NCBI GenBank assembly: GCA_029834535.1 | Contig: JAQMWT010000687.1 | Coordinates: 1 to 64,000, forward strand | Reading direction: 5' to 3' | From: Chrysophaeum taylorii | Taxonomy: Eukaryota > Sar > Pelagophyceae > Pelagomonadales > Pelagomonadaceae | DNA: 64,000 nt | In this document: in pieces, positions 1 to 64,000 of the stretch | Numbering within the stretch: the stretch's first letter is position 1 | Layout of the letters: each line of letters begins with the position of its first letter | Position numbers and translations under genes: made by a program | The notes under the pieces: model-generated | What the model saw: only the letters and a program-made list of their open reading frames with translations | Databases searched by the model: none | Told to the model about the DNA's origin: nothing

Positions 1-439
1 ATACGCGAACGTTGTTTGTGTTCGTACGATCCGAGTGACGACGAACACGCGTGCGAGTTGGAAATCGCAGCGCATTCTCGGGAATTGATTTTGGTATAGC
101 TGAACGGTGGGCGACGGGCGGGGATCGCTACCCACGGGCATTTTTGAATTGCCAGCGGATTGGAATTCCGCGAGTGCGTTTTTACAGCGACAGATGGCGT
201 TGGAATCAACGTGAATTACTTCGAGTGATCGGATCCGGACGTGACCGAGATTGGATCGATATTGATACAGTAGGAGATAAACGCAGACGTGAGGAAGAAT
301 GTCCTCAGTTCTTCCCGCCGCCCCTGAGATAGGCCGCGAGGAAGGTGAATTAAGAAGGCCGAGGCAGTAGACGTTGCTGACGTGCCCCCTGATGTGCCTC
401 CGGATACTGCCATTTTTCGCCGTTGAGTCCAACGACTCC

Positions 440-2900
440 GGACCGTGGCGGGCGTGTTACTATTGAGCGCGGATCTGCAGCCCGAAGTCGACTTCGTGAA
501 GACCGGCAGGGCATGCGCGAAAATGAACGATTAGCTGAGCTTTTGCTCGTGAAAGGGCTGAAGCGAAAGAAGAAGCGGCAAACGAAGCGTTATCTCAATG
601 ATGCGGCAGCAGAGATTGAGACGCAAGGACCCGCGTGAAGAGATTTGAACGATTTCGTCGTGAACGAGATGGTTGTTAGCCGAACGCGTCGGGAGAGTAG
701 CCGCGAACGACCGTGAGTCGACCCGAACCGGAAACGCCCGTGAGGCCGCCTGAACCGGAAAGGAACACGCGAAACGGAATGAACCTCCGCCCCGAGTCGA
801 TACGGAGACTGAGGGTAGGGCGGACGTTGAGAATGAAGGTACGAAAATTTTAGGAATTATCGCGGGAATATCGCAGACGGTTAACGCCTTCGAAAAGGGC
901 AACGAGCCGATCGTCGACCCACTTCAGTTTGAAGCCTGATAACCAAACTCGTCATCGACAGCCGAGACCAACGGCAATTCAATTTGGATTCGGCGGCGAT
1001 GATGCAGCGACAGATGACCATTACTCGGTCGAGGAACGTTACCTACCGCGTGCATCTACGGGACACCGTTGCACCAATTTTGAGGACACTTGCAGAAATA
1101 CGAGGGCTTTGCGATGAGCGCCCACACGGTCCGTCGTTTTACTTGAAGTGGATACTGACGATGAAGAGCATGGAGCCTCGGTTCGTCGTATCCGTCGTCT
1201 TAACAAGACGGCGACAAGTTTTGGATTATTTTAGATCGACTTGCCGACCTCCGCGCACGCAGGGCGCGGCCACAAGCGCGGAAGGTCACCCAGGCTTCAG
1301 TTCCGAAGAAGTGGGGGCAGCCCAGGCATTGTACCAGATTAATCTGGGAGCAGTTTTGTTCCGTGTCCAGCCGCACGATGGATGATGCGATATCCTCGAC
1401 CAGCATAGTGGATTGACGTCAAAGGGTGGAGGACCGTGTGCGGACTATGAGAGCGGACATCCTGATAGTTACGTGACTTTCGTCGATGGTAGCGCATTAC
1501 GCGGCTCGAACGACTTGCGAAGTTGATGGAGGAGAGAGAAGGACCAAGGCCCACAATCCGAAATCGAATAAACCGCCGCGAGGGCGGGGTCGAGCTATGA
1601 CGCCGATCAACAAGCCAAGCAAGATGCGGATAAACCGTCAGGAATACGGATCCGCTGATCTTACGAGATCTTTTTTGTGGGGCAAGAGAACGTGCCCGCA
1701 CTGTGGGTTCTTCTGGACCACCCATGATGAAGATGAACACGGAAATCGCGTGACAACCGCGATCCGGATCGTTACGTGCGATGTGGAAGCGAATTCGTAA
1801 GCAGAAGAAGCAGCCCATATCGCGGTCCGATTGGGCGAAGCGATGATGAATGCTCATGCGAACGCCACGCGCGGATCAGGAGCTTTCAATGAAATTCAAA
1901 CGGCCCTCACCGATCTTGGAACCACAATGGCGACCATGGTGAGCGAGGTCAGAAGCATCAAGGATACTACGTGAACTTTCTACGACAGCGAGACGGACGA
2001 TCACCTTCTGGACGATCGTCGCGCCGACATCGAAGCCAGAGCCCTGATCGAAAAGCCCGCTGCTCAAAGCAGCCCGAGTCGCGCCGTCACCGGAGCTCAG
2101 TCGCAATTCGCGCCGGCGCCGACGTCATCGACATTACGATGACGAGTATGACGAGCAGATATCAGGATAGTTCGGGACATTCGAGCGCAACTTTCGCGTT
2201 CAATCTTATGCGACGCGCCGCCATTGTCGGGGGTTGTCTTTTACCCGACGGCGCGCCGCCCGAGTCTCCGATGATGTTGCCGATGTCGCTGTGACGAGCA
2301 GCCATGGTTTGCAGGAGCAAATACCACCAACGCTCGGATCGTTCGGTGGCCTTCTACATCGTGTATGGAAGCAATATCAGATGCTACTTTGGATTCTCCG
2401 CACTACTGGAAGACAGATTCGGAGACCGACGAACCGCCGCAGGTTCCAGTGTCCCCCATTCGTCAATGTGCATGTCTTGCAGGGCAGTTCACGATGATGA
2501 TTGGACGACGAGTTGACGTCGGGGACGACGTGACTTTCCTACAGGGCCCCAGGCCGTTTTAGCCGAGCCATTGTCGAGCCGTTTTAGCCGATGTTTCAGC
2601 CGATACGGGCGGTCGCAGCAGAGCAGACCACAGCGCCGATGGAGGAAGAATTTGACGGGAATGTCCGATTGATGGACGAGAAACGACGACAGAAGAGATA
2701 AGGAGGAAGTATGTGCCTCCGATTGAGAAGTGTCAGAACGTCAGCGAAACTGGGAATGAGGAAGCAGCCGAAGCGGCGAGCGCCAATATAGATGCAGTGG
2801 CGAGATGTGGAACGCCAGATATGGCAGCGGACGATGCAGATGCCGGGCGATGCGAAACCGGAGATACGATGTCATCACACTGCACTGTCGCCGAGCGATG
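440..2900 (+). pseudogene. gag-like region of Ty3/gypsy copy A
   Basis: By position this should be gag. A short charged, coil-like stretch (motif RLAELLL, about 510-600) recalls the long coiled coil of copy B gag at 35.2-35.6 kb. A Cys-rich motif CPHCGFFW near 1690 could be part of a zinc-binding region; copy B has CDCG in its gag at 36.1 kb. The rest is not recognisable. The call rests on position more than on similarity. Confidence 0.4.
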
Positions 2901-2939
2901 GGGAAAAGATCGAGCAAGACCTCATCACCATCGGTGCCT

Positions 2940-3330
2940 GGACCCTGGTACCCTTACGTTTATAGTTGGTCATATTATAGACGACAGACGGGCCAAGTTT
3001 CAACGACGAAGGCGTGGATGGAATGGCGGATGTCTTATATTTGTCGTGGGATGGTCGAAAAACTGGAAAGGATAATAATCCTTGACCGGGGCGATCTTCC
3101 AGTCGAGCGCACCCGCGGGTCAGGATTGAACAAGACGACTATCCACAAATGGGCATTGCGGATTGCGCTTGCGGACGACGTTGCCGTTCAGTTGTCTATT
3201 GTGGCCGATACTAATCTATTTTGCTGGGAGCGCGCGATATTCGGGTGTTTGGAGCCAGTGGACTACCCGCGGAATCGCATTGCGCTTCTACGCACAAGTC
3301 GCTTACGGGCGCAAGAAGAGGTGCAGGATC
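2940..3330 (+). pseudogene. retropepsin-like protease remnant, Ty3/gypsy copy A
   Basis: A stretch with VADTN and, about 25 residues on, VDYPRNRI matches VADTN and VDYPRDRI in copy B at about 38450-38560. In copy B this follows a DGMADVTYI motif resembling the DTGA active site of retroviral-type aspartic proteases. In life the enzyme would cut the Gag-Pol polyprotein inside the particle. Fossil. Confidence 0.55.
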
Positions 3331-4149
3331 GACGAGTAGATTCTCCGATTTTGACGTTCAGAACAACGAGACGAGAGCAATCCGTGGTAGTTCAGGTTTA
3401 TGGACAACAGCACCATGCGATGCAACAAAGCCGAGCACAGTTGAGAACCGAGTCTACGCTCGCTTGTGCAAGATTGAAGACCAGCGTCCACCGCCGAAAC
3501 GAGCGGGAGCTTCGACGACTGAGGAGTTCGCCAGTTAGCGGCTTCTCAAAGTTCGAACAGCGATGCCTAAGTGATGGCGCGTAGCTGCGCGCACGATGAA
3601 GGTCGAGCCTGGGCGCACCTACTGCGTGAGTCGCTCTTTCAGAGCCGGAAACTGGGCAAGTTTCGTTGCTACGTTCTGGTACGAGCAACTCAAGGGTAGT
3701 CGATGGAATGTGTTCTTCTCCTGAGGATCATGATAAGTTCGCAGCTCGAGTGGCGATATCCTCTACCCAGGATGTGCCGACCGTGATCACTCAAGGTGAA
3801 GTTTGCTTTGGGCGATATTGTTCGTTTTGATGACGAGCTGAATGCTGAGACGGTCGACGATTTAACGAAGGATGGTGAAGCCGAATCTAACAAGGCTAAC
3901 CACATAATTCACTGTTTCGGTCGCAAGCCATCTTACTCAAGGCAATGCGGCTCCCGACTGATGCTTTAGAGCTCAGTGCAGAAGGCGTCTCCTTCTGCCG
4001 ATAAGAAGGATTTCTCGTCAAGAATCGCCGGTAACGACGATTTCGACCGACAGACGACGAGGAGGAAAAAGAAAGCCGAGAAGTTACAGAAGGCGAGATT
4101 CGCCGAAGGGTTTGAAAAGGTCCACTGGGCGATCCGATCATCGCAAGGT

Positions 4150-5090
4150 TGTGATGCTAACAGCGGCGCCGGAGGAAGCTTTAGGACTGCAACGAGCGAA
4201 CAGTTGTGCGGGACGTCGTTTCGAGTCGTCGCTCTTGACTCTTCAGGCGCCAACAAGGTTCATCAGAAGAATTTTCCGAAGATACCGTGGTCCAGCACAC
4301 GCTCTGCGGACGATATGACTCGACCCTCCGGTTGATCAAGGCTTATTGCCTGAAGCGGAATGGTCATCGTCGATGTGTATAGCGTCTCCACCCTGCGTTC
4401 ATTCAGCACTCTGCAACTTGACATCCAGAGATGTTGGCAAGGGTGTTACGGCCACTAACTGGACGATGAAGCGTAAATGGCTGGCTTCATGATGTGGCTG
4501 ATTGAACAGGCGTCCATTATTTCGTATATAGCGCGCTTACACCCTTACGTGTACGTCGTCAATTTTCATGATATGCACCACTTGATGAGCTTATCGCGTG
4601 CGATTGTTGGTTTCCAGTCACCCACTGCACTTGCAAGAGCTCGAACGAACATGCAACAAAATTTGCTGCAGCTTTAGGTTATGCTCATGAACGCCACACC
4701 TCCAGCTGAATAATCTTGGCTCGTCCCGAGAAGCAACAGATACGGCTTACACCGTTACGCGGGTTCCTCTTCGTTTGGGACCGCATCGCTCGGACACTCA
4801 GCCTTTGACTCTCAAGATGACGGCCGAGTTGCTGCGATGCCGGTGGATCATGATTGGGCTAACTTGTAAGACAGATCGTTCAAACGACGTCTGTCGTCCC
4901 TCCAGATACTCTTGCGATTTTAGCAGTCGATGCACAACTCCGACCAGAGGTTTCCGCCAAAGTGGCGTCCTGCCGACCGCGTTGAGCCCGACAGATCGAT
5001 CGCTTTGAGCAGTATTTGCGAATCTCCGACACCGCACCTTTCACGTAAGTTCCGCTGTTAAATACGCGTACTCGTGTCGTTAAGTGGGTG
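4150..5090 (+). pseudogene. cytosine-C5 DNA methyltransferase-like domain, Ty3/gypsy copy A
   Basis: Short blocks match the methyltransferase-like part of copy B. SGAGG near 4160 is at the AdoMet-binding motif I position. VVALDSSG followed by VHQKNFP (about 4215-4275) is at the motif II position. SPPCVHSALCNL (about 4384-4420) corresponds to the catalytic PPC motif IV and to KPPCGDSALCNL in copy B. WLIEQ near 4500 pairs with WIIEQ in copy B, at the motif VI position. The stretch between the WLIEQ block and the KWEPPEVP block near 5110 is longer than in copy B. Order in pol: after protease, before reverse transcriptase. Identity as a C5 methyltransferase is inferred from motif order and from the better preserved copy B. 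Confidence 0.7.
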
Positions 5091-5289
5091 TCAAGGATGA
5101 TCCAGGATCCCACTAAATGGGAACCGCCAGAAGTTCCTATGCTTCCGCTTCAACAGATGCGCCGGGGACGGCTCATGCTTTTTCTGCTGCCCCCGACAAT
5201 CAAAGTGGACGTTCCGCCGGATCCTGAACCTGAACAGGAGCCGAAAGTAAGGAGCGAGCCGAATGTGCGCGTCAAAGGTGAGAAGATCA

Positions 5290-6890
5290 ATAAGAGCCAC
5301 CCTGAGGTGAGGTTCAAATACGAAGAACGATGTGCCATGGAAGGATGCGCCGCGCGATGCGGACGGTGTACCGTTACCGCAGACACTCGAGCACGTCAAG
5401 GACAATGATGCGATGAATGTCGTAATTCCGACGAAGCAAGAAGTTCAAAAGGGTTCGAGATCTGGGAATTCCCGACAACCCGCATCTGGATGATGCGAAG
5501 ATGATGTTGAGCCATTGCGTGCAATACGCGTGGGCTTTCTTTGATCCGATTATGAGACCCGTGGACTCGCCACCGGTTTCTCTACGTTTAAAGACGCAAA
5601 CCCACGACCGATCAACATGACGCCTTATAGGTTGACGCCAGCAAAGCTCGAGTGTGCAGAAAGCAGATCACTGGTGGTGTCGCGATGGAGTCATCCGACC
5701 GGCTCTCCGTGGGGATTCCTGTACTGATGCTGCCTAAGAAGGGAGCCGAGGCCGGGACGTCGAATGCTTTCGTGCTGCAGTTGACTTGCGTCAGCTCAAT
5801 GATCAGCGTCAATGACAGTTGGCCGAATATTCGTCAAGATGATGGCGGGCTTTTCTTGCCATGCGCCGTTGGCGGACGTGCATTGATATTCGATGGGGTT
5901 ATCATAACGCGTTTGGACGCCGCTGCTCAGGACGCTGTTACGATGGTTAGTCCACTTGGAGCCCATAGTTTCTTGCGCTTGCCTCTAGGGTAAAAACAGC
6001 AGGCGCCTTTTGTAAGCAGATGGCTGCGATTTTCCCATGGATGTATAAGGACGGTCGCGTTTGTCGACGATATTATGATGGGATCGGATGAACTCCATCG
6101 ACATTTACAAGTTTTGATTGAAGTGTTGTGCCATTTAGCACAGCGAGGATATAGTGGACGAACTTCAAGTTCCACCTCCTCAAGGATGAAATCGAGTTTT
6201 GGGACATATTTCGACTCCGGAAGGCTTGAAGCCGAATCCCAAGACGTTAGGCGTTGCAGCAGATGCCGATTCCGGTACGTTGCCCAATACGTCCCCGAAG
6301 ACCAGATTCGATCTTTCATTGGTATGAGCAACTGTTGCCGCCGATATGTGGAGAAATATTCGAAGATTGTGGCTTAGGCGTTGTGTCTTGAAGGCGTTAA
6401 GTTTGAGTGGACGCCTGAGTGCCAAAAGGCATGGGACGATCATCAGAAAGCGGTGGACTCTCGTGGAGTATCATCCTGACTACGATCTTCCTTTTCAGAT
6501 CCGCTCGGATGCTTCAAGGATGGTCTGGGTGCGTATCTTTTTCAGCTCGTGGAAATCAAGGACGAAACCGGCAAGGTGACACGAGACGAACAGTGATTGG
6601 TATTGGAGCCGAGCCGAAAGGATGCGGAACTATGAGCCTCGCCGGCTAGAGCTGCGGCAGTTATTCTCTTGAGCACCGCTCTTATATTGAAGGTCACAAG
6701 ACGATCCCAAAACAGATCATCGCAACTTGACGTTTTACGAAAGGCGAAGCACTCGTCTGGGCAGTTGGCTCGATGGGCGATGCGGCTCGCCAATTTGATC
6801 CTGAATTGGGTTACAAGCCAGGGAAGTCTCCCGGAATGAGCATCCCTGCCTGTCTCTCTCGCAATCCCATAGATCATGTCATCGAGACGG
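5290..6890 (+). pseudogene. reverse transcriptase and RNase H, Ty3/gypsy copy A
   Basis: LPKKGAEAGTSN near 5730 is the conserved palm entry also seen in copy B (LPKKGAELGTSN). FVDDIMMGSDE near 6060-6100 is the F/YxDD catalytic motif. RNase H follows: DGLGAYLFQLVEIKDETGK (about 6510-6575) is the typical Gypsy RNase H strand, and LGYKPGKSPGM with a SRNP tail (about 6805-6870) matches its end. The domain order RT, RNase H, integrase is the Ty3/gypsy signature. Fossil. Confidence 0.8.
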
Positions 6891-7159
6891 ACGAGTTTGG
6901 TGAACCCTTGAACCACGCGTATCTAGTGTGCCAGGCTTCCTCGCCCTGTTGATGATGAAGGAGTACCTTTACCTGGGTGCCATGTCATTCGTCGTTTGTT
7001 ACGACGGGTTGCCTGTGGAGGAAGAGGAAGAAGACGCATGATCCGATGCAATGGTCGTCTCATGCTACGAAACAACGTCAGAAGCAACGACTGCAGACCC
7101 AGCCTAGTATTTTCCGTGATGCCGATGATTTACCAAGAGTACATCGACAAGATTGGATA

Positions 7160-8110
7160 ATTTGACTTTGGAAGAGATAGCCAAAGAGCAGATCACTGAT
7201 GCTACTTGCGAGACATTCGTTATCGCATGGCTGGAGCCATTCTCTTCGTCGGTACGGAGCCAATATCGCTATCAAGTGGTGAAAGGGTTCTTACCGTGCC
7301 GCACCGACTTGCACCGATGATAGTCGCACCCGAACTTACGGACGCGCATCATCCGATGTACCATGACACACCTCAATGGTGGTCATATGGGTCGTCAAAG
7401 TACAGTGCAGTCGATACTTGAACGTTTTTGGTGGCCCCATATGTCTAATGAGGTGGGTGCTCATTGCTGGTAGCATAGTGTGCAAGAAAGCTCGCACGCC
7501 TGAACCAAAGAGAGCAGGTCTGCTTCAGCAACCGGTGCATGATGGTGATTGTGTCATCCTTTGTGTGGATTTGTTTGGACCTTTGCCCAGTGCTGGTCCC
7601 GAGACATATCATCGTCTTTTTTGATACATTTTCTCATTTCTCGCTTCTTGACGTACTACACCATAAGACTGCTGAGTCAATCCTCGAGTCTTTGTCGCGA
7701 ATATACGCTCAAGGTTATCTACCTCAGAGGATTCGTACCGACAATGGGAAAGAGTTTCGTCAACAAGTTGATGGAAGAGTTTTGTCATCTTTCAATGTTC
7801 GGTATAGTACCACGATTCGTATCATGCTCAGGCTAATCCTGCGGAAAGGGTCAACCGCTTTATCAGGCCCTCCGTGCGTGCCTTCAAAACCGCAAGATCA
7901 CGGACCCGAATTCGCGGAGTACATTTCAGTTCTGATACAACGCGATATAATCATTCCGGGGACTCAGATCCCACCTTTCATGCTTCGTCTTAACCGGCAG
8001 CCTGATTGCCAACCGATTACACGATCATGGATCTTGATGTCCGCCGCCTGCCGAAAGCTCGCTCCGATGTTGTGGCAGAGACTCGCGAGAGGCTGAAGTT
8101 CTATACCGCT
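7160..8110 (+). pseudogene. integrase, Ty3/gypsy copy A
   Basis: GGHMGRQSTVQSILERFWWP (about 7376-7435) is a typical Ty3/gypsy integrase H2C2 zinc-finger head. The catalytic core follows with DTFSHFSLLDVL (7624-7660) and RIRTDNGKEF (7726-7760), the D-D-E fold region. The enzyme would insert the cDNA copy into the chromosome. Fossil. Confidence 0.8.
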
Positions 8111-8515
8111 ACGGTGAACGAAGCTCGTGAGTTTTGTGAATGATCGAGGTCGCTCTGCATTTCTATGCTGATCTCGGTCCCCATGACAAGGTTTCTATTA
8201 CAAGCCTACTTCATCATCTACTCGCAAGCTGAAGCCGGAATACAAGGACGTGGACGGTCGCAGTTTCACCGACAAGACCAAGGTCAACAACAGTACCATC
8301 GCGTGTCACCGACTTCGCCCCGCATGAGATCGATGTGTTGATTCCTAAGTTCACTTTGCGTGGTGGACGCGTCCTGAACCTGTCGTTGAACGTGTCTACA
8401 AGAAGATTCGTTCTCGAGATGCTCATTCAGCCAAGGCTCGTGCTTCTCGCAGGACTCGCTGAGGGCAGCTCGTGTTCTCACCAGGGAGTCCGTGGCGGCA
8501 ACTCCTGACCGCTAA
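8110..8515 (+). pseudogene. integrase C-terminal extension, Ty3/gypsy copy A
   Basis: The motif FYADLGPHD (about 8160-8185) matches FYSDLGPRDD in copy B near 41485-41520. In copy B it belongs to a long extension after the GPF/Y module. Shared presence in both copies says this extension is an original part of the family. Its function is unknown; it could be a targeting or chromatin-reading module. Confidence 0.6.
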
Positions 8516-8837
8516 GGCTTACCCTCTCTCTCTCGAGGCTTGATACCCGTTCAACGGGACACGCCTTCTATCTTTAGTGACATCATACCTCTCTGTGTGA
8601 AGCATTCTTGCTGTATTCTTGTAGTATTCTTGCTATCATATACCATCTCTCCATCTTGTTGAGGGGCTTGGTGAGCGTGAGCAAGGTGTGTGGCGAGCAC
8701 ATCCGACCCCGCGTCCGTGTTTTCCTCGTTCAGTGAGGTCTAGGACGAGTCAGTGAGTACCCCTTTTGTCACCCGGGGGTCGGGAAGGTTTTTCTGTGCC
8801 GCCATAGTGGACGTACGCCTTGCGCAGGCATCTGTCC
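8516..8837 (+). other. non-coding stretch, possible 3' LTR remnant of copy A
   Basis: No ORF of note. By position it should hold the 3' LTR of Ty3/gypsy copy A, but no partner LTR is in the window and it does not resemble the 311-bp LTR of copy B by eye. A C/T-rich run near 8520-8535 and repeats of a TATTCTTG motif near 8610-8635 are the only visible structure. Confidence 0.3.
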
Positions 8838-9080
8838 ACTCGGCGTATGTTGTCACCTGTTAGCCTCCCGGGCGATGGTGCACCTACGGCTTGAGCTGGC
8901 ATCGGTCCCCGCGGCGTAGGTTGGCACCTGTTCGTCTCTCGGGCGATGGTGGACTACATTAACGCGCAGGTACCAGTGACAACCTGCGTAGGTAGGGCGC
9001 CGTTCGTCTCTCGGGAGATAGTGGACGTACACCTTGGCGCAGGTACCTGCTTCCGGCGCAGGTTGGCACCGCAGTCGCCT
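8838..9080 (+). repeat. degenerate tandem repeat built from SINE-like sequence
   Basis: About three to four diverged units of roughly 70-90 bp each contain a GCGTAGGTTGGCACC-like block, then a CTCGGGCGATGGTGGAC-like block. The same GGTTGGCACCT block occurs inside the SINE copies at 24.4 and 30.7 kb, so the array looks like local amplification of part of a SINE. Confidence 0.6.
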
Positions 9081-9241
9081 CCTGAGCGGGCCGGTTGGAA
9101 GCCGGAACGTTAGCAATGGGAAGGATTATGGCCGGGGACGCGCGGAAAAATTATCGACGCGATGGTTGTCAGCCAAATCGCAGTCCTTGTCGCATGGCGA
9201 CGGCGTAACTCTCCCGACGCTCCTTTCAGCGCCTCTCGTCT
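9050..9241 (+). mobile_element. SINE copy 1 (partial)
   Basis: It aligns by eye to the central part of the full SINE at 24316-24665. Shared blocks include GCGGGCCGGTTG, GCCGGAACGTT, ATGGTTGTCAG and GTCGCATGGCGA. The 3' part with the (GTTA)n tail is absent, and the 5' side runs into the tandem array at 8838-9080. No target duplication was found. Confidence 0.65.
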
Positions 9242-9430
9242 GAAAAAAATCCCTGGCGATTCTGTCCCTGGCGATTCTGATCCCGCGCGCTTCGGCGTTG
9301 GGATTATTCTACGCCTCATGCACTGCGCTGGCCTATCTTTAAATCTATTCTACGCCGCATGCACTGCGCTGGCCTCGTTAAATCGATCAGGGGTCCACAG
9401 GGCGATCAGGGAAAGCGGGCGCGAGAAGCT
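9241..9430 (+). repeat. short tandem duplications
   Basis: Two small duplications sit in an otherwise non-coding stretch. CCCTGGCGATTCTG is repeated twice near 9250-9280. A unit of about 40 bp, starting ATTCTACGCC and containing GCATGCACTGCGCTGGCCT (its 5' half varies by a base), is repeated at about 9306-9345 and 9347-9386. Their function is unknown; they look like replication slippage. Confidence 0.6.
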
Positions 9431-9642
9431 AGGGTCTAGGCGTCGACGGCCGGCATAGGCGGCAGGGGCAGCCGCCAATAATGGCCATAGAGGTCGTTGA
9501 CATTACGACGCGCCGGTACGCGGCGAGCTCGTCGTAGTCGGGAGCGCGACGAGCAGCCATTGCGATGGTTTCACTGGGACGGATGTGGTTTAACTCTGCC
9601 CAGCTGCGTACCCGCCAGCGAAGCTCCATGCCGCAGCGGGAT

Positions 9643-9946
9643 TCACCGTGATGTTGTTGTCGGGGTCGCCCGCCGTTCTTGGTCGCTAACGGGCCGTCGG
9701 CGGGCAGAAGTCGGTGGATGGAGTCGGACAGGCAGCCCCAGCGCAAGTGCCAGTAATTCAAAGGAAGAGCGTCCTTGCGAGGGGCTTGGGGGTCTAGTTC
9801 TCGAAGTAGCATGTCTACAGGAGGAGGCTCGGCATAGCCGAGCAATTTGCATCGGGCTTTTCGCGGCGAAGGCTGCGGCGAGAAGTCGAAGGGGCCACCG
9901 CCGGCGGCTGTGCCATGAACACGGATTTGCCGAAGGGATAGTGGAC
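9643..9946 (-). CDS. possible second exon of the hypothetical gene at 10164-10598
   Basis: On the minus strand a TTCTGCAG acceptor ends at 9947. From 9946 an open frame runs to 9643 in phase with the exon that ends at a GTGAGTG donor at 10167. The implied intron is 221 bp. The encoded stretch is Arg/Pro/Ala-rich and unlike any family I know. A competing minus-strand ORF in another frame (9429-9845) cannot be excluded as the real one. Confidence 0.3.
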
Positions 9947-10023
9947 CTGCAGAAGTCAGTTAGTAAGCATCGGCTGACGGTCAATCGTCATCCTGGGCTT
10001 ACCTTGTCTACCGGTGCTTCCTA

Positions 10024-10070
10024 GAAGCATTGGCAGACGGCTTGGCAGACGGCTTGGCAGACAGCCAAGT
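10024..10070 (+). repeat. short tandem repeat GGCTTGGCAGAC
   Basis: A 13-bp unit based on GGCTTGGCAGACG is repeated about three times. It lies in the putative 221-bp intron of the hypothetical gene on the minus strand. Confidence 0.6.
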
Positions 10071-10167
10071 TGCACGCGATTTCTCGGCGGCGGCGCGAAG
10101 CGAGCGTGTGCGTCCGGCGGCCTAGTGAGCTGCGAGGTTGTGGAGAATTCGATGACAGTCCACTCAC

Positions 10168-10598
10168 GGATCCAATAGCCGTCGGCTGGTCCTGCAAAAG
10201 GGTTTTACCCAATCGACATATTGCCTGAGACGCACATCGGCTGGTAGGTAGTAGCCCATGGCAATCTCGCGGGTGATGCAACGGTCGCCTCCCCATTCGT
10301 GGGAGTCGGCTGTGGAGCCGTCGTCATACTCGACGACGACGTACGTATTTGACTGGCGGTGCTCGACCTTCGCAGTAAATGCGACATAGTCGCTTGGGGA
10401 CTTGTGCTCCATGAAGTTCTTATCGGTGGCCATGACTCGGACGGAATCGCGCTGCTCGTTGATGAGTTCGTCGATCAAATTCTGCAGTTTGGCTTGGGCA
10501 GAGTGCTTGGCAGAAGTGGTCATGGGGAACCAAGAAGAAGCAGCGCTGGATTCTTGAGACACCGCAGGACCCTGCGCGTCTCCAACAACGTGGGCCAT
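10168..10598 (-). CDS. hypothetical protein downstream of Mutator-like transposase
   Basis: The ORF starts 21 bp after the stop of the transposase gene on the same strand, so it may be a second gene of the same element or a trailing host gene. The frame stays open for 144 codons to 10164. I chose to end the exon at a GTGAGTG donor (10161-10167). The middle region has a compact hydrophobic stretch, TYVVVEYDDGSTADSHEW, followed by an RCITREIA segment. No known domain recognised. Mutator-like elements in several lineages carry accessory ORFs beside the transposase, which is the context argument for linking them. Confidence 0.4.
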
Positions 10599-10619
10599 CG
10601 AAACGGGCTGGTCACCATA

Positions 10620-11615
10620 CTAACGGAGTTGTCCAGCGTCTGGCTTCTTCCGAAAGCGCAAGCTGGACCCGGGAGGGTCTGCAGCCGGACGCTTGCCTGC
10701 GCGCGCGCGTGCCTTGTTGTTTGAAGCGCCATCGTCGATCACGTCGGCATCGCCGATATTCAGAGTCGGGATCACACGGACGGAGTTGGCGTTGAGCTCG
10801 GCCTCCATGTCCTCCTGGACGGAGTTGGCGGCGAGCTCGGCATCCATGTTCTGCTTCTCACGATCCAGCTGATCCTGCGCTAGCGCCGCTGCTGCTTCCT
10901 CATCCTCATCCGCTTCCTCTACCTCGTCCTCCTCGTCCTCCACGCCTATGTAAACAGTAAGAGATGTTCCAGACTGAGCTCTGCACCTGAGCCTTTCTGC
11001 TGCGACGGGACACCAGCAAGTCCGCTGATTATGCCCTTCCGTGCTTTCTGCGTTTTGCGCTGCCACTTTTTAGAGTCCCGGCCTCGTCCACGCTTGGTCT
11101 TGACAATCTGCGCTCGAGCAGGGTCCTCGAAACGCTGATGCTTCTTAGGCCGCCCTGATTGCTTCGGCTTGATGCAGCGTGGCAAGACAGAGTCCTGCAA
11201 GTCGCCACTTTCGAGTCGCCCCTGATATGCGGCTTCGACGTCATCTTTGTCCAGAATTCGAAGTGGCTCCAGGCCTTCGTACTGCAAACTATGGTAGTTG
11301 TTGGTGCACCACATCGGATAGAGGCTGGCGGGATCCTCGGCTCGCGATTCCTGGGCGATTATCATGCACCCACATGGCAGTCCCGTAGTTGAGAAGCGGC
11401 CGCAAGCGCAGCTGAAATTCACAGATGCCTGGCATCCATAGTCAGCTTCGTTAATGAAGTCTCGGGGGCTAATGATGACCGAGTAAATCTTCTCGCGAGC
11501 ATTGTCGGCAAAGGGCCATTTAATAGCAAAATGACCTTCGTCTTCGCTGACCATACGCACAGTGGCACGCGACGCGGCTGCGCGCCGTGTCACCAGATCC
11601 TCGTAGGCTGCCGTC
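10620..11615 (-). CDS. Mutator-like transposase, 3' exons with SWIM zinc finger
   Basis: This is the C-terminal part of the transposase that starts at 26616. Exon 11615-10987 carries a SWIM-type zinc finger (FSCACGRFSTTGLPCGCMI), the usual mark of Mutator-like transposases after the catalytic core. A 41-bp intron (10946-10986, GTGCAG...CATAG) then joins in frame to exon 10945-10620. That last exon encodes a very acidic run (VEDEEDEVEEADEDEE), a small internal repeat around ELAANSV/ELNANSV and a basic KRPAA patch that could be nuclear localisation. The SWIM finger reads C-C-C-C rather than the commoner C-C-C-H. The exon begins at a CGCAG acceptor (11616-11617) that keeps frame with the exon ending at 24688. 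Confidence 0.7.
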
Positions 11616-11669
11616 CTGCGAAGTTCCACGCGGAGGTGTCACGTGGCTAAGTCCAGTCACAAAAAAAGT

Positions 11670-11874
11670 TAGAGACAGAAAATTTGTTGTCACCTGGGCG
11701 GAGTCCTTGTTGCAGTGGTAGAAGTGCTTGTCCTCTGTGCGTCCTGTCTCCTTCGACGCAGGGACAGCACTTGACAGTGTCAGGTGACGGGCTTCTTGAG
11801 CGTGTACGTAGTGTGTTTTAGCGAGAGAGGGAAGGGGGGGGGGGTCATGGCGAAAATGAAATTTTCTACCTCTA
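11670..11874 (-). repeat. 3' LTR of the non-autonomous element
   Basis: About 205 bp, nearly identical to 23964-24157, with a longer G run near 11833-11845. It is bounded by TAGAG and CTCTA and flanked on the left by target duplicate AAAGT. Confidence 0.85.
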
Positions 11875-12528
11875 CGCCCTCACAGAGCGAACTCAGGGGA
11901 GCTCTGGACCAAAAAAGGTCGAAGAATGAAAAGAGCGGATTAACGCCCTCAGAAGAGGAACGAGGGTCTGAAGGGAGAGTCGGAGCGACAGTAGGTGTTG
12001 GGGCGAAAGGGGTCGGCGGTGAAGGAACAACTTGCGGCTGTGGTGCTGGTGGGGATATGGTGTCGGTGCATGGGGGTGTACCAGGGTCGTAACCGTAGAT
12101 GGAGTAGGTGTGGGGGGTGATACGAGGAGCATCTGGGTGGATAGGCGGTGGAAGGGAGTTGAGGATTTGCTGAAGAACAGCATCCTGGGCTCGTTGAGTG
12201 TCGTGGAGGATTGCGAAGGAGGCTTCTTGGGCGGAAAGATGAGCTTTTGCTTGGGCGAGATCAGATTTGGTTTCGTCGTGAGCGCGGGCTTCGGCGTCAA
12301 GGCGGGCGTTGGCGCGGGCGAGTGCGGTTTGAGTTGCGATCAATGCGTGGTAGAGAACTTCGGGGTTCATAGAGGAGGGAGGAAGGGTGGTGTTGTCGGA
12401 GAAGTTGTCAGGGCCGTCACAACCATAGGTGGCGTAGTTGCGCGGGTGGAGGCGTTGGTCTTCGAAGAGGAGTGTGTCATGTACCGGGGTAAGAATAGCA
12501 GTGGTGTCGGAGATGGGGACTTGAGTGT
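11875..12528 (-). pseudogene. gag-like ORF, C-terminal side, non-autonomous LTR element
   Basis: An open minus-strand frame includes a helical, Ala/Gln-rich segment (about 12370-12200; motif ARANARLDAEARAHDETK) that should form a coiled coil. A Pro/Thr-rich tail follows and runs into the LTR. It lies on the left side of the Copia A insertion. No enzymatic domain was seen. It probably packages RNA with help from a partner element. Fossil interrupted by the insertion. Confidence 0.55.
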
Positions 12529-12723
12529 TAGAGATAGCAAATCTGAACTAGGGTTAGTACCCCCTATTCTAGGGTTAGTTCACTTAACTTTGCCACCTTT
12601 TGATTTAAGATAACGCTGTGTTATTCACCCCGGCTGTCCTCGATTAAGAGACAGATTCGAGACAGACCTCCACTGTTCTCACGCTCTGCTGAAGGGTAAC
12701 ACAGTTGTGATTATTGTTCTCTA
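12529..12723 (+). repeat. 5' LTR of Copia A
   Basis: 195 bp from TAGAGATAG to TTGTTCTCTA. It contains a GGGTTAGTACCCCCT block and a CTGAAGGGTAACACAG block found in all LTRs of this family, including the solo LTR at 42145-43369. It is followed by GGTATTGGGCACC, similar to GGTTTGGGCCC after the 5' LTR of the non-autonomous element, so this may be a shared primer-binding region. Confidence 0.9.
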
Positions 12724-12727
12724 GGTA

Positions 12728-14756
12728 TTGGGCACCAGTCCCGGTATCAGCAGAGCCTCAGGATTTCCAGACAAGCCCCGCTCACTGACGTTCCTGAACC
12801 CAAGCAAAATGCCAACCAATCAAGAACTCCAGAAGGAGATGAAAGAACAAGAAGTTCGTTTCAAAAGAGACATGCAACAACAAGCTCAAGCGTACGAAGC
12901 TCGGCATAAACAAGAGATGCAAGACCAAGAAACTCGCTTGATGGCACAATTCACTGCTCAATTAAGCGCGTTGGCCACCCAAGTGCAAGCAACGTAAGCA
13001 CCACCACCTGCCGTCGCTGCTGCGGCTCCGCCTCCCACTCCGGCTCAACAAGATCCCAAGTCTAAGATCAACACCTTTAGTGACCCACCAAGTGCCGTTC
13101 TCAAGTCCATGGACTCGGCGCAAGTCACACCCCAAATGCTTTCGTTTCGCGTCATGCAATTGTTCGTCGAACATCTGATGCCGGAAACAGGCATAACTCA
13201 GTACTTCCTACAGGGCTTCTACACGTGGGAATCCGTCCTGCGCGGATCTAACGATCTCGCTGACGCTCTCCTAAGCCACTGTATCGACGAATACGACAAG
13301 GACCCCGACAACCACTCTACCGCCGGGAACACGCCAGATTTCCAAGGCCGCTACGTCTACTACAAGGGTGTCTACCGCAAGTTCGGCAAGCACTTCCTGG
13401 ACAACGTCTACGAGCCAAAACTTAAAGAACTCAAGGACCAAGACAAGGACCCAACCGATATGACGAAAGGCAAGTTATATCCAACTACTCAACCCCATCT
13501 CCAAGGAAAAGAAGCCGACTTCATCGTATATCTCCGCGAGACTGTACACCCCCTATTTCGCCGTTTCCTACATGCCGGTAGCGACTCCGTCAAGCACCCA
13601 GCATACGACGAAATCGATGCACTCGGATCCTCCTACCCGATAGGACTCGAATTTGTGCTTCAAGTTCGCCTCGCACTCGATAAGCACACGGGCCAGAACC
13701 ACATCCACCATGCGCATTATGTTTACTATGCCTTTCTGGACACGTCGTTCAACCCCGAAATCCATGAGCCAGCTCACTACATCGACTACATGCGTCATGT
13801 CCAGCAACAGCTGCGCCAGATCACCACGGACACTTCTCTCCAACTTCCCGACGACAAGATCCTCGAAGAAATTCACCAAATTCTCCGCTTCAAGTACCCC
13901 CCGAGCTTGCTTGGGGGGTACTTGAAGCGGAGAACTCCCGCAAGCTTGGGGGGTACTTGAAGCGGAGAACTCCCGCGCCCCAACACACATCAAGGGCATT
14001 GCACGTCTTGCGAACTGTCTGCGCAATCCCAACGACTCGCTGTTACTCGACGAAGACAAGGACGCCATCCACCACCTTCCTAAGCTCATCGCCCGCATCA
14101 CCGTCATTTCAACGTTTGAGCGCAACTTTTGGGCTCACCTCAAGCCTCACCCCACTCTCAACTTCAAGCCTTTGCGCTTCGTTACGGACTTTGGTCGTCT
14201 GCCAACAAAGGACAAAGACAACCCCCGCTTTCGCTCCCGCCGTCATGGTCTCCACCTCACCGAAGACGATGATGACACCTCTCCCTCTGAAGAGACACCC
14301 CACCGGACCCCATTGAAGACACCGACCCCGTCGCTGTTTTTCTCACGGAGGCCAATCTTGATCAAGAGGAAGACAATGACCTTATTCACCAACTACACGC
14401 CTACCGCAAGAAGCAAATCTCGCGGCACGTCAAAAAGCCCCCTCCAGGCAAAAAGCCTCCTAATCCTCGCTCCCCGTCTTACTACGACGTCAATGACAGT
14501 CCTAAGCCCAAGGCCACCCCTGTCACCGCACCGAAGAACAAGCACCGTCCCCGCGCTCCTCCTGTCACCCCTGACAAACGTGAGCACCCACATCTTCGCA
14601 AGGTCACCTTCCCCACACAACCTCATCCACCCAAACCATCCACTCCCGACCGACGCTTCAAGGTCCCCCTTCGTGAAGTCCGTCGCAAGCTCCAAACCAT
14701 AGGGAGTCTTAGCCAAGCCGGTCGCCAACATACGTCCAGCTCCGAGCATATGAACA
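12728..14756 (+). pseudogene. gag region of Copia A
   Basis: The first part (12809-12997) is a charged coiled coil (KEMKEQEVRFKRDM, RHKQEMQDQETRL). The main body (13109-13960) has a helical capsid-like stretch with QLFVEHLMPETG and YFLQGFYTWESVLRGSNDL, and a basic, Pro-rich tail follows to about 14750. No CCHC knuckle was recognised. Gag builds the particle that packages element RNA. The same blocks occur in Copia B (62793-61268, minus) and in the fragment 53800-54064. Fossil. Confidence 0.75.
13883..13932 (+). repeat. 20-bp perfect inverted repeat with 10-bp loop
   Basis: Arms 13883-13902 and 13913-13932 are exact reverse complements around a 10-bp spacer. The right arm is part of a unit of about 33 bp that is directly repeated at 13909-13941 and 13944-13976. 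The DNA or RNA could fold into a strong hairpin. Copia B carries only the simple sequence at the matching place. Confidence 0.8.
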
Positions 14757-15060
14757 AGCTAATCAACCTCATAACCACCATTTCCGACGAGATACTTCTT
14801 TCCGAAGCCGAAAATGACGCCGCCGAATTCCTCCAGATGTTAACGTCCGATCCCCAAGACGATCAACCTGATGAGGGCGAAGCCGAAACCGATCAACAAG
14901 GCGACAACGGACATCTCGGTTTCTACGACGACAACGGTCAGATAAACCTCTACGACGATACCGTTCCCGAAACCACTGATGAAGATAACTCCGCCGAAGA
15001 CTACGCCAAACGTCACAGTGACTACATGCGTGCTCTCCACCAGAGTCGGCTTTTTCGCTG
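14750..15060 (+). pseudogene. acidic linker ORF of Copia A
   Basis: A short Asp/Glu-rich stretch has a repeated GFYDDNGQINLYDD-type motif. Copia B has the same with more repeats (LYDDQGQLGLYDD, 61271-60909, minus). It sits between gag and protease. Function unknown; conservation in both copies shows that it is an original part of the family. Confidence 0.5.
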
Positions 15061-15179
15061 ATGGTTGCCGACGACGCCTGTGCCGCCGACCACACCTTAC
15101 TTCATCAGGCACCAAACCTCCAGATGACGAATTTCCCGACCTCATCAACTGTTTCCACAAGAGTCGCAGATTTTCTTTG

Positions 15180-15620
15180 TGCAGCTTACACCCCAGAAAA
15201 GACCTCAAAGAAGACTAGCTCACTGCACGGATGCAATGGTCCCGGCACTGAAACCTCATTGATTGACGGTGGCGCATCTTTTTGCTTTACGCGCACAATT
15301 CAAAATTTTGTTCCCGAGACCATACGCCGCATTCCCGAACACACCACTCATATGGGCCGAGGGACTCTTACCAGCCACTTCATCGGTGTTAAACCGTTGT
15401 ATCTGCAGGCTGCAGGTCTCCCATCAAAGGATACAACATACAAAACCGGTTACGCCTTATATCTCGTATTTATGGTCGTCCCGCAATTCAGACAAGGTCT
15501 TCAAGTTATCGCAACATCTCAGCTCAAAGCTCTGCATGTACAAGCAACAGACCCGCCACTGCCCCACGAGCCCTACCTTTATGAGCTTCTAAAGTCCTCA
15601 ACCTCAGATCCCCACAATTA
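15180..15620 (+). pseudogene. aspartic protease of Copia A
   Basis: The active-site motif SLIDGGASFCF (about 15257-15290) matches the D-S/T-G-A loop of retropepsins, and Copia B has SLLDGSASFALL at the same place (about 60745-60710). A GNG/GCNGPGTE stretch precedes it. The enzyme cuts the polyprotein in the particle. Fossil. Confidence 0.65.
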
Positions 15621-15899
15621 TGTAACACTCCTAGGAAAGACCGCCGTCGTACTTGCCACTCGCAAGCCTAATGGCCTGTTGTCCCTGCCATCCGACCCAA
15701 AGCAAACATTCGCCACTGTGGTCAGCTTTCACACAAGAAAACGAATGTCACTCAAGGATGAGATTGCACACATCACACAGCATGTCGCAAAGACACGCTC
15801 ACAATCGCACACGCTTGACTTCGCGAAGTTACAAATCATTCACTGTATCTCAACGAACTGCTCAACCTCCAATCTCATGTCGTCCACTACGCCTTCAAT

Positions 15900-17648
15900 G
15901 GCTCAGCAGACCTCTCTGCGCAGTCGCAAACCCCTCTGCTCAAAACCGCCATTATTGCAGGTGGACTCCACCAGGAAGGTTTCGACACTTTTCGCAAACG
16001 ATTCGACAAACGCCTTACTGTCGTGGTCACCTGCGAAATCAACGATATCCTGCGCACCCGTGCGCAACAACTCTTTCCGCACGCCAAGCACTATGCGGAC
16101 CTCAGAAAACTCAATTCGGCACTCCAAACCGGCAAAATACGACTCCCTACATTCGACCTGGCAGTTTTTACATTGCTCTGCCAACATCTGAGTGTAATGC
16201 AAGAATACGACGGCTATGCCACTCCGGTCACCGCCGACCTTTTCGTCAAAGAACAAACCCGCTTCGTTCGTTGCACGCTCCCGACCTATGCCATTGTCGA
16301 GAACGTACCTCCCAACCCCCGAACTCACGACGAGTATGCTCAACTCGCAAAAGGTTATCAGCGCTTAGGCTACTTCCGCCACTCCGGCGTCTACAATGCC
16401 TCTGCCTTTGGTGACGTCATCAGCAAGACACGCTATCTCGCTGTGTATGCCCGACACCCGCTCACAGGCTATAACCTCGAGAAAACCGCCTCTCCTTGGT
16501 TAACCTCGCCTCCGAGCATGGTTCCTCTTCTGGACCCCAGTCACACCATCCCTGACGATCTATGGATCGCCAAACCCGCCCTTCATGGTACCGTGCCCCG
16601 CTCCACATTGGACTACTACCAGCACAAGGCTACCTACTCCTACAAGCCCGCCAACGCCTCGAAACTCTCGATTTCCGAGAATGCCCGCATCTGCCAAATG
16701 CTCGCACGTCTCACCAAGCCCTTCACGGATCTCGGTCTAGATGCCGACGGCACCCCCTACGCCACAATGGCGTCCATTTCCCACCTACTGGTTTTCACGC
16801 TCCTGCACAACCATTTGTCGCAACACCCCACTCTCGCCGCTTGGAACACCATCCGCTGTTTTCATGCCTCAGAGTCTCAATGTGCTTACCATTTGGATGG
16901 AGCCATCACCGGCACCGCCGCTACTGCCGTCGCATGTGGATACTTCTCGCGCGCCTCCCTCACACTACATTCCAGGCCCCCTCAGACTTTGGACTGTTCC
17001 CATCAACCCGCAGTCTTCTCCCCAACGCACTCCTTTTCCCTGGATGTTCCCAAGGGCACCGCCTTTCTGGTCGTCGCTTACACCACCTCCTTGGCCGCCG
17101 CTCACAGCTGTTCGCGCCCGTCCACTTGGGTCCACTATATGAATCGTTCGCATCCTGGCTTTGCCGCGATCGACTCACAAGGGCGAATTGCTCTCGATGA
17201 CCCCAAGGGACTCCTAATGTCCAAAGCACGTCCCACTTACGCGGACTATGTCGGCCACATCGGAGACACGCCTCAGAAAAGCACAAGGTGCTACTCGGTC
17301 ACTGGCTCGTACCCCACCAACACGAGCTACTCCAATGCCTTGCTGCTGATCTCTCCAGACCACATACGTTACGCGACCCTCAACGAAATCGCAGAGTTTG
17401 GACACCACTCGGACCCGGAACTGCTCCGACTATTCAAACAGCACCCGCCGTACTTCGCGTTCAAGGCACTGGCCAACGCCGCCCCGCACCACATGTTGCA
17501 GGCAAAGTACAGCGCTGTCCTCGCATTCCACGAATCGCACCACCACGTGAACCTTCGCGTCGAATGGGCCACAATACGCCATGGCATCCCCAGCCCCGGA
17601 GACATCAACCAGGTTGCAGAAATTCAGTCATCTCCAGCCGTCTCTTAG
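15900..17648 (+). CDS. cytosine-C5 DNA methyltransferase domain in Copia A pol
   Basis: Mostly one open frame (16023-17648, 541 codons); the first motif lies just upstream. Motif I: IIAGGLHQEGF (about 15951-15983). Motif II: VVVTCEIN then QLFPHA (about 16020-16085). Motif IV: DLAVFTLLCQHLS with the catalytic Cys near 16179. Motif VI: YAIVENVPP, exact ENV, near 16299. Motifs VII-VIII: LGYFRHSGVYNASAFG then SKTRYLAVYAR (about 16365-16455). A target-recognition-sized spacer of about 300 residues follows. Motif IX: RYATLNEIAEFG (17367-17402). Motif X: FKALANAAPHHML (17460-17498). The family transfers methyl from AdoMet to cytosine C5 in DNA. It lies between protease and integrase. The target sequence and activity cannot be told. 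Related part in Copia B at 60070-58500. Confidence 0.85.
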   Translation, partial: GSADLSAQSQTPLLKTAIIAGGLHQEGFDTFRKRFDKRLTVVVTCEINDILRTRAQQLFPHAKHYADLRKLNSALQTGKIRLPTFDLAVFTLLCQHLSVMQEYDGYATPVTADLFVKEQTRFVRCTLPTYAIVENVPPNPRTHDEYAQLAKGYQRLGYFRHSGVYNASAFGDVISKTRYLAVYARHPLTGYNLEKTASPWLTSPPSMVPLLDPSHTIPDDLWIAKPALHGTVPRSTLDYYQHKATYSYKPANASKLSISENARICQMLARLTKPFTDLGLDADGTPYATMASISHLLVFTLLHNHLSQHPTLAAWNTIRCFHASESQCAYHLDGAITGTAATAVACGYFSRASLTLHSRPPQTLDCSHQPAVFSPTHSFSLDVPKGTAFLVVAYTTSLAAAHSCSRPSTWVHYMNRSHPGFAAIDSQGRIALDDPKGLLMSKARPTYADYVGHIGDTPQKSTRCYSVTGSYPTNTSYSNALLLISPDHIRYATLNEIAEFGHHSDPELLRLFKQHPPYFAFKALANAAPHHMLQAKYSAVLAFHESHHHVNLRVEWATIRHGIPSPGDINQVAEIQSSPAVS

Positions 17649-19290
17649 CAGAGGAAGACCTGAACCTCACCTCCCTCTTCAATGCCGTTGCGGATGCTCA
17701 CCATGATGCGATCCGAAAACCAAGCAACTCGACAAGCCTCGAGACACTTCTTGCCGAGGCAACCGTTGCTAAGATCCGAGTCGACAAGCGACCCAGCCCC
17801 CCAGCGCTTCGACTGCCGCACTGCCTCCATTGCACCAGCCCGGCACCACTCAGCACGCCAACAGAGTGCTTTTGGTCACTCGCTGGCACCGCATACACCA
17901 CCAGCAACCAGTGATTCTTCGCCGCACGATTGCCGCTAATGTAACGAATCTCCGCCCAGGTGATGATCGGTATCTGCAAGACTGCAGTGAATGCAAGCGC
18001 TGCCAATCGCATGTAAGCTTCAGTCACAAAAAACACTTCCTGGTCACAGGATGAACTGGCCTATGCTCCTGGCCAACACCTCCACATGGATGTGTCATAC
18101 CCGAGCATCCGGAAGTGCTACGGCGGATTTCGCTATATCATGCACTTCGTGTGTATTATCTCATCACACAAATGGGTCTATTTCCTACGGAAATTAGACG
18201 CACAGGATGTTCTGGCCGGCATCCTCTATGTGGTCAATGTGATTAAAGTCGAATTCGATGTCCATGTGAAGATTATATCCTCCGACGCATTCTCAGCTTT
18301 TCGCTCTGACGCCTTCCACCCTCTCAAGGTGCAGCTTGGTCTCCAATTCCAAATCCTTGGTCGCCACCTCCACCAGCGGAACTTTGCTGAAAACATTATC
18401 AAGGAAAACACCCGAGGCACCGTAGTTCGTCTCCTCAACCTTCGCAGTGTACGCATCGATGGAAAGTCTATTGCCGCAGAGTATTATCACCCATTTGCTC
18501 TCCTGCATAAGATCCAAGCCGACAACCAGCGCACTCATGGACTGCCCTCGCGCACACACATGCCATGCACCGTTCCCCGGCGTATCATGTCACCCACGGC
18601 ACCGCTCTTGAAGCTCCCCCCCTTTGGCGAACCTGTCACTTTTGTCTACCCTCAAAGTCACAAGCTGGAACCCTCCAGCGTCTCTGCCTCTTACTTTCAT
18701 AGTAACAACTATCTCCCGAACCTACCCGGAACGGATCGATTTATCCGAGATGTTCACAGCTCTATCTTGCTTGTACATCAAGGGCGATATGGAAAAATCG
18801 TCACCTCAAACGACTTTCATGTCGACGCAGACATGCCAGTCAACCGCAACGAGGAGATCGAACGGATCAAGGCACTTGCACAGATCCCACCAAAGGCACG
18901 ACAAGAGGACCCGCTACCAGCTATAAGCGAACAGCAAATGCCGGAAGTTAGACAGGAATCAAAAAATGAGGGCGAGACTCACGAAGACGAGCACGATTAC
19001 CAACCTAGCGATGACGACAAACACAAAGCACTGGATCCAACTCCCGCTGCTGATTCAAGTCCCGTCAGCGACGCGACACCTGAACAGGATTTTTCGTTCC
19101 TCAACCGGCCACCTCCACCGGATGGTAGCATCCCGATGCCCAAACGAATAGATCGCCTAGAGGTTGTTCTCGACGATTCGGGTTTTACTCCAGTTCTCGT
19201 GCATCGCAACCAAAGCGATAAACTAAGGCAGATCTCAATGACGAACGTGGATTCCGCATCCCTAAGGATCAACTCTACATCGTGAGACGT
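17645..19290 (+). pseudogene. integrase of Copia A
   Basis: The HHCC zinc-binding head is seen as RWHRIHHQQP then LQDCSECKRCQSH (about 17880-18010). The catalytic core follows: MDVSYPS (first Asp, 18086), KIISSDAFSAF (second Asp, about 18268) and RNFAENIIKENTRG (Glu, about 18378). A Ser/Asp/Pro-rich tail (RPPPPDGSIPMPKR) leads to the RT. Integrase preceding RT is the Copia hallmark. Copies of the same region lie at 58250-57250 (minus) and 62980-63390. Fossil. Confidence 0.85.
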
Positions 19291-21120
19291 GTTGACGATG
19301 GAAAACTCTTCACCAGACGCATTCTCGCCTCAGAGTACGGTCGCAACTGGAAATACCAGCAAGAGCAATCCACGGCTCACGCCACAGCCAACATGTCCAG
19401 TACATTGATGTTCCTCATCAGTGTCAGCGCTCTGCACCAGGGCCACGCCGCCAGCATCGCCTCTGCTCTCAACATTCGAAGAGAAGCTAAGCCGCCTAAT
19501 GATGTCCCGAAAGGATGTCTCCTAGCAACTACCACACAAGACTATGGTATCATGGGCGGCACCGCACTGAATTTGCAGAGAGAAACCGACGCGGAACTCT
19601 TGTACGTTGACTTCCCAAGGAAGCCATACCACTCGTCTGTGTTGGTTGACCACCTTGATAACGACAATTCTGTTCTCGACTACATGTGCCATGACGAAAT
19701 GTCACCGGCAGAGTACTATGCGCGTCAATGGAACCAAGAACTCTGTAGTATGTGCTCCTCTCTTTTATGGGACATCTCCGCGCATCAGCACTACCATCTA
19801 GCTTCTCGTCATAGGCATGCCTTCATGCATGATTCTGGCGAACTCGGGCGCCTCTTCCTAAGTCAAAGTGATCCGAATCAAGACATTCTACGAGAAGTCA
19901 TGGACTATGATTTGCAGCACCTCGATCACGTCGTGTTACAACTTGTGACCGCTGAAGATATCGTCTATGAGCCGGGAAAGATTGTCGAACTTAAAGGACT
20001 CAGCAAGGAAGATAAGTTAAAGCATATCGCTTCGATTCGCAAGGAAATTGAAGGATTGTGCTCCAATGGTGTATTCCAGCTTGAGCCTTTACCACCAGAC
20101 CGTTCGTCCATCTCGACGAAGCTCGTGCTGAAGATCAAGTATTTGCTGACGGCACTCCAGACCGCTATAAAGCCCGTCTAGTCGCCCGAGGTTTCTTGGC
20201 ACGTGTAGGTATTGACTTCTATGCCACATCCTCACCAACCGCAATGCTCGCTACCAACCGGCTACTGCTCCATTGCTGTGAAGCACAAGCTCCCTGTCGC
20301 GCACGCGGACATTCCCCAGGCATTCATCCAATCCGCACTCGATCGCCCGGTATGGATCGACTTTCCTCGAGGAATACGTGTCTCTCCAAATCTTGTCCAG
20401 CAGATACAGAAGAACCATCCAGAGTCGAAACTCGCTCTCCGACTCGTCAAGGCTCTCTATGGCCTCAAACAGTCAGCTTTGTTGTGGAACATTAAGCTCG
20501 ACTCATTTCTTCGACAGCATGAGTTCGAACGCTCACAAGTCGATACTTGTCTTTATATCAATTGGGATCGATCTATCAACCAATGGGTATTACTATCCGT
20601 TTCAGTCGATGACCTATTGATCACTGGTACCAACACTGCCAAAATTGCGTCTCTTCGCACCGCTCTGGAGACCGAATATGGCAAGGGTGCATGGCATAAC
20701 AACATCCGATCCTTTCTTGGCATCGATGTCCACTACAATGTCTCCGCTGGTCATCTCACTATGAATGTAGCAGCGAAGATCAACAAGATGCTTGCTGAGC
20801 ATAAGCTCAATTTACATAGCCCAGACGACCCCTATTCGGACATCCTCGTCCAAAAACCTTCCAATAAACTTCTCTCAGACTTGGCTCCTACCTTAAACGT
20901 ATTACGCCAGAACTCGCCTTTCTACTGTGGCACCAGCATTTATTTGTCTGTCACATGTCGGCCGGACATCACCACCTTGTGCAACAAATGCTGCAAAGGG
21001 ATGCACAACCCCGACCAAACACACCTTCTGCACTTATATGTTTTACTTCGCTATTTAAAGGGCACTCCGAATGACTCCCTTGACTATTCATCAGACAGCC
21101 CGTCTATTACCCCCTTTGTT
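19290..21120 (+). pseudogene. reverse transcriptase of Copia A
   Basis: Copia-type RT blocks: VAHADIPQAFIQSAL (about 20298-20340), LVKALYGLKQSALLW (about 20445-20488), LLSVSVDDLLITGTN (about 20590-20634, catalytic VDD) and FLGIDVHYNVSAGHLTM. A segment upstream (19282-20181) joins integrase to RT and includes LYVDFPRKPYHSSVL. Long open frame 20212-21759. Fossil of a once active element. Confidence 0.9.
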
Positions 21121-21800
21121 CAGAATCTGATTGCTCACTATCCTGAACTGCATCATCTTCGTTCACCTATTATCTGTTTTGCTGATGCAAGCTTTGCTGA
21201 TCGTTCTGACCCTCGCTTACGATCCAATTCTGGTGCATGTATCTTCGTCTTTGGCAGTCTCGTATTTTGGTCTAGCAAACGCCAGACTCTCACTGCGAAG
21301 AGCACCATTGAAACTGAACTCATCGCCGCCAGCGCCGCCGCTGATGAATGTCACTGGTTATACAAGCTTTTCTCCTCCCACCCCTATCTGTTTTCGTGTG
21401 ATCAAGCTCACGCTATCCCCTTACTTATTGACAACGCTAGCGCACTACATGTCGCTAATCATCCTAAAGTCAGTGCTCCTTCTCGTCATATCAACTTACG
21501 AGAATTTCGCATTCGTGACTACCAAGCTAACTCGATCATTAGACCTCTCTGGTGTCCTACTCTCTACCAGGTCGCTGATCATTTTTCGAAGCTCCTTCAA
21601 CGCACCTTATTTCACAAGTTCAAAAACGCCTACGGCGTTCATTCCACTTCATCCTCCCCACCATCCCATCAAGTCACTCTTTCAGCTGCTCTTCCACCGT
21701 ACGACTCTGTCCAGAACACTCTCTACATTCTTGTCGATGGTAAGACGCTTCCAGCTTAGTTTGATCCAGATTTCGCTCCCCACGTTCAATCTGTGAGGGC
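21120..21800 (+). pseudogene. RNase H of Copia A, first copy
   Basis: IICFADASFADRSD (first acidic residue), then TAKSTIETELIAASAAADE, then LLIDNASALHVANHP and RHINLREFRIRDY match the Copia RNase H pattern. The frame ends at 21759, followed by TGTGAGGGCG and the second LTR at 21802. Confidence 0.85.
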
Positions 21801-21801
21801 G

Positions 21802-21996
21802 TAGAGATAGAAAATCTGAACTAGGGTTAGTACCCCCTGTTCCAGGGTTAGTTCACTTAACTTTGCCACCTTTGATTTAAGAAAACGCTGTGTTATTCAC
21901 ACCGGCTGTCCTCGATTAAGAGACAGATTCGAGGACAGACTACCACTGTTCTCACACTCTGCTGAAGGGTAACACAGTCGTGATTACTGTTCTCTA
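21802..21996 (+). repeat. internal LTR of Copia A
   Basis: 195 bp, TAGAGATAG to CTGTTCTCTA. It is followed directly by pol sequence (CCAGCATTAA), not by a target duplication, so it does not end the element. Confidence 0.9.
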
Positions 21997-22884
21997 CCAG
22001 CATTAATTTATCTGTCACATGTCGACCGGTCATCACCGCCTTGTGCAACAAATGCTGCGAAGGGATGCACAACCCCGACCAAACACACCTTCTGCACTTA
22101 TATGTTTTACTTCGCTATTTAAAGGGCACTCCGAATGACTCCCTTGACTATTCATCAGACAGCCCGTCTATTACCCCCTTTGTTCAGAATCTGATCGCTC
22201 ACTATCCTGAACTGCATCATCTTTGTCCACCTATTATCTGTTTTACTGATGCAAGCTTTGCTGATCGTTCTGACCCTCGCTTACGATCCAATTCTGGTGC
22301 ATGTATCTTCGTCTTTGGCAGTCTCGTATTTTGGTCTAGCAAACGCCAGACTCTCACTGCCAAGAGCACCATGGAAGCTGAGCTCCTCGTCGCCAGCGCA
22401 GCCGCTGATGAATGTCACTGGTTCTACAAGCTTTTCTCATCCCACCCCTATCTGTTTTCGTGTGATCAAGCTCGCGCTATCCCATTGCTTATTGATAACG
22501 CTAGCGCACTACATGTCGCTAATCATCCTAAAGTCAGTGCTCCTTCTCGTCATATCAACTTACGAGAATTTCGCATTCGTGACTACCAAGCTAATTCGAT
22601 CATTCGACCTCTCTGGTGTCCTACTCTCTACCAGGTCGCTGATCATTTTTCGAAGCTCCTTCCACGCAACTTGTTTCACAACGTCAAAAATGCCTACGGC
22701 GTTCACTCCACTTCATCCTCCCCACCATCACATCAAGTTGCTCTTTCGGCTACTCTTCCACCGTACGACTCTGTCCAGAACACTCTCTACATTCTTGTCG
22801 ACGGTAAGACGCTTCCTGCTTAGTTTGATCCAGATTTCGCTCCCCGCGTTCAATCTGTACAGATTGAACGCGTCTGTGAGGGCG
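21997..22884 (+). repeat. second copy of the Copia A pol 3' end
   Basis: It repeats 20935-21801 (end of RT, all of RNase H, purine tract) at high identity, with scattered differences, and is then followed by LTR 22885-23080. An extra short inverted copy of the GATTGAACG block occurs at 22850-22873. The simplest reading is recombination or strand transfer between two family members before or after insertion. Confidence 0.85.
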
Positions 22885-23080
22885 TAGAGATAGAAAATCA
22901 GAACTAGGGTTAGTACCCCCTATTCTAGGGTTAGTTCACTTAACTTTGCCACCTTTTGATTTAAGAAAACGCTGTGTTATTCACTCCGGCTGTCCTCGAT
23001 TAGGAGACAGATTCGAGGACAGACTACCACTGTTCTCACGCTCTGCTGAAGGGTAACACAGTTGTGATTACTGTTCTCTA
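22885..23080 (+). repeat. terminal 3' LTR of Copia A
   Basis: 196 bp, TAGAGATAG to CTGTTCTCTA, followed by AGTGT, the exact duplicate of the 5 bp before the 5' LTR at 12529. Confidence 0.9.
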
Positions 23081-23950
23081 AGTGTGGAGTGGTAGTGGTG
23101 GGTTCGACATCGGTGGCGAGGAAAGCGAGCAGGGTGATGGTGATGGGGTGGTACCTGGAGAGGTAGAGGAAGGTGGGATTGTGGTGGGGGTGACGACCGG
23201 GATTGTCGGTGGGACGATCGGAACGGTCGGTGTGGTGACCGGGGTGGTCGTGGCTTCGGGTGGTGTGACTGGAGTGGCCAGGGGTGGAGGTGGTGGTGCA
23301 GAAGCGGCGGCTAGAGCTGGAGGAGCTAGCGGGACGGTCGGTGCGGTGACCGGGGTCGTCGGGGCTTGTGGTGTTGTGGCCGGTGTGGTCGGGGCGTGTG
23401 GTGGTGAAGCGGGAGCGGCGGCAACATCGGGAGGAGCTGCGGCGGCTGGAGGGGGGGTGCTGCGGTCAAGAGCGGCGAGTTCGTGACGCAGTTGAGTGCT
23501 GCTCTGTTGAATCAGGGCGTTGCTGGTGGCGACGGCGGCGAGGCGCTGGTGCAAGGTCGGCAGCTGCGGGAGTTGCTGGTCAAACATAGCGCCATAGGCC
23601 GCGAGGGCAGCGTAGAACCGGTCATAACAGCCGTCCTTAGCAGCGCGAGCCGCGGCTAGCCGGGCACGGTGGGCGGCGGAGTCCGCGGCGAGTGCGTCGA
23701 GTTCATCGTCGTCGCTGGCATGGTCGGCGGCGAAATCGTCTTCGAGTGGTGCGATCGCTTGGTTCGGATCTTGGTCGTGGTTGCGCGACATCTTGTGCTG
23801 CGACTCGCTGGACGTGGTTGGGGTCTGTGGGTCTTGACTTGAGTTGGGGGGGTGGCGTCGAAGTGAACTTCGATAGCCTGTCGAGGTCGGGACGTCGAGC
23901 GAGCGATTGTCTCCGAGTGACGCGAGGTGAAAGGACTCCGCGACTGTCAC
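23081..23950 (-). pseudogene. gag-like ORF, N-terminal side, non-autonomous LTR element
   Basis: A 290-codon minus-strand frame has an acidic helical start (LEDDFAADHASDDDELDAL), a helical segment (FYAALAAYGAMFDQQLPQL) and then a long low-complexity tail of Pro, Ala, Thr and Val. No enzyme domain was seen. It is cut off by the Copia A insertion at 23081. It probably encodes a particle or RNA-binding protein. Composition is much more GC-rich than the Copia. Confidence 0.55.
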
Positions 23951-23963
23951 AAGGGCCCAAACC

Positions 23964-24157
23964 TAGAGACAGAAAATTTGTTGTCACCTTGGCGGGTCCT
24001 TGTGGCAGTGGTAGAAGTGCTTGTCCTCTGTGCGTCCTGTCTCCTTCGACGCAGGGACAGCACTTGACAGTGTCAGGTGACGGGCTTCTTGAGCGTGTAC
24101 GTAGTGTGTTTTAGCGAGAGATGGGGGTCATGGCGAACATGAAATTTTCTACCTCTA
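23964..24157 (-). repeat. 5' LTR of the non-autonomous element
   Basis: 194 bp, partner of 11670-11874, followed by the target duplicate AAAGT (24158-24162). Both carry GTCTCCTTCGACGCAGGGAC and a TCAGGTGACGGGCTTCTTG block. Confidence 0.85.
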
Positions 24158-24162
24158 AAAGT

Positions 24163-24300
24163 GTTTGTTCGATCAAAATAAGCTCAGATAGATGTCCTGG
24201 CTGCGACTTTTTTGATTCAAATGTAACTTTGTTTGATTCAAATGCAATTTTGTTTGATACAAAACAAATTACTCTGATACAATAAGACTTCGTTTGATAC
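24163..24300 (+). repeat. AT-rich degenerate tandem repeat
   Basis: About five units based on TTTGATTCAAATGYAAYTTT or TTTGATACA. A related motif (CTTAGTTTGATTCAAA on the minus strand) occurs at 27.68-27.73 kb. It lies in the putative large intron, directly beside the LTR element insertion site. Confidence 0.65.
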
Positions 24301-24315
24301 AGTTACACTTCATGG

Positions 24316-24665
24316 CCCTGATCGCCGACTGCGGTTGCGATGGAGGACGGTGCCTCATGAATCCTGAGCCTTGCGAGGGCGTCCGCCCTCCCGGCGTAGG
24401 TTGGCACCTATTCGCCTCCCGGGCGGGCCGGTTGGCAGCCGGAACGTTCGCAGTGGGACGGTGTATGGCCGGGGGGCGAAGACGGAAGGTTATCGACGAG
24501 TTGGTTGTCAGTCACATCGCGGTCTCCTCGTCGCATGGCGATTGATGGTCACTCTCCGCCGACCGGCCTTTCGGCGCTCCTCGTCTACAGGCCCGTGATT
24601 CCGGACTGGCTCCTGTCGGTCCGGCCTGGCTCCCATGCTCGGGAGAGGTCTGAAGTTAGTTAGTT
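24316..24665 (+). mobile_element. SINE copy 2 (complete, with target duplications)
   Basis: A 350-bp non-coding element is flanked by a perfect 15-bp duplication AGTTACACTTCATGG (24301-24315 and 24666-24680) and ends in a (GTTA)n tail. This is the mark of a short element copied by LINE machinery that recognises a simple-repeat tail. I could not identify clear A or B boxes of RNA polymerase III, so a tRNA or 5S origin is not shown. Related copies: 9050-9241, 30416-30782 (minus), 33017-33096 and 44680-45078 (minus). Confidence 0.85.
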
Positions 24666-24687
24666 AGTTACACTTCATGGCATTTAC

Positions 24688-26616
24688 GTCAGACGCATCG
24701 AGCTTTTCTTCGCCTCAGCCACGGCAGCGAGAGGTTGGTTGAATCGCTGGCTTGTTTCCTTGATGGCGACGAACAGCGACCTCGGCATGTTGGTCAGCCG
24801 GGCATTTATGTTCATGTTGTTGTGCGACTCGGCCATGTTTGTCGTCGTCTTGCTCATGAGGTTCTTCACCACGTTTAGAGCGCTGAAGGTGATCTTGGCT
24901 CGGTGCTTCGAGGCGGTGTCGTTGGCGGTTTTCAGGCGGTGTGCGAGCTGTAGAAGCGGAGTGTGCAGCACTCTGGTTGACACTTACCCATTCCTTTGCC
25001 AGTCTTGACATCTGGCCACGAGCCCGATCCATCTCGTGGATTGTCGTTGCCGTCGCCCACTCGCGGTAGTTCTCGCCGTCACCCGGCTTGCCTGACTTGG
25101 AGCAGTTCTCTCCGCCGTGGTTACCTGCACAAGAGCACTGTCAAATGGCGCCGCCTTTCGGTCTAGGGCATACTGCAGCCAAGAAGCTCTGCCGCCGGCA
25201 TGACCCCTACGGCGCGCGCGAAGCTGAGGATGCTGAAGGTTGTATTCCATCGTACCTTTACTTGCGCAGTGATGCCGCCCTTTGCAGCATCGGCGACGGA
25301 GATGTGGCGACGGCTCTTGAGCTCGGGCATGACGCTTGCGCAGAACTTGTTGAACATTGTCGCCGTCGTGGCATTTTCAGTGTCGTTGAACAGTGCCATT
25401 CCAAGCGTGACGATACGATCATTGGCGTCGGCGGTGACCCGGGAGAAGAGCGTGTCGTCAAGCAGGGTGTGCGCCGCGTCGACTTCCGTCCGCAGGCTCC
25501 AAAGGCCTGCTTTGGTGAATCGATCCGCGTGCGGCACAGTTATTAGCCAGCCTGACACAAACTTGACATCTTCGAACTCGGGGTCAATGCGCTGCTCGGG
25601 AAAGTCCACTTGCTTTTCGTCGAAGTTCGAAGCCTGGTTTTCCGCCTTCGCGAAGTCCTTCTTGCACCGATTAATGAAGCGGGCCTTGAGTTCCTGCTGT
25701 GTCGAGAGGAGGATCTTGACGCGGAAACCTTGATTCTCGGCCAGATCCTTGAGGACGAAGATCCGATCCTGCGTAAACACCACATGTACATGCATGAATG
25801 GTACAGCATGGCGATGTTCCAACACAATATTCGATAAGTCGAAATTGACGTAATTTGACGGCTGAAACCGGCTAAACATGGCTGAAAAGAATGAACACTG
25901 GATTGTTACGGCCCAGTAGTCCGCATCCCCGACCCAGTTCTTGTACACTAATTCTTTGATGTTATGAGCACGCTTCGGACATACTTCGCAGTACAAATAT
26001 GGCTTGAGAATCGCGGCGAGTACCCTGTTCGTGACGTTGATCTCGGTCTTTTTCTCGTGGTTGCCGCCTTGCTGGCCGTCGATGGATGCTAGGACGGCGT
26101 CCTTGAGAATATTTTCAAGGTGCCTGGCCGAATAGTTGGACTTGGCCTGGGTGGCCATTGGCTTGAAATCCCCAGAAATGCAGGTGTGAGGTACGGCGGC
26201 CGTGCACGTGCCGGCAGGGGCGTCACACCTGCGTGGCACCTGGAAGACGCGTAAGAACTCGCAGTCTTTGGCCTTGCAGACAATGTCCATCCGCCGCTTT
26301 GTGGACCTGGAATTCTCGAGAAGGTGGCCGTCTTTCTCGGCTTCCTCCAGGACGTGTAACTGAAAGTCCCACTTGATTTGAAGCCATTCCCCACGGTCAC
26401 CTCGTGGTCGATCTCCCTCAGATGAGCCAATTTCCGCGGCTCGCGGCCTTCGTAAGTTTCAGTGCAGTCGCGAGACTTGCCTGTCCTCCTAACGGGCCTT
26501 TTCCTTCGGTCTTCATTCACAGCGTTCTCGAACGCCAACTGAATGTCATCTTCGTCGCTGTCCCCGAACTCCATCGTACACCCGAGGGACTCCCGCCGTG
26601 CCTCCATGGCGCTCAC
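24688..26616 (-). CDS. Mutator-like transposase, 5' exons with catalytic core
   Basis: The reading starts at 26616 (MSAMEARRES) with an acidic N-terminus; the frame changes near 26400 by a short intron or a frameshift. The N-domain has CKAKDCEFLRVFQV and then PHTCISGDF, the C..C...HTC pattern of Mutator-like N-terminal domains. The core follows: TEVDAAHTLLDDTLF (first catalytic Asp), VTADANDRIVTLGMALFN, and HISVADAAKGG (second Asp). Exon ends: a 38-bp intron (25173-25210, GTAGGG...CTGCAG) and a 40-bp intron (24948-24987, GTAAGT...CTACAG) both keep frame. The last exon here has MSKTTTNMAESHNN, the usual motif before the SWIM finger, and ends at a donor at 24687. The product would bind terminal repeats and cut and paste the element. 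Confidence 0.7.
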
Positions 26617-26729
26617 GCACCTCCCTGACCTGTCAGCCTCGCCAGCAGGCTATCGTTGTCGCGTGTCGACCTAGTAGGGGCGTTGGTTATTCTTCCTTAC
26701 ATAATCATAATCCGAGAGTCGAAAGGGGA

Positions 26730-27228
26730 AAATCCCCGCCCCCGCACCTTGCCCGCGCCCCGCACTTTCTCTCCCCGCGCCTTCCTCGCTCCCCGCACCT
26801 TCCCCGTCCCCGCACCTTCCCCGTCCCCGCACCTTCCCTCCCCGCACCTTCCCCGTTCCCCGCACCTTCCCTCCCCGCACCTTCCCCGCTCCCCGCACCT
26901 TCCCCGTCCCCGCGACCTCCTCGTCCCCGCGACTTCCCCGCTCCCCGCACCTTCCTCTTCCCCGCGATCTCCCCGTCCTCGCACCTTCCCTTTTCCCCGC
27001 GACTTCCTCGCTCCCCGCACCTTCCCTTCCCCGCGCCTTCCTCGGTCCCCGCACCTTCCCCGTCCCCGCACCTTCCCCGCCCCCGCACTTTCCTCGTCCC
27101 CGCACCTTCCCCGTCCCCGCACCTTCCCTCCCCGCACCTTCCCCGCTCCCCGCGCTTTCCCCGTCCCCGCACCTTCCTCGCTCCCCGCACCTTCTCTTCC
27201 CCGTCCCCGCGACTTTCCCCGTTCCCCT
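26730..27228 (+). repeat. C-rich minisatellite
   Basis: About 30 imperfect units of 12-18 bp are based on CCCCGCACCTTCCCCGT. The plus strand is almost pure C/T with regular GCAC steps, so the minus strand is strongly G/A-rich. Large ORFs in all frames here are artefacts of the repeat. It lies just upstream of the Mutator-like gene start at 26616, so it may sit in that gene's promoter region. Confidence 0.9.
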
Positions 27229-27239
27229 TGAGACTCACG

Positions 27240-27849
27240 GCTTACATTACGCTTTGTACAAGTACTGGTACTAGTACTGGACCACTACTGGTTTTGTTTG
27301 AAGAAAGTGCGGTGCACAATCCAGGGTTAATGCGCGGTGCCGCTCATCGTCGCGTCCGAAGACTATGCGAAGAACACGACATTCTCGTCGTATCCCGCAT
27401 GAATCGCGAGTCCATCGAATAAGCCCGCGCGCAGTACGGACATCTCTTGCACGGGCGCCTCAAAAAAACGTCGGAGATCCCCTCGGAACCGAACGGAGAG
27501 CCACCCGAAGACCTATAACAAGTGCGCGTGGGCGGCCTAGCGATTTTAGTACAGAACTTCTGTGACCGCGCCATGCAGCTTTCGGGGCGGCACGGTTTCA
27601 CAATGCCGTGCGGATGTGACGGGTGGCACGGCACGGAAACTGGCGTGCGGGTTATTTTGGTGCACGTCCCAACGCTCCAGCTTAGTTTGAACCACCTGGG
27701 CTTAGTTTGATATCATTTGAATCAAACTAAGCCATCGACGTTGCCCCAACTAAGTCATGATGAAGCTCTAATTAAACCACGGAATAGTTGGATCTAACTA
27801 ATCCGCCCTTGCCCTAATTGCGATTTCCCCTTGAAAAATCGGCGTGGTG
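27240..27849 (+). other. intergenic spacer with small inverted repeat
   Basis: No convincing gene. A 13-bp inverted repeat (GGCTTAGTTTGAT and its complement ATCAAACTAAGCC, about 27699-27734) lies beside CTTAGTTTGAACC. The spacer separates two divergently spaced minus-strand genes and may contain a promoter or element boundary. Confidence 0.4.
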
Positions 27850-29252
27850 TTAAGGATTGCTCTTTTTGCTGCCCCTTGCAAGAGGCCCGCGTTCTTCCGG
27901 AATCCCGCTCGAAAAGTCTCGGCGAGATTCGAGAGCCTCGACTTGATTCTCCCACCAGTCAGCAAACTCGGAGTAATTGACAGCGTCGTGCACATTGGCA
28001 CTTGAGGTATTGTTCATGAAACGCCGGTAGTTTGATTTGAACAGGTCTTTCTCCGCCGTTGTTGAAATCTGCGTAACCGGGATGACGTATCCCTCGGCTG
28101 TGCCCCACCAGCGCAATGCCTCATGCAGCGTCGATCGCCACAAGACAACATCATCAGACTCGCAAATATCATCATCGTCATCACCGACATTGACCTTCGC
28201 CTCGTCCTCATTCGCATCGTCGCAAGAGCTGACCACATAGAACTGCTCGTGTGTAGAAGCAAAATCCCGAGTTGAAACAAAGAATGGATGCGCCGGCTTG
28301 TCATACCACGAAGCTGTCGTGTCTTGAATTTCCTCGATCAACCAATGATTGTAGAAGCCGCGGTACATCGGCGGCAGGTGACCGTTGTCCACAGCTATGT
28401 CGTTGTTCCAGCGGTAGTTCAATCCGCACGAGGTTGATGCAGAGACGCGGCGAGTGCGACGCGAGTGCCACCACATTTCGCAAGTGAAAATGGTAACCTT
28501 CCAGCTGTGAAGTTCCATGAATAGCGCAGTAAACAGGACGCCCATCGCGAGTAATCTTGCAGACAGAATAGTAAGTGAGCTCTGGGTGATCTGATAGACA
28601 CCCACGTCGAACGTGTCCAATGATGGCGCGATATTTGCGCCACGTCTGATTGGTGAGGAGCTGCTTACCAGTCGCGGCGTCGACGCAGTTCGCGAAAAGT
28701 TCGACGACCTTTGCCAGCTCGGCCTCCAGTACATCCGGCGGTGGGACCGTGCGCCGTACCCTGTGCGCAAGTAGGAATAGCTTTCGCGATATCGACTCTC
28801 GACATACTCCTCCGCAAGACGCTCCAATTCAGCGTCGGACAAACACGTTGACTTTCGCCGCCGTCGAATGTAGCGGCCTTTCAAGATGCTTCGGAGATTT
28901 TGAACATCTTCGTCGTTGAAAACGAAGAACGCATCTCGAAGCCCGCTAAGGAAATGGTCGTGTGCACCGTGTGACTTTCGAGGCGTCCGCTGCAATCGCA
29001 TCATAGCATGAAGGCAGTCGAGCTTTATGCGTACAAGGCGCCAGTTTTCTTTCGCAGCCGAGCCTCCAAGACCAGGATTGAGTTCCACTGCAGGGACTTC
29101 GACAGCACAACCACCATAATCGGTGTCATCTCCGTCCAAGTCTCCGTACTGAACGTTCGCAGCCGCGTCCGGTAGCCGAATCTCCTCCTATCAGCCTCCA
29201 TTTGCTGCTTCGTCCGTCGCATTCGTGGTTTCTTGTCCTTTGCCTTTCCCAT
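27850..29252 (-). CDS. transposon-like gene of unnamed family, probably decayed
   Basis: A 429-codon frame runs 29139-27850 and a basic N-terminal start (MGKAKDKKPRMRRTKQQ) lies at 29252 in another frame, so a short intron or frameshift near 29150 is likely. Around 28600-28350 another minus frame reads RGTSQLEGYHFHLR-like residues (seen as IHGTSQLEGYHFHLRN) while the main frame carries LNYRWNNDIAV. That pair recalls the C-terminal part of uncharacterised DDE-type transposon proteins (EGxHxHL ... RWN). The acidic run DDANEDEAKVNVGDDDDD is near 28200-28150. It may be a partner gene of the Mutator-like element or the core of a different one. Family assignment is a guess. Confidence 0.4.
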
Positions 29253-29451
29253 GGCGTCGTCGCCGATTCCGCCGCCCCCCCCGACTCAAAAAGATCGAAC
29301 GGATTCCGCACGGCACGAGCGGTCGCACGTGTCTCGGCGGTGCGCGGCTCCGGTGGTCCTCCTCCCACGACGGCTGCCGCACACAAACCACACACAAACA
29401 ATACAATCCAGTACACAAAGAGAGACACATAAGAATGTACTTGGCGGACAG

Positions 29452-29705
29452 ACAGTCAGCTAACTCGACCGCTCATTGGCTGTGCGCCACGCGCAGTCAG
29501 CTAACTCGTGCTCTCAGCCACTCGTGGCTGCACGGAGATACATCTATGCGCGACAACAACGGGGACATACTGCTTTCAATACAGTGGAGAGAGGCATGGC
29601 TGCTGACGTATAGTCAGCTAACTCGCGCTTTCAGCCACTCGTTTAATTGAAGCGCCACGTATAGTCAGATAACATGTGGCTGAGAACGCGAGTTAGCTGA
29701 CTATA
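29452..29705 (+). repeat. repeated GTCAGCTAACTCG motif with terminal inverted copy
   Basis: GTCAGCTAACTCG followed by a CAGCCACTCG-like stretch occurs at 29453, 29491 and 29612 in direct orientation. An inverted copy ends at 29705. Arms 29609-29638 and 29676-29705 form an imperfect 30-bp inverted repeat with a spacer of about 37 bp. It lies upstream of the gene at 27850-29252 and could be the end of a DNA transposon with sub-terminal repeats. No matching left end was found. Confidence 0.6.
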
Positions 29706-29732
29706 GAGCCCGGGGCACAAAATCAGCGCAGG

Positions 29733-30110
29733 TCAGCGGAATCCGCTGAGTGCCTTGTTGAGACCCGGCACGTGAACTGTGGGGACTCGCGTGGATGTTT
29801 CGAGGCGCACCTTCATCGACTAGAAATCCTCGGGGTGTTTCGGGTCGTGGCAGGCCTTGACGTTAGCGTCGGGATCTAACGGGGTGAGGTAGGTGAACCG
29901 ATATATGGGCCGGCTGTTGTCGTCCGTGCCGAAGGGTTGGCGGTCAGGGTGCGTCCCCGAGCCCTTGACGCGGTAGATGCTGTGTAGCGCCGGCTCCTTC
30001 TTCCCATTGCCAAATCCCTCCTACGCCTCGTCGAAGTCCTCGGGGTCGAGCTGGAGGACCTCGTACCAGGTGCACTTAGGGTGGCCAGCCCAAAAAGGTG
30101 CGACCGGGCT
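29733..30110 (-). pseudogene. pseudogene of unknown protein
   Basis: One minus-strand frame shows protein-like composition throughout (WAGHPKCTWYEVLQLDPEDF, HSIYRVKGSGTHPDRQPFG, RPIYRFTYLTPLDPDANV, HVPGLNKALSGFR). It contains two in-frame stops, one after EDFDEA (about 30024-30026) and one after HPEDF (about 29820-29822). Further upstream, protein-like sequence continues in another frame (FKDFNGKLTGALEGVPF, about 30165-30110), so there is also a frameshift. No family recognised. It may be a decayed host gene or transposon cargo. Confidence 0.5.
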
Positions 30111-30246
30111 TCACGCAGAAAGGAACTCCTTCGAGTGCGCCAGTGAGCTTGCCGTTGAAGTCCTTGAACGCATCCACCAGCATAGTTGGCTCGAGGTCCT
30201 GCGTCCAGGGCGCCGTCACGGCACGCGCGCGTGAATAAGATGCCAA

Positions 30247-30402
30247 CGCCGGCGAATTAATGCCCGGCTCCCATGCTCATGGGAGCCGGGCATTAATTCG
30301 CCGGCGCTGGGCCAGAAAAGCGCATCGCGCCCATAATTCAAACAGCCCCGAGCATGGGAGCCGGGCATTAATTCGCCGGCGCTGGGCCAGAAAAGCGCAT
30401 CG
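30247..30402 (+). repeat. perfect palindrome plus direct repeat
   Basis: Arms 30247-30275 and 30278-30306 are exact 29-bp reverse complements separated by 2 bp. The right arm begins a 50-bp unit (30278-30327) that is repeated at 30353-30402. Both units are followed by CATAATTCAAAC. Together they form a 60-bp cruciform-capable sequence next to the tail of SINE copy 3. Confidence 0.9.
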
Positions 30403-30415
30403 ACCATAATTCAAA

Positions 30416-30782
30416 CTAACTAACTAACTAACTAACTTCAGACATCTCCCGAGCATGGGAGCCAGGCCGGACCGACAGGTGCCAGTCCGGAATAACGGGC
30501 CTGTAGACGAGGGGCGCCGAAAGGTGGGTCGGCGGAGAGTGATCATCAAGCTTGTCGCCATGCGACGAGGAGACCACGATGTGACTGACAACCAACTCGT
30601 CGATAACCTTCCGTCTGCGCCCCCCGGCCATACCCCGTCCCACTGCGAACGTTCCGGCTGCCAACCGGCCCGCCCGAGAGGCGAATAGGTGCCAACCTAC
30701 GCCGGGAGGGCGGATGCCCTCGCAAGGCCCAGGATTCATGAGGCACCGTCCTCCATCGCAACCATGCGGTCGGCGATCAGGG
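30416..30782 (-). mobile_element. SINE copy 3
   Basis: It is the reverse complement of the SINE at 24316-24665, at high identity over its whole length, with a (GTTA)n tail read as CTAACTAACTAAC at 30416-30436. The possible target duplication is short: TCAAAC before 30416 and TCAAACAGCCCC after 30786; the pre-insertion sequence is mirrored by TTCAAACAGCCCC at 30337. Confidence 0.8.
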
Positions 30783-31660
30783 TAAGTCAAACAGCCCCAC
30801 AAACACCGCCGCTCACGCGACACATACAAATTCGCGCGCCGCGGCGCCGCTTACCATGACAAGGATATGTGTCAAGGAGGTCCCCCAGCGAGTTTGGTTA
30901 CTCCTCCTCCACAAGCATCGACGGCCGGCGCCACGGCGTTCGGCCTCCGGATCTACTTCGTTTTGGAAAGTCGATTAGGGTTTTAAGAGAGAGCTGTCAC
31001 TAAACCGCCGCAGCGAAACAGCCGTGCCATAAATTTGTACCGAATCAGTGATTTGCACGAGGACCAATTTTATGGAGATCATGATGCCGCAGGTGGCGAC
31101 GACGACAACAGCGATGAAAGAATGAAGGCGAGGCTTGGCGATGACGAGGGCATCAGCCCCGATCCTGATGAACCACTGTTCTCGAGACCTGTGCACGACC
31201 TGGGAATCGCATTACAGTGCTGAGACGCAAGCGAAGTTGAAGCCAAATCCTTCCAGGGGCCATGGGGCCGGTAACACCGCGAACATGGAGCAGAGTGGGT
31301 ACGTTATCACTTTCAGTTCCTTACAACAGCCGCAGGAGGACTGCGTTTCGGATTTCCAAAAAAACTTGAAGGTTGGGATGCAAGGAAGGGAGTTTGTTAA
31401 CTGGGGTGTCTCATTTGTACAACGGAGGTCTCCTCGGTTGCATCAGGCGCAATAGGGTGGCTTCATTGCAGCACATCGGCAGAGGTCGTCAGGTGGGAGT
31501 TGGAGGTGGAAACCAAGTTCAGAGGATACTAGCGTGCAGTGTAGAGGAACGGAAGCGCGGTGAGGCGGCGTGGTTCTGCCGTCCCTTTACCGCTGCACAT
31601 CAGAATCCTCGGACCTTGGTACAGAGAAATCTGCTGTCTCTAGTCCTTGTGCCGTCCGTT
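30783..31660 (+). other. no recognisable gene
   Basis: The longest frames are short and overlap on both strands. A small acidic frame at 31035-31223 (DDDNSDERMKARLGDDEG) looks protein-like but has no family and no partner exon. No repeats of note were found. Confidence 0.3.
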
Positions 31661-31664
31661 GACA

Positions 31665-31785
31665 ATTACATTTCTTCCTTACCATTCTTCTCCCCTTCTA
31701 CACAATTTTTTAAGTCCTCTGAGTTGTGCTCACGCTCATCATCATGAATTAGCGCTCCCCGTAGATACGTTGTCTTACATGTGCA
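31665..31785 (-). repeat. inverted fragment of the 300-bp LTR-like repeat
   Basis: Its reverse complement matches 31930-32060 (shared AATTCATGATGATGAGCGTG and GGTAAGGAAGA). It sits just outside the left LTR of the element 31796-34045, giving a head-to-head arrangement. Confidence 0.65.
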
Positions 31786-31795
31786 GAGAATCACG

Positions 31796-34045
31796 CGAGG
31801 TAGTGGTATAAAGTCACTGAATAACCATCCCGTTTCACCGTGTGGGTCTGGCATTTTAAGTTCAGGGAACAGGTTAGTTCCCCTAGCCTCAGCGCACGAC
31901 AGACGACACACAGAGCTACACCTAGTTTAACATGAAATCATACGTACATACGGGACACGCTAATTCATGATGATGAGCGTGAGCACAAATCAGAGGACTA
32001 TAGATTTGTTGGAAAAGGGAAGAAGAAGGGTAAGGAAGAGATCGCGTTCTCAACGGACGGAATAAGAGCAGGAGTCTGCAGATTTCCCTACACCCCTCGA
32101 GAAATCAAGAGGACCAATACACAGGGAGGAGGGTAATTTTGATTTCTCAAGAGAAAGCAGCAGAGTGGTCTTAGGGAATATTGGGTTGTGTCAAAGAGGT
32201 TACGCCTCCTGTGATGATCTATACCAGGGAACTCGACGTTCTAGGTATGAATGGAGACAGCAAAGAAGGTTTGGTTTCAAGTGGTTTTGCATTGATCTCT
32301 TCGATCTCGCTGATGACTTGAACATCATCACCATCAACTTGTGAGTCATCTGTCAAACCTGTCCCCTTTGCAGAACAATGTTGAGGTACTAAGCGGCAGG
32401 AGAGCGCAAGAAGACGATCTAGTACATGGGGAAAAAGATCTCCAGGTTGTAACTCATCCAAGCGACCTTCAACAAAATGTGGGGAGATAAAAGGGTCGTG
32501 TAGAGTGTCGACTTCCAATTGAAGTGAAGGGTGCTGAGGAGTTCGATTCGACTCTTGACGGAGTTATACAAGGTGGTTATCAGTAACTCTGTGAGTGAAA
32601 TCGTGTTGGTCGTACAAAGCTAAGGTCAGACAGTTCAGCAGCTCACATAAGCTAAAGAGAGTGACTAGGAGAATGTTAATGTTGGACGTAGGTGGGGAGA
32701 GTCGATCTTCCAGAGATTGACAACTGCAAGAACGTTAGCCAATTCTGAACGTAGCTTGCTGTTGTCTGTGGTTAAGGTTTGAATTTTGTGGGTCTGCAGT
32801 TCGGTTAACACCTTAAGATTGTCGAGCCTTTGCGAAAGGATCTCGAACTTGGAACACAGCACTCCAAGATCGTAGTTAGTTTTGGAGGAAACAGTAGGTG
32901 GAAGAGAGGTGACAACAGTCGACGATGCTGTATTCTCATCTCGATAGTTTAACGACTTTTCGGTCGAAGCAGTGAGTTGAGCGTGTAGCCGAGGGTATGT
33001 AGAGGATTACAACTTTTTGCTCTGTGATACTGGACCGGCTCCTGCCGGCCCAGCCTGGCTCCCATGCCCGGGAGAGGTCCGAAGTTAGTTAGTTAGTTAC
33101 AACTTTAAGAAGCCTCGTTGCTCGACATCCGATAATTTAGTGGACTGCATGTCCTCAAGGACAGACGGGGGCTTGTTGTCATCAGTTAGCATATTGTACT
33201 CAGCAATTTGGCGAAAAGGAGTTTGAGACAATATACCCATTACTGTCGCATATGAACCTGGTTTGATCACAGAGTAACGCTTGGAGTTTGTGCGCGCTCA
33301 CCAATAGAGACAGATGCTCCAAGTGCATTATAGTTACCTTCTTCAAGTTAAGCGCAAAAGTGGCTTGAGGGGGGTCATTGGAAGCTGGTGATGGCAGGGC
33401 CATATCCTCGGGTAAATTAGCTTGTTGAGCATTTGCGTCCTGTAGTAGGGTGTAAACCTCAGGCGAAACGCAATATGTCCGGATGATATTTGCGCTAAGA
33501 TGGCCAGCAGGACACGAGTCGCAGAGAGAAGTAAAGGTCTTTGCGTTGCGCGCGGGGATAGTAATGCACATCGAGGGATGGTCGGCGTTAAGACATGCAT
33601 AGCGTTCGGTCACGGTAGGCGCTGAAGTTGGAATGAAAGAGTTACTCAGCTGTTTTGAATCAGCCAGTGGTCAGTGACATCCGTGGGAGGCTCGGACGAC
33701 ATTTTCCTCTTGTATGTCTCCGTACAAATAATTCCGCTAGGCAGTGGTTAAGTCACTGAGAGACCATCCCGCCTCACCGTGTGAGTCTGGCAGGGCAGAT
33801 TTCAGGGAACAAGGCTAGGTCCCCCTAGCCTCGGCACACGACAGACGATACATAGAAACACACCAGGTTAACATGTGATCCTACATACCTACGGGACGCG
33901 CTAGTTCATGATGAGCGTGATGAGCACAAATCAGGGACTATAGATTAGGTGAAAAGGGAAGAAGAAGGGCAAGGAAGAGATCGCGCTCTCAACGGACGGA
34001 ATAAGGGTAGGAGTTAGCAGATTTCTCTGCACCCCCTCTATATGT
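31796..34045 (-). mobile_element. small LTR-flanked element with gag-like coiled-coil ORF
   Basis: Direct repeats of about 300 bp (31796-32098 and 33743-34045) share long blocks such as GAGATCGCG, CTCAACGGACGGAATAAG and CCTAGCCTC. Between them are minus-strand gag-like pieces: 33613-33200 (ACLNADHPSM, CPAGHLSANIIRTY), 32862-32665 (coil, LTTDNSKLRSELANV) and 32518-32219 (LALSCRLVPQHCSAK). The same three pieces occur at 43437-45830. No pol was seen. It is broken, with several interruptions, and a SINE piece is inserted at 33017-33096. LTR edges are approximate because I found no clear target duplication. Confidence 0.6.
33017..33096 (+). mobile_element. SINE copy 4 (5' truncated)
   Basis: Only the last 80 bp of the SINE remain, ending in GAAGTTAGTTAGTTAG. 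It is flanked by a 10-bp duplication TTACAACTTT (33007-33016 and 33097-33106). 5' truncation with a duplication is typical of target-primed reverse transcription. Confidence 0.8.
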
Positions 34046-34189
34046 CTTGGTGCAATGTGACATCTCTTAAGAAATGTGATAAGGGCGATATCAGGATGAA
34101 CAAGTGGTGCACCTCAGAGGCCACATAAGGTGGCACAACGTGTTCATCATTGACACGAGGTGTCTGGACTTAGCAGACTTGGTCAAAGC

Positions 34190-34500
34190 TGTGGCGGTAA
34201 CCCTTACACCGCCATCCTTACCCCTAGTTCTATCGAGCTCTCTACCCCAATTCCTGTTTACTGGACTCTACTTCAACCCCTGACGCACGTATATGCTACG
34301 CCGCCAAGCTTCAACCTTTTCAAAATCGACTAATCTCAACCCCAAATCATTTCACGAGTCTTCGGTTTGAAGCTCGTGGGCAGTTTGAAGGTTGATCGAC
34401 AGGAAGGAAGCGCTCCTCAACCCGCTCGGCACCCTCGAGACGTCGAGGGCACAGTCGAAGCAGGGTAAGAAGTCAGCGCGCATAATCCTTTCCTGCCGCA
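34190..34500 (+). repeat. 5' LTR of Ty3/gypsy copy B
   Basis: 311 bp, TG...CA ends, matches 41896-42144 plus 43375-43436. Confidence 0.9.
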
Positions 34501-34922
34501 GGTGGTGGAGGATATGAGATCTTGCTACATCGGCGAGATCTCCGAACCTGCAACCGCAAGCCAAGCGTTGGGAACAGCACAAGCACCGCCGGTAGTTGCC
34601 GCGGGGATTGATCACCCCCGAAGCTCTTCAGGGCGCTCGAGAGGAGATAGCACACGTAACGTGCTCCGCACGGTCGTCGACGAGATCGTACGCCCGCGTG
34701 AAGACACGCACAACAACAAGAAGGGTACCCGGCCGAGACAACATCTCTCGGTATCACCACCAGTTTGGGAACTGAGTGGCAAAGAAGCTTCCCGACGTGG
34801 TCCTGAGCGGAGCGTCGAGCGCGGCATACGTGTGAAAGCGTATATTTGCGCGCAATCCGGAGACGAGCATCGACTCGCCCGAAGAACCCGATGACAACAG
34901 AATAGCCGATCACCGGAAAAGA

Positions 34923-36900
34923 GTGAGCGAAGTCCAAGAAAATGGGCCACGCCAAACAGAGGCACTGAAAGAGACAGCGTCAGCAACAATGCCGAAGCGA
35001 CGCATCATACGAGATGAGGACGTCCCCCCCGACGCCGGGAGAGAAGGGGCGGAAGAAAAAGAGACCCCGCCGACGCAGCCACACGCGCCGGCGCCGGCCG
35101 CCGCACAGGAGCCAGGCCGAGAAACCGAAAGACCGGCAGAATAAGAGAGGGAAGATGAAGAGTCGACGGGCGAGCAGCCAAGCGCCCCGACTACGACTCG
35201 AACCGAACCCGCCGACGAGCGCGCCGCCGAAAGCTCCCGAGCCGTTCGCGAGCTGCAGGAGATGGTATCGTTGCTCCAAGACCAGCTGCCGCAGCGCACC
35301 CAGCAAGATGAAGAAGTGCGAAACCTGCTGCAAGAGCGGATCCGAATACAAGACGAAGAGATACAGAAGCAGGCGCAAGAGCGCGGGGAAGAGCGCAGCT
35401 TGATTGCCCAAGAAATTGCGGCGCAGATCGAAGAGGCGGCGACGGCTCGACTCGAAACCGTCACCCGTGAGAAGAAGGAAGCCCTTCAGAACGAGCTCCG
35501 ACGCGCTCGCGAGGACGCGGAGCACGCTCGCGAAGCCGCAGCGACTGAGATCCAAGATCTCCGGGAGGAACTGCGCTCGCTCAAGGCGCGTCGAGAGCAG
35601 CGAGCGCGACCACCGCGACCCGAATCGCCTCGCGGATCGGATCGCGACGAATCCGACTCCGAGCCACCGAGCAGCGAGCCGCCGGTCCGACGCACGGAGC
35701 AGGCGAATCGCCCGCGATCCCAAGCGGAAGAGAAGGAGCCCACGGAGGCCGACAAGTTCGTCGCCGCGCTGGTGAGGGCCGCAACGGGCCAAGGGCCATC
35801 GGCCGCCCTGGCTTCCCGAAGATACGACGACGCAGCCGCCCCGAGGCAACGGCGCCTCAAGTTGGAGATGATCAAGCTGGACATCGAGGGCAAGGACCAG
35901 CGGCAGTTCGATCACGAGGCCGCCCTCATCGTCGGGGAGTTGTTGAAGGACCACTATTCCATCAACCCGCTTTCGTTCGGCCTCGCAGACGACGTCCGCC
36001 AGGCCGTACTACCGACGTTGGAGGAAGGGCGAATAGCGGCAGAGGCATTGTGCACTTCGCTCGGCCACCCCGAGTCGTTTTATCTGCAATTCCACGCCGC
36101 GGAAGATGTGCGACTGCGGAAACTACAAGATCGACCATATGCGAAACGCGGATGGTTCCCTCCGATGCCCTCGCCCGAGCGCGTATAAGCAGGCGATGAA
36201 AGCGCGACGACGGCAGGGACAAGAACCCATCCCCTGCGGAGTCTGGAAGAGAGAACAAAAAGCAGCACGAGCCAACGGTGACCGACGACCGCCGGCGAAT
36301 GCGAACGCAACCGCCTCGTCGGATGCTGGCGCCGTGCAGGCCAACCAGGTTGAAGCGATCGTTAACCGCGTGCTCGCAGCTCGAAACTCCTCGAGCTCGA
36401 GTACGCAATCGTCGATGGATTACGCGGGGTCTTTCTTTGAACCTCAATCGAGCGACGGCGCATCCGGATGTTCCGTCTCCGACGCCACGCTCCTCGGATC
36501 GGCCAGCGGCACCGACGGCGAGTTTTTCGGGGCCTCGCGGCCGTCCTCAGTGCCCCCAGCGACACCATCGAGCGACCCGCCGCCGAAACCATGCGCGCTG
36601 GTCGCCCCGGCTGACCCGACGTTCGACTCCACGACGGCTCTCGACGTGGTCCCTGAGGACGAGCTCGATAAAATGCAAGCGGAGATCGCTATCGCACAGG
36701 CAAAGCTCGCCTTTCCAGGAGCCCCGCTCCGGAACGAAGAGAACGCCGGGCTCCCCGAGATCGACGTAGACCCCGAGCCGGTGGCCGACCCTCGATCACT
36801 CACCGCCCAGGCGCCTGATGACCGTCGGCCTGGTCAAGAGGAGAACGCGCTATCGTCCCTGGCTAAGCCAGGACGCCGAAACATCGAGGACATCCAGTGA
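34923..36900 (+). pseudogene. gag of Ty3/gypsy copy B
   Basis: The stretch 35262-36188 is one frame. A long charged coiled coil (35270-35600; motifs QDEEIQKQAQERGEERSL, EIQDLREELRSLKARR) is followed by an RPPRPESPRGSDRDE linker and then a helical domain (LDIEGKDQRQFDHEAAL, DDVRQAVLPTLEEGRIA) that could be the capsid. A second frame from 36106 has a Cys motif CDCGNYKIDHMRNADGSLRC, possibly zinc-binding, and a Ser/Pro/Ala-rich tail to 36900. The coil suggests strong self-assembly. Fossil. Confidence 0.65.
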
Positions 36901-36981
36901 GGACCGCACGAGTCGGACGCAACACCCTCGGACGTCAACGACGACGCCGAAGACTCGACTACGCGCGCTCAGGAGGAAGAT

Positions 36982-37713
36982 GTGGCCAGTCGCATCAGCG
37001 GCGCAACCGCGGAAGTCCCGTACGACTCGGACGCCGACGGCCCCGACCTCATCGAGGAAACGTCCGACGGTGATGACGACTCCGACTCGGGAACGGAAGC
37101 GACCGATGAGCACCCGTCAGACTCCGACAGCGATGATGACAGCGACGACGATTCCGACCCCGACGCTAACCGAACGGGATCACCGGAGGCAAATCCGCAC
37201 GCCGCCGATGACGAACTCCCCGACCTCATCGACGATGACACCGATTCGGACAGCGGCAGTTCGGACGAACGGGAAAGTCAACCCGGAGAATTGTTCCATG
37301 CCCTATTCAGTCATCCGCGCGGACCCGAAACCGCCACAGCAATAACAGACGCCCTCCTACACGCATTCGCGGACCCGCGCCGACAAAACCCCACGGATGC
37401 GGACGGCGACGCGCCCGACCGAAACGGCCATGACGCCGACGGCAGCACGCCCGAGAACGATATCGACTCCGATTCAACGTCGAGGGCGACGCCGCACTCT
37501 AACCAAGTGGGTACCCACCGCGGACTCGGCCGCGATGTCGGCAGCGGAAACAGCGAGTCACCGCCAGTCGAGGAACCCGCCCAGGAACCGAACACGCCGG
37601 AACCGGGAGGATCGGAACAAAAAGCCGAAACCGACGGGAACCCCCGCGCGAAGCTCGGGAAGAGAGGAACCTCGAGGAAATTCACGGATCGAAAGCGTCC
37701 CGCACGCAGTTAA
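36982..37713 (+). pseudogene. Asp/Ser-rich acidic spacer of Ty3/gypsy copy B
   Basis: A 243-codon frame dominated by Asp, Ser and Glu (SDGDDDSDSGTEATDE, SDSDSDDDSDDDSDPD) ends in a basic patch (KLGKRGTSRKFTDRKRPARS). It lies between gag and protease. Low-complexity acidic blocks of this kind can bind basic proteins such as histones, but nothing here proves a role. No clear counterpart survives in copy A. Confidence 0.55.
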
Positions 37714-37742
37714 GAAGCGCCAGATTAAGACCTCCGCGCCGA

Positions 37743-38790
37743 GTGTCGGGGATGTGGACGAGAGTCAAGCGGCTCTGGAACAAGAAGAGTCCAGAGCGAA
37801 CCGACCCCCCGGCACGAAACCGAAACAAGACCCCAGACGGTGGCAGGGTCATCCCTCTCCAAAACGAAGAGAAGGCAATCGACAAGGAGCCCGAGCCACC
37901 CGAAGAACGACAAGAGCCTCGGAAAGACGAGGAACGACGATTTCCAGACTTCCCGGCTCGAGAGCGCGAAGAAAGATGCCGTCGGTTGCAGCGGAGAATC
38001 CAAGAGCTACCCGCCGATCCGCGAACGAGCCGACAGAGCTGGTGGTCGAGAGCCCGCCGACTCTTCGCGGGACGCGCGCACGTATCGATGCCGATGGCAG
38101 GGACGGAGGACGAAGCCATGTGCATGCACTCCTCTTTCGCCTCCATCAACGCCGAAACGATCGGCAGATACCTGCGCGTCCTTACCTGCTTGGAAGCCGG
38201 TAGCCTGACATTCATGCCCATCCACGTGTTCAATAAGCCGGGCGACTCATCGTATGCCACAGTGATCGTGTGGACGGAATGGCCGACGTCACCTACATCT
38301 GTCGCGACCTCGCCCGCCTAATGCGAAGGCGAGGGATGTTGCTGGACAGCGGCAAACTGCCTTTCGAGCGAACGCTCTTCGATCGGGAAAGAACACGACC
38401 TCGATTTCAGAGTGGATCGCCCTGCGAGTATCCGTTTCGGACGAAATGGCCGTACCGGTAGTCGCAATCGTGGCAGACACCAACAAACAATTTCTGCTGG
38501 GAGCCCGCGACATTCGAGCCTTGGGCGCTGTCGTGGATTATCCCCGAGACCGAATTTCCTTCTCGCGAACCCAAACAGTCTTCCAGATGAGGAAGCTCCC
38601 ATACGCTGGGGAAATCGTTCGGTCGCCCGCCATTCTTTACCGGGCAGCATACGAAACACACCCCGTCGTAGCGCCGATTTACGCTTTTCGGGGGCAAGCG
38701 ATGACGCAGAGTCGGAGTCAAGGTGGCAAGAGAGCTCTGCCACCACTGCTCACTGAAGAGGATCTCCTCTCGCCGCCTCCTCAGTGAGCT
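37743..38790 (+). pseudogene. retropepsin-like protease region, Ty3/gypsy copy B
   Basis: A basic and acidic lead-in (37743-38100) is followed by RYLRVLTCLEAGSLTFMPIH (about 38164-38223), typical of the strand before a retropepsin active site. DGMADVTYI then lies in place of the usual DTGA-YI (about 38270-38300). VADTNKQFLLGARDIRALG and VVDYPRDRISF (about 38468-38560) match the flap-to-end region (LG.D.L). Protease identity is inferred from motif order and position. Confidence 0.55.
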
Positions 38791-38805
38791 TCGGCCGCCG
38801 TAACC

Positions 38806-40911
38806 TTGGCCGAGGACCCGTCTATGCCGAGCAACGATCCGAAAACGTCCGCGCCCGAGATCCGAGCGTTCGCAACCGGCTCCCAGCGCATCGACCCCGG
38901 TCGAACCCACAACATCCCGGTCAAGCTGAGTCAAGCGCTGAAGCCCGGAGAAGCCTTCGTCGCCACGGCGCCAAGCGTGGAGCATCTCGGCATCGTAGCC
39001 GGAACCTGCTCGACGCGTGACCGCTCCGACCCGACCGCGGCCGCAGTGGCCGTGTCGGCGATGGGTGACACTCCAATGTCGATCATCCCAGGTCGAGAGC
39101 TCGCACGGGGGGAAATCGTCAACTGCCAAGAAGAAGTTCAGGTGACAACCCCACTGCCAAGCGCCAACCCTGGAAACGCGCACGAGAGCGAGCCCGAGGG
39201 CACGGCCTCCTTCACGGTCTCGGTCACCAGTTACCCAACTCCAGACCCCGGAGAACTAGACGGCCAAGCACTTCGAACGTCTTCAATCAAGCCGCGTCTG
39301 CAAGCCCCGAAGGCGCAGTCGCAAGAACCGCCGAAATCCCGGGCCGCCGAACAAGCGATCATCGACAAGCACCAGGCGCTCTCCTGGATGCCAGCGAATG
39401 TGACGCCAGTCGTGATGTTCTTCGGCGGGATTGGAGGTGGCACACAGGGTGTCTACCGGGGCAATGAATGGTTCGGAGCCGCGTATAAGGTCGTGCTCGT
39501 CATCGACGCATCCGACACCGCCAAAGAAGTCCATGAGAGAAACTTCCCAGGAGTACCTGTCGTCCAGCACACCCTCGGCGGTCGGTACGACAGGGTCTTA
39601 TCTCTGGTCAAAGGTTACCTGCATGAAGGCCTATGGCCCACAGCACTTTTTGTTGGCAAGCCACCATGCGGAGATTCCGCCTTGTGCAACCTTACGGCCC
39701 ACGACGCCGGGAAAGGGGTCTCCGCGACCATCTGGACTATCAAGCTTTTCCAGCTCTCCGGAGTCGGACGCTGGATCATCGAGCAGGAACCTTCCATCCG
39801 CTCGAAAATCACGCTACGCCAAGATTTCATCACCGTCGTCGATTTATGGACGACGACGCCGGACCTCATGAGTACCCGTCGACGCATGATCATCACGAGC
39901 TGGCCTCTTCAGCTCATCCGACGTCCCAAAACGTGCGGCACAGTGCCCAACCGCGACCTCCAGGACAAAGCGAAATGGCAACCGCCGGATCTTCGTTTGA
40001 CCACTCCGAAGCCCGCTGCATCAGGGACGATGCACTCATCTTCCCAAGGGGGTTCCCGCGCGAGCAAAAACGACGCAATCTCGAAAGGCGAACCGAGGTT
40101 CGACGAAAAACCAACCAAGGAACCAACAGGCGACAAGACCAAAGAGCCCGTCCGGTTCAAGTATGAGGAACGGTTTCACGTGCCATGGAAAAACGCACCA
40201 AGGGACAAAGACGGCGCGCCGCTACCGCAACAGCCCAACCATCTGAAAGAGAACGAGGCCATAATCGTCAAGAACCCCACGAAGGAAGAAGTGGACAAGG
40301 TAGTCGACGAGCTAGGCATCCCGAACAACTCACACTTGGACGAGGATGCCAAACTCATGTTGGCGCACTGCGTTCGATACTCTTGGGCCTTCTTCGGTCC
40401 CATCATGAAGCCCGGGGACCCTCGACCGGTGTCCCTCCGATTTAGAGACGCGGACCCAAAGCCCTTCAAGATGTCGCCGTACCGCCTCGCTCCAGCCAAG
40501 ATCGAATACCTTCGCAAGCAGATTTCCGAATGGCGCCGAGATGGAGTCGTAAGACCCGCCAGCTCCCCTCGGGGGTTCCCGATCTTGATGCTTCCGAAGA
40601 AAGGGGCGGAGCTCGGGACATCTAACGCTCTACGCGCGGCCGTCGACTCACGTCCGCTCAACGACCAGGTGGTTGAAGACAGAAGGCCGAACGCGCCGCA
40701 AGAGGACGCCATAGCGTTCCGGGCCGGCCGAAAGTACAGGACGCCGATACCGTACCACGCCCAAGCGAACCCCGCGGAGCAAGTCAATCGACTCTTCAAA
40801 GCGTTCCTCCGGGCCTGCCTCGAGGGTCGCAGCATCACCGACTGGCCGGCCTTCGTCCGGTACGTCTCGTTTTGCTACAACCGAAAGTTCATCCCCGGCA
40901 CGCAAATCTAA
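38806..40911 (+). CDS. open pol frame of copy B containing methyltransferase-like domain
   Basis: A 701-codon open frame. Residues about 200-365 are the C5-methyltransferase-like domain: motif I VVMFFGGIGGGTQG (39406-39447), motif II VVLVIDASD then VHERNFPGVPV (39490-39560), motif IV LFVGKPPCGDSALCN (39645-39689), motif VI position WIIEQEPS (39772-39795), motif VIII DLMSTRRRMIITSW (39865-39906). No clear motif IX or X follows. A linker leads to the N-terminal part of Ty3/gypsy RT (MSPYRLAPAKIEYLRKQISE, GFPILMLPKKGAELGTSNAL). The end of the frame matches integrase (YHAQANPAEQVNRLFKAFLR). The domain would bind AdoMet and DNA cytosine. Start at 38806 is the first ATG of the frame and may not be a true start, since pol is normally made from a polyprotein. 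Confidence 0.75.
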   Translation: MAEDPSMPSNDPKTSAPEIRAFATGSQRIDPGRTHNIPVKLSQALKPGEAFVATAPSVEHLGIVAGTCSTRDRSDPTAAAVAVSAMGDTPMSIIPGRELARGEIVNCQEEVQVTTPLPSANPGNAHESEPEGTASFTVSVTSYPTPDPGELDGQALRTSSIKPRLQAPKAQSQEPPKSRAAEQAIIDKHQALSWMPANVTPVVMFFGGIGGGTQGVYRGNEWFGAAYKVVLVIDASDTAKEVHERNFPGVPVVQHTLGGRYDRVLSLVKGYLHEGLWPTALFVGKPPCGDSALCNLTAHDAGKGVSATIWTIKLFQLSGVGRWIIEQEPSIRSKITLRQDFITVVDLWTTTPDLMSTRRRMIITSWPLQLIRRPKTCGTVPNRDLQDKAKWQPPDLRLTTPKPAASGTMHSSSQGGSRASKNDAISKGEPRFDEKPTKEPTGDKTKEPVRFKYEERFHVPWKNAPRDKDGAPLPQQPNHLKENEAIIVKNPTKEEVDKVVDELGIPNNSHLDEDAKLMLAHCVRYSWAFFGPIMKPGDPRPVSLRFRDADPKPFKMSPYRLAPAKIEYLRKQISEWRRDGVVRPASSPRGFPILMLPKKGAELGTSNALRAAVDSRPLNDQVVEDRRPNAPQEDAIAFRAGRKYRTPIPYHAQANPAEQVNRLFKAFLRACLEGRSITDWPAFVRYVSFCYNRKFIPGTQI

Positions 40912-40960
40912 CCGTTCATGTTGCGCCTGAACCGGCAGCCGATGTTGCCCACGGACTACC

Positions 40961-41866
40961 TTGTTGATTCAGCCCGACCCCGTTCTGCAGCGACCCCGAT
41001 CCGACGCGCTGGAGATCAAGCAAAACTTCCAGTACTACTCGAAAGTCGTCGCGGAAGCACATGAGCATGCCAAGAAGACGCAGAAACTCACTTACGACGC
41101 CGAGCACGTTGATGTCGAATACAATGTCAATTCGCACGTATTACTGTACGTTCCGCAGTCCCAAAACAAGTTACGACCGGAGTGGCGCGGCCCCTTCCTC
41201 ATCGCCGAGCGTCTGTCGCCCGTCTCGTACAAGATCCGATCGGTTTACGGAGCCGCCGAAGAGCGAATCGTGTCCGTCCAACAGATCACCCCAGTGTCGA
41301 TGCCTCCCAAGCTCGATGCCACGATCCGTCGTCCGAGCCCCGGATTCCGGGACGAGTACGAGCGCGGCAAGATCGTCATCTTCCGCATCCCGTCGGCCCG
41401 AGACCCCGATTGGCGCAAGAAGCTCTACGTCGCCGAGGTTTCCGAGGATTATGATGATGTTCAGGACCGAGTCGCCCTCCACTTTTACTCCGATCTGGGC
41501 CCGCGCGACGACCCATCGTATTTCGACCCGACCACGCCGCTTGAAGGTCGCACGCTGAGCCCGGAATTCAAGACGGCACTCGGTCGCAGCTTCACCCGCA
41601 CCGAGAAATTAACACCTCAGTGCACCCCTTGCGTTACCGACTTCGCCCCGGACGAGATCGACGTCCTGGTTCCCCGGTTCAAGCTCCAGGGGAAATCAGT
41701 TCCTCCTCCGATCGTCCAGCGCGTCAAAGATATTCTCGCGCATCGCGCGCGCCAAGAACAAGAACAACTCCAAGCTCAACAACGCGCTCATCAGACGCGC
41801 ACTCAAGTCCCGTCCCCCGACGGTCCGCGCCGAAACTCTCGTCCGTCGCACCACCGCCGTCGCTGA
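40961..41866 (+). CDS. integrase C-terminal part with unusual extension, copy B
   Basis: A 301-codon frame. It starts in the integrase tail, then RPEWRGPFLIAERLSPVSYK (about 41173-41235) gives the GPF/Y module typical of many Ty3/gypsy integrases. After it comes an extension of about 170 residues: EYERGKIVIFRIP, KKLYVAEVSEDYDDVQDRVA and LHFYSDLGPRDDPSYFDP, ending in a Gln/Arg-rich tail. The compact beta-rich look (KIVIFRI...KLYVAEV...VALHFY) resembles small Tudor/BAH/chromo-type folds, which would suit chromatin targeting, but I cannot assign it. The same extension occurs in copy A at 8110-8515. Confidence 0.6.
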   Translation: MLIQPDPVLQRPRSDALEIKQNFQYYSKVVAEAHEHAKKTQKLTYDAEHVDVEYNVNSHVLLYVPQSQNKLRPEWRGPFLIAERLSPVSYKIRSVYGAAEERIVSVQQITPVSMPPKLDATIRRPSPGFRDEYERGKIVIFRIPSARDPDWRKKLYVAEVSEDYDDVQDRVALHFYSDLGPRDDPSYFDPTTPLEGRTLSPEFKTALGRSFTRTEKLTPQCTPCVTDFAPDEIDVLVPRFKLQGKSVPPPIVQRVKDILAHRARQEQEQLQAQQRAHQTRTQVPSPDGPRRNSRPSHHRRR

Positions 41867-42238
41867 GGATAGCTCCTATCAAAGCATGGGAGTCCTGTGG
41901 CGGTAACCCTTACACCGCCATCCTTACCCCTAGTTCTATCGAGTTTTCTACCCCAACTCCTGTTTACTGGACTTTACTTCAACCCCTGACGCACGTATTT
42001 GTTACGCCGCCAAGCGTCTACTTTTTCTAAATCGACTAATCTCAACCATAAATCATTTCACGAGTCTTCGGTTTGAAGCTCGTGGGCAGTTTGAAGGTTG
42101 ATCGACAGGAAGGAAGCGCTTCTCGACCCGCTCGGCACCCTCGATAGAGATAGAAATCTGAATTAGGGTTAGTACCCCCTATTCTAGGGTTAGTTTCCTT
42201 AACTTTACCACCTTTTGATTTAAGAAAGCAAGTGCAGG

Positions 42239-42575
42239 CCAGTAAGTTCACCTAGTCCCAATCTCTAACCCCAGTAAGTTCACCTGGTCCCGTTACGTTC
42301 GTCAGTAAGTTCACCTAGTCCCAATCTCTGACCCCAGTAAGTTCGGCGTAAACCCACTCGTGCTCACACCCACTCACCCCACTCTCCTTCGAGCTCGTCG
42401 CTCTCACCTCCGCCAATCTAAGCTGCTTTGATCCGTACACGCCGCTAGCCTTTGCGTTCACTCTAAAAACCCCAGTAAGTTCGCTTGGTCCCAGTAAGTT
42501 CACCTGGTCACTAAGTTCACCTAGTCCCAATCTCAAACCCCAGTAAGTTCACCTGGTCCCAGTAAGTTCACCTAC
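42239..42575 (+). repeat. dispersed AGTAAGTTCACCTGGTCCC repeats in the Helitron
   Basis: About eight copies of a 19-20 bp unit, AGTAAGTTCACCTRGTCCC, spaced irregularly and often followed by AATCTCTAACCCC. They lie at the 3' side of the Helitron fragment. The unit could be a sub-terminal binding site array or slippage product. Confidence 0.75.
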
Positions 42576-43171
42576 AGTGTGCGTGTAGACGCCGGGAGGG
42601 GGCTTATCGGTATTGCGCAGCACGTGTGGGGTTGGGTGGAGTCGTCGACTCAGAAGAGCATATCCTCGGGGTTGCCGATCGACAGAGAGCCACGTAGAGC
42701 TGGACGTGACAGAAGACGGACTTGGGCGAGAGGACGCCGACCTCGCGGGGCGTCTGGCCCTGGCTCTTGTTGATCGTTTGGCGTCGGCGGGCCTTAAGGG
42801 ATACAGGTTGGAGGAGCCTCGGTGACACGACACGATCGATCATGTATCTGGTACCGTTGCAGTGGCCGTGCGACGGGTCGAGGTCGCGAAGACTATAAGC
42901 TCGCGATCAAAGTCAGCATGCCGTTGGTTGTCGGGGAGTTCAAAACTCGACTCTTGAGAGCGAGGCGTTGTCTTCCGACCCAACCTAGTCGGCCGAAAAA
43001 AGAACTCCGGCGTCTCCGGGAAAAAAAGGCCGCGGTCATGCGCGCGTTGTCAGCATCGACAACATCGTTTCGACGGGGCGTGAGAATGGCGCGCCGAAAG
43101 AGCCGCCGCGGGTCGTGGAAATAGTCTGCGAGGTCGCCGTAGACGGCTTGGAGGATCACTGTCTGGCTCAC
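42550..43171 (-). pseudogene. Helitron Pif1-like helicase, C-terminal fragment
   Basis: On the minus strand, YFHDPRRLFRRAILTPRRND (about 43125-43065) matches the AILTPTND motif, and about 400 bp on, RRRQTINKSQGQTPREVGV then FCHVQLYVALCR (about 42790-42660) match helicase motifs V-VI (TINKSQGQT..VGV..FxHGQLYVALSR). The blocks lie in different frames, so there is at least one frameshift. The Rep endonuclease and helicase N-terminal half are missing. The CR ending replaces the usual SR, and HV replaces HG. The protein would unwind DNA for rolling-circle transposition. Confidence 0.8.
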
Positions 43172-43436
43172 GGGCCAACCTGATCCTTACCCTAAATCGA
43201 GGGACAAACAAACAAACAGACAGACAAACAGACAAACATCTGTCGATTAGTAGTTAGGACGCTGTGTTATTCACACCGGCGGTTCTCGTTGTAGAGACAG
43301 AAACGAGAACAGACTGCCACTGCTCTCGACTCTGCTGAAGGGTAACACAGTTGAAATTACTGTTCTCTACTCGAGACGTCGAGGGCACAGTCGAAGCAGG
43401 GTAAGAAGTCAGCGCGCATAATCCTTTCCTGCCGCA

Positions 43437-45870
43437 AATGCGGTAACACTTTGAATTACTTTTAGCAAGGGAGGTCTTGATAAAAGGTATCGAGTGTTGG
43501 GTTGTTAACTGTAACGGTGAGGAGATGGCTTGATCCTCGGGTATTTCACGTATGGTAGAAACGTCATCATCCTCAGGTTCGGCAGAGGGATTTATGCTCT
43601 TTGCCGAGCAGTGCTGAGGAATGATACGGTGAGTCAGCGCAAGTAATTGGTTTAAGGTCTGCGGAATGAGACTGCTCAATTGCAGTTCATCGAGATGATC
43701 TTCGACAAATTGTGGTGTAGTAAAGGGGTCTTGGAGTTACTCCACCTGTTGTAGTGACGGGTGATGAGTCATGCGAATTAAATCGTGACGAAGTTGAAGA
43801 AGAGCGTCATCGGGCACACCATGTTTTAAATCGTGTTGGTCGTGGAGCGCAAGTGTAAGGCGATTGAGCAATTCGCACATTTCGAATAAGGTAACCAGCA
43901 GAATATTGGTGTTGGAAGTGGCAGGGAACAGGCGATTCTCCATGTCACTTATGTTTGTGACAGCATTGCGCAAGTCAGACCGTAGATCGGCATTTTCAGT
44001 TGTCAAGGCATGAACGCGTCGCGTGAGCTGGTCATGTGACATCTGGAGCGTCTCAACCTGCTGTGTAAGCTCGGTCACGTGAGTTGATAAGATTTCGAGA
44101 TCGGAGGGAGCAGCAGTAGCTGGTGCCGGGGCAGTAGATGCCATTGGCGGGTAGTTTAACGACGCTTCGGTCGCATCGGTAAGTTCAGCGTAAAGCTGAG
44201 GATAACTGCAAGCCAAAATTTTTGCACAAAATTTTTGCAAAGTCCTTACATTCGGCCTCAGTGAACGTATTAGGAGATTGCATTGCGTCGAAAACAGACG
44301 GTGGCTTTTCTTCATCACCTAGTGCATTATAATCGGCGATATGTCGAATAAGAGAGCGAGACAGTGTTTGGACAAGAGGCTTGTAGGCATTAGTCTTGAT
44401 AGTCGACTGTTTCTTCGCATATGTGCGCACAACCGTCACGATAAACGACAAATGCTCCAAGTGTAGTCTGGAAATATGTTTTAAGTTGAAGGGCTAGGGA
44501 ACTTGATGAGAGTCCGTGGTAAGCGTAGATGGTATAATGATATCGGCGGGCAAAGTGTGCTCTTTCGATATTTCTTGCAACAGAGCTTGGAGATCTGAAG
44601 GGAGAAAGTAGACGCGTAGAATGGTGGCCCTTAGATGACCAGCTGGAGATGATTCACATGGAAAAGCCGTGATGCGCGCTAACTAACTAACTTCAGACCT
44701 CTCCCGAGCATGGGAGCCAGGCCGGACAGGCAGGAGCCGATCCGGAATCACAGAGGAAAATCACGCAGTTGGGGCAGAGGCGAGGGACGAGGACTCGTTG
44801 ATGACGGACCGCCGCCGCGCGCGGTCTTTTACGAAGTCGTGCAAAAGCGTCGCAGGCCGCAAACGTGTTGGTCCACGAACAACCGACCTGTCCGTCGCGT
44901 TCTGCCCAACCGAGCGAACCCCATCCCAGCGCGGACTTTCCGGGTGCTAACCGGCCAGCCCGGGAGGCGAGCAGGCACCGTCTCACTCCGGGACGGCCGG
45001 GGCCGCCGCAGGGAGCAAGCGTGTTAGGCGCCGTCCTCCATCGCAACCAACGGTTAGCGATCGCAGGGTTAGGGGGTTGATACGCGCATTGCGTGGGAAG
45101 AAGAGGAAGGAAAGGATATTGTGGTCAGAGTTTAGGCAGGCGCAACACAATGACATGGTAGACACAGAAATAGGTATGAAGGCATTCCCGATGTGGAGAG
45201 CACTAGCCAGATGTTTTAACACGCTGGTGGGTATTTCATCCATCTTCCTCTTGTAAGTAGTAACACGAATTTGCAGTGGTTTCCCATCTTTATCGAAGCA
45301 CTAGAGACAGTGAAAGGGCATCTGTTGGTTTCCTTTTTAAGGCCACGATGGCATATAATAGCGTGAATAGCGCGTGCAGAGGGCAGCGGAAGGATGACCG
45401 GGGTGCGGAGCAAAACGAAAAAATGGATAGCTCCATGAAAACTTTGGTAATCCAGATGATCTTTTGACGCGTGAACTGTGTTAATAGCTTCCTGTATATC
45501 AATGCGCAAAAAGGAGGAAAGCATGTTGGTAAAGGGTGGTCTATACTATTCATCTGGAACAGGTAGTCCCTGTTCAAGCTGACTAACGTTAAAGTTCACG
45601 GCGTCGGCAAGAGTAGTTGGTGAGCTTGAGTCGGCACGTATCGCAGAGGCGAAAGTAGTAAGAAGTCGAGTAATGTCCTCGAGAGTCGGCTTCCTGCGGC
45701 TCGGGGGAGTGTCGACAGAGGGCTCCGCGGGAGCGAGTGTGCGAGGTAGTTCGCGACGAGTGGGCGTGACTCCTCGTGGAAAGCTTCGCCAGGGCTCTAT
45801 CGGCGACGTACAAAAAAAAAAGGTAGTGGCAAAAGGTGAGGGCTAGTTTAACGACATTGCGGTCACCAGG
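43437..45870 (-). pseudogene. gag-like coiled-coil ORF region next to Copia family 2 pol
   Basis: Minus-strand pieces in order: VNFNVSQLEQGLPVPDE (about 45600-45550), CCACLNSDHN (about 45150-45120), SSPAGHLRATILRVYF (about 44655-44608), LEHLSFIVTVVRTYAKKQS (44460-44400), TEAECKDFAKIL, then YPQLYAELTDATEASLNY and a long coiled coil (44318-43737; VTELTQQVETLQMSHDQL, LTTENADLRSDLRN), and finally LLALTHRIIPQHCSAK (43679-43437). The same set occurs at 31796-34045. It lies directly downstream of pol 45870-47415 on the same strand. It is broken, with several interruptions, one being SINE copy 5, and ends at the Ty3/gypsy copy B insertion. Confidence 0.6.
44680..45078 (-). mobile_element. SINE copy 5 (divergent subfamily)
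   Basis: The tail CTAACTAACTAACTTCAG and head block GGTTGCGATGGAGGACGG match the other SINEs, while the middle differs, so this is a related subfamily. It is flanked by imperfect duplicates GATGCGCGC (44671-44679) and GATACGCGC (45079-45087). It interrupts the gag-like ORF. Confidence 0.75.
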
Positions 45871-47415
45871 GTCCGCGGTTAGTTCTCGCCTTGGTCTGAT
45901 TCAGTAGCATGATGCATACCTAGAAGAGAGCGGAACGTAGCAAAGTCGGCTGCAAGAGACTTTGTTAAGCCATCAGCCACGTTTAATTAGCCTGGGATAT
46001 GATGGACGCGAATCTTTTGCAATGCGACATACTCGCGAATTTTGAACCATCGTGTAGAAAGGGCTTTGCTGCGCGAAGAGCCGTCAGGGTTGTTACAAGT
46101 GTGGACGGCAGCCGCGTTGTCAGACAAAAGAGGCAGGCTTCTAATGAAGCGCATATCCTCTGCGATATGATTGTTGTCTGCATCAAAATCGGATGGAGGA
46201 TCAGCTTGCGTGTTGAGGTGGGATGTTGGGTTAATTAACCACAAATAAGAGCTCGAGAAGTAGTTTGCGGAGCCATACTGCTTCGTCAGCGCAGATGCTT
46301 AGTGCAATAAGTTCAGCTTCGTGGGTAGAGCACGAGACGATCGGTTGTAATGTGCTTTTCCAAGTGATGAGACAGTTGAACAGGTAGAAGACAAAGCCAG
46401 TAGTGGACTTCCTATCTTCCCGTTCCAGTGAAGGAGTATTGTCAGCATCCACCATAAAACCCAGGGGGTCGAACTTGCCAGTATCAATGTCTTTATCCTG
46501 ATAGTCGACTATGGTCGACAGGTCAATTAGGTTCGAGGAGATAACGCGCAAGTGATTTTCGATAGCGTTCCCTTTAGGGTGAAACCAGAGACGAAGAGCT
46601 CAGTTGGCTGGCTTACTGAGGTACCGTAGGAGGTGGCAGAGCATCTGAACATGCACGTAAGTAGGGGAGTGCATACCTCGGGAACAACGTCCTAGAGCTT
46701 GAGAGAAATCTGGGCGACAGGCGACTTGCATAAATACCAACTTGCCAAGTAACGTAGCGAAGTGGTTGTGAATATAGATTTCCACATTAGCGGAAGGGGA
46801 GCCTTCCTTGTAGGTGAAGGTTGGTGGCATAGGATACTTCAGCGGAGTGAGTGTCTTCAGTATAGGGTGCTCGTCGAACAGCGAGTCTATATTGGCTTGG
46901 ACGTCTAAAGATATGGATCCATCCGAAGTCCGGAAGACGCGCATTCCCAGAAGACCGTGGACTGGCTCGAACTGTTCCACGGAGAAGCGCTTATGTAGTG
47001 ATTCTTGGAGCTCAGTGCGTAGGGTATCATCATTCGCAACTGTAACGATATCATCCACAGATAAGCTGCAGATGAGGAATCGCGCGTGAGTAGATGTGCG
47101 GACACACAAACATGTGTCCGCATGGTGTCCTTTGTACCCAAGACTCCGAAAGAAACTGTCGATCTCCTTGTTCCAGAGAGAGGGAGATTGCCTGAGTCCG
47201 TAGAGAGACTTATGCAGCTTGGGTAAACGACGGCCACGGTATTTATCGTCTTGAGGATCGAGTAGCTTGATACCATCGGGAAGCTGTACGTAGACGTGCG
47301 CGTCTATGTCTGACTGGACGAAGGGGATGGGCACGTCGGTGTGGTACACGGGTAGGTTCTTGTGAGCAGCAATAGCTAAGATGACACGTATAGCAGTCAT
47401 CGTTGCCATGGGACT
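45870..47415 (-). mobile_element. Copia family 2, copy 1 (RT and RNase H only)
   Basis: The minus-strand RT frame 47409-46600 has VYHTDVPIPFVQSDID, LPKLHKSLYGLRQSPSLW and ICSLSVDDIVTVAND (catalytic VDD). RNase H follows: GFMVDADNTPSLEREDRKST, TWKSTLQP, STHEAELIALSICADEAVW (about 46460-46270), then LLSDNAAAVHTCNNPD and RWFKIREYVALQKIRVHHIPG to about 45990. It is a Copia clearly different from Copia A. It is broken, with a few interruptions, and incomplete: no integrase, gag or LTR on its 5' side. Confidence 0.75.
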
Positions 47416-49431
47416 GGAGAGATTTGACCCTCTCCGGGTACATGTCAGAGACCGCGCGCGGTCTTAGGCGTGTACAGACCATTCCGCATGTCACGTGTTA
47501 CTACACAAGGCAGGAATTAGCTCCTAACTCCCACAGGGACATTAGGTCCCGTAGAAGCTTCCAAACTGACAACGAGGAACAGACCGAGTTTCTGCTAATT
47601 AAGCTGAAGACTCTGGTCCTTACGGCACGCACCTGGCGGATTTCTCCTTGTCAGAAGAGAAACTCCCGATGATATCTCATATCTAGAAAGAAACGAATGC
47701 GGAAGGGGGGGGGGAGGTGAGCATGAGGGAAAGCCGTATTAATTCGGAGAGAAAACCCTCATGATGATGGAGTGTAAGAAAAGGTGCAAAGAGCTCCAGA
47801 GCGTCGTACATATTATGAGTCCTGGACCCCCTTAACGTGTGGAAGATGCTTTATGCATTCCAGACGCTCGTGAGAGTGCGAAGATTGTGCACTAGACGTG
47901 AAACGTCGAACAATTATGAACAGAACAGAACAAAACAAACAAACAGATAAGGGAAACAAGGTTCGTCACCAGCCGCTGAAAGAGTCGTAGATGTGACACA
48001 CACAATTATGAACGTATGGTCACATCCACGAGCGATTTGTAAGAGGGAAGCGGTTACAAATTTATCGAAGATAGAGCATCTACAGCTGTCAAGGATGTTG
48101 TTTGATATAGAGCTCTTGCATCTTTTTATTTTGAAATGCGAGAAAATACATCATTGACTATATTAGCGACTAGCTCTTGCGATAACTGCGTAGGCTCAAT
48201 CGACATGATGCGTAGGGCTGGCAGTGTAAACAGCTTAGTGTGTTCAGATAACGTATGTAGGCCGTAGCTTGTTGCAGTTGCCTTTGTAATAGATCATTAT
48301 GAGCGATGGTGAAGGCGTAGTGAAATAGATTATGCATTCATTAAACTTTAAATTTCCTGAGTTGAAATGTAGCACGATGTTCTTCAGGATTAGTAGAAAG
48401 ACGAGTGCCACCAGGATGTCAGATGAAAGCACAATCCATCTCAAAGAAGTGCGATCAACCAAAAGCAGGTCTGATGATGAAGACAATGATAGCTAGTTAA
48501 ACTGTCATGACGACGTCGTCTCATAATCGTAATCGAGAAATGCTCAAATAGTAACTTCAGTGTAAAATTACTTCAAGTGCGTGCAGGGATCAAATGAGAT
48601 AGGTACGTCATTTATTGACATACGAGGTATCTGGACTGTAAATGGACGAAGCTTACATATTAGACTGAACTTCGAATCCCGTAATCGCAAAATTGAAGTT
48701 GCGATAATACCAGTGATGCATTGATCCATGATGAGCGAACATGAAGTAGTACAAGTACCACATTTAAATGCTTAAGGTCAAAAGATTAAGTTGACTGGAG
48801 CACATTTTGAAGTTTGATCTTGAAGAAAGACGACATCAAATGAGCGAGGAAGGAGGAAAGCGATTATATGCATAGAAACTAGATAGGCCAGACTTAATAA
48901 CAGTCCAGGCAAATCAAATAAGATAAAAGTGGTTGAATGGGACCACTAGACTTTCATCCGGACGTGGTTTTGGAGAAGATGTCATAAGAACGAACAACTG
49001 AGATGGTTGGATAACAGCAGAAGCTATAACTGATCCTGCTCGAAAGCTTCCACGCGTGTTATTATACGTCGATGACAACATAGGAGATTTAGTCACAAGA
49101 GACCGTAGCCAGTGTGATCAGAAGATTAACGAGCTTGCATAGTTGTCTGTATTTCCGGCTGACTGTCCATGCTAGTGAGGAAGCAACACATCGAAGAGGT
49201 GAAAAGTTGCCATGGGCGCATTATGAATGACACTGACTTAAAAAGGGAACTGTGGCAAATAAGACCATAGGAGTGTCTGATGTGAGCAGTGCATATGTTC
49301 CTCAAGTAGTCCATAAGACCAAATAAGCCAGACGCAACTCCAGGTGTGAGTGACAAAAGATAGATAGATATCGTGTTTAATGATGACACTCAGGTATGCT
49401 CAAAAGCAAAGAACATAGCTGCGAGGGCTAG
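47416..49431 (+). other. AT-rich non-coding stretch
   Basis: Clearly richer in A/T than the rest of the window. ORFs are short and unconvincing. A minus-strand G/C run sits near 47700. One plus-strand codon run near 49055-49135 reads LLYVDDNIGDLVTRDRSQ, recalling an RT YVDD motif, but nothing around it supports an RT. No repeat unit recognised. Confidence 0.35.
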
Positions 49432-49620
49432 GGCTTGGCGACAGCCGCATCCGAGGTGGGGGGGGGGGCGCGAGAACAGCGTTTTGCTGGGCGGGGAGGG
49501 CGCCACCCCCAGCGCAAAAGTTTTGTGTCCGGGGGGAAGTCTGCGACCTCCCAGCACGAAAGTTTCGTGCTAGGGGGGTGTCTGACTACCGCGCACGCAC
49601 TCTAGAAGAGGCCTGGAATG

Positions 49621-49708
49621 CTTGCCGAGCGCCTTGCCGAGCGCCCAGGTGGTCAGCAGAACTATTGCCGAGCGCCTTGCCGAGCGCCCAGGTGGTCAGC
49701 AGAACTAT
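49621..49708 (+). repeat. 43-44 bp tandem duplication
   Basis: A unit containing GCGCCTTGCCGAGCGCCCAG and ending CAGAACTAT is repeated twice in tandem. Within each unit TTGCCGAGCGCC is itself doubled. It lies inside the inverted-repeat element. Confidence 0.8.
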
Positions 49709-49936
49709 AGAACTACAGACGGCCACGGACTGGGTGCCGGTGACTCGGCCGGGAGGGAGCGCCTCTGCTAGCCTCGCGCTCTTCGCGGGCATGGGCGTTA
49801 AAAGAATCATACCAGAGGAGGCGCAGCTGCAGGAAAATCACAGTGCCTTAGCCATACACGCGACTCCGAGCCGCAAAACTTGTTGGGATATTGTACGCGT
49901 CCTGTCCTCAAGACGACGATGATGACGACAACGAAC

Positions 49937-50200
49937 CGCCCCCCGCGAACATGGCGAGGTCAACGAGCCAGACTCCGTCGACGAGCCCGCCCTCGATGAG
50001 GAGGAGGATGAGAGCCCAGCTCCCGAGGAGAACCTCCGCGACTACCTCATGGACCTCGGAGACGCCACATTCTACCATGAGGCCGCTACATTCCTTGCGA
50101 CCCACTCAGCGTCGCCAAACACCCCCCTCGAAACCCAATTTCCCTGCGAACCTGTAGCCTACATTGTAGAGCCACTCAGGTGCTGCGGTGCCCGTTGTCC
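49937..50200 (+). CDS. acidic ORF fragment inside the inverted-repeat element
   Basis: An open frame reads EVNEPDSVDEPALDEEEDES, then ENLRDYLMDLGDATFYHEAA and ETQFPCEPVAYIVEPLRCCG. The composition looks like a real protein: acidic linker plus a helical end. It has no recognisable start and no known domain. It may be a captured piece of a host gene or the tail of a lost transposase. Confidence 0.35.
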
Positions 50201-50352
50201 TAGGGGGGGGGGGGCGGCGATCCCTCCGCGCTATAGGGGAGGCCTAGGGGAGGGGATACCGATCCCCCAGCGCTAAGCTTTCGTGCTGGGGGGGGGTTCT
50301 TTTCGTGTTCTCGCGCGCCACCCCCCTCGGATGCGGCTGTCGCCAAGCCTAG

Positions 50353-53300
50353 TTTAATGTCAATGCGAACATAAAGATGAGGGTAATGCGCTTAATCGTC
50401 TTGCTGGACGATGGGCTGTTGCAAACCAAGTAACGTATGAAACGTAGAGAAGAGGGGAGCACCGAAGGGCTTAGTAAATCCGTCGGCAACGTTTTGGGTA
50501 CCAGAAATGTGGTATAGCCTGATGCGTTTCAACTGAACATAGTCGCGAATTCGGAACCAGCGCGTGCTGATGGCTTTAGCTTTAGTCGCACTGTCGGGCT
50601 TATTCGACAAATGGATAGAAGAAGCCGAGTCTCCAAGAATTGGACAGTTGCGAATGAACGTCATATCCGATGGAAGAGGATTGCCGTGGAAATCATAGTC
50701 TAGCAGCAAATCTTTACCTGAAGGTTGGCGGAGATAATATCGCGGGTTTATTGCAAATGCCATTTCCGTCAGCAACTTACGTAGCCAAACCACATAATCA
50801 GCGCAAGTATTAAGAGCGGTGAGCTCACTCTCATGAGTGGACGTGGTTGAAGCTTGGATTTCCATGTTATAAGAGAACCAAATGGGAAAATATCATAACC
50901 AGTCGTACTTTTGCGGTCATGCTCATAAGAAGCCGCGTTGTCAGCATCTACAAATGCAACCAGTGGATCAAAATTACCGGAATCCACCTGTTCGGCAGTG
51001 TAGTCTAACATGGTTGCCATATCTGAGCGATTGCAAATAATAGAACGTAAGTGATCCATTAGCGCGGAAGACTTCGAGTAATACCATAGGCGGAGATTGC
51101 GATTTTCCGGCTTACGAAGATAGCGAAATACTCCAGCTAATATTCGGAAATGCAGGAATGATGGGTCATGTATTCCGCGGGAGCAGCGGCTGAGACTATG
51201 AGAAAGATCAGGTCGGCAAGCTAGCTGAACGAGTGTTAGCTTACCAAGAAGTGTCGAAAAAGTATTAAGAACTTACTCGTCTGTCTCAGTGGCCGGATCT
51301 CCAGTTTTATAGACAGCTGAAGGTGACATGGGAGTCGAGGAGGGTCGTAATTTTAACAAGATAGAGTGCTCCTCTATGCTGGCATCAATTATAGCTTGAC
51401 AATCCAGCGAAATGGAACCATCGGCAGTACACGTTACTCGCATACCCAAGAGAGTGCGAACTTCTTCGAACGATTCAACGGAGTATTCTTTTCTCCTAGC
51501 CTGTTGAAAAAAAAGACGGAGGATTTATGAAGTGCAGATGACGACAACATTATCCACAGATAGAGTGCACAACAAGAAAGTGGCATCATCTCGGACCTTA
51601 GCATGGATGCAGGTGTCTGTGCGAAAGCGATGGTAGCCTAGCGCGTCAAAGAAACCTTAATTGTCTGATTCCAGGGCGCAGGACTCTGCCGTGGTCCACA
51701 AAGCGACTTTAACAAGTTGGGAAGACGGCGGCCTTGATACTTAGCGTCTTCAGGATCCAGTAAGTATATGCTTAGCGGTAGCTTGACATGGACGTGAGAA
51801 TCGATGGGGGCTTGGACGAACGCGTTGGGCACGTCTATATGATAGACAGGAAGCCGAAGGTGCGCAGCTAGAGCTAGAACACAACGGATGCCGGTGAGCT
51901 GCGCCATCGGGCTGAACGTGTTGAAGAGAAGTCGGCACCAAGGGAAGCGAGAAACCCCCTTAGCACCAACCTCGCCTTGTGCTTGAGATACTCGCCGGCG
52001 GCGTTGGTCTTTATACGCAACACCAGCCGGGTATCAATGGGTTTGGAGTTGGCCATCGGCAACGATAACTTGAAACAGCCGAACTTAACAATATCGAAGG
52101 TCTCCTTGGAAATCGCGGAGAAGTAGGCCTTGCGATTGGCATCTGAGAGACCTTTTAGACAGGTCAGCTCATCCTCATCGATCTTGACGTCTTTGGCTTT
52201 GGCTTGGATCTTATATTCATCAGGGCCGACCGTGCTGGGATCTTGATCTTGGGTCAAATAGGTGATCGCATAAGAATCGGCATCTGAATGAGCGGGAGCA
52301 TGTTCGGGAATTTCGACTAGTTGAATTACAAGTGGAGGATCAGCTTGGAGGTGAGCCTCAATGTTGTGAGCCTGCACGGTGAGGTAGTCCTCGATGTCGG
52401 AGAGATGGGGTTCTGAAGCTCCGCAGGAGGATTCATTATGTGCCATTAAGGCGTGGGGCGATAGCAGTGCATACGCGTATTGAGCGGGAGGAACTTGAAA
52501 TGCTTGAGCGTGCTCGGTAATTAGATGAACAAGAGCGCGAGGTAGATGGAAATCCGAGAGGCTGGAGGTGTCGAGAAGGTGAACTGGTGTGGCAGCCAAT
52601 GGATGGATGTGACTGCCTTGACACACACCAGAAGATGAGCGTGAAGATGATTGCGATAGCGCTTGGTGAACGTGAAGTTGGGTCTGTGTAAATTCCCCCT
52701 CTGGAGGCATAGCCATCCAGTGGATGCCATTAGCAGCATGCAGAGAGTGGAGGGTGGGGTCGAAGAAAGTAATATATTTCTTGGACAAATCATATTTGAA
52801 ATCGGCGAGCGTACCACCAGCTTGCTTGTAAGCAGCGACCGTGGGCGAAGCGATGCGAGATTGTACAGCGTGGAGATTAGTTTTACGGCGAGGTTGAGGT
52901 TGATTAGGACCTCGGGTGAGACGAAGTGCATCTTGTGCGAATAAATCACGAAATGTTTGCAATATAGGCAAAGCATTTTGTGATAACTCAGATGTCGTAG
53001 GTGTTGTGACTGGAGCAGCTGGAGTGGGTGCGGGAACTGGAGCTGGAGTAGAGGTAGTCCCCCTCTTGTGTTCAGTGTCAGGTGACACAGCAATCCCCTC
53101 TGCAACGCATCACTGGGGGTGCTTTGAACAAAAAAGGGTACCTCGGGAGAAGGTGCAGGTGGTGGGGATTGTTCATAATCGGGAGGAGAATTAGAAGTTA
53201 AGTGAGAAAATGTAAGTTTAGAAGAGACACGGACTTGACCGTTCTCGGGATTAAGCAACATCAGCTAAATGGTTAACATGAGGGGTAACCAGGCGATTTG

Positions 53301-53760
53301 TGACATTAGCGCCACATAGGTAAATGTAGGGACGACAGTGAGGTTCGTATTTATGGAACTCATTAGATTCCAAATGCAAATAACATACAGAGCCGAGTGG
53401 TTTTATGTAGTCCTGTTGGGGAACATTACATTGGTCCAACAACATTTGTTGGGGACATAACACTTTATTGTAAATGCGTTCGAGAGAGACACTAGGAAGG
53501 AGATTATACGACTGAACAGCGTGAATTACAGCCCACGGATAGTGTGGAGCAGGGTCAGTTATGTTCCTAAGTCTAGTGGATGCAGCGGTTGCTATTTGAC
53601 CAACAGCAGCTTCTACTTCATGATTGAACACATGCAAGTAAGGTGGGAAAGCAGACATATTAATGCCATGCTCAACACGATCGGGAGTGGTGACATACTG
53701 GGACAAATAGGGTTTAAAAAGTCGCAGTCAATTTGTTTTGATTGCACATGAACATAAGTA
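50353..53760 (-). mobile_element. Copia family 2, copy 2 (integrase end, RT, RNase H)
   Basis: On the minus strand: the integrase C-terminal part 53706-53251 (YPWAVIHAVQSYNLLPSVSL, KPLGSVCYLHLESNEFHKYE), then a frame 53088-51874 with a linker and the RT start (FKLSLPMANSKPIDTRLVLR, HKARLVLRGFLASLGADFS), RT continuing to about 51060 (VYHIDVPNAFVQAPIDSHV, LCTLSVDNVVV), and RNase H 51059-50392 (FVDADNAASYEHDRKSTTG, STHESELTALNTCADYVVW). RT and RNase H resemble copy 1 at 45870-47415. It is broken, with several interruptions. No LTR was found. Confidence 0.75.
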
Positions 53761-53799
53761 GGGTGGGTTAAGGAACCACAAATTTGATTCAGTCAATTG

Positions 53800-54064
53800 A
53801 CTTTCCGACACTGAGCGCGAAACCCTCGCTAAAATCGAAATGCACCAGGCTCGATTCAAACTCGAGCCTTATGGCCGATTTTTGGCCGTTGGGACGACCC
53901 CGAGAACAAGGCCACCACCTTTTCGGACCCCCCTCGCTCTGTTCTCAAGTCCATGGACGGCGCGCAAGTCACCCCCCAAATGCCCTCTTACCACGTCATG
54001 CAGTTGTTCGTCGAACACACATCTCATGCCCGAGACTGGCATTACTCCATACTGCCCTTTAACC
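53800..54064 (+). pseudogene. Copia A-family gag fragment (plus strand)
   Basis: SVLKSMDGAQVTPQMPSYHV then MQLFVEH and TGITPYC match SMDSAQVTPQM, MQLFVEHLMPETGITQYF of Copia A gag (13105-13200). The fragment runs directly into the outer end of the Copia B 3' LTR at 54065, in the opposite orientation. Confidence 0.7.
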
Positions 54065-54273
54065 TAGAGAACAGTAATTTATACTGTGCTACCCTTCGGT
54101 AGAGTGAGAGCAGTGGTAGGCTGCCCTGGTATGCGGTAGTTGTCCTGTTCTTAACAACGAGGACAGCACTGTGTTGATAACACAGCGATGTTTTCTGATT
54201 ATTAGTGTGAGATGAGAAGGTGCTAACCCTATGATAGGGGGGTACTAGCCCCAAATTGAATTTTGTGTCTCTA
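54065..54273 (-). repeat. 3' LTR of Copia B
   Basis: 209 bp with TAGAGA at 54065 and CTCTA ending 54273. It is followed on the minus-strand upstream side by GGTAGGGCG and TTCAATCTGG, similar to the purine tract before the Copia A LTRs. It contains the GGGGTACTAGCCCC block equivalent to the family's GGGTTAGTACCCCC. Confidence 0.85.
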
Positions 54274-54349
54274 CGCCCTACCAGATTGAACTCGGGATCG
54301 AGCAAAATCTGGATCAAACTAAACAGGACGAGATCTCCGTTTCGTATGG

Positions 54350-56110
54350 TGGAAGAAAGTGGAAAGACGGACTTGGCGAGATGGAGGTGAAGAAGAGGTG
54401 GAATGAACACCATTGGCGTTCTTGAATTTGTGAAACAAAGTGCGATAAAGAAGTTCCGAAAAAATGATCGGCAATCTGGTACTGAGTAGGACACCAAAAG
54501 GGACGAATCACCGAATTGGCTTGGTAGTCACGGATGCGAAATTCTCGTAAGTTAATATGACGAGAGGGAGCACTGACTTTAGGGTGATTAGCAACACGTA
54601 ATGCGCTAGCATTGTCGATAAGCAGGGGGATAGCGTGAGCTTGATCACACGAAAATAAATAGGGATGGGAAGAAAAGATCTCATGAAACCATTAACATTC
54701 ATCCGCAGCTGCGCCAGCGGCGTTGAGTTCGGCTTCCATGGTGCACTTGGCAGTGAATGTCGGTCGTTTACTAGACCAAAATGCGGGGGTCAAAACTGTC
54801 AGCGAAACTGGCATCAGTGAAACAAATAATGGGCGAACTAAGATGATGCAATTCGGGATAGTTGCTGATCAAATGATGAATAAATGGCGTAATGGAAGGG
54901 CTGTCGGATGAATAATATAAAGAATCAGTCGGAGTACCCTTCAAGTAGCGAAGTAAAACAGACAAGTGCAGAAGATGAGTCTGCTCAGGATTGTGCATCC
55001 TTTACAGCATTTGTTGCACAGAGTTGATATATCAGGGCGACATGTGACGGAGAGGTAGATACTAGTGCCACAATAATGAGGAGTGTGTTTGCGAAGAATG
55101 TCGAGGGTAGGAGCCAAATCGGAGAGAAGCTTAGCCGAAGGCTTCTGATTGAGCAATTCGGAGTGTGATACGTCCGAACCGCGAATGTTGAGCTTATGTT
55201 CGGCGAGCATTTTATTGATCTTTGCTGCGACATCCATAGTGAGATGACCAGCGGATACATTGTAATGCACGTCGATACCAAGAGAAGATCGAATATTGTC
55301 GTGCCAGGTGCCTTTGCCATATTCTTTCTCCAACGCAGTGCGAAGAGAGGTAATTCTGGCGGTGTTGGTACCAGCGATCAAAAGATCGTCGACAGAAACG
55401 GATAGGAGAACCCATCTGTTGATAGATCGATCCCAGCTTATATAGAGACAAGTGTCGACTCGCGAGCGTTCGAAATCGTGTTGTCAAAGGAACGAGTCAA
55501 GCTGGATGTTCCACAACAAAGCTGACTGTTTGACACCATAGAGTGCATTGACGAGTCGCAGTGCTAGCTTGGACTCTGGGTGGTTCTTCTGTATCTGCAG
55601 AATGAGGTTCTGCGAGACACGAATACCACGAGGCAAATCGATCCATACCGGACGATCAACGCCGATTGGATGAAGGCCTGTGGGATGTCCGCGTGCGCGA
55701 CGGGGAGCTTGTGCTTCACGGCGATGGCGAGCAATAAACGGTTGGTGGCGAGCATCGCGGTCGGTGAAGAGGTGGCATAGAAATCGATGCCGACGCGTGC
55801 CAAGAAACCTCGGGCAACTAGGCGAGCCTTATAGCCTTATAGCGGTCCGGAGTGCCGTCAGCAAAATACTCGATCTTTAGCACGAGCTTCGTCGATATTG
55901 ACGAACGATCCGGCGGCAATGGCTCCAGCTTGAAGACGCCATTAGAGCATAATCCCTCAATCTCCTTGCGAATTGAAGCGACGTGTCTGAGCTTATCTTC
56001 TTCGCTGAGGCCCTTGAGTTCGACAATTTTCTCAGGCTCATAGACAATGTCATCAGCAGTCAGCTGCAACACGACGTGGCCGATGTGCTGCAAGTCATAG
56101 TCCATGACTT
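54350..56110 (-). pseudogene. reverse transcriptase and RNase H of Copia B
   Basis: Minus strand: PVAHADIPQAFIQSAL (about 55690), LRKHTPHYCGTSIYLSVTCR (about 55100-55040) and DIVYEPEKIVELKGLSEEDK (about 56050) match Copia A closely. RNase H blocks PIICFTDASFADS and HAIPLLIDNASALRVANHPK-like residues lie at 54830-54550. Confidence 0.8.
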
Positions 56111-57249
56111 CTCGAAGAGTGTCTTGTTTCGTGTCACTTCGACTTTAAAAAAAAAAGACGACCGAGTTCGCCGGAGTCGTGCATGAAAGCATGTCTATGA
56201 CGAGAAGCTATGTGTAAGTGCTGCTGCGCGGAGATGTCCCATAACAGGGAGGAGTTCATACAACCGAATTCTTGGTTCCATTGCCGCGCATAGTACTCTG
56301 CCGGTGACAAATTGTCATGGCACACGTAGTTCTCGAGGGCAGAGTTATCGTTATCCAGATGGTCAACTAGAACAGACGAATGATGCGGTTTCCTTGGGAA
56401 GTCGACATGCAAGAGTTCGGCGTCTGCTTCTCTCTGCAGATCCAGCGCGTTGCCAACCAATATGCCGCAATCTTGAGTAGTGTGCGCGAGGAGGCATCCT
56501 ATCGGTACATCGTCTGGTGGCTTAGCATGTCTCCTTATGTTCGATCCGGACGCGAGGCTGGCGGCATGGCCTTGGTGCAAAGCGCTGACACTGACAAGGA
56601 ACATCAATGTGCTAGACATGTTGGCTGTGGCGCGTGCCGTGGGCTGATCCTGTTGGTACTTCCAATTGCGATCATACTCTGAGGCGATAATGCGCCTTGT
56701 GAACAACTGCCCATCGTCAACACGTTTCACGATGTAGAGTTGATCTTTAGGAATGCGGAAACCGCGGTCGTCCTTGAGATCTGCCTTGAGTTTGTCACTC
56801 TGGTTGCGATGCACAATGACTGGGGTTAAGCCTGAGTCGTCGAGAACAACCTATAATTGGTCGTGTCGCTTTGGCATCGGGATACTGCCGTCCGTTGGAG
56901 GAGGCCTGTTGAGGAACGAAAAGTCCTGTTCAGGTGGCTCGTCACTATCTCAGCTTGGACTGGTGGCAGAGTTTTGAGCTGGATCCGTGTCCTTATCGTT
57001 AGGTTTGTCGTCGTGGTCGTGATTGCGAGTCTCGCCCTCATTCGGTGATTCCTGTCTAAGTTCCGGCATCGGCTGGTTGCTGATGGCTGGGAGCGTGTTA
57101 TCTTGCCGTGAGTTTGTTGGAGACTGTGCCTGTGCTTTATTGAGCTCAATTTCCTTGTTGCGATTAACAGGCATATCTGCGTCGACGTGGAAGTCGTTGA
57201 CGTGACGATTTTCCCATACTTCCCTTGATGCACAAGCAGGATGGAGCTG

Positions 57250-58250
57250 TGGACATCGCGGATAAATCTGTCAGTGCCCGGGAGGTTAGGCAGATAATTG
57301 TTGCTGTGGAAGTAGGAGGCCGAGACGCTGGAGGGCTCCATTTAATGGCTTTGCGGGTATACGAAAGCGACTGGTTCGCCAAATGGGAGGAGCTTCAAGA
57401 GTGGTGCCTTTGACGACATGATGCGCCTGGGGACGGTGCAAGACATGTGAGTGCGCGAAGGCAGTCCATGGGAGCGCTGGTTGTCGGCTTGGATCTTGTG
57501 CAGCAGAGCAAACGGATGGCAATACTCGGCGCTAATGGGCTTCTCTTCGATGCGAACGTGGCGCAGATTCAGAAGGCGAATGACGGTGCCCCGGGTGTTT
57601 TCTTTGATGATGTTTTCCGCAAAGTTCCGCTGGTGTAGGTGGCGACCAATGATTCGAAACTGGTGCCAAGTTGCACTTTGAGCGAGAGTGAAAGGCTTCG
57701 GGCGGAATGTCGAGAATGCGTCCGATGATATCATCTTAGCATGTACATCAAATTCGACCTTTACGACGTTGACCACGTAGAGGATTCCTGCAAGAACGTC
57801 TAGTGCGTCCAGTTTCCGCAGGAAGTATACCCATTTGTGGGCCGATATAACGCACACGAAGTGCATGATGTAACGAAATCCACCATAGCATTTACTGATG
57901 CTCGGGTAGGACACATCCATGTGGAGATGTTGGCCAGGGGCATAGGCCAATTCGTCATGCGACCAAGAAGCGTTCTTATGGCTGAAACCGACGTGTGACT
58001 GGCAGCGCTTGCAGTCGGTGCAGTCCTGCCGATACGGGTCATCACCAGTGCGGAGGTTAGTGACATTATCTGCGATCGTGCGGCGAAGAATCTCGGGCTG
58101 CTGGTGGTGAATGCGGTGCCAGCGGGTGACCAGGAGCACTCTTTGGGCGTGCTGAATGGTGCCAGGCTTGTGAAAAGGGGGCAGCGCGGCAGTCTGAGTG
58201 CGAGGAGGGGTGGCTCGTTTGTCGACTCTGACTTTTGCAGCGGTGGCTTG
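57250..58250 (-). pseudogene. integrase of Copia B
   Basis: The frame 58463-57342 contains VTRWHRIHHQQPEILRRT, YRQDCTDCKRCQSHVGFSH (zinc head), MDVSYPSISKCYGGF (first Asp), KMISSDAFSTF (second Asp) and QRNFAENIIKENTRG (Glu). It is the same arrangement as in Copia A. Confidence 0.85.
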
Positions 58251-58499
58251 AGCAAGGAGCGTTTCGAGGTTTGTTGAGTTTGGCGACTTTCGAATCGCAG
58301 CATGGTGAGCGTCGGCAACCGCACTGAAGAGGGAGGTGAGGTGGAGGTCTTCAACTGCTAGAAGGCGGCCAGAGATGTTGGAGAAGAATTCCGTGATCTG
58401 ACAGATGTCTCCTGGGCTAGGAATGCCATTGCGTAGTGCGTCCCATTCGATGTGAAGGTTCACGTGGTGATGCGAGGCGTGATGTGCCAGAACAGCGCT

Positions 58500-60070
58500 G
58501 TACTTGGCCTATAGCATGTTATGTGGGACAGCGTTGGCCAGTGCCTTGAATGCGAAGAATGGCGGGTGCTGGCGGAACAATCGGAGAAGCTCTGGGTCCG
58601 AATGGTGTCCAAATTTTGCGATTTCGTTGAGAGTCGCGTATCGGATGCGATCGGGGGAGACCAGCAGAAGTGCGTTGGAGTAGCTCGTGTTGGTGGGGTA
58701 CGAGCCAGTGACCGAGTAGCACTTGGTGCTTTTCTGGAGCGTTTCGCCGATGTGGCCGACATAGTCCGCGTAAGTGGGACGTGCTTCGGACATTATGAGT
58801 CCCGTGGGGTCATCGAGAGTGATTCGCCCTCGTGAATCGATCGCGGCAAATCCGGGGTGTGAGCCATTAATGTAGTGGGCCCACGTGGAGGGACGCGAGC
58901 AGCTGTGCGCGGCAGCCGAGGAGGTGGTGAAGGCCACGACCAGAAAAGCGGTGCCCATGGGGACAGACAGGGAGAAGGCGTGCTGCGGCGAGAAAGCGGC
59001 GGTTTGGTGGGAGCAGTCCAGGATCTGGGGGGGCACGAATGGAGCGTGAGCGAGGCGCGCGTGAAGTAGCCGCATGCAAGGGCGGTCGCAGCGGTGCCGG
59101 GGACGAGTCCATCCAGCTGGTAGGCGCATGTTGACTCGGAAGCGTGGAAGCAGCGAAGCGTATTCCAGGAGGCGAGAGTGGGGTGTTGCAGCAGCTGCAA
59201 GTGGTTGTGCAGTAGTGTAAATACCAGGAGGTGCGGGATAGAAGTCATGGAGGCATAGGGGTGCCGTCTGCGTCCTGTCCAAGATCCATGAAGGGCTGCT
59301 TGAGACGTGCGAGCATTTGGCAAATGTGTACATTCTCGGAAATCGAGAGTTGAGCTGCATTGGCGGGTGTGTACGAGAAGATAGCCTTGTGCTGATAGTA
59401 ATCCAAGGTTGAGCGAGTCACAGTGCCGCGAAGGGCGGAGGCGGGTATCCAGAGGTCTTCTGGGATGGTGTGACTACGGTCCTAGAAGGGAACCATGCTC
59501 GGTGGGGATGTCAACCAGGAGGAGGCGGTTTTCTCGAGATTGTAGCCATCTAGCGGGTGCCGAGCGAAGACGGCGAGATAACGGTGCTTGCTTGTGGCGT
59601 TGCCGAAGGCTGGGGCGTTGTAGACACCGGAGTGTCGAAAGTAGCCCATACTTTGATAGTGTTTGGCGAGTTGCGTGTACTCGTGATGACTTTTCGGGTT
59701 TGGCGGAACGTTCTCGACAATGGTGTATGTCGGGAGCGTGCAACGAACAAAGCAGACTTGTTCTTTGACAAAAAGATCGGCAGTCGCTGGAGTCGCATAG
59801 CCATCATATTCCTTCATTACGCTTAGGTGTTGACGGGGCAGGGTGAAGACAGTCATGTCATGTCGAGGTAGTCGTAGTTTGCCAGTTTGAAGGGCGGCAG
59901 TAAGTTGCCTGAGATCCCTGTAATGCTGAGCATCTGGGAACAATGGTTGCGCGCGGGCGTGCATGGTGGGGTTAGTTTCACATGTGACAACGACAATAAT
60001 GCGTTTGTCGAAGCGTTTGCGAAATGAAGTGAAGCCTTGTTAGTGGAGTCCACCTGCGATAATGGCAGTG
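58500..60070 (-). pseudogene. cytosine-C5 methyltransferase region of Copia B
   Basis: Minus-strand blocks in the same order as Copia A: TAIIAGGLH (about 60070-60045, motif I), TYTIVENVPPNPKSHHEYTQ (about 59735-59680, motif VI with ENV), MGYFRHSGVYNAPAFGN and HRYLAVFARHPLDGY (about 59650-59550, motif VIII), RYATLNEIAKFGHHSD (about 58650-58605, motif IX) and FKALANAVPHNML (about 58550-58512, motif X). The middle spacer (about 59350-58790) is also conserved, so the whole domain belonged to the family. Fossil. Confidence 0.8.
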
Positions 60071-60627
60071 TGCAGCGGAGGGGGTTGTGTGAACACAGTG
60101 AGGTCCGCGGTGCCAGTGAGCACATATTCTAAATAGGGGCTCGGCAGTTTGAAAGATTCCGTCAGAAAAGCAGAATGGGCTTGCAATTTGGCAAAATCGA
60201 GAAAATGGGACTGCGAGCGTGTTTTTGCGACTTTTTGCGTACTGTTTGCGATTTCATCCTTGAGGGACATCTCGGGACGAGTGTGGAAGCTGACCACATT
60301 GGCAAATACATGCTTAGGATGAGATGGCAGTGACAGGAGGCCGTTAGTCTGTATATGAGCGATAACTACAGCAGTGGTTTTTAAAAGTGTTTTGTAGTCA
60401 TGAGGGTCCGAATAGAATTTTGCAGAAGCTCATATAAATATGGCTTGTGCGGCAGCGGCGGGTCCGTTGCCTGAACATTTAGGGCGTTTAGCTGTGATGT
60501 CGCTAAAACCTGCAAACCTGGTCGGAAATGCGGGACGATCAGGAAAACCAAATATAATGCGTAGCCAGTAGTGTCTTGATGTCATGTGATGAGAGACCTG
60601 CAGCTTGCAGATATAGTGGCTTTGTAC

Positions 60628-62800
60628 CTATGAAATTGTTGGTGAGAGTGCCACTTCCCATGCGGATGGTATGCTCGGGAATCCTGCGTATGGATTCCTG
60701 AATAAAATCTGTTGTGGTGCGAGTAAAGCAAAAGAAGCACTGCCGTCAAGCAAAGAAAATTCGGTGCCGGGGCCGTTGCATCCGTGCAGGGAATGCGTCT
60801 TTTTGGAAGGTTTCCCTGCGGTGTCAGCTGCGCATAAGAAATCGGCGACTGTTTTGGAAATTGGCAATGATGTGGGGAAGTTTGTCATCGCTAGGCTGGG
60901 TGCCTGATTTAATGTTGTTTGGTTGGCGGCACAGGCGTCGTCGGCAACCGTTCGCGAAAAAGCCGGCACTGATGAAGTGCACGTACGTAGTCTAAGTGGC
61001 GTGGTACGTACTCTTCGATGGAGTCTTCTTGATCTTCGATTTCGGGAACTTGATCATCGTCGTATAAGCCGAGGTGACCATGGTCATCATATAAACCGAG
61101 TTGGCCTTGGTCATCGTACAACGAGCCGTCGTCGATTGCGCCCTCATCAGCGTGATCACCCGGCGGTTTGTCGGAGGAGAGGAGCAGAAGGAAGTCGGCG
61201 GCATCAGTATCAGCCTCAGATAGGAGACCCTCGTCAGAGATGGTGGTGATGAGGTGTATGAGCTTGGTCATGCGGTCAGGGTTGGAGGTGTGTTCCCGAC
61301 CAGCTTGACTGAGGTTGCGGATGGTCTGGCGCTTACGGCGAACATCGCGTAGTGGGACTTTGGAACGTTGGTCAGGAGTGGGTGACTTGGGAGGGTGCGT
61401 TTGTGTGGGAAATGTGACCTTGCGGAGGTGCGGGTGTTCGCGTTTGTCAGAGATGACAGGAGGAGAACGGGGATTCGGCTTGTGTTTGGTGGGTGTGACC
61501 GGGGTGGTCTTGGGCTTGGGACTGTCATTGATGTCGTAGTATGACGGTGAACGAGGATTCGGGGGCTTTTTGTTTTTCTTAGGGTGGCGGGTGGGTTGTT
61601 TCTTGCGATAAGCGTGGAGGTGTAGGATGAGTGCGCTGTCATCGTCTGAGTCGAGATTGGCTTCCGTGATATAAAGGCGTCGACAAGGTCGGCGTCGTCA
61701 GGAGGTGCGTCATTTGGATCAGGGGGGTTCTCGTCTTCGGGAGGAGAAGCGTCATCGTCATCTTCGGTGAGGTGGAAACCAAGACGGCGGGAACGGAGGC
61801 GTGGGTTGTCTTTGTCTTTGGTCGGCAGAGGACCGAAGTCGGTGACAAACCGTAGAGGCTTGAAGTTGAGAGAGTGGCGGGGCATGAGGTGAGCCCATAA
61901 GTTGCGTTCAAAAGTCGATATAACTGTGATGCGTGCAATGAGCTTGGGCAGATGGTGAATCGCAGCCTTGTCTTCGTCGAGGAGCTGAGAGTCGTTCGGA
62001 GTACGAAGACAATTAGCTAGACGGGCGAAGCCTTTGATGTGAGTTGGGGCGCGGGAGTCAAGTAAACTTGGAGGGTACTTGAAGCGACGTATTCTATTAA
62101 TTTCTTCTTTTATCGTGTCGTCGTCGAGTTGGAGAGAAGGATCGTCGGTGATTTGACGTAATCGCTGTTGGACGTGGCGCATGTGGTCTATATAGTGCGC
62201 TGGTTCGTGGATCTCCGGGTCGAACGGTGTCTCCAGGAACGAATTGAACACATAGTGAGCATGATGGACATGGTTCTGGCCCGTGTGCTTGTCAAGAGCG
62301 ATGCGAACTTGGTGTGCGAATTCGAGGCCTATGGGGTGAGAGGGTCGAGTTTGTCGATCTCGTCGTATGCGGGGTGCTTGACAGAGTCGCAACCGGCGTG
62401 CAGAAAACGGCGGAATAGAGGGTGTACGGTCTCGCGGAGGGTGACGATGAAATCAGCTTCTTTATCTTCGAGGTGAGGTTGCGTGATAGGATGGAGCTTC
62501 CCTTTCGACGAATCGGTGGTATCTTTATCTTGTGCTTGGAGTTCTTGGAGTTTGGGCTCATAGACATTGCCAAGGAAGTCTTTGCCGAACTTTCGGTAGA
62601 CGCCCTGGTAATAGACTAAGCGTCCTTGGAAATCTTGGGTGTTGCCAGCTGTGGCATGGTGTTCGGGGCGTTTGTCGTATTCTTCGGTGGAGTGGCTGAG
62701 GAGAGCGTCTGCTAGATCGTTAGATCCGCGTATAACAGATTCCCACGTGTAGAAGCCTTGCAGGAAGTATTGAGTATCAAGCACTTCCTTCATGTCAGAT
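60628..62800 (-). pseudogene. gag, acidic linker and protease of Copia B
   Basis: Gag: QYFLQGFYTWESVIRGSNDL (62770-62710) and RALDKHTGQNHVHHAHYV-like residues (about 62300-62250), then a basic tail. Acidic linker: repeated LYDDQGQLGLYDDHGHLGLY at 61150-61090. Protease: SLLDGSASFALL (about 60745). The order matches Copia A. Confidence 0.75.
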
Positions 62801-62816
62801 GTTCATGCTCGTGGTA

Positions 62817-63390
62817 CCGCCATATACGGCAACCAATATCGACGTGGACTGCGTTCCACCATCCTATCTGAGCGTTACCCCCGACATGCTGCCTCCCGCA
62901 CTGTTAGACAGCCCTATCACGTCCGATCCAGCTTCCAACGCCTCGTATGACGTCACACGTCATATTCCGATTACAGCCCAGACACCGCACAGGCTCCTGG
63001 TCACCCGCTGGCACCGCATTCACCACCAGCAGCCCGAGATTTTTCGCCGCACGATCGCAGCTAATGCCACTAACCTCCGCCCTGGTGATGACCCGTATCT
63101 GCAGGACTGCACCGACTGCAAGCGCTGCCAGTCACACGTCGGTTTCAGCCATAAAAACGCTTCTTGGTCGCATGACGAACTTGCCTATGCCCCTGGCCAA
63201 CATCTCCACGTGGATGTGTCTTACCCGAGCATCAGTAAATGCTATGGTGGATTTCGTTACATCATGCATTTCGTGTGCGTTATATCGGCCCACAAATGGG
63301 TATACTTCCTGCGGAAACTGGACGCACTAGACGTTCTTGCAGGAATCCTCTACGTGGTCAACGTCGTAAAGGTCGAATTCGATGTCCTTA
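62817..63390 (+). mobile_element. Copia A-family integrase fragment (plus strand)
   Basis: From about 62990, LLVTRWHRIHHQQPEIFRR, LQDCTDCKRCQSHVGFSH and HVDVSYPSISKCYGGF match the integrase head and first catalytic Asp of Copia A and Copia B. 62817-62990 is a Pro/Ser/Asp-rich coding-like stretch of unknown origin. It ends abruptly at 63390, where the Helitron-like end begins. Confidence 0.75.
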
Positions 63391-63403
63391 CTACTAATCG
63401 ACA

Positions 63404-63465
<62 letters not shown>

Positions 63466-63470
63466 TTGTC
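63391..63470 (+). mobile_element. probable Helitron 5' end with (GTCT)n tract
   Basis: CCTTACTACTAATCGACAG at about 63390 matches, base for base except one, the start of the Helitron at 43258 (minus strand, CCTAACTACTAATCGACAG). Both are followed at once by a tetranucleotide GTCT/GTTT repeat (here about 63405-63470). It would start a plus-strand Helitron running off the window. Confidence 0.5.
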
Positions 63471-63886
63471 TTTAAATGTCGACTGCTAAGAGGGGGGTGT
63501 GTGGGGGGAGCATGAAGGATGTGGGTGGGTTTGTGGGGTAGGAGGGATGTGCCTGTTTGTTTGTTTGACTTTAAATGTCGACTGCTAAGAGGGGGGTGTG
63601 TGTGGGGAGCATGAAGGATGTGGGTGGGTTTGTGGGGTAGGAGGGATGTGCCTGACGGGCGGGGATAAGTACGCGGGACCTAGTCGGGGTCATCGCCGAG
63701 TCGTGGGGCAGTTTGTTTGTTTGTTTGTTGGTTTGTTTGTTTGTCTTTAAATGTCGACTGCTAAGAGGGGGTTGTGTGTGGGGAGCATTAAGGATGAGGG
63801 TGGGTTTGTGGGGTAGGAGGGATGTGCCTGACGGGCGGAGATAAGTGCGCGGGACCTAGTCGGGGTCATCGCCGAGTCGTGGGGCA
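63462..63886 (+). repeat. tandem repeat array, three units
   Basis: Units starting near 63462, 63553 and 63715 each begin with a GTTTGTTTG tract and CTTTAAATGTCGACTGCTAA, then a G-rich run and GGGTAGGAGGGATGTGCCTG. The second and third continue with GACCTAGTCGGGGTCATCGC; the first is shorter (about 91 bp against 160-175 bp). Confidence 0.85.
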
Positions 63887-64000
63887 GGCGAAGAGAGGAC
63901 GGGCCCCGCCCGTAGGTCGTACGCATGTTGCCGCCGGACGTATGTGCGACGAAAGGCGACGTCCTGCTGGTATCGGGCGGCCTGGGTGGGGTTCCCCGAG
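63887..64000 (+). other. unassigned right edge
   Basis: 114 bp, GC-rich, no repeat or gene recognised. If the Helitron reading at 63391 is right, this lies inside that element. Confidence 0.3.

What the first reader, a model, noticed from the sequence alone, without database searches (positions are those of the whole stretch)
15900..17648. Copia element with a full cytosine-C5 DNA methyltransferase between protease and integrase
Seen: motifs in the correct order (IIAGGLHQEGF, VVVTCEIN, TLLCQHLS, IVENVPP, YNASAFG...TRYLAVYAR, RYATLNEIAEFG, FKALANAAPHHML) with a spacer of about 300 residues where a target-recognition domain should be. Known: C5 methyltransferases (Pfam family DNA_methylase) have ten such motifs; capture by retrotransposons has been reported in a charophyte and in dinoflagellates. 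Inference: the element may methylate its own cDNA or new copies, hiding them or altering silencing.
Basis: partly seen in the sequence, partly recalled or inferred. Interest (0 to 1): 0.92.

Follow-up and report, generated by a model that had tools for sequence, protein, structure and literature searches.

The report
Copia retrotransposons carrying a DNA methyltransferase
In an unnamed alga, one family of "jumping genes" carries, inside its own protein, an enzyme domain that resembles the bacterial enzymes that put methyl tags on DNA; natural selection has kept the domain in many copies, so the element probably tags some nucleic acid, perhaps its own new copies.

Summary
Confirmed: window 15900-17645 (+) encodes a cytosine-C5 methyltransferase domain in Pol of an LTR Copia element (LTRs 12529-12723 and 22885-23080, 5-bp duplication AGTGT), between a protease-like motif and integrase. 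The Pfam match is just over threshold here (22.7 bits, cut-off 22), stronger in other copies (best 46). It ends after motif VIII; motifs IX-X rest on residue pattern. The 70.8-Mb plastid-bearing host has 99 merged family places. In copy L039, protease motif to start of RT is one open frame. Among 38 copies the domain is under purifying selection (dN/dS about 0.2); 35 keep the catalytic Cys. Nearest detectable relatives are bacterial and phage C5 methyltransferases; the host's DNMT2 and DNMT5 are not matched. A second abundant Copia family seems to lack the domain. Retrotransposons with C5 methyltransferases are known (LINE, DIRS, Gypsy), so this is a new variant: Copia, bacterial-type enzyme, new host. 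cDNA self-methylation is plausible but unproven; no clear CpG-decay footprint. The window copy is broken (altered motif IV, frameshifted Pol).

The parts
12524..12528 (.). 5' target-site duplication AGTGT
   Evidence: read; the same 5 bases follow the 3' LTR
12529..12723 (+). 5' LTR (195 bp), ends TAGAGA...TCTCTA
   Evidence: 95% identical to 22885-23080
12809..15061 (+). gag-position region, broken over several frames
   Evidence: tblastn of P0003 (frame upstream of Pol in L039) to 13382-15058; ATG at 12809 read; 12809-13381 had no tblastn match to P0003; no Pfam match; called gag by position only
15022..15834 (+). start of Pol, with the protease-like motif (LIDGGAS in L039)
   Evidence: 97% identical to P0002 1-271; motif reading recalled, no profile match
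15825..17633 (+). methyltransferase part of Pol, open frame
   Evidence: PF00145 E 7.6e-5; 97% identical to P0002 269-871
15951..15983 (+). motif I-like IIAGGLHQEGF (divergent)
   Evidence: position in A1; motif name recalled; not covered by the Pfam match
16176..16184 (+). motif IV, LCQ here (Pro in 34 of 38 copies, catalytic Cys in 35 of 38)
16299..16307 (+). motif VI ENV
16425..16454 (+). motif VIII-like KTRYLAVYAR; both Arg kept in 38 of 38
16455..17366 (+). spacer of about 300 residues at the target-recognition-domain position; its first part aligns to a phage methyltransferase
   Evidence: A1 profile 79-259 to phage vir335 59-246; no Pfam match of 16467-17309
17367..17402 (+). motif IX-like RYATLNEIAEFG
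   Evidence: pattern only; no profile match
17460..17498 (+). motif X-like FKALANAAPHHML
   Evidence: pattern only; no profile match
17624..19228 (+). integrase region (zinc-finger-like HHCC read by eye, core rve), in three pieces over two frames
   Evidence: rve E 6.1e-4, 20.4 bits, below its cut-off of 32.6; P0002 870-1404
19225..21759 (+). reverse transcriptase region (RNase H end not tested)
   Evidence: RVT_2 E 3.9e-24 in frame 20209-21759; P0002 1404-1801 to 19225-20412
20932..21996 (+). first unit of a 1.07-kb tandem duplication (3' end of pol plus an LTR copy at 21802-21996)
   Evidence: 94% identical to 21996-23080
22885..23080 (+). 3' LTR
23081..23085 (.). 3' target-site duplication AGTGT
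54238..62775 (-). second element of the same family on the other strand, 77-82% identical DNA in the longer pieces
58377..60114 (-). its methyltransferase region, broken by stops and frame changes; motif IV reads PRQ (catalytic Cys absent)
   Evidence: PF00145 31 bits for 59482-60039

Best explanation
A lineage of LTR Copia elements in a plastid-bearing alga carries a bacterial- or phage-type cytosine-C5 methyltransferase in Pol, between protease and integrase. Shown: domain homology, position, one shared open frame from the protease-like motif to the start of RT in copy L039, LTRs and target-site duplication, dozens of copies, purifying selection, kept catalytic residues. Inferred: Pol is made together with Gag; the methyltransferase sits beside reverse transcriptase and integrase in the particle and methylates cytosines of the new cDNA, or of DNA near the integration site, before or during integration. 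That mark may shield cDNA or tune later silencing by the host, which also has DNMT5. My rough probabilities: a real C5-methyltransferase domain of this Copia family 0.95; active in some copies 0.75; cDNA or new copies as main substrate 0.45.
For: Profile matches to PF00145, PHROG and PADLOC MTase_II. Phage DNA methyltransferase at E 3e-6 over 217 aa, extending past motif VIII. RVT_2 E 3.9e-24 after an rve match. One frame of at least 1801 aa with methyltransferase, rve and the start of RVT_2. LTRs and AGTGT duplication. 99 merged places. dN/dS: median 0.21 in 78 pairs of 13 chosen stop-free copies; in 38 copies, pairs with dS above 0.2, medians 0.18, 0.21 and 0.24 for three methyltransferase parts. 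Catalytic Cys 35 of 38, ENV Glu 36 of 37, motif VIII Arg 38 of 38. Weak hint: TpG/CpA O/E is 1.13-1.15 in the two elements against 0.82-1.08 in the other stretches taken. Precedent: retrotransposon DNMTs methylate CG de novo (PMC5890265 abstract).
Against: No profile support for motifs IX-X or the spacer. Motif I is divergent. Structure prediction failed (mean pLDDT 29.6). No clear CpG footprint: O/E 1.00-1.09; C/T differences 0.113 at CT, 0.106 at CG, 0.080 at CC, 0.055 at CA over all pairs of 30 loci; 0.064 at CG against 0.046 elsewhere in 61 close pairs, and no CG excess at fourfold sites. Integrase (0.12) and RT (0.09, 9 copies) are more constrained than the methyltransferase. No expression, methylation or biochemical data. 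Both window copies are broken.
Confidence: 0.6

Rival explanations
1. The domain is an active methyltransferase, but its substrate is the element's RNA (or a primer tRNA) rather than DNA.
For: Some C5-methyltransferase families act on RNA (DNMT2, DNMT6; passages of PMC12344493). A particle protein sits beside packaged RNA (inference). No clear CpG-decay footprint in DNA.
Against: Nearest detectable relatives are annotated as DNA methyltransferases of bacteria and phages; host DNMT2 is not matched.
Confidence: 0.15
2. The domain acts in trans on host chromatin or against host DNMT5, changing silencing around or of the elements, not cDNA as such.
For: The host has a DNMT5-type gene, so cytosine methylation may be part of its silencing; no cDNA-specific footprint was seen.
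Against: No direct evidence; the Pol-embedded position suggests action in the particle (inference).
Confidence: 0.15
3. The domain has lost catalysis and is kept as a nucleic-acid-binding or structural part of Pol.
For: Divergent motif I; both window copies with altered motif IV; constraint a little weaker than in integrase and RT.
Against: Catalytic Cys in 35 of 38 copies, ENV Glu in 36 of 37 and motif VIII Arg in 38 of 38.
Confidence: 0.15
4. Assembly artefact or chance motif match in an ordinary Copia.
For: The window copy is only 0.7 bits over the Pfam cut-off.
Against: Independent libraries and tblastn agree; 99 merged places on many contigs.
Confidence: 0.02

Closest known systems
KnitGypsy-Dnmt3 of Klebsormidium nitens (PMC5890265)
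   Same: LTR retrotransposon with a C5 methyltransferase in the Pol frame, several copies, purifying selection (passages)
   Different: Gypsy, and its enzyme is of the Dnmt3 family; here Copia (integrase before RT) and a PCQ-type enzyme nearest to bacterial and phage enzymes
SymbioDIRS-Dnmt3 and SymbioLINE-Dnmt of Symbiodinium (PMC5890265)
   Same: C5 methyltransferase carried by retrotransposons; SymbioLINE enzymes are an orphan group (parts 1-2 of the text)
   Different: DIRS and LINE elements. The paper says Symbiodinium Copia elements lack any DNMT domain. SymbioLINE shows fewer CGs; this family shows no clear CpG loss.
Bacterial and phage C5 methyltransferases (M.HhaI, HaeIII, phage vir335 gene; chains 4dkj/8c56, which I recall as M.MpeI)
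   Same: best sequence matches, over motifs II/III-VIII
   Different: stand-alone proteins of 327-403 residues in these calls; here a Pol domain with a spacer of about 300 residues before the motif IX-like pattern
Second Copia family of the same genome (P0005, at least 101 copies)
   Same: integrase upstream of RT; integrase about 25% identical (L061), RT about 40% (window)
   Different: 1 of 101 scored copies has a listed methyltransferase within 5 kb upstream on the same strand; the 2 kb read upstream in one copy align to integrase only

Membership tests
LTR Copia | integrase before reverse transcriptase in Pol | tested here: met
   rve then RVT_2 in the window and in L039; both rve scores are below the curated cut-off
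LTR Copia | RVT_2-type reverse transcriptase | tested here: met
   E 3.9e-24, 86 bits, cut-off 31.6
LTR Copia | LTRs and short target-site duplication | tested here: met
   (this one element; duplication not looked for in other copies)
LTR Copia | aspartic protease upstream | tested here: inconclusive
   DGGAS motif read in P0002; no profile match
LTR Copia | tRNA primer-binding site after the 5' LTR | not tested
   sequence after the LTR was read but not compared with tRNAs
C5 DNA methyltransferase (PF00145) | profile match over the curated cut-off | tested here: met
   window 22.7 bits against 22; 57 of 57 listed genome rows over the cut-off, two of them host genes
C5 DNA methyltransferase (PF00145) | catalytic Cys (motif IV) and Glu of ENV (motif VI) | tested here: met
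   family: Cys 35 of 38, Glu 36 of 37; the window copy keeps both but has LCQ
C5 DNA methyltransferase (PF00145) | motifs IX and X after a target-recognition domain | tested here: inconclusive
   pattern present and conserved, no profile match
C5 DNA methyltransferase (PF00145) | 5mC-forming activity | not testable with these tools
   needs biochemistry
Dnmt3-type retrotransposon enzymes (KnitGypsy, SymbioDIRS) | Dnmt3 motif IV PCN (recalled) and Dnmt3 as nearest relatives | tested here: not met
   motif IV has Q after Cys in 33 of 38 and N in 2 of 38; A3 profile against the PDB: 12 of 12 chains at E<=10 are named HhaI or 'cytosine-specific methyltransferase', none Dnmt3; no tree
Gypsy (KnitGypsy) | RT before integrase | tested here: not met
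Host DNMT2 / DNMT5 | detectable similarity to the host's own genes | tested here: not met
   A1 profile: DNMT2 E 0.77, DNMT5 not reported at E<=100, against 2.7e-9 for the best phage enzyme, in a 7-sequence set; hhalign with DNMT5 E 0.34

The most novel reading that the evidence does not exclude
Copia elements of an alga captured a phage- or bacterium-derived C5 methyltransferase, not a host DNMT, and use it as a particle enzyme to write a methylation pattern on their own cDNA before integration: a retrotransposon that borrows a restriction-modification-type enzyme to set its own epigenetic state.
Probability: 0.3. Interest if true: 0.85.

Novelty: new variant of a known kind. Interest (0 to 1): 0.62.

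Why it matters
It adds a case of a C5 methyltransferase carried by a retrotransposon, in a superfamily (Copia) that the main study reported as lacking one in Symbiodinium, and with an enzyme nearest to bacterial and phage types rather than Dnmt3. Repeated capture argues that methylating nucleic acid helps some retrotransposons. The host also has a large Copia family apparently without the domain, a natural internal control for methylation, copy-number and insertion comparisons.

Tried and rejected
Homologues: three protein searches gave nothing: P0001 at E<=0.01, P0002 residues 290-900 at E<=0.1, alignment A1 at E<=10; 7,991-7,997 candidates were scored each time. Viral and prokaryotic contig scans with A1 found no relative (15 and 36 pattern matches, none confirmed). 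P0001 alone against the PDB: no match. P0002 against the PDB: one uncharacterized chain, E 0.26. A1 against the PDB: one chain, E 0.2. A methyltransferase frame of L048 against the PDB: 7 chains at E<=1, five HhaI, one HaeIII and one channel protein.

Structure: AlphaFold2 on the window-only alignment A2 gave pLDDT 29.6; no fold search was run on it and the second job was not used.

Host DNMT as donor: profile comparison of A1 with DNMT5 aligned only a short stretch outside its methyltransferase; phmmer and hmmsearch matched phage and plasmid enzymes, not DNMT2 or DNMT5. Those references were picked by similarity, so this set is biased; the PDB search is the fairer control, and its 12 chains are weak (E 0.0021-0.19). 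No tree with DNMT1, DNMT3, CMT or RID was built, because I had no such sequences.

Domain-free copies: two RT copies without a listed methyltransferase were looked at: one keeps the methyltransferase's C-terminal end and then stops matching, the other does not match; inconclusive. 47 of 82 RT places have a listed methyltransferase 1.5-6.5 kb upstream (I left out 8 of the 90 rows as further pieces of listed copies, and used 75 of 83 rows plus 26 of 57 rows). Both searches score only the best candidates, so the misses say little.

Host name: the 18S search did not complete (six tries); an rRNA pattern found the mitochondrial contig.

Full report
WHAT IS THERE. The window is contig C687 of an unnamed 70.8-Mb assembly in 697 contigs. 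Window 15900-17645 (+) is an open frame of 582 residues with the quoted motifs in order. It matches PF00145 with E 7.6e-5, 22.7 bits against a cut-off of 22, over residues 55-186. PHROG 363 (2e-6) and PADLOC MTase_II (1.3e-5) agree; NCBIfam dcm gives E 1.4e-5 but stays far below its cut-off. Other copies are stronger: 46 bits for one divergent copy, 21 of 25 copies or pieces matching PF00145 with best E 2e-12. The profile match ends after motif VIII. Motif IX-like and X-like patterns follow a spacer of about 300 residues, but neither they nor the spacer match a Pfam profile as separate pieces.

THE ELEMENT. LTRs of 195-196 bp (95% identical) lie at 12529-12723 and 22885-23080, flanked by AGTGT on both sides. 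A 1.07-kb tandem duplication at the 3' end (94% identical units) gives a third LTR copy at 21802-21996. Downstream of the methyltransferase come an integrase core (rve, E 6e-4, below its cut-off) and RVT_2 (E 3.9e-24), the Copia order. In copy L039 a frame of 578 aa (gag by position; no Pfam match worth the name) overlaps a Pol frame of at least 1801 aa that holds a protease-like DGGAS motif, the methyltransferase, integrase and the start of RT. The window's copy is broken: its Pol aligns to that frame in six pieces over different frames, and motif IV reads LCQ. A second element on the minus strand (54238-62775, longer pieces 77-82% identical) has stops and frame changes in the domain, and its motif IV Cys is absent.

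COPIES. P0001 finds 83 matches (75 of 770 candidates scored) and PF00145 finds 57 (123 of 474 scored), two of which are host genes. Merged, there are 99 retro-methyltransferase places; a few may be split copies or duplicated contigs (C10 and C297 give nearly identical rows). 28 of the 57 Pfam hits overlap P0001 hits. Of the 27 others that are not host genes, I held six as DNA (L003, L005, L007, L008, L046 and the window's second copy); their main pieces align to P0001 at 66-88%. The other 21 were not read.

SELECTION. For 13 stop-free copies that I chose (78 pairs; L023, L030, L032 and shorter pieces left out) median dN/dS is 0.21, and 0.18 for the 43 pairs with dS above 0.2. Picking stop-free copies biases this downward. 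For 38 copies without that filter, stop codons skipped, pairs with dS above 0.2, medians are protease region 0.18; methyltransferase 0.18, 0.21 and 0.24 for its three parts; integrase 0.12; linker 0.21; RT 0.09 (9 copies only). These 38 come mostly from the best-scoring hits, so they lean towards well-kept relatives of the window copy. The domain is under purifying selection, somewhat weaker than integrase and RT. The catalytic Cys is kept in 35 of 38, Pro before it in 34 of 38, ENV Glu in 36 of 37, both motif VIII Arg in 38 of 38.

ORIGIN. tblastn against phage records: 20 records, best a Caudoviricetes DNA methyltransferase, E 3e-6, 25% identity over 217 aa, present under two accessions; the rest have E 3e-3 to 0.9, annotated as DNA methyltransferase or methylase, hypothetical or not at all. 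Against plasmids, 661 records match weakly; 20 were listed (E 6e-3 and weaker), those with a name being cytosine methyltransferases. The A1 profile aligns to the phage enzyme past motif VIII into the next region. The A3 profile against the PDB gives 12 chains at E<=10, all named HhaI or cytosine-specific methyltransferase, none named DNMT, although the library holds DNMT2 and the DNMT5-like 7r76. The scores are weak (best 0.0021), so 'bacterial/phage type' is a lead, not a placement on a tree. The host's DNMT2 (L001; 1g55 E 3.7e-39) and DNMT5 (L040; 7r76 E 1e-275; SNF2 domain) are not matched.

CONTROL FAMILY. A second Copia family (P0005, window 51877-53109 minus; at least 101 matches, 101 of 1480 candidates scored) has RT about 40% identical. 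Of 101 copies one has a listed methyltransferase within 5 kb upstream on the same strand, which could be nesting. The 2 kb read upstream in one copy (L061) align to the integrase only (25%, E 2e-15); that stretch reaches only about 175 residues above the integrase zinc finger, so a methyltransferase further up in that copy is not excluded.

FUNCTION. CpG O/E is 1.00 for element 1 and 1.09 for element 2, against 1.30 for a Gypsy-like stretch, 1.27 for 1-8000 and 0.98 for 44000-54000; TpG/CpA O/E is 1.13 and 1.15 in the elements against 0.82, 1.03 and 1.08. Over all pairs of 30 loci C/T differences are 0.113 at CT, 0.106 at CG, 0.080 at CC and 0.055 at CA, with ACG the highest triplet (0.174). 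Among 61 close pairs they are 0.064 at CG and 0.046 elsewhere; at fourfold sites CG (0.206) lies between CT (0.181) and CC (0.256), and G/A differences at CG (0.228) lie between TG (0.126) and GG (0.305). This is no clear footprint of CpG methylation and decay, at most a faint one. It does not exclude methylation that is brief, in another context, or well repaired. There was no control family for these counts. The best mechanism I can offer is methylation of cDNA in the particle; that step is inference, helped by the published activity of other retrotransposon DNMTs on CG (PMC5890265 abstract).

HOST. Contig C697 holds two Photo_RC genes and C696 a cox1 in three pieces, a bacterial-type SSU rRNA and a match to the permuted mitochondrial 5S family, a form described in brown algae (PMC11528492 passage). 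A photosynthetic stramenopile is likely but not shown.

PRIOR WORK. PMC5890265 (parts 1-2 of 7 and passages): SymbioLINE-Dnmt, SymbioDIRS-Dnmt3, KnitGypsy-Dnmt3; Symbiodinium Copia 'lacks any DNMT domain'. [quoted passage not shown] I cannot tell whether this is a slip or new Copia cases. PMC12477816 (passages): an N4C/N6A-type methyltransferase in an Ectocarpus Sola1 DNA transposon. PMC9998398 and PMC9033089 (passages) gave no such element. The searches showed me, in listings and the passages named, no stramenopile Copia with a C5 methyltransferase; the library is partial and I read few of the papers.

VERDICT. Real, conserved within the family, a new variant of retrotransposon-borne C5 methyltransferases; mechanism open.

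Noticed in passing
window 20932-23080: 1.07-kb tandem duplication at the 3' end of the element, giving three LTR copies; units 94% identical, about as diverged as the LTRs.
   Followed up: partly
window 51877-53109 (-): Fragment of a second, abundant Copia family (at least 101 scored matches) apparently without the methyltransferase.
   Followed up: partly
window 42145-42227 and 43259-43370: Two halves of an LTR of the methyltransferase-Copia family, about 1 kb apart: a possible solo LTR with an insertion.
   Followed up: no
window 34189-42144: Element with 250-bp end repeats (94% identical) and weak matches, below cut-off, to Tf2/Gypsy-type integrase C-termini; CpG O/E 1.30.
   Followed up: no
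window 26723-27230: C-rich array with a spacing of about 17 bases (CCCCGCACCTTCCCCGT type).
   Followed up: no
L040 2968-9000 and L001 1498-2556: Host DNMT5 (with SNF2) and a DNMT2-type gene; among the 57 PF00145 rows these two are the only ones recognised as host genes, and 21 rows were not read.
   Followed up: partly
L051 1685-1785: Match to the permuted mitochondrial 5S rRNA family on contig C696; hints at a stramenopile host.
   Followed up: partly
G000 contigs C10/C297 and C25/C521: Nearly identical hits at nearly identical coordinates on pairs of contigs: duplicated contigs or haplotypes in the assembly.
   Followed up: no
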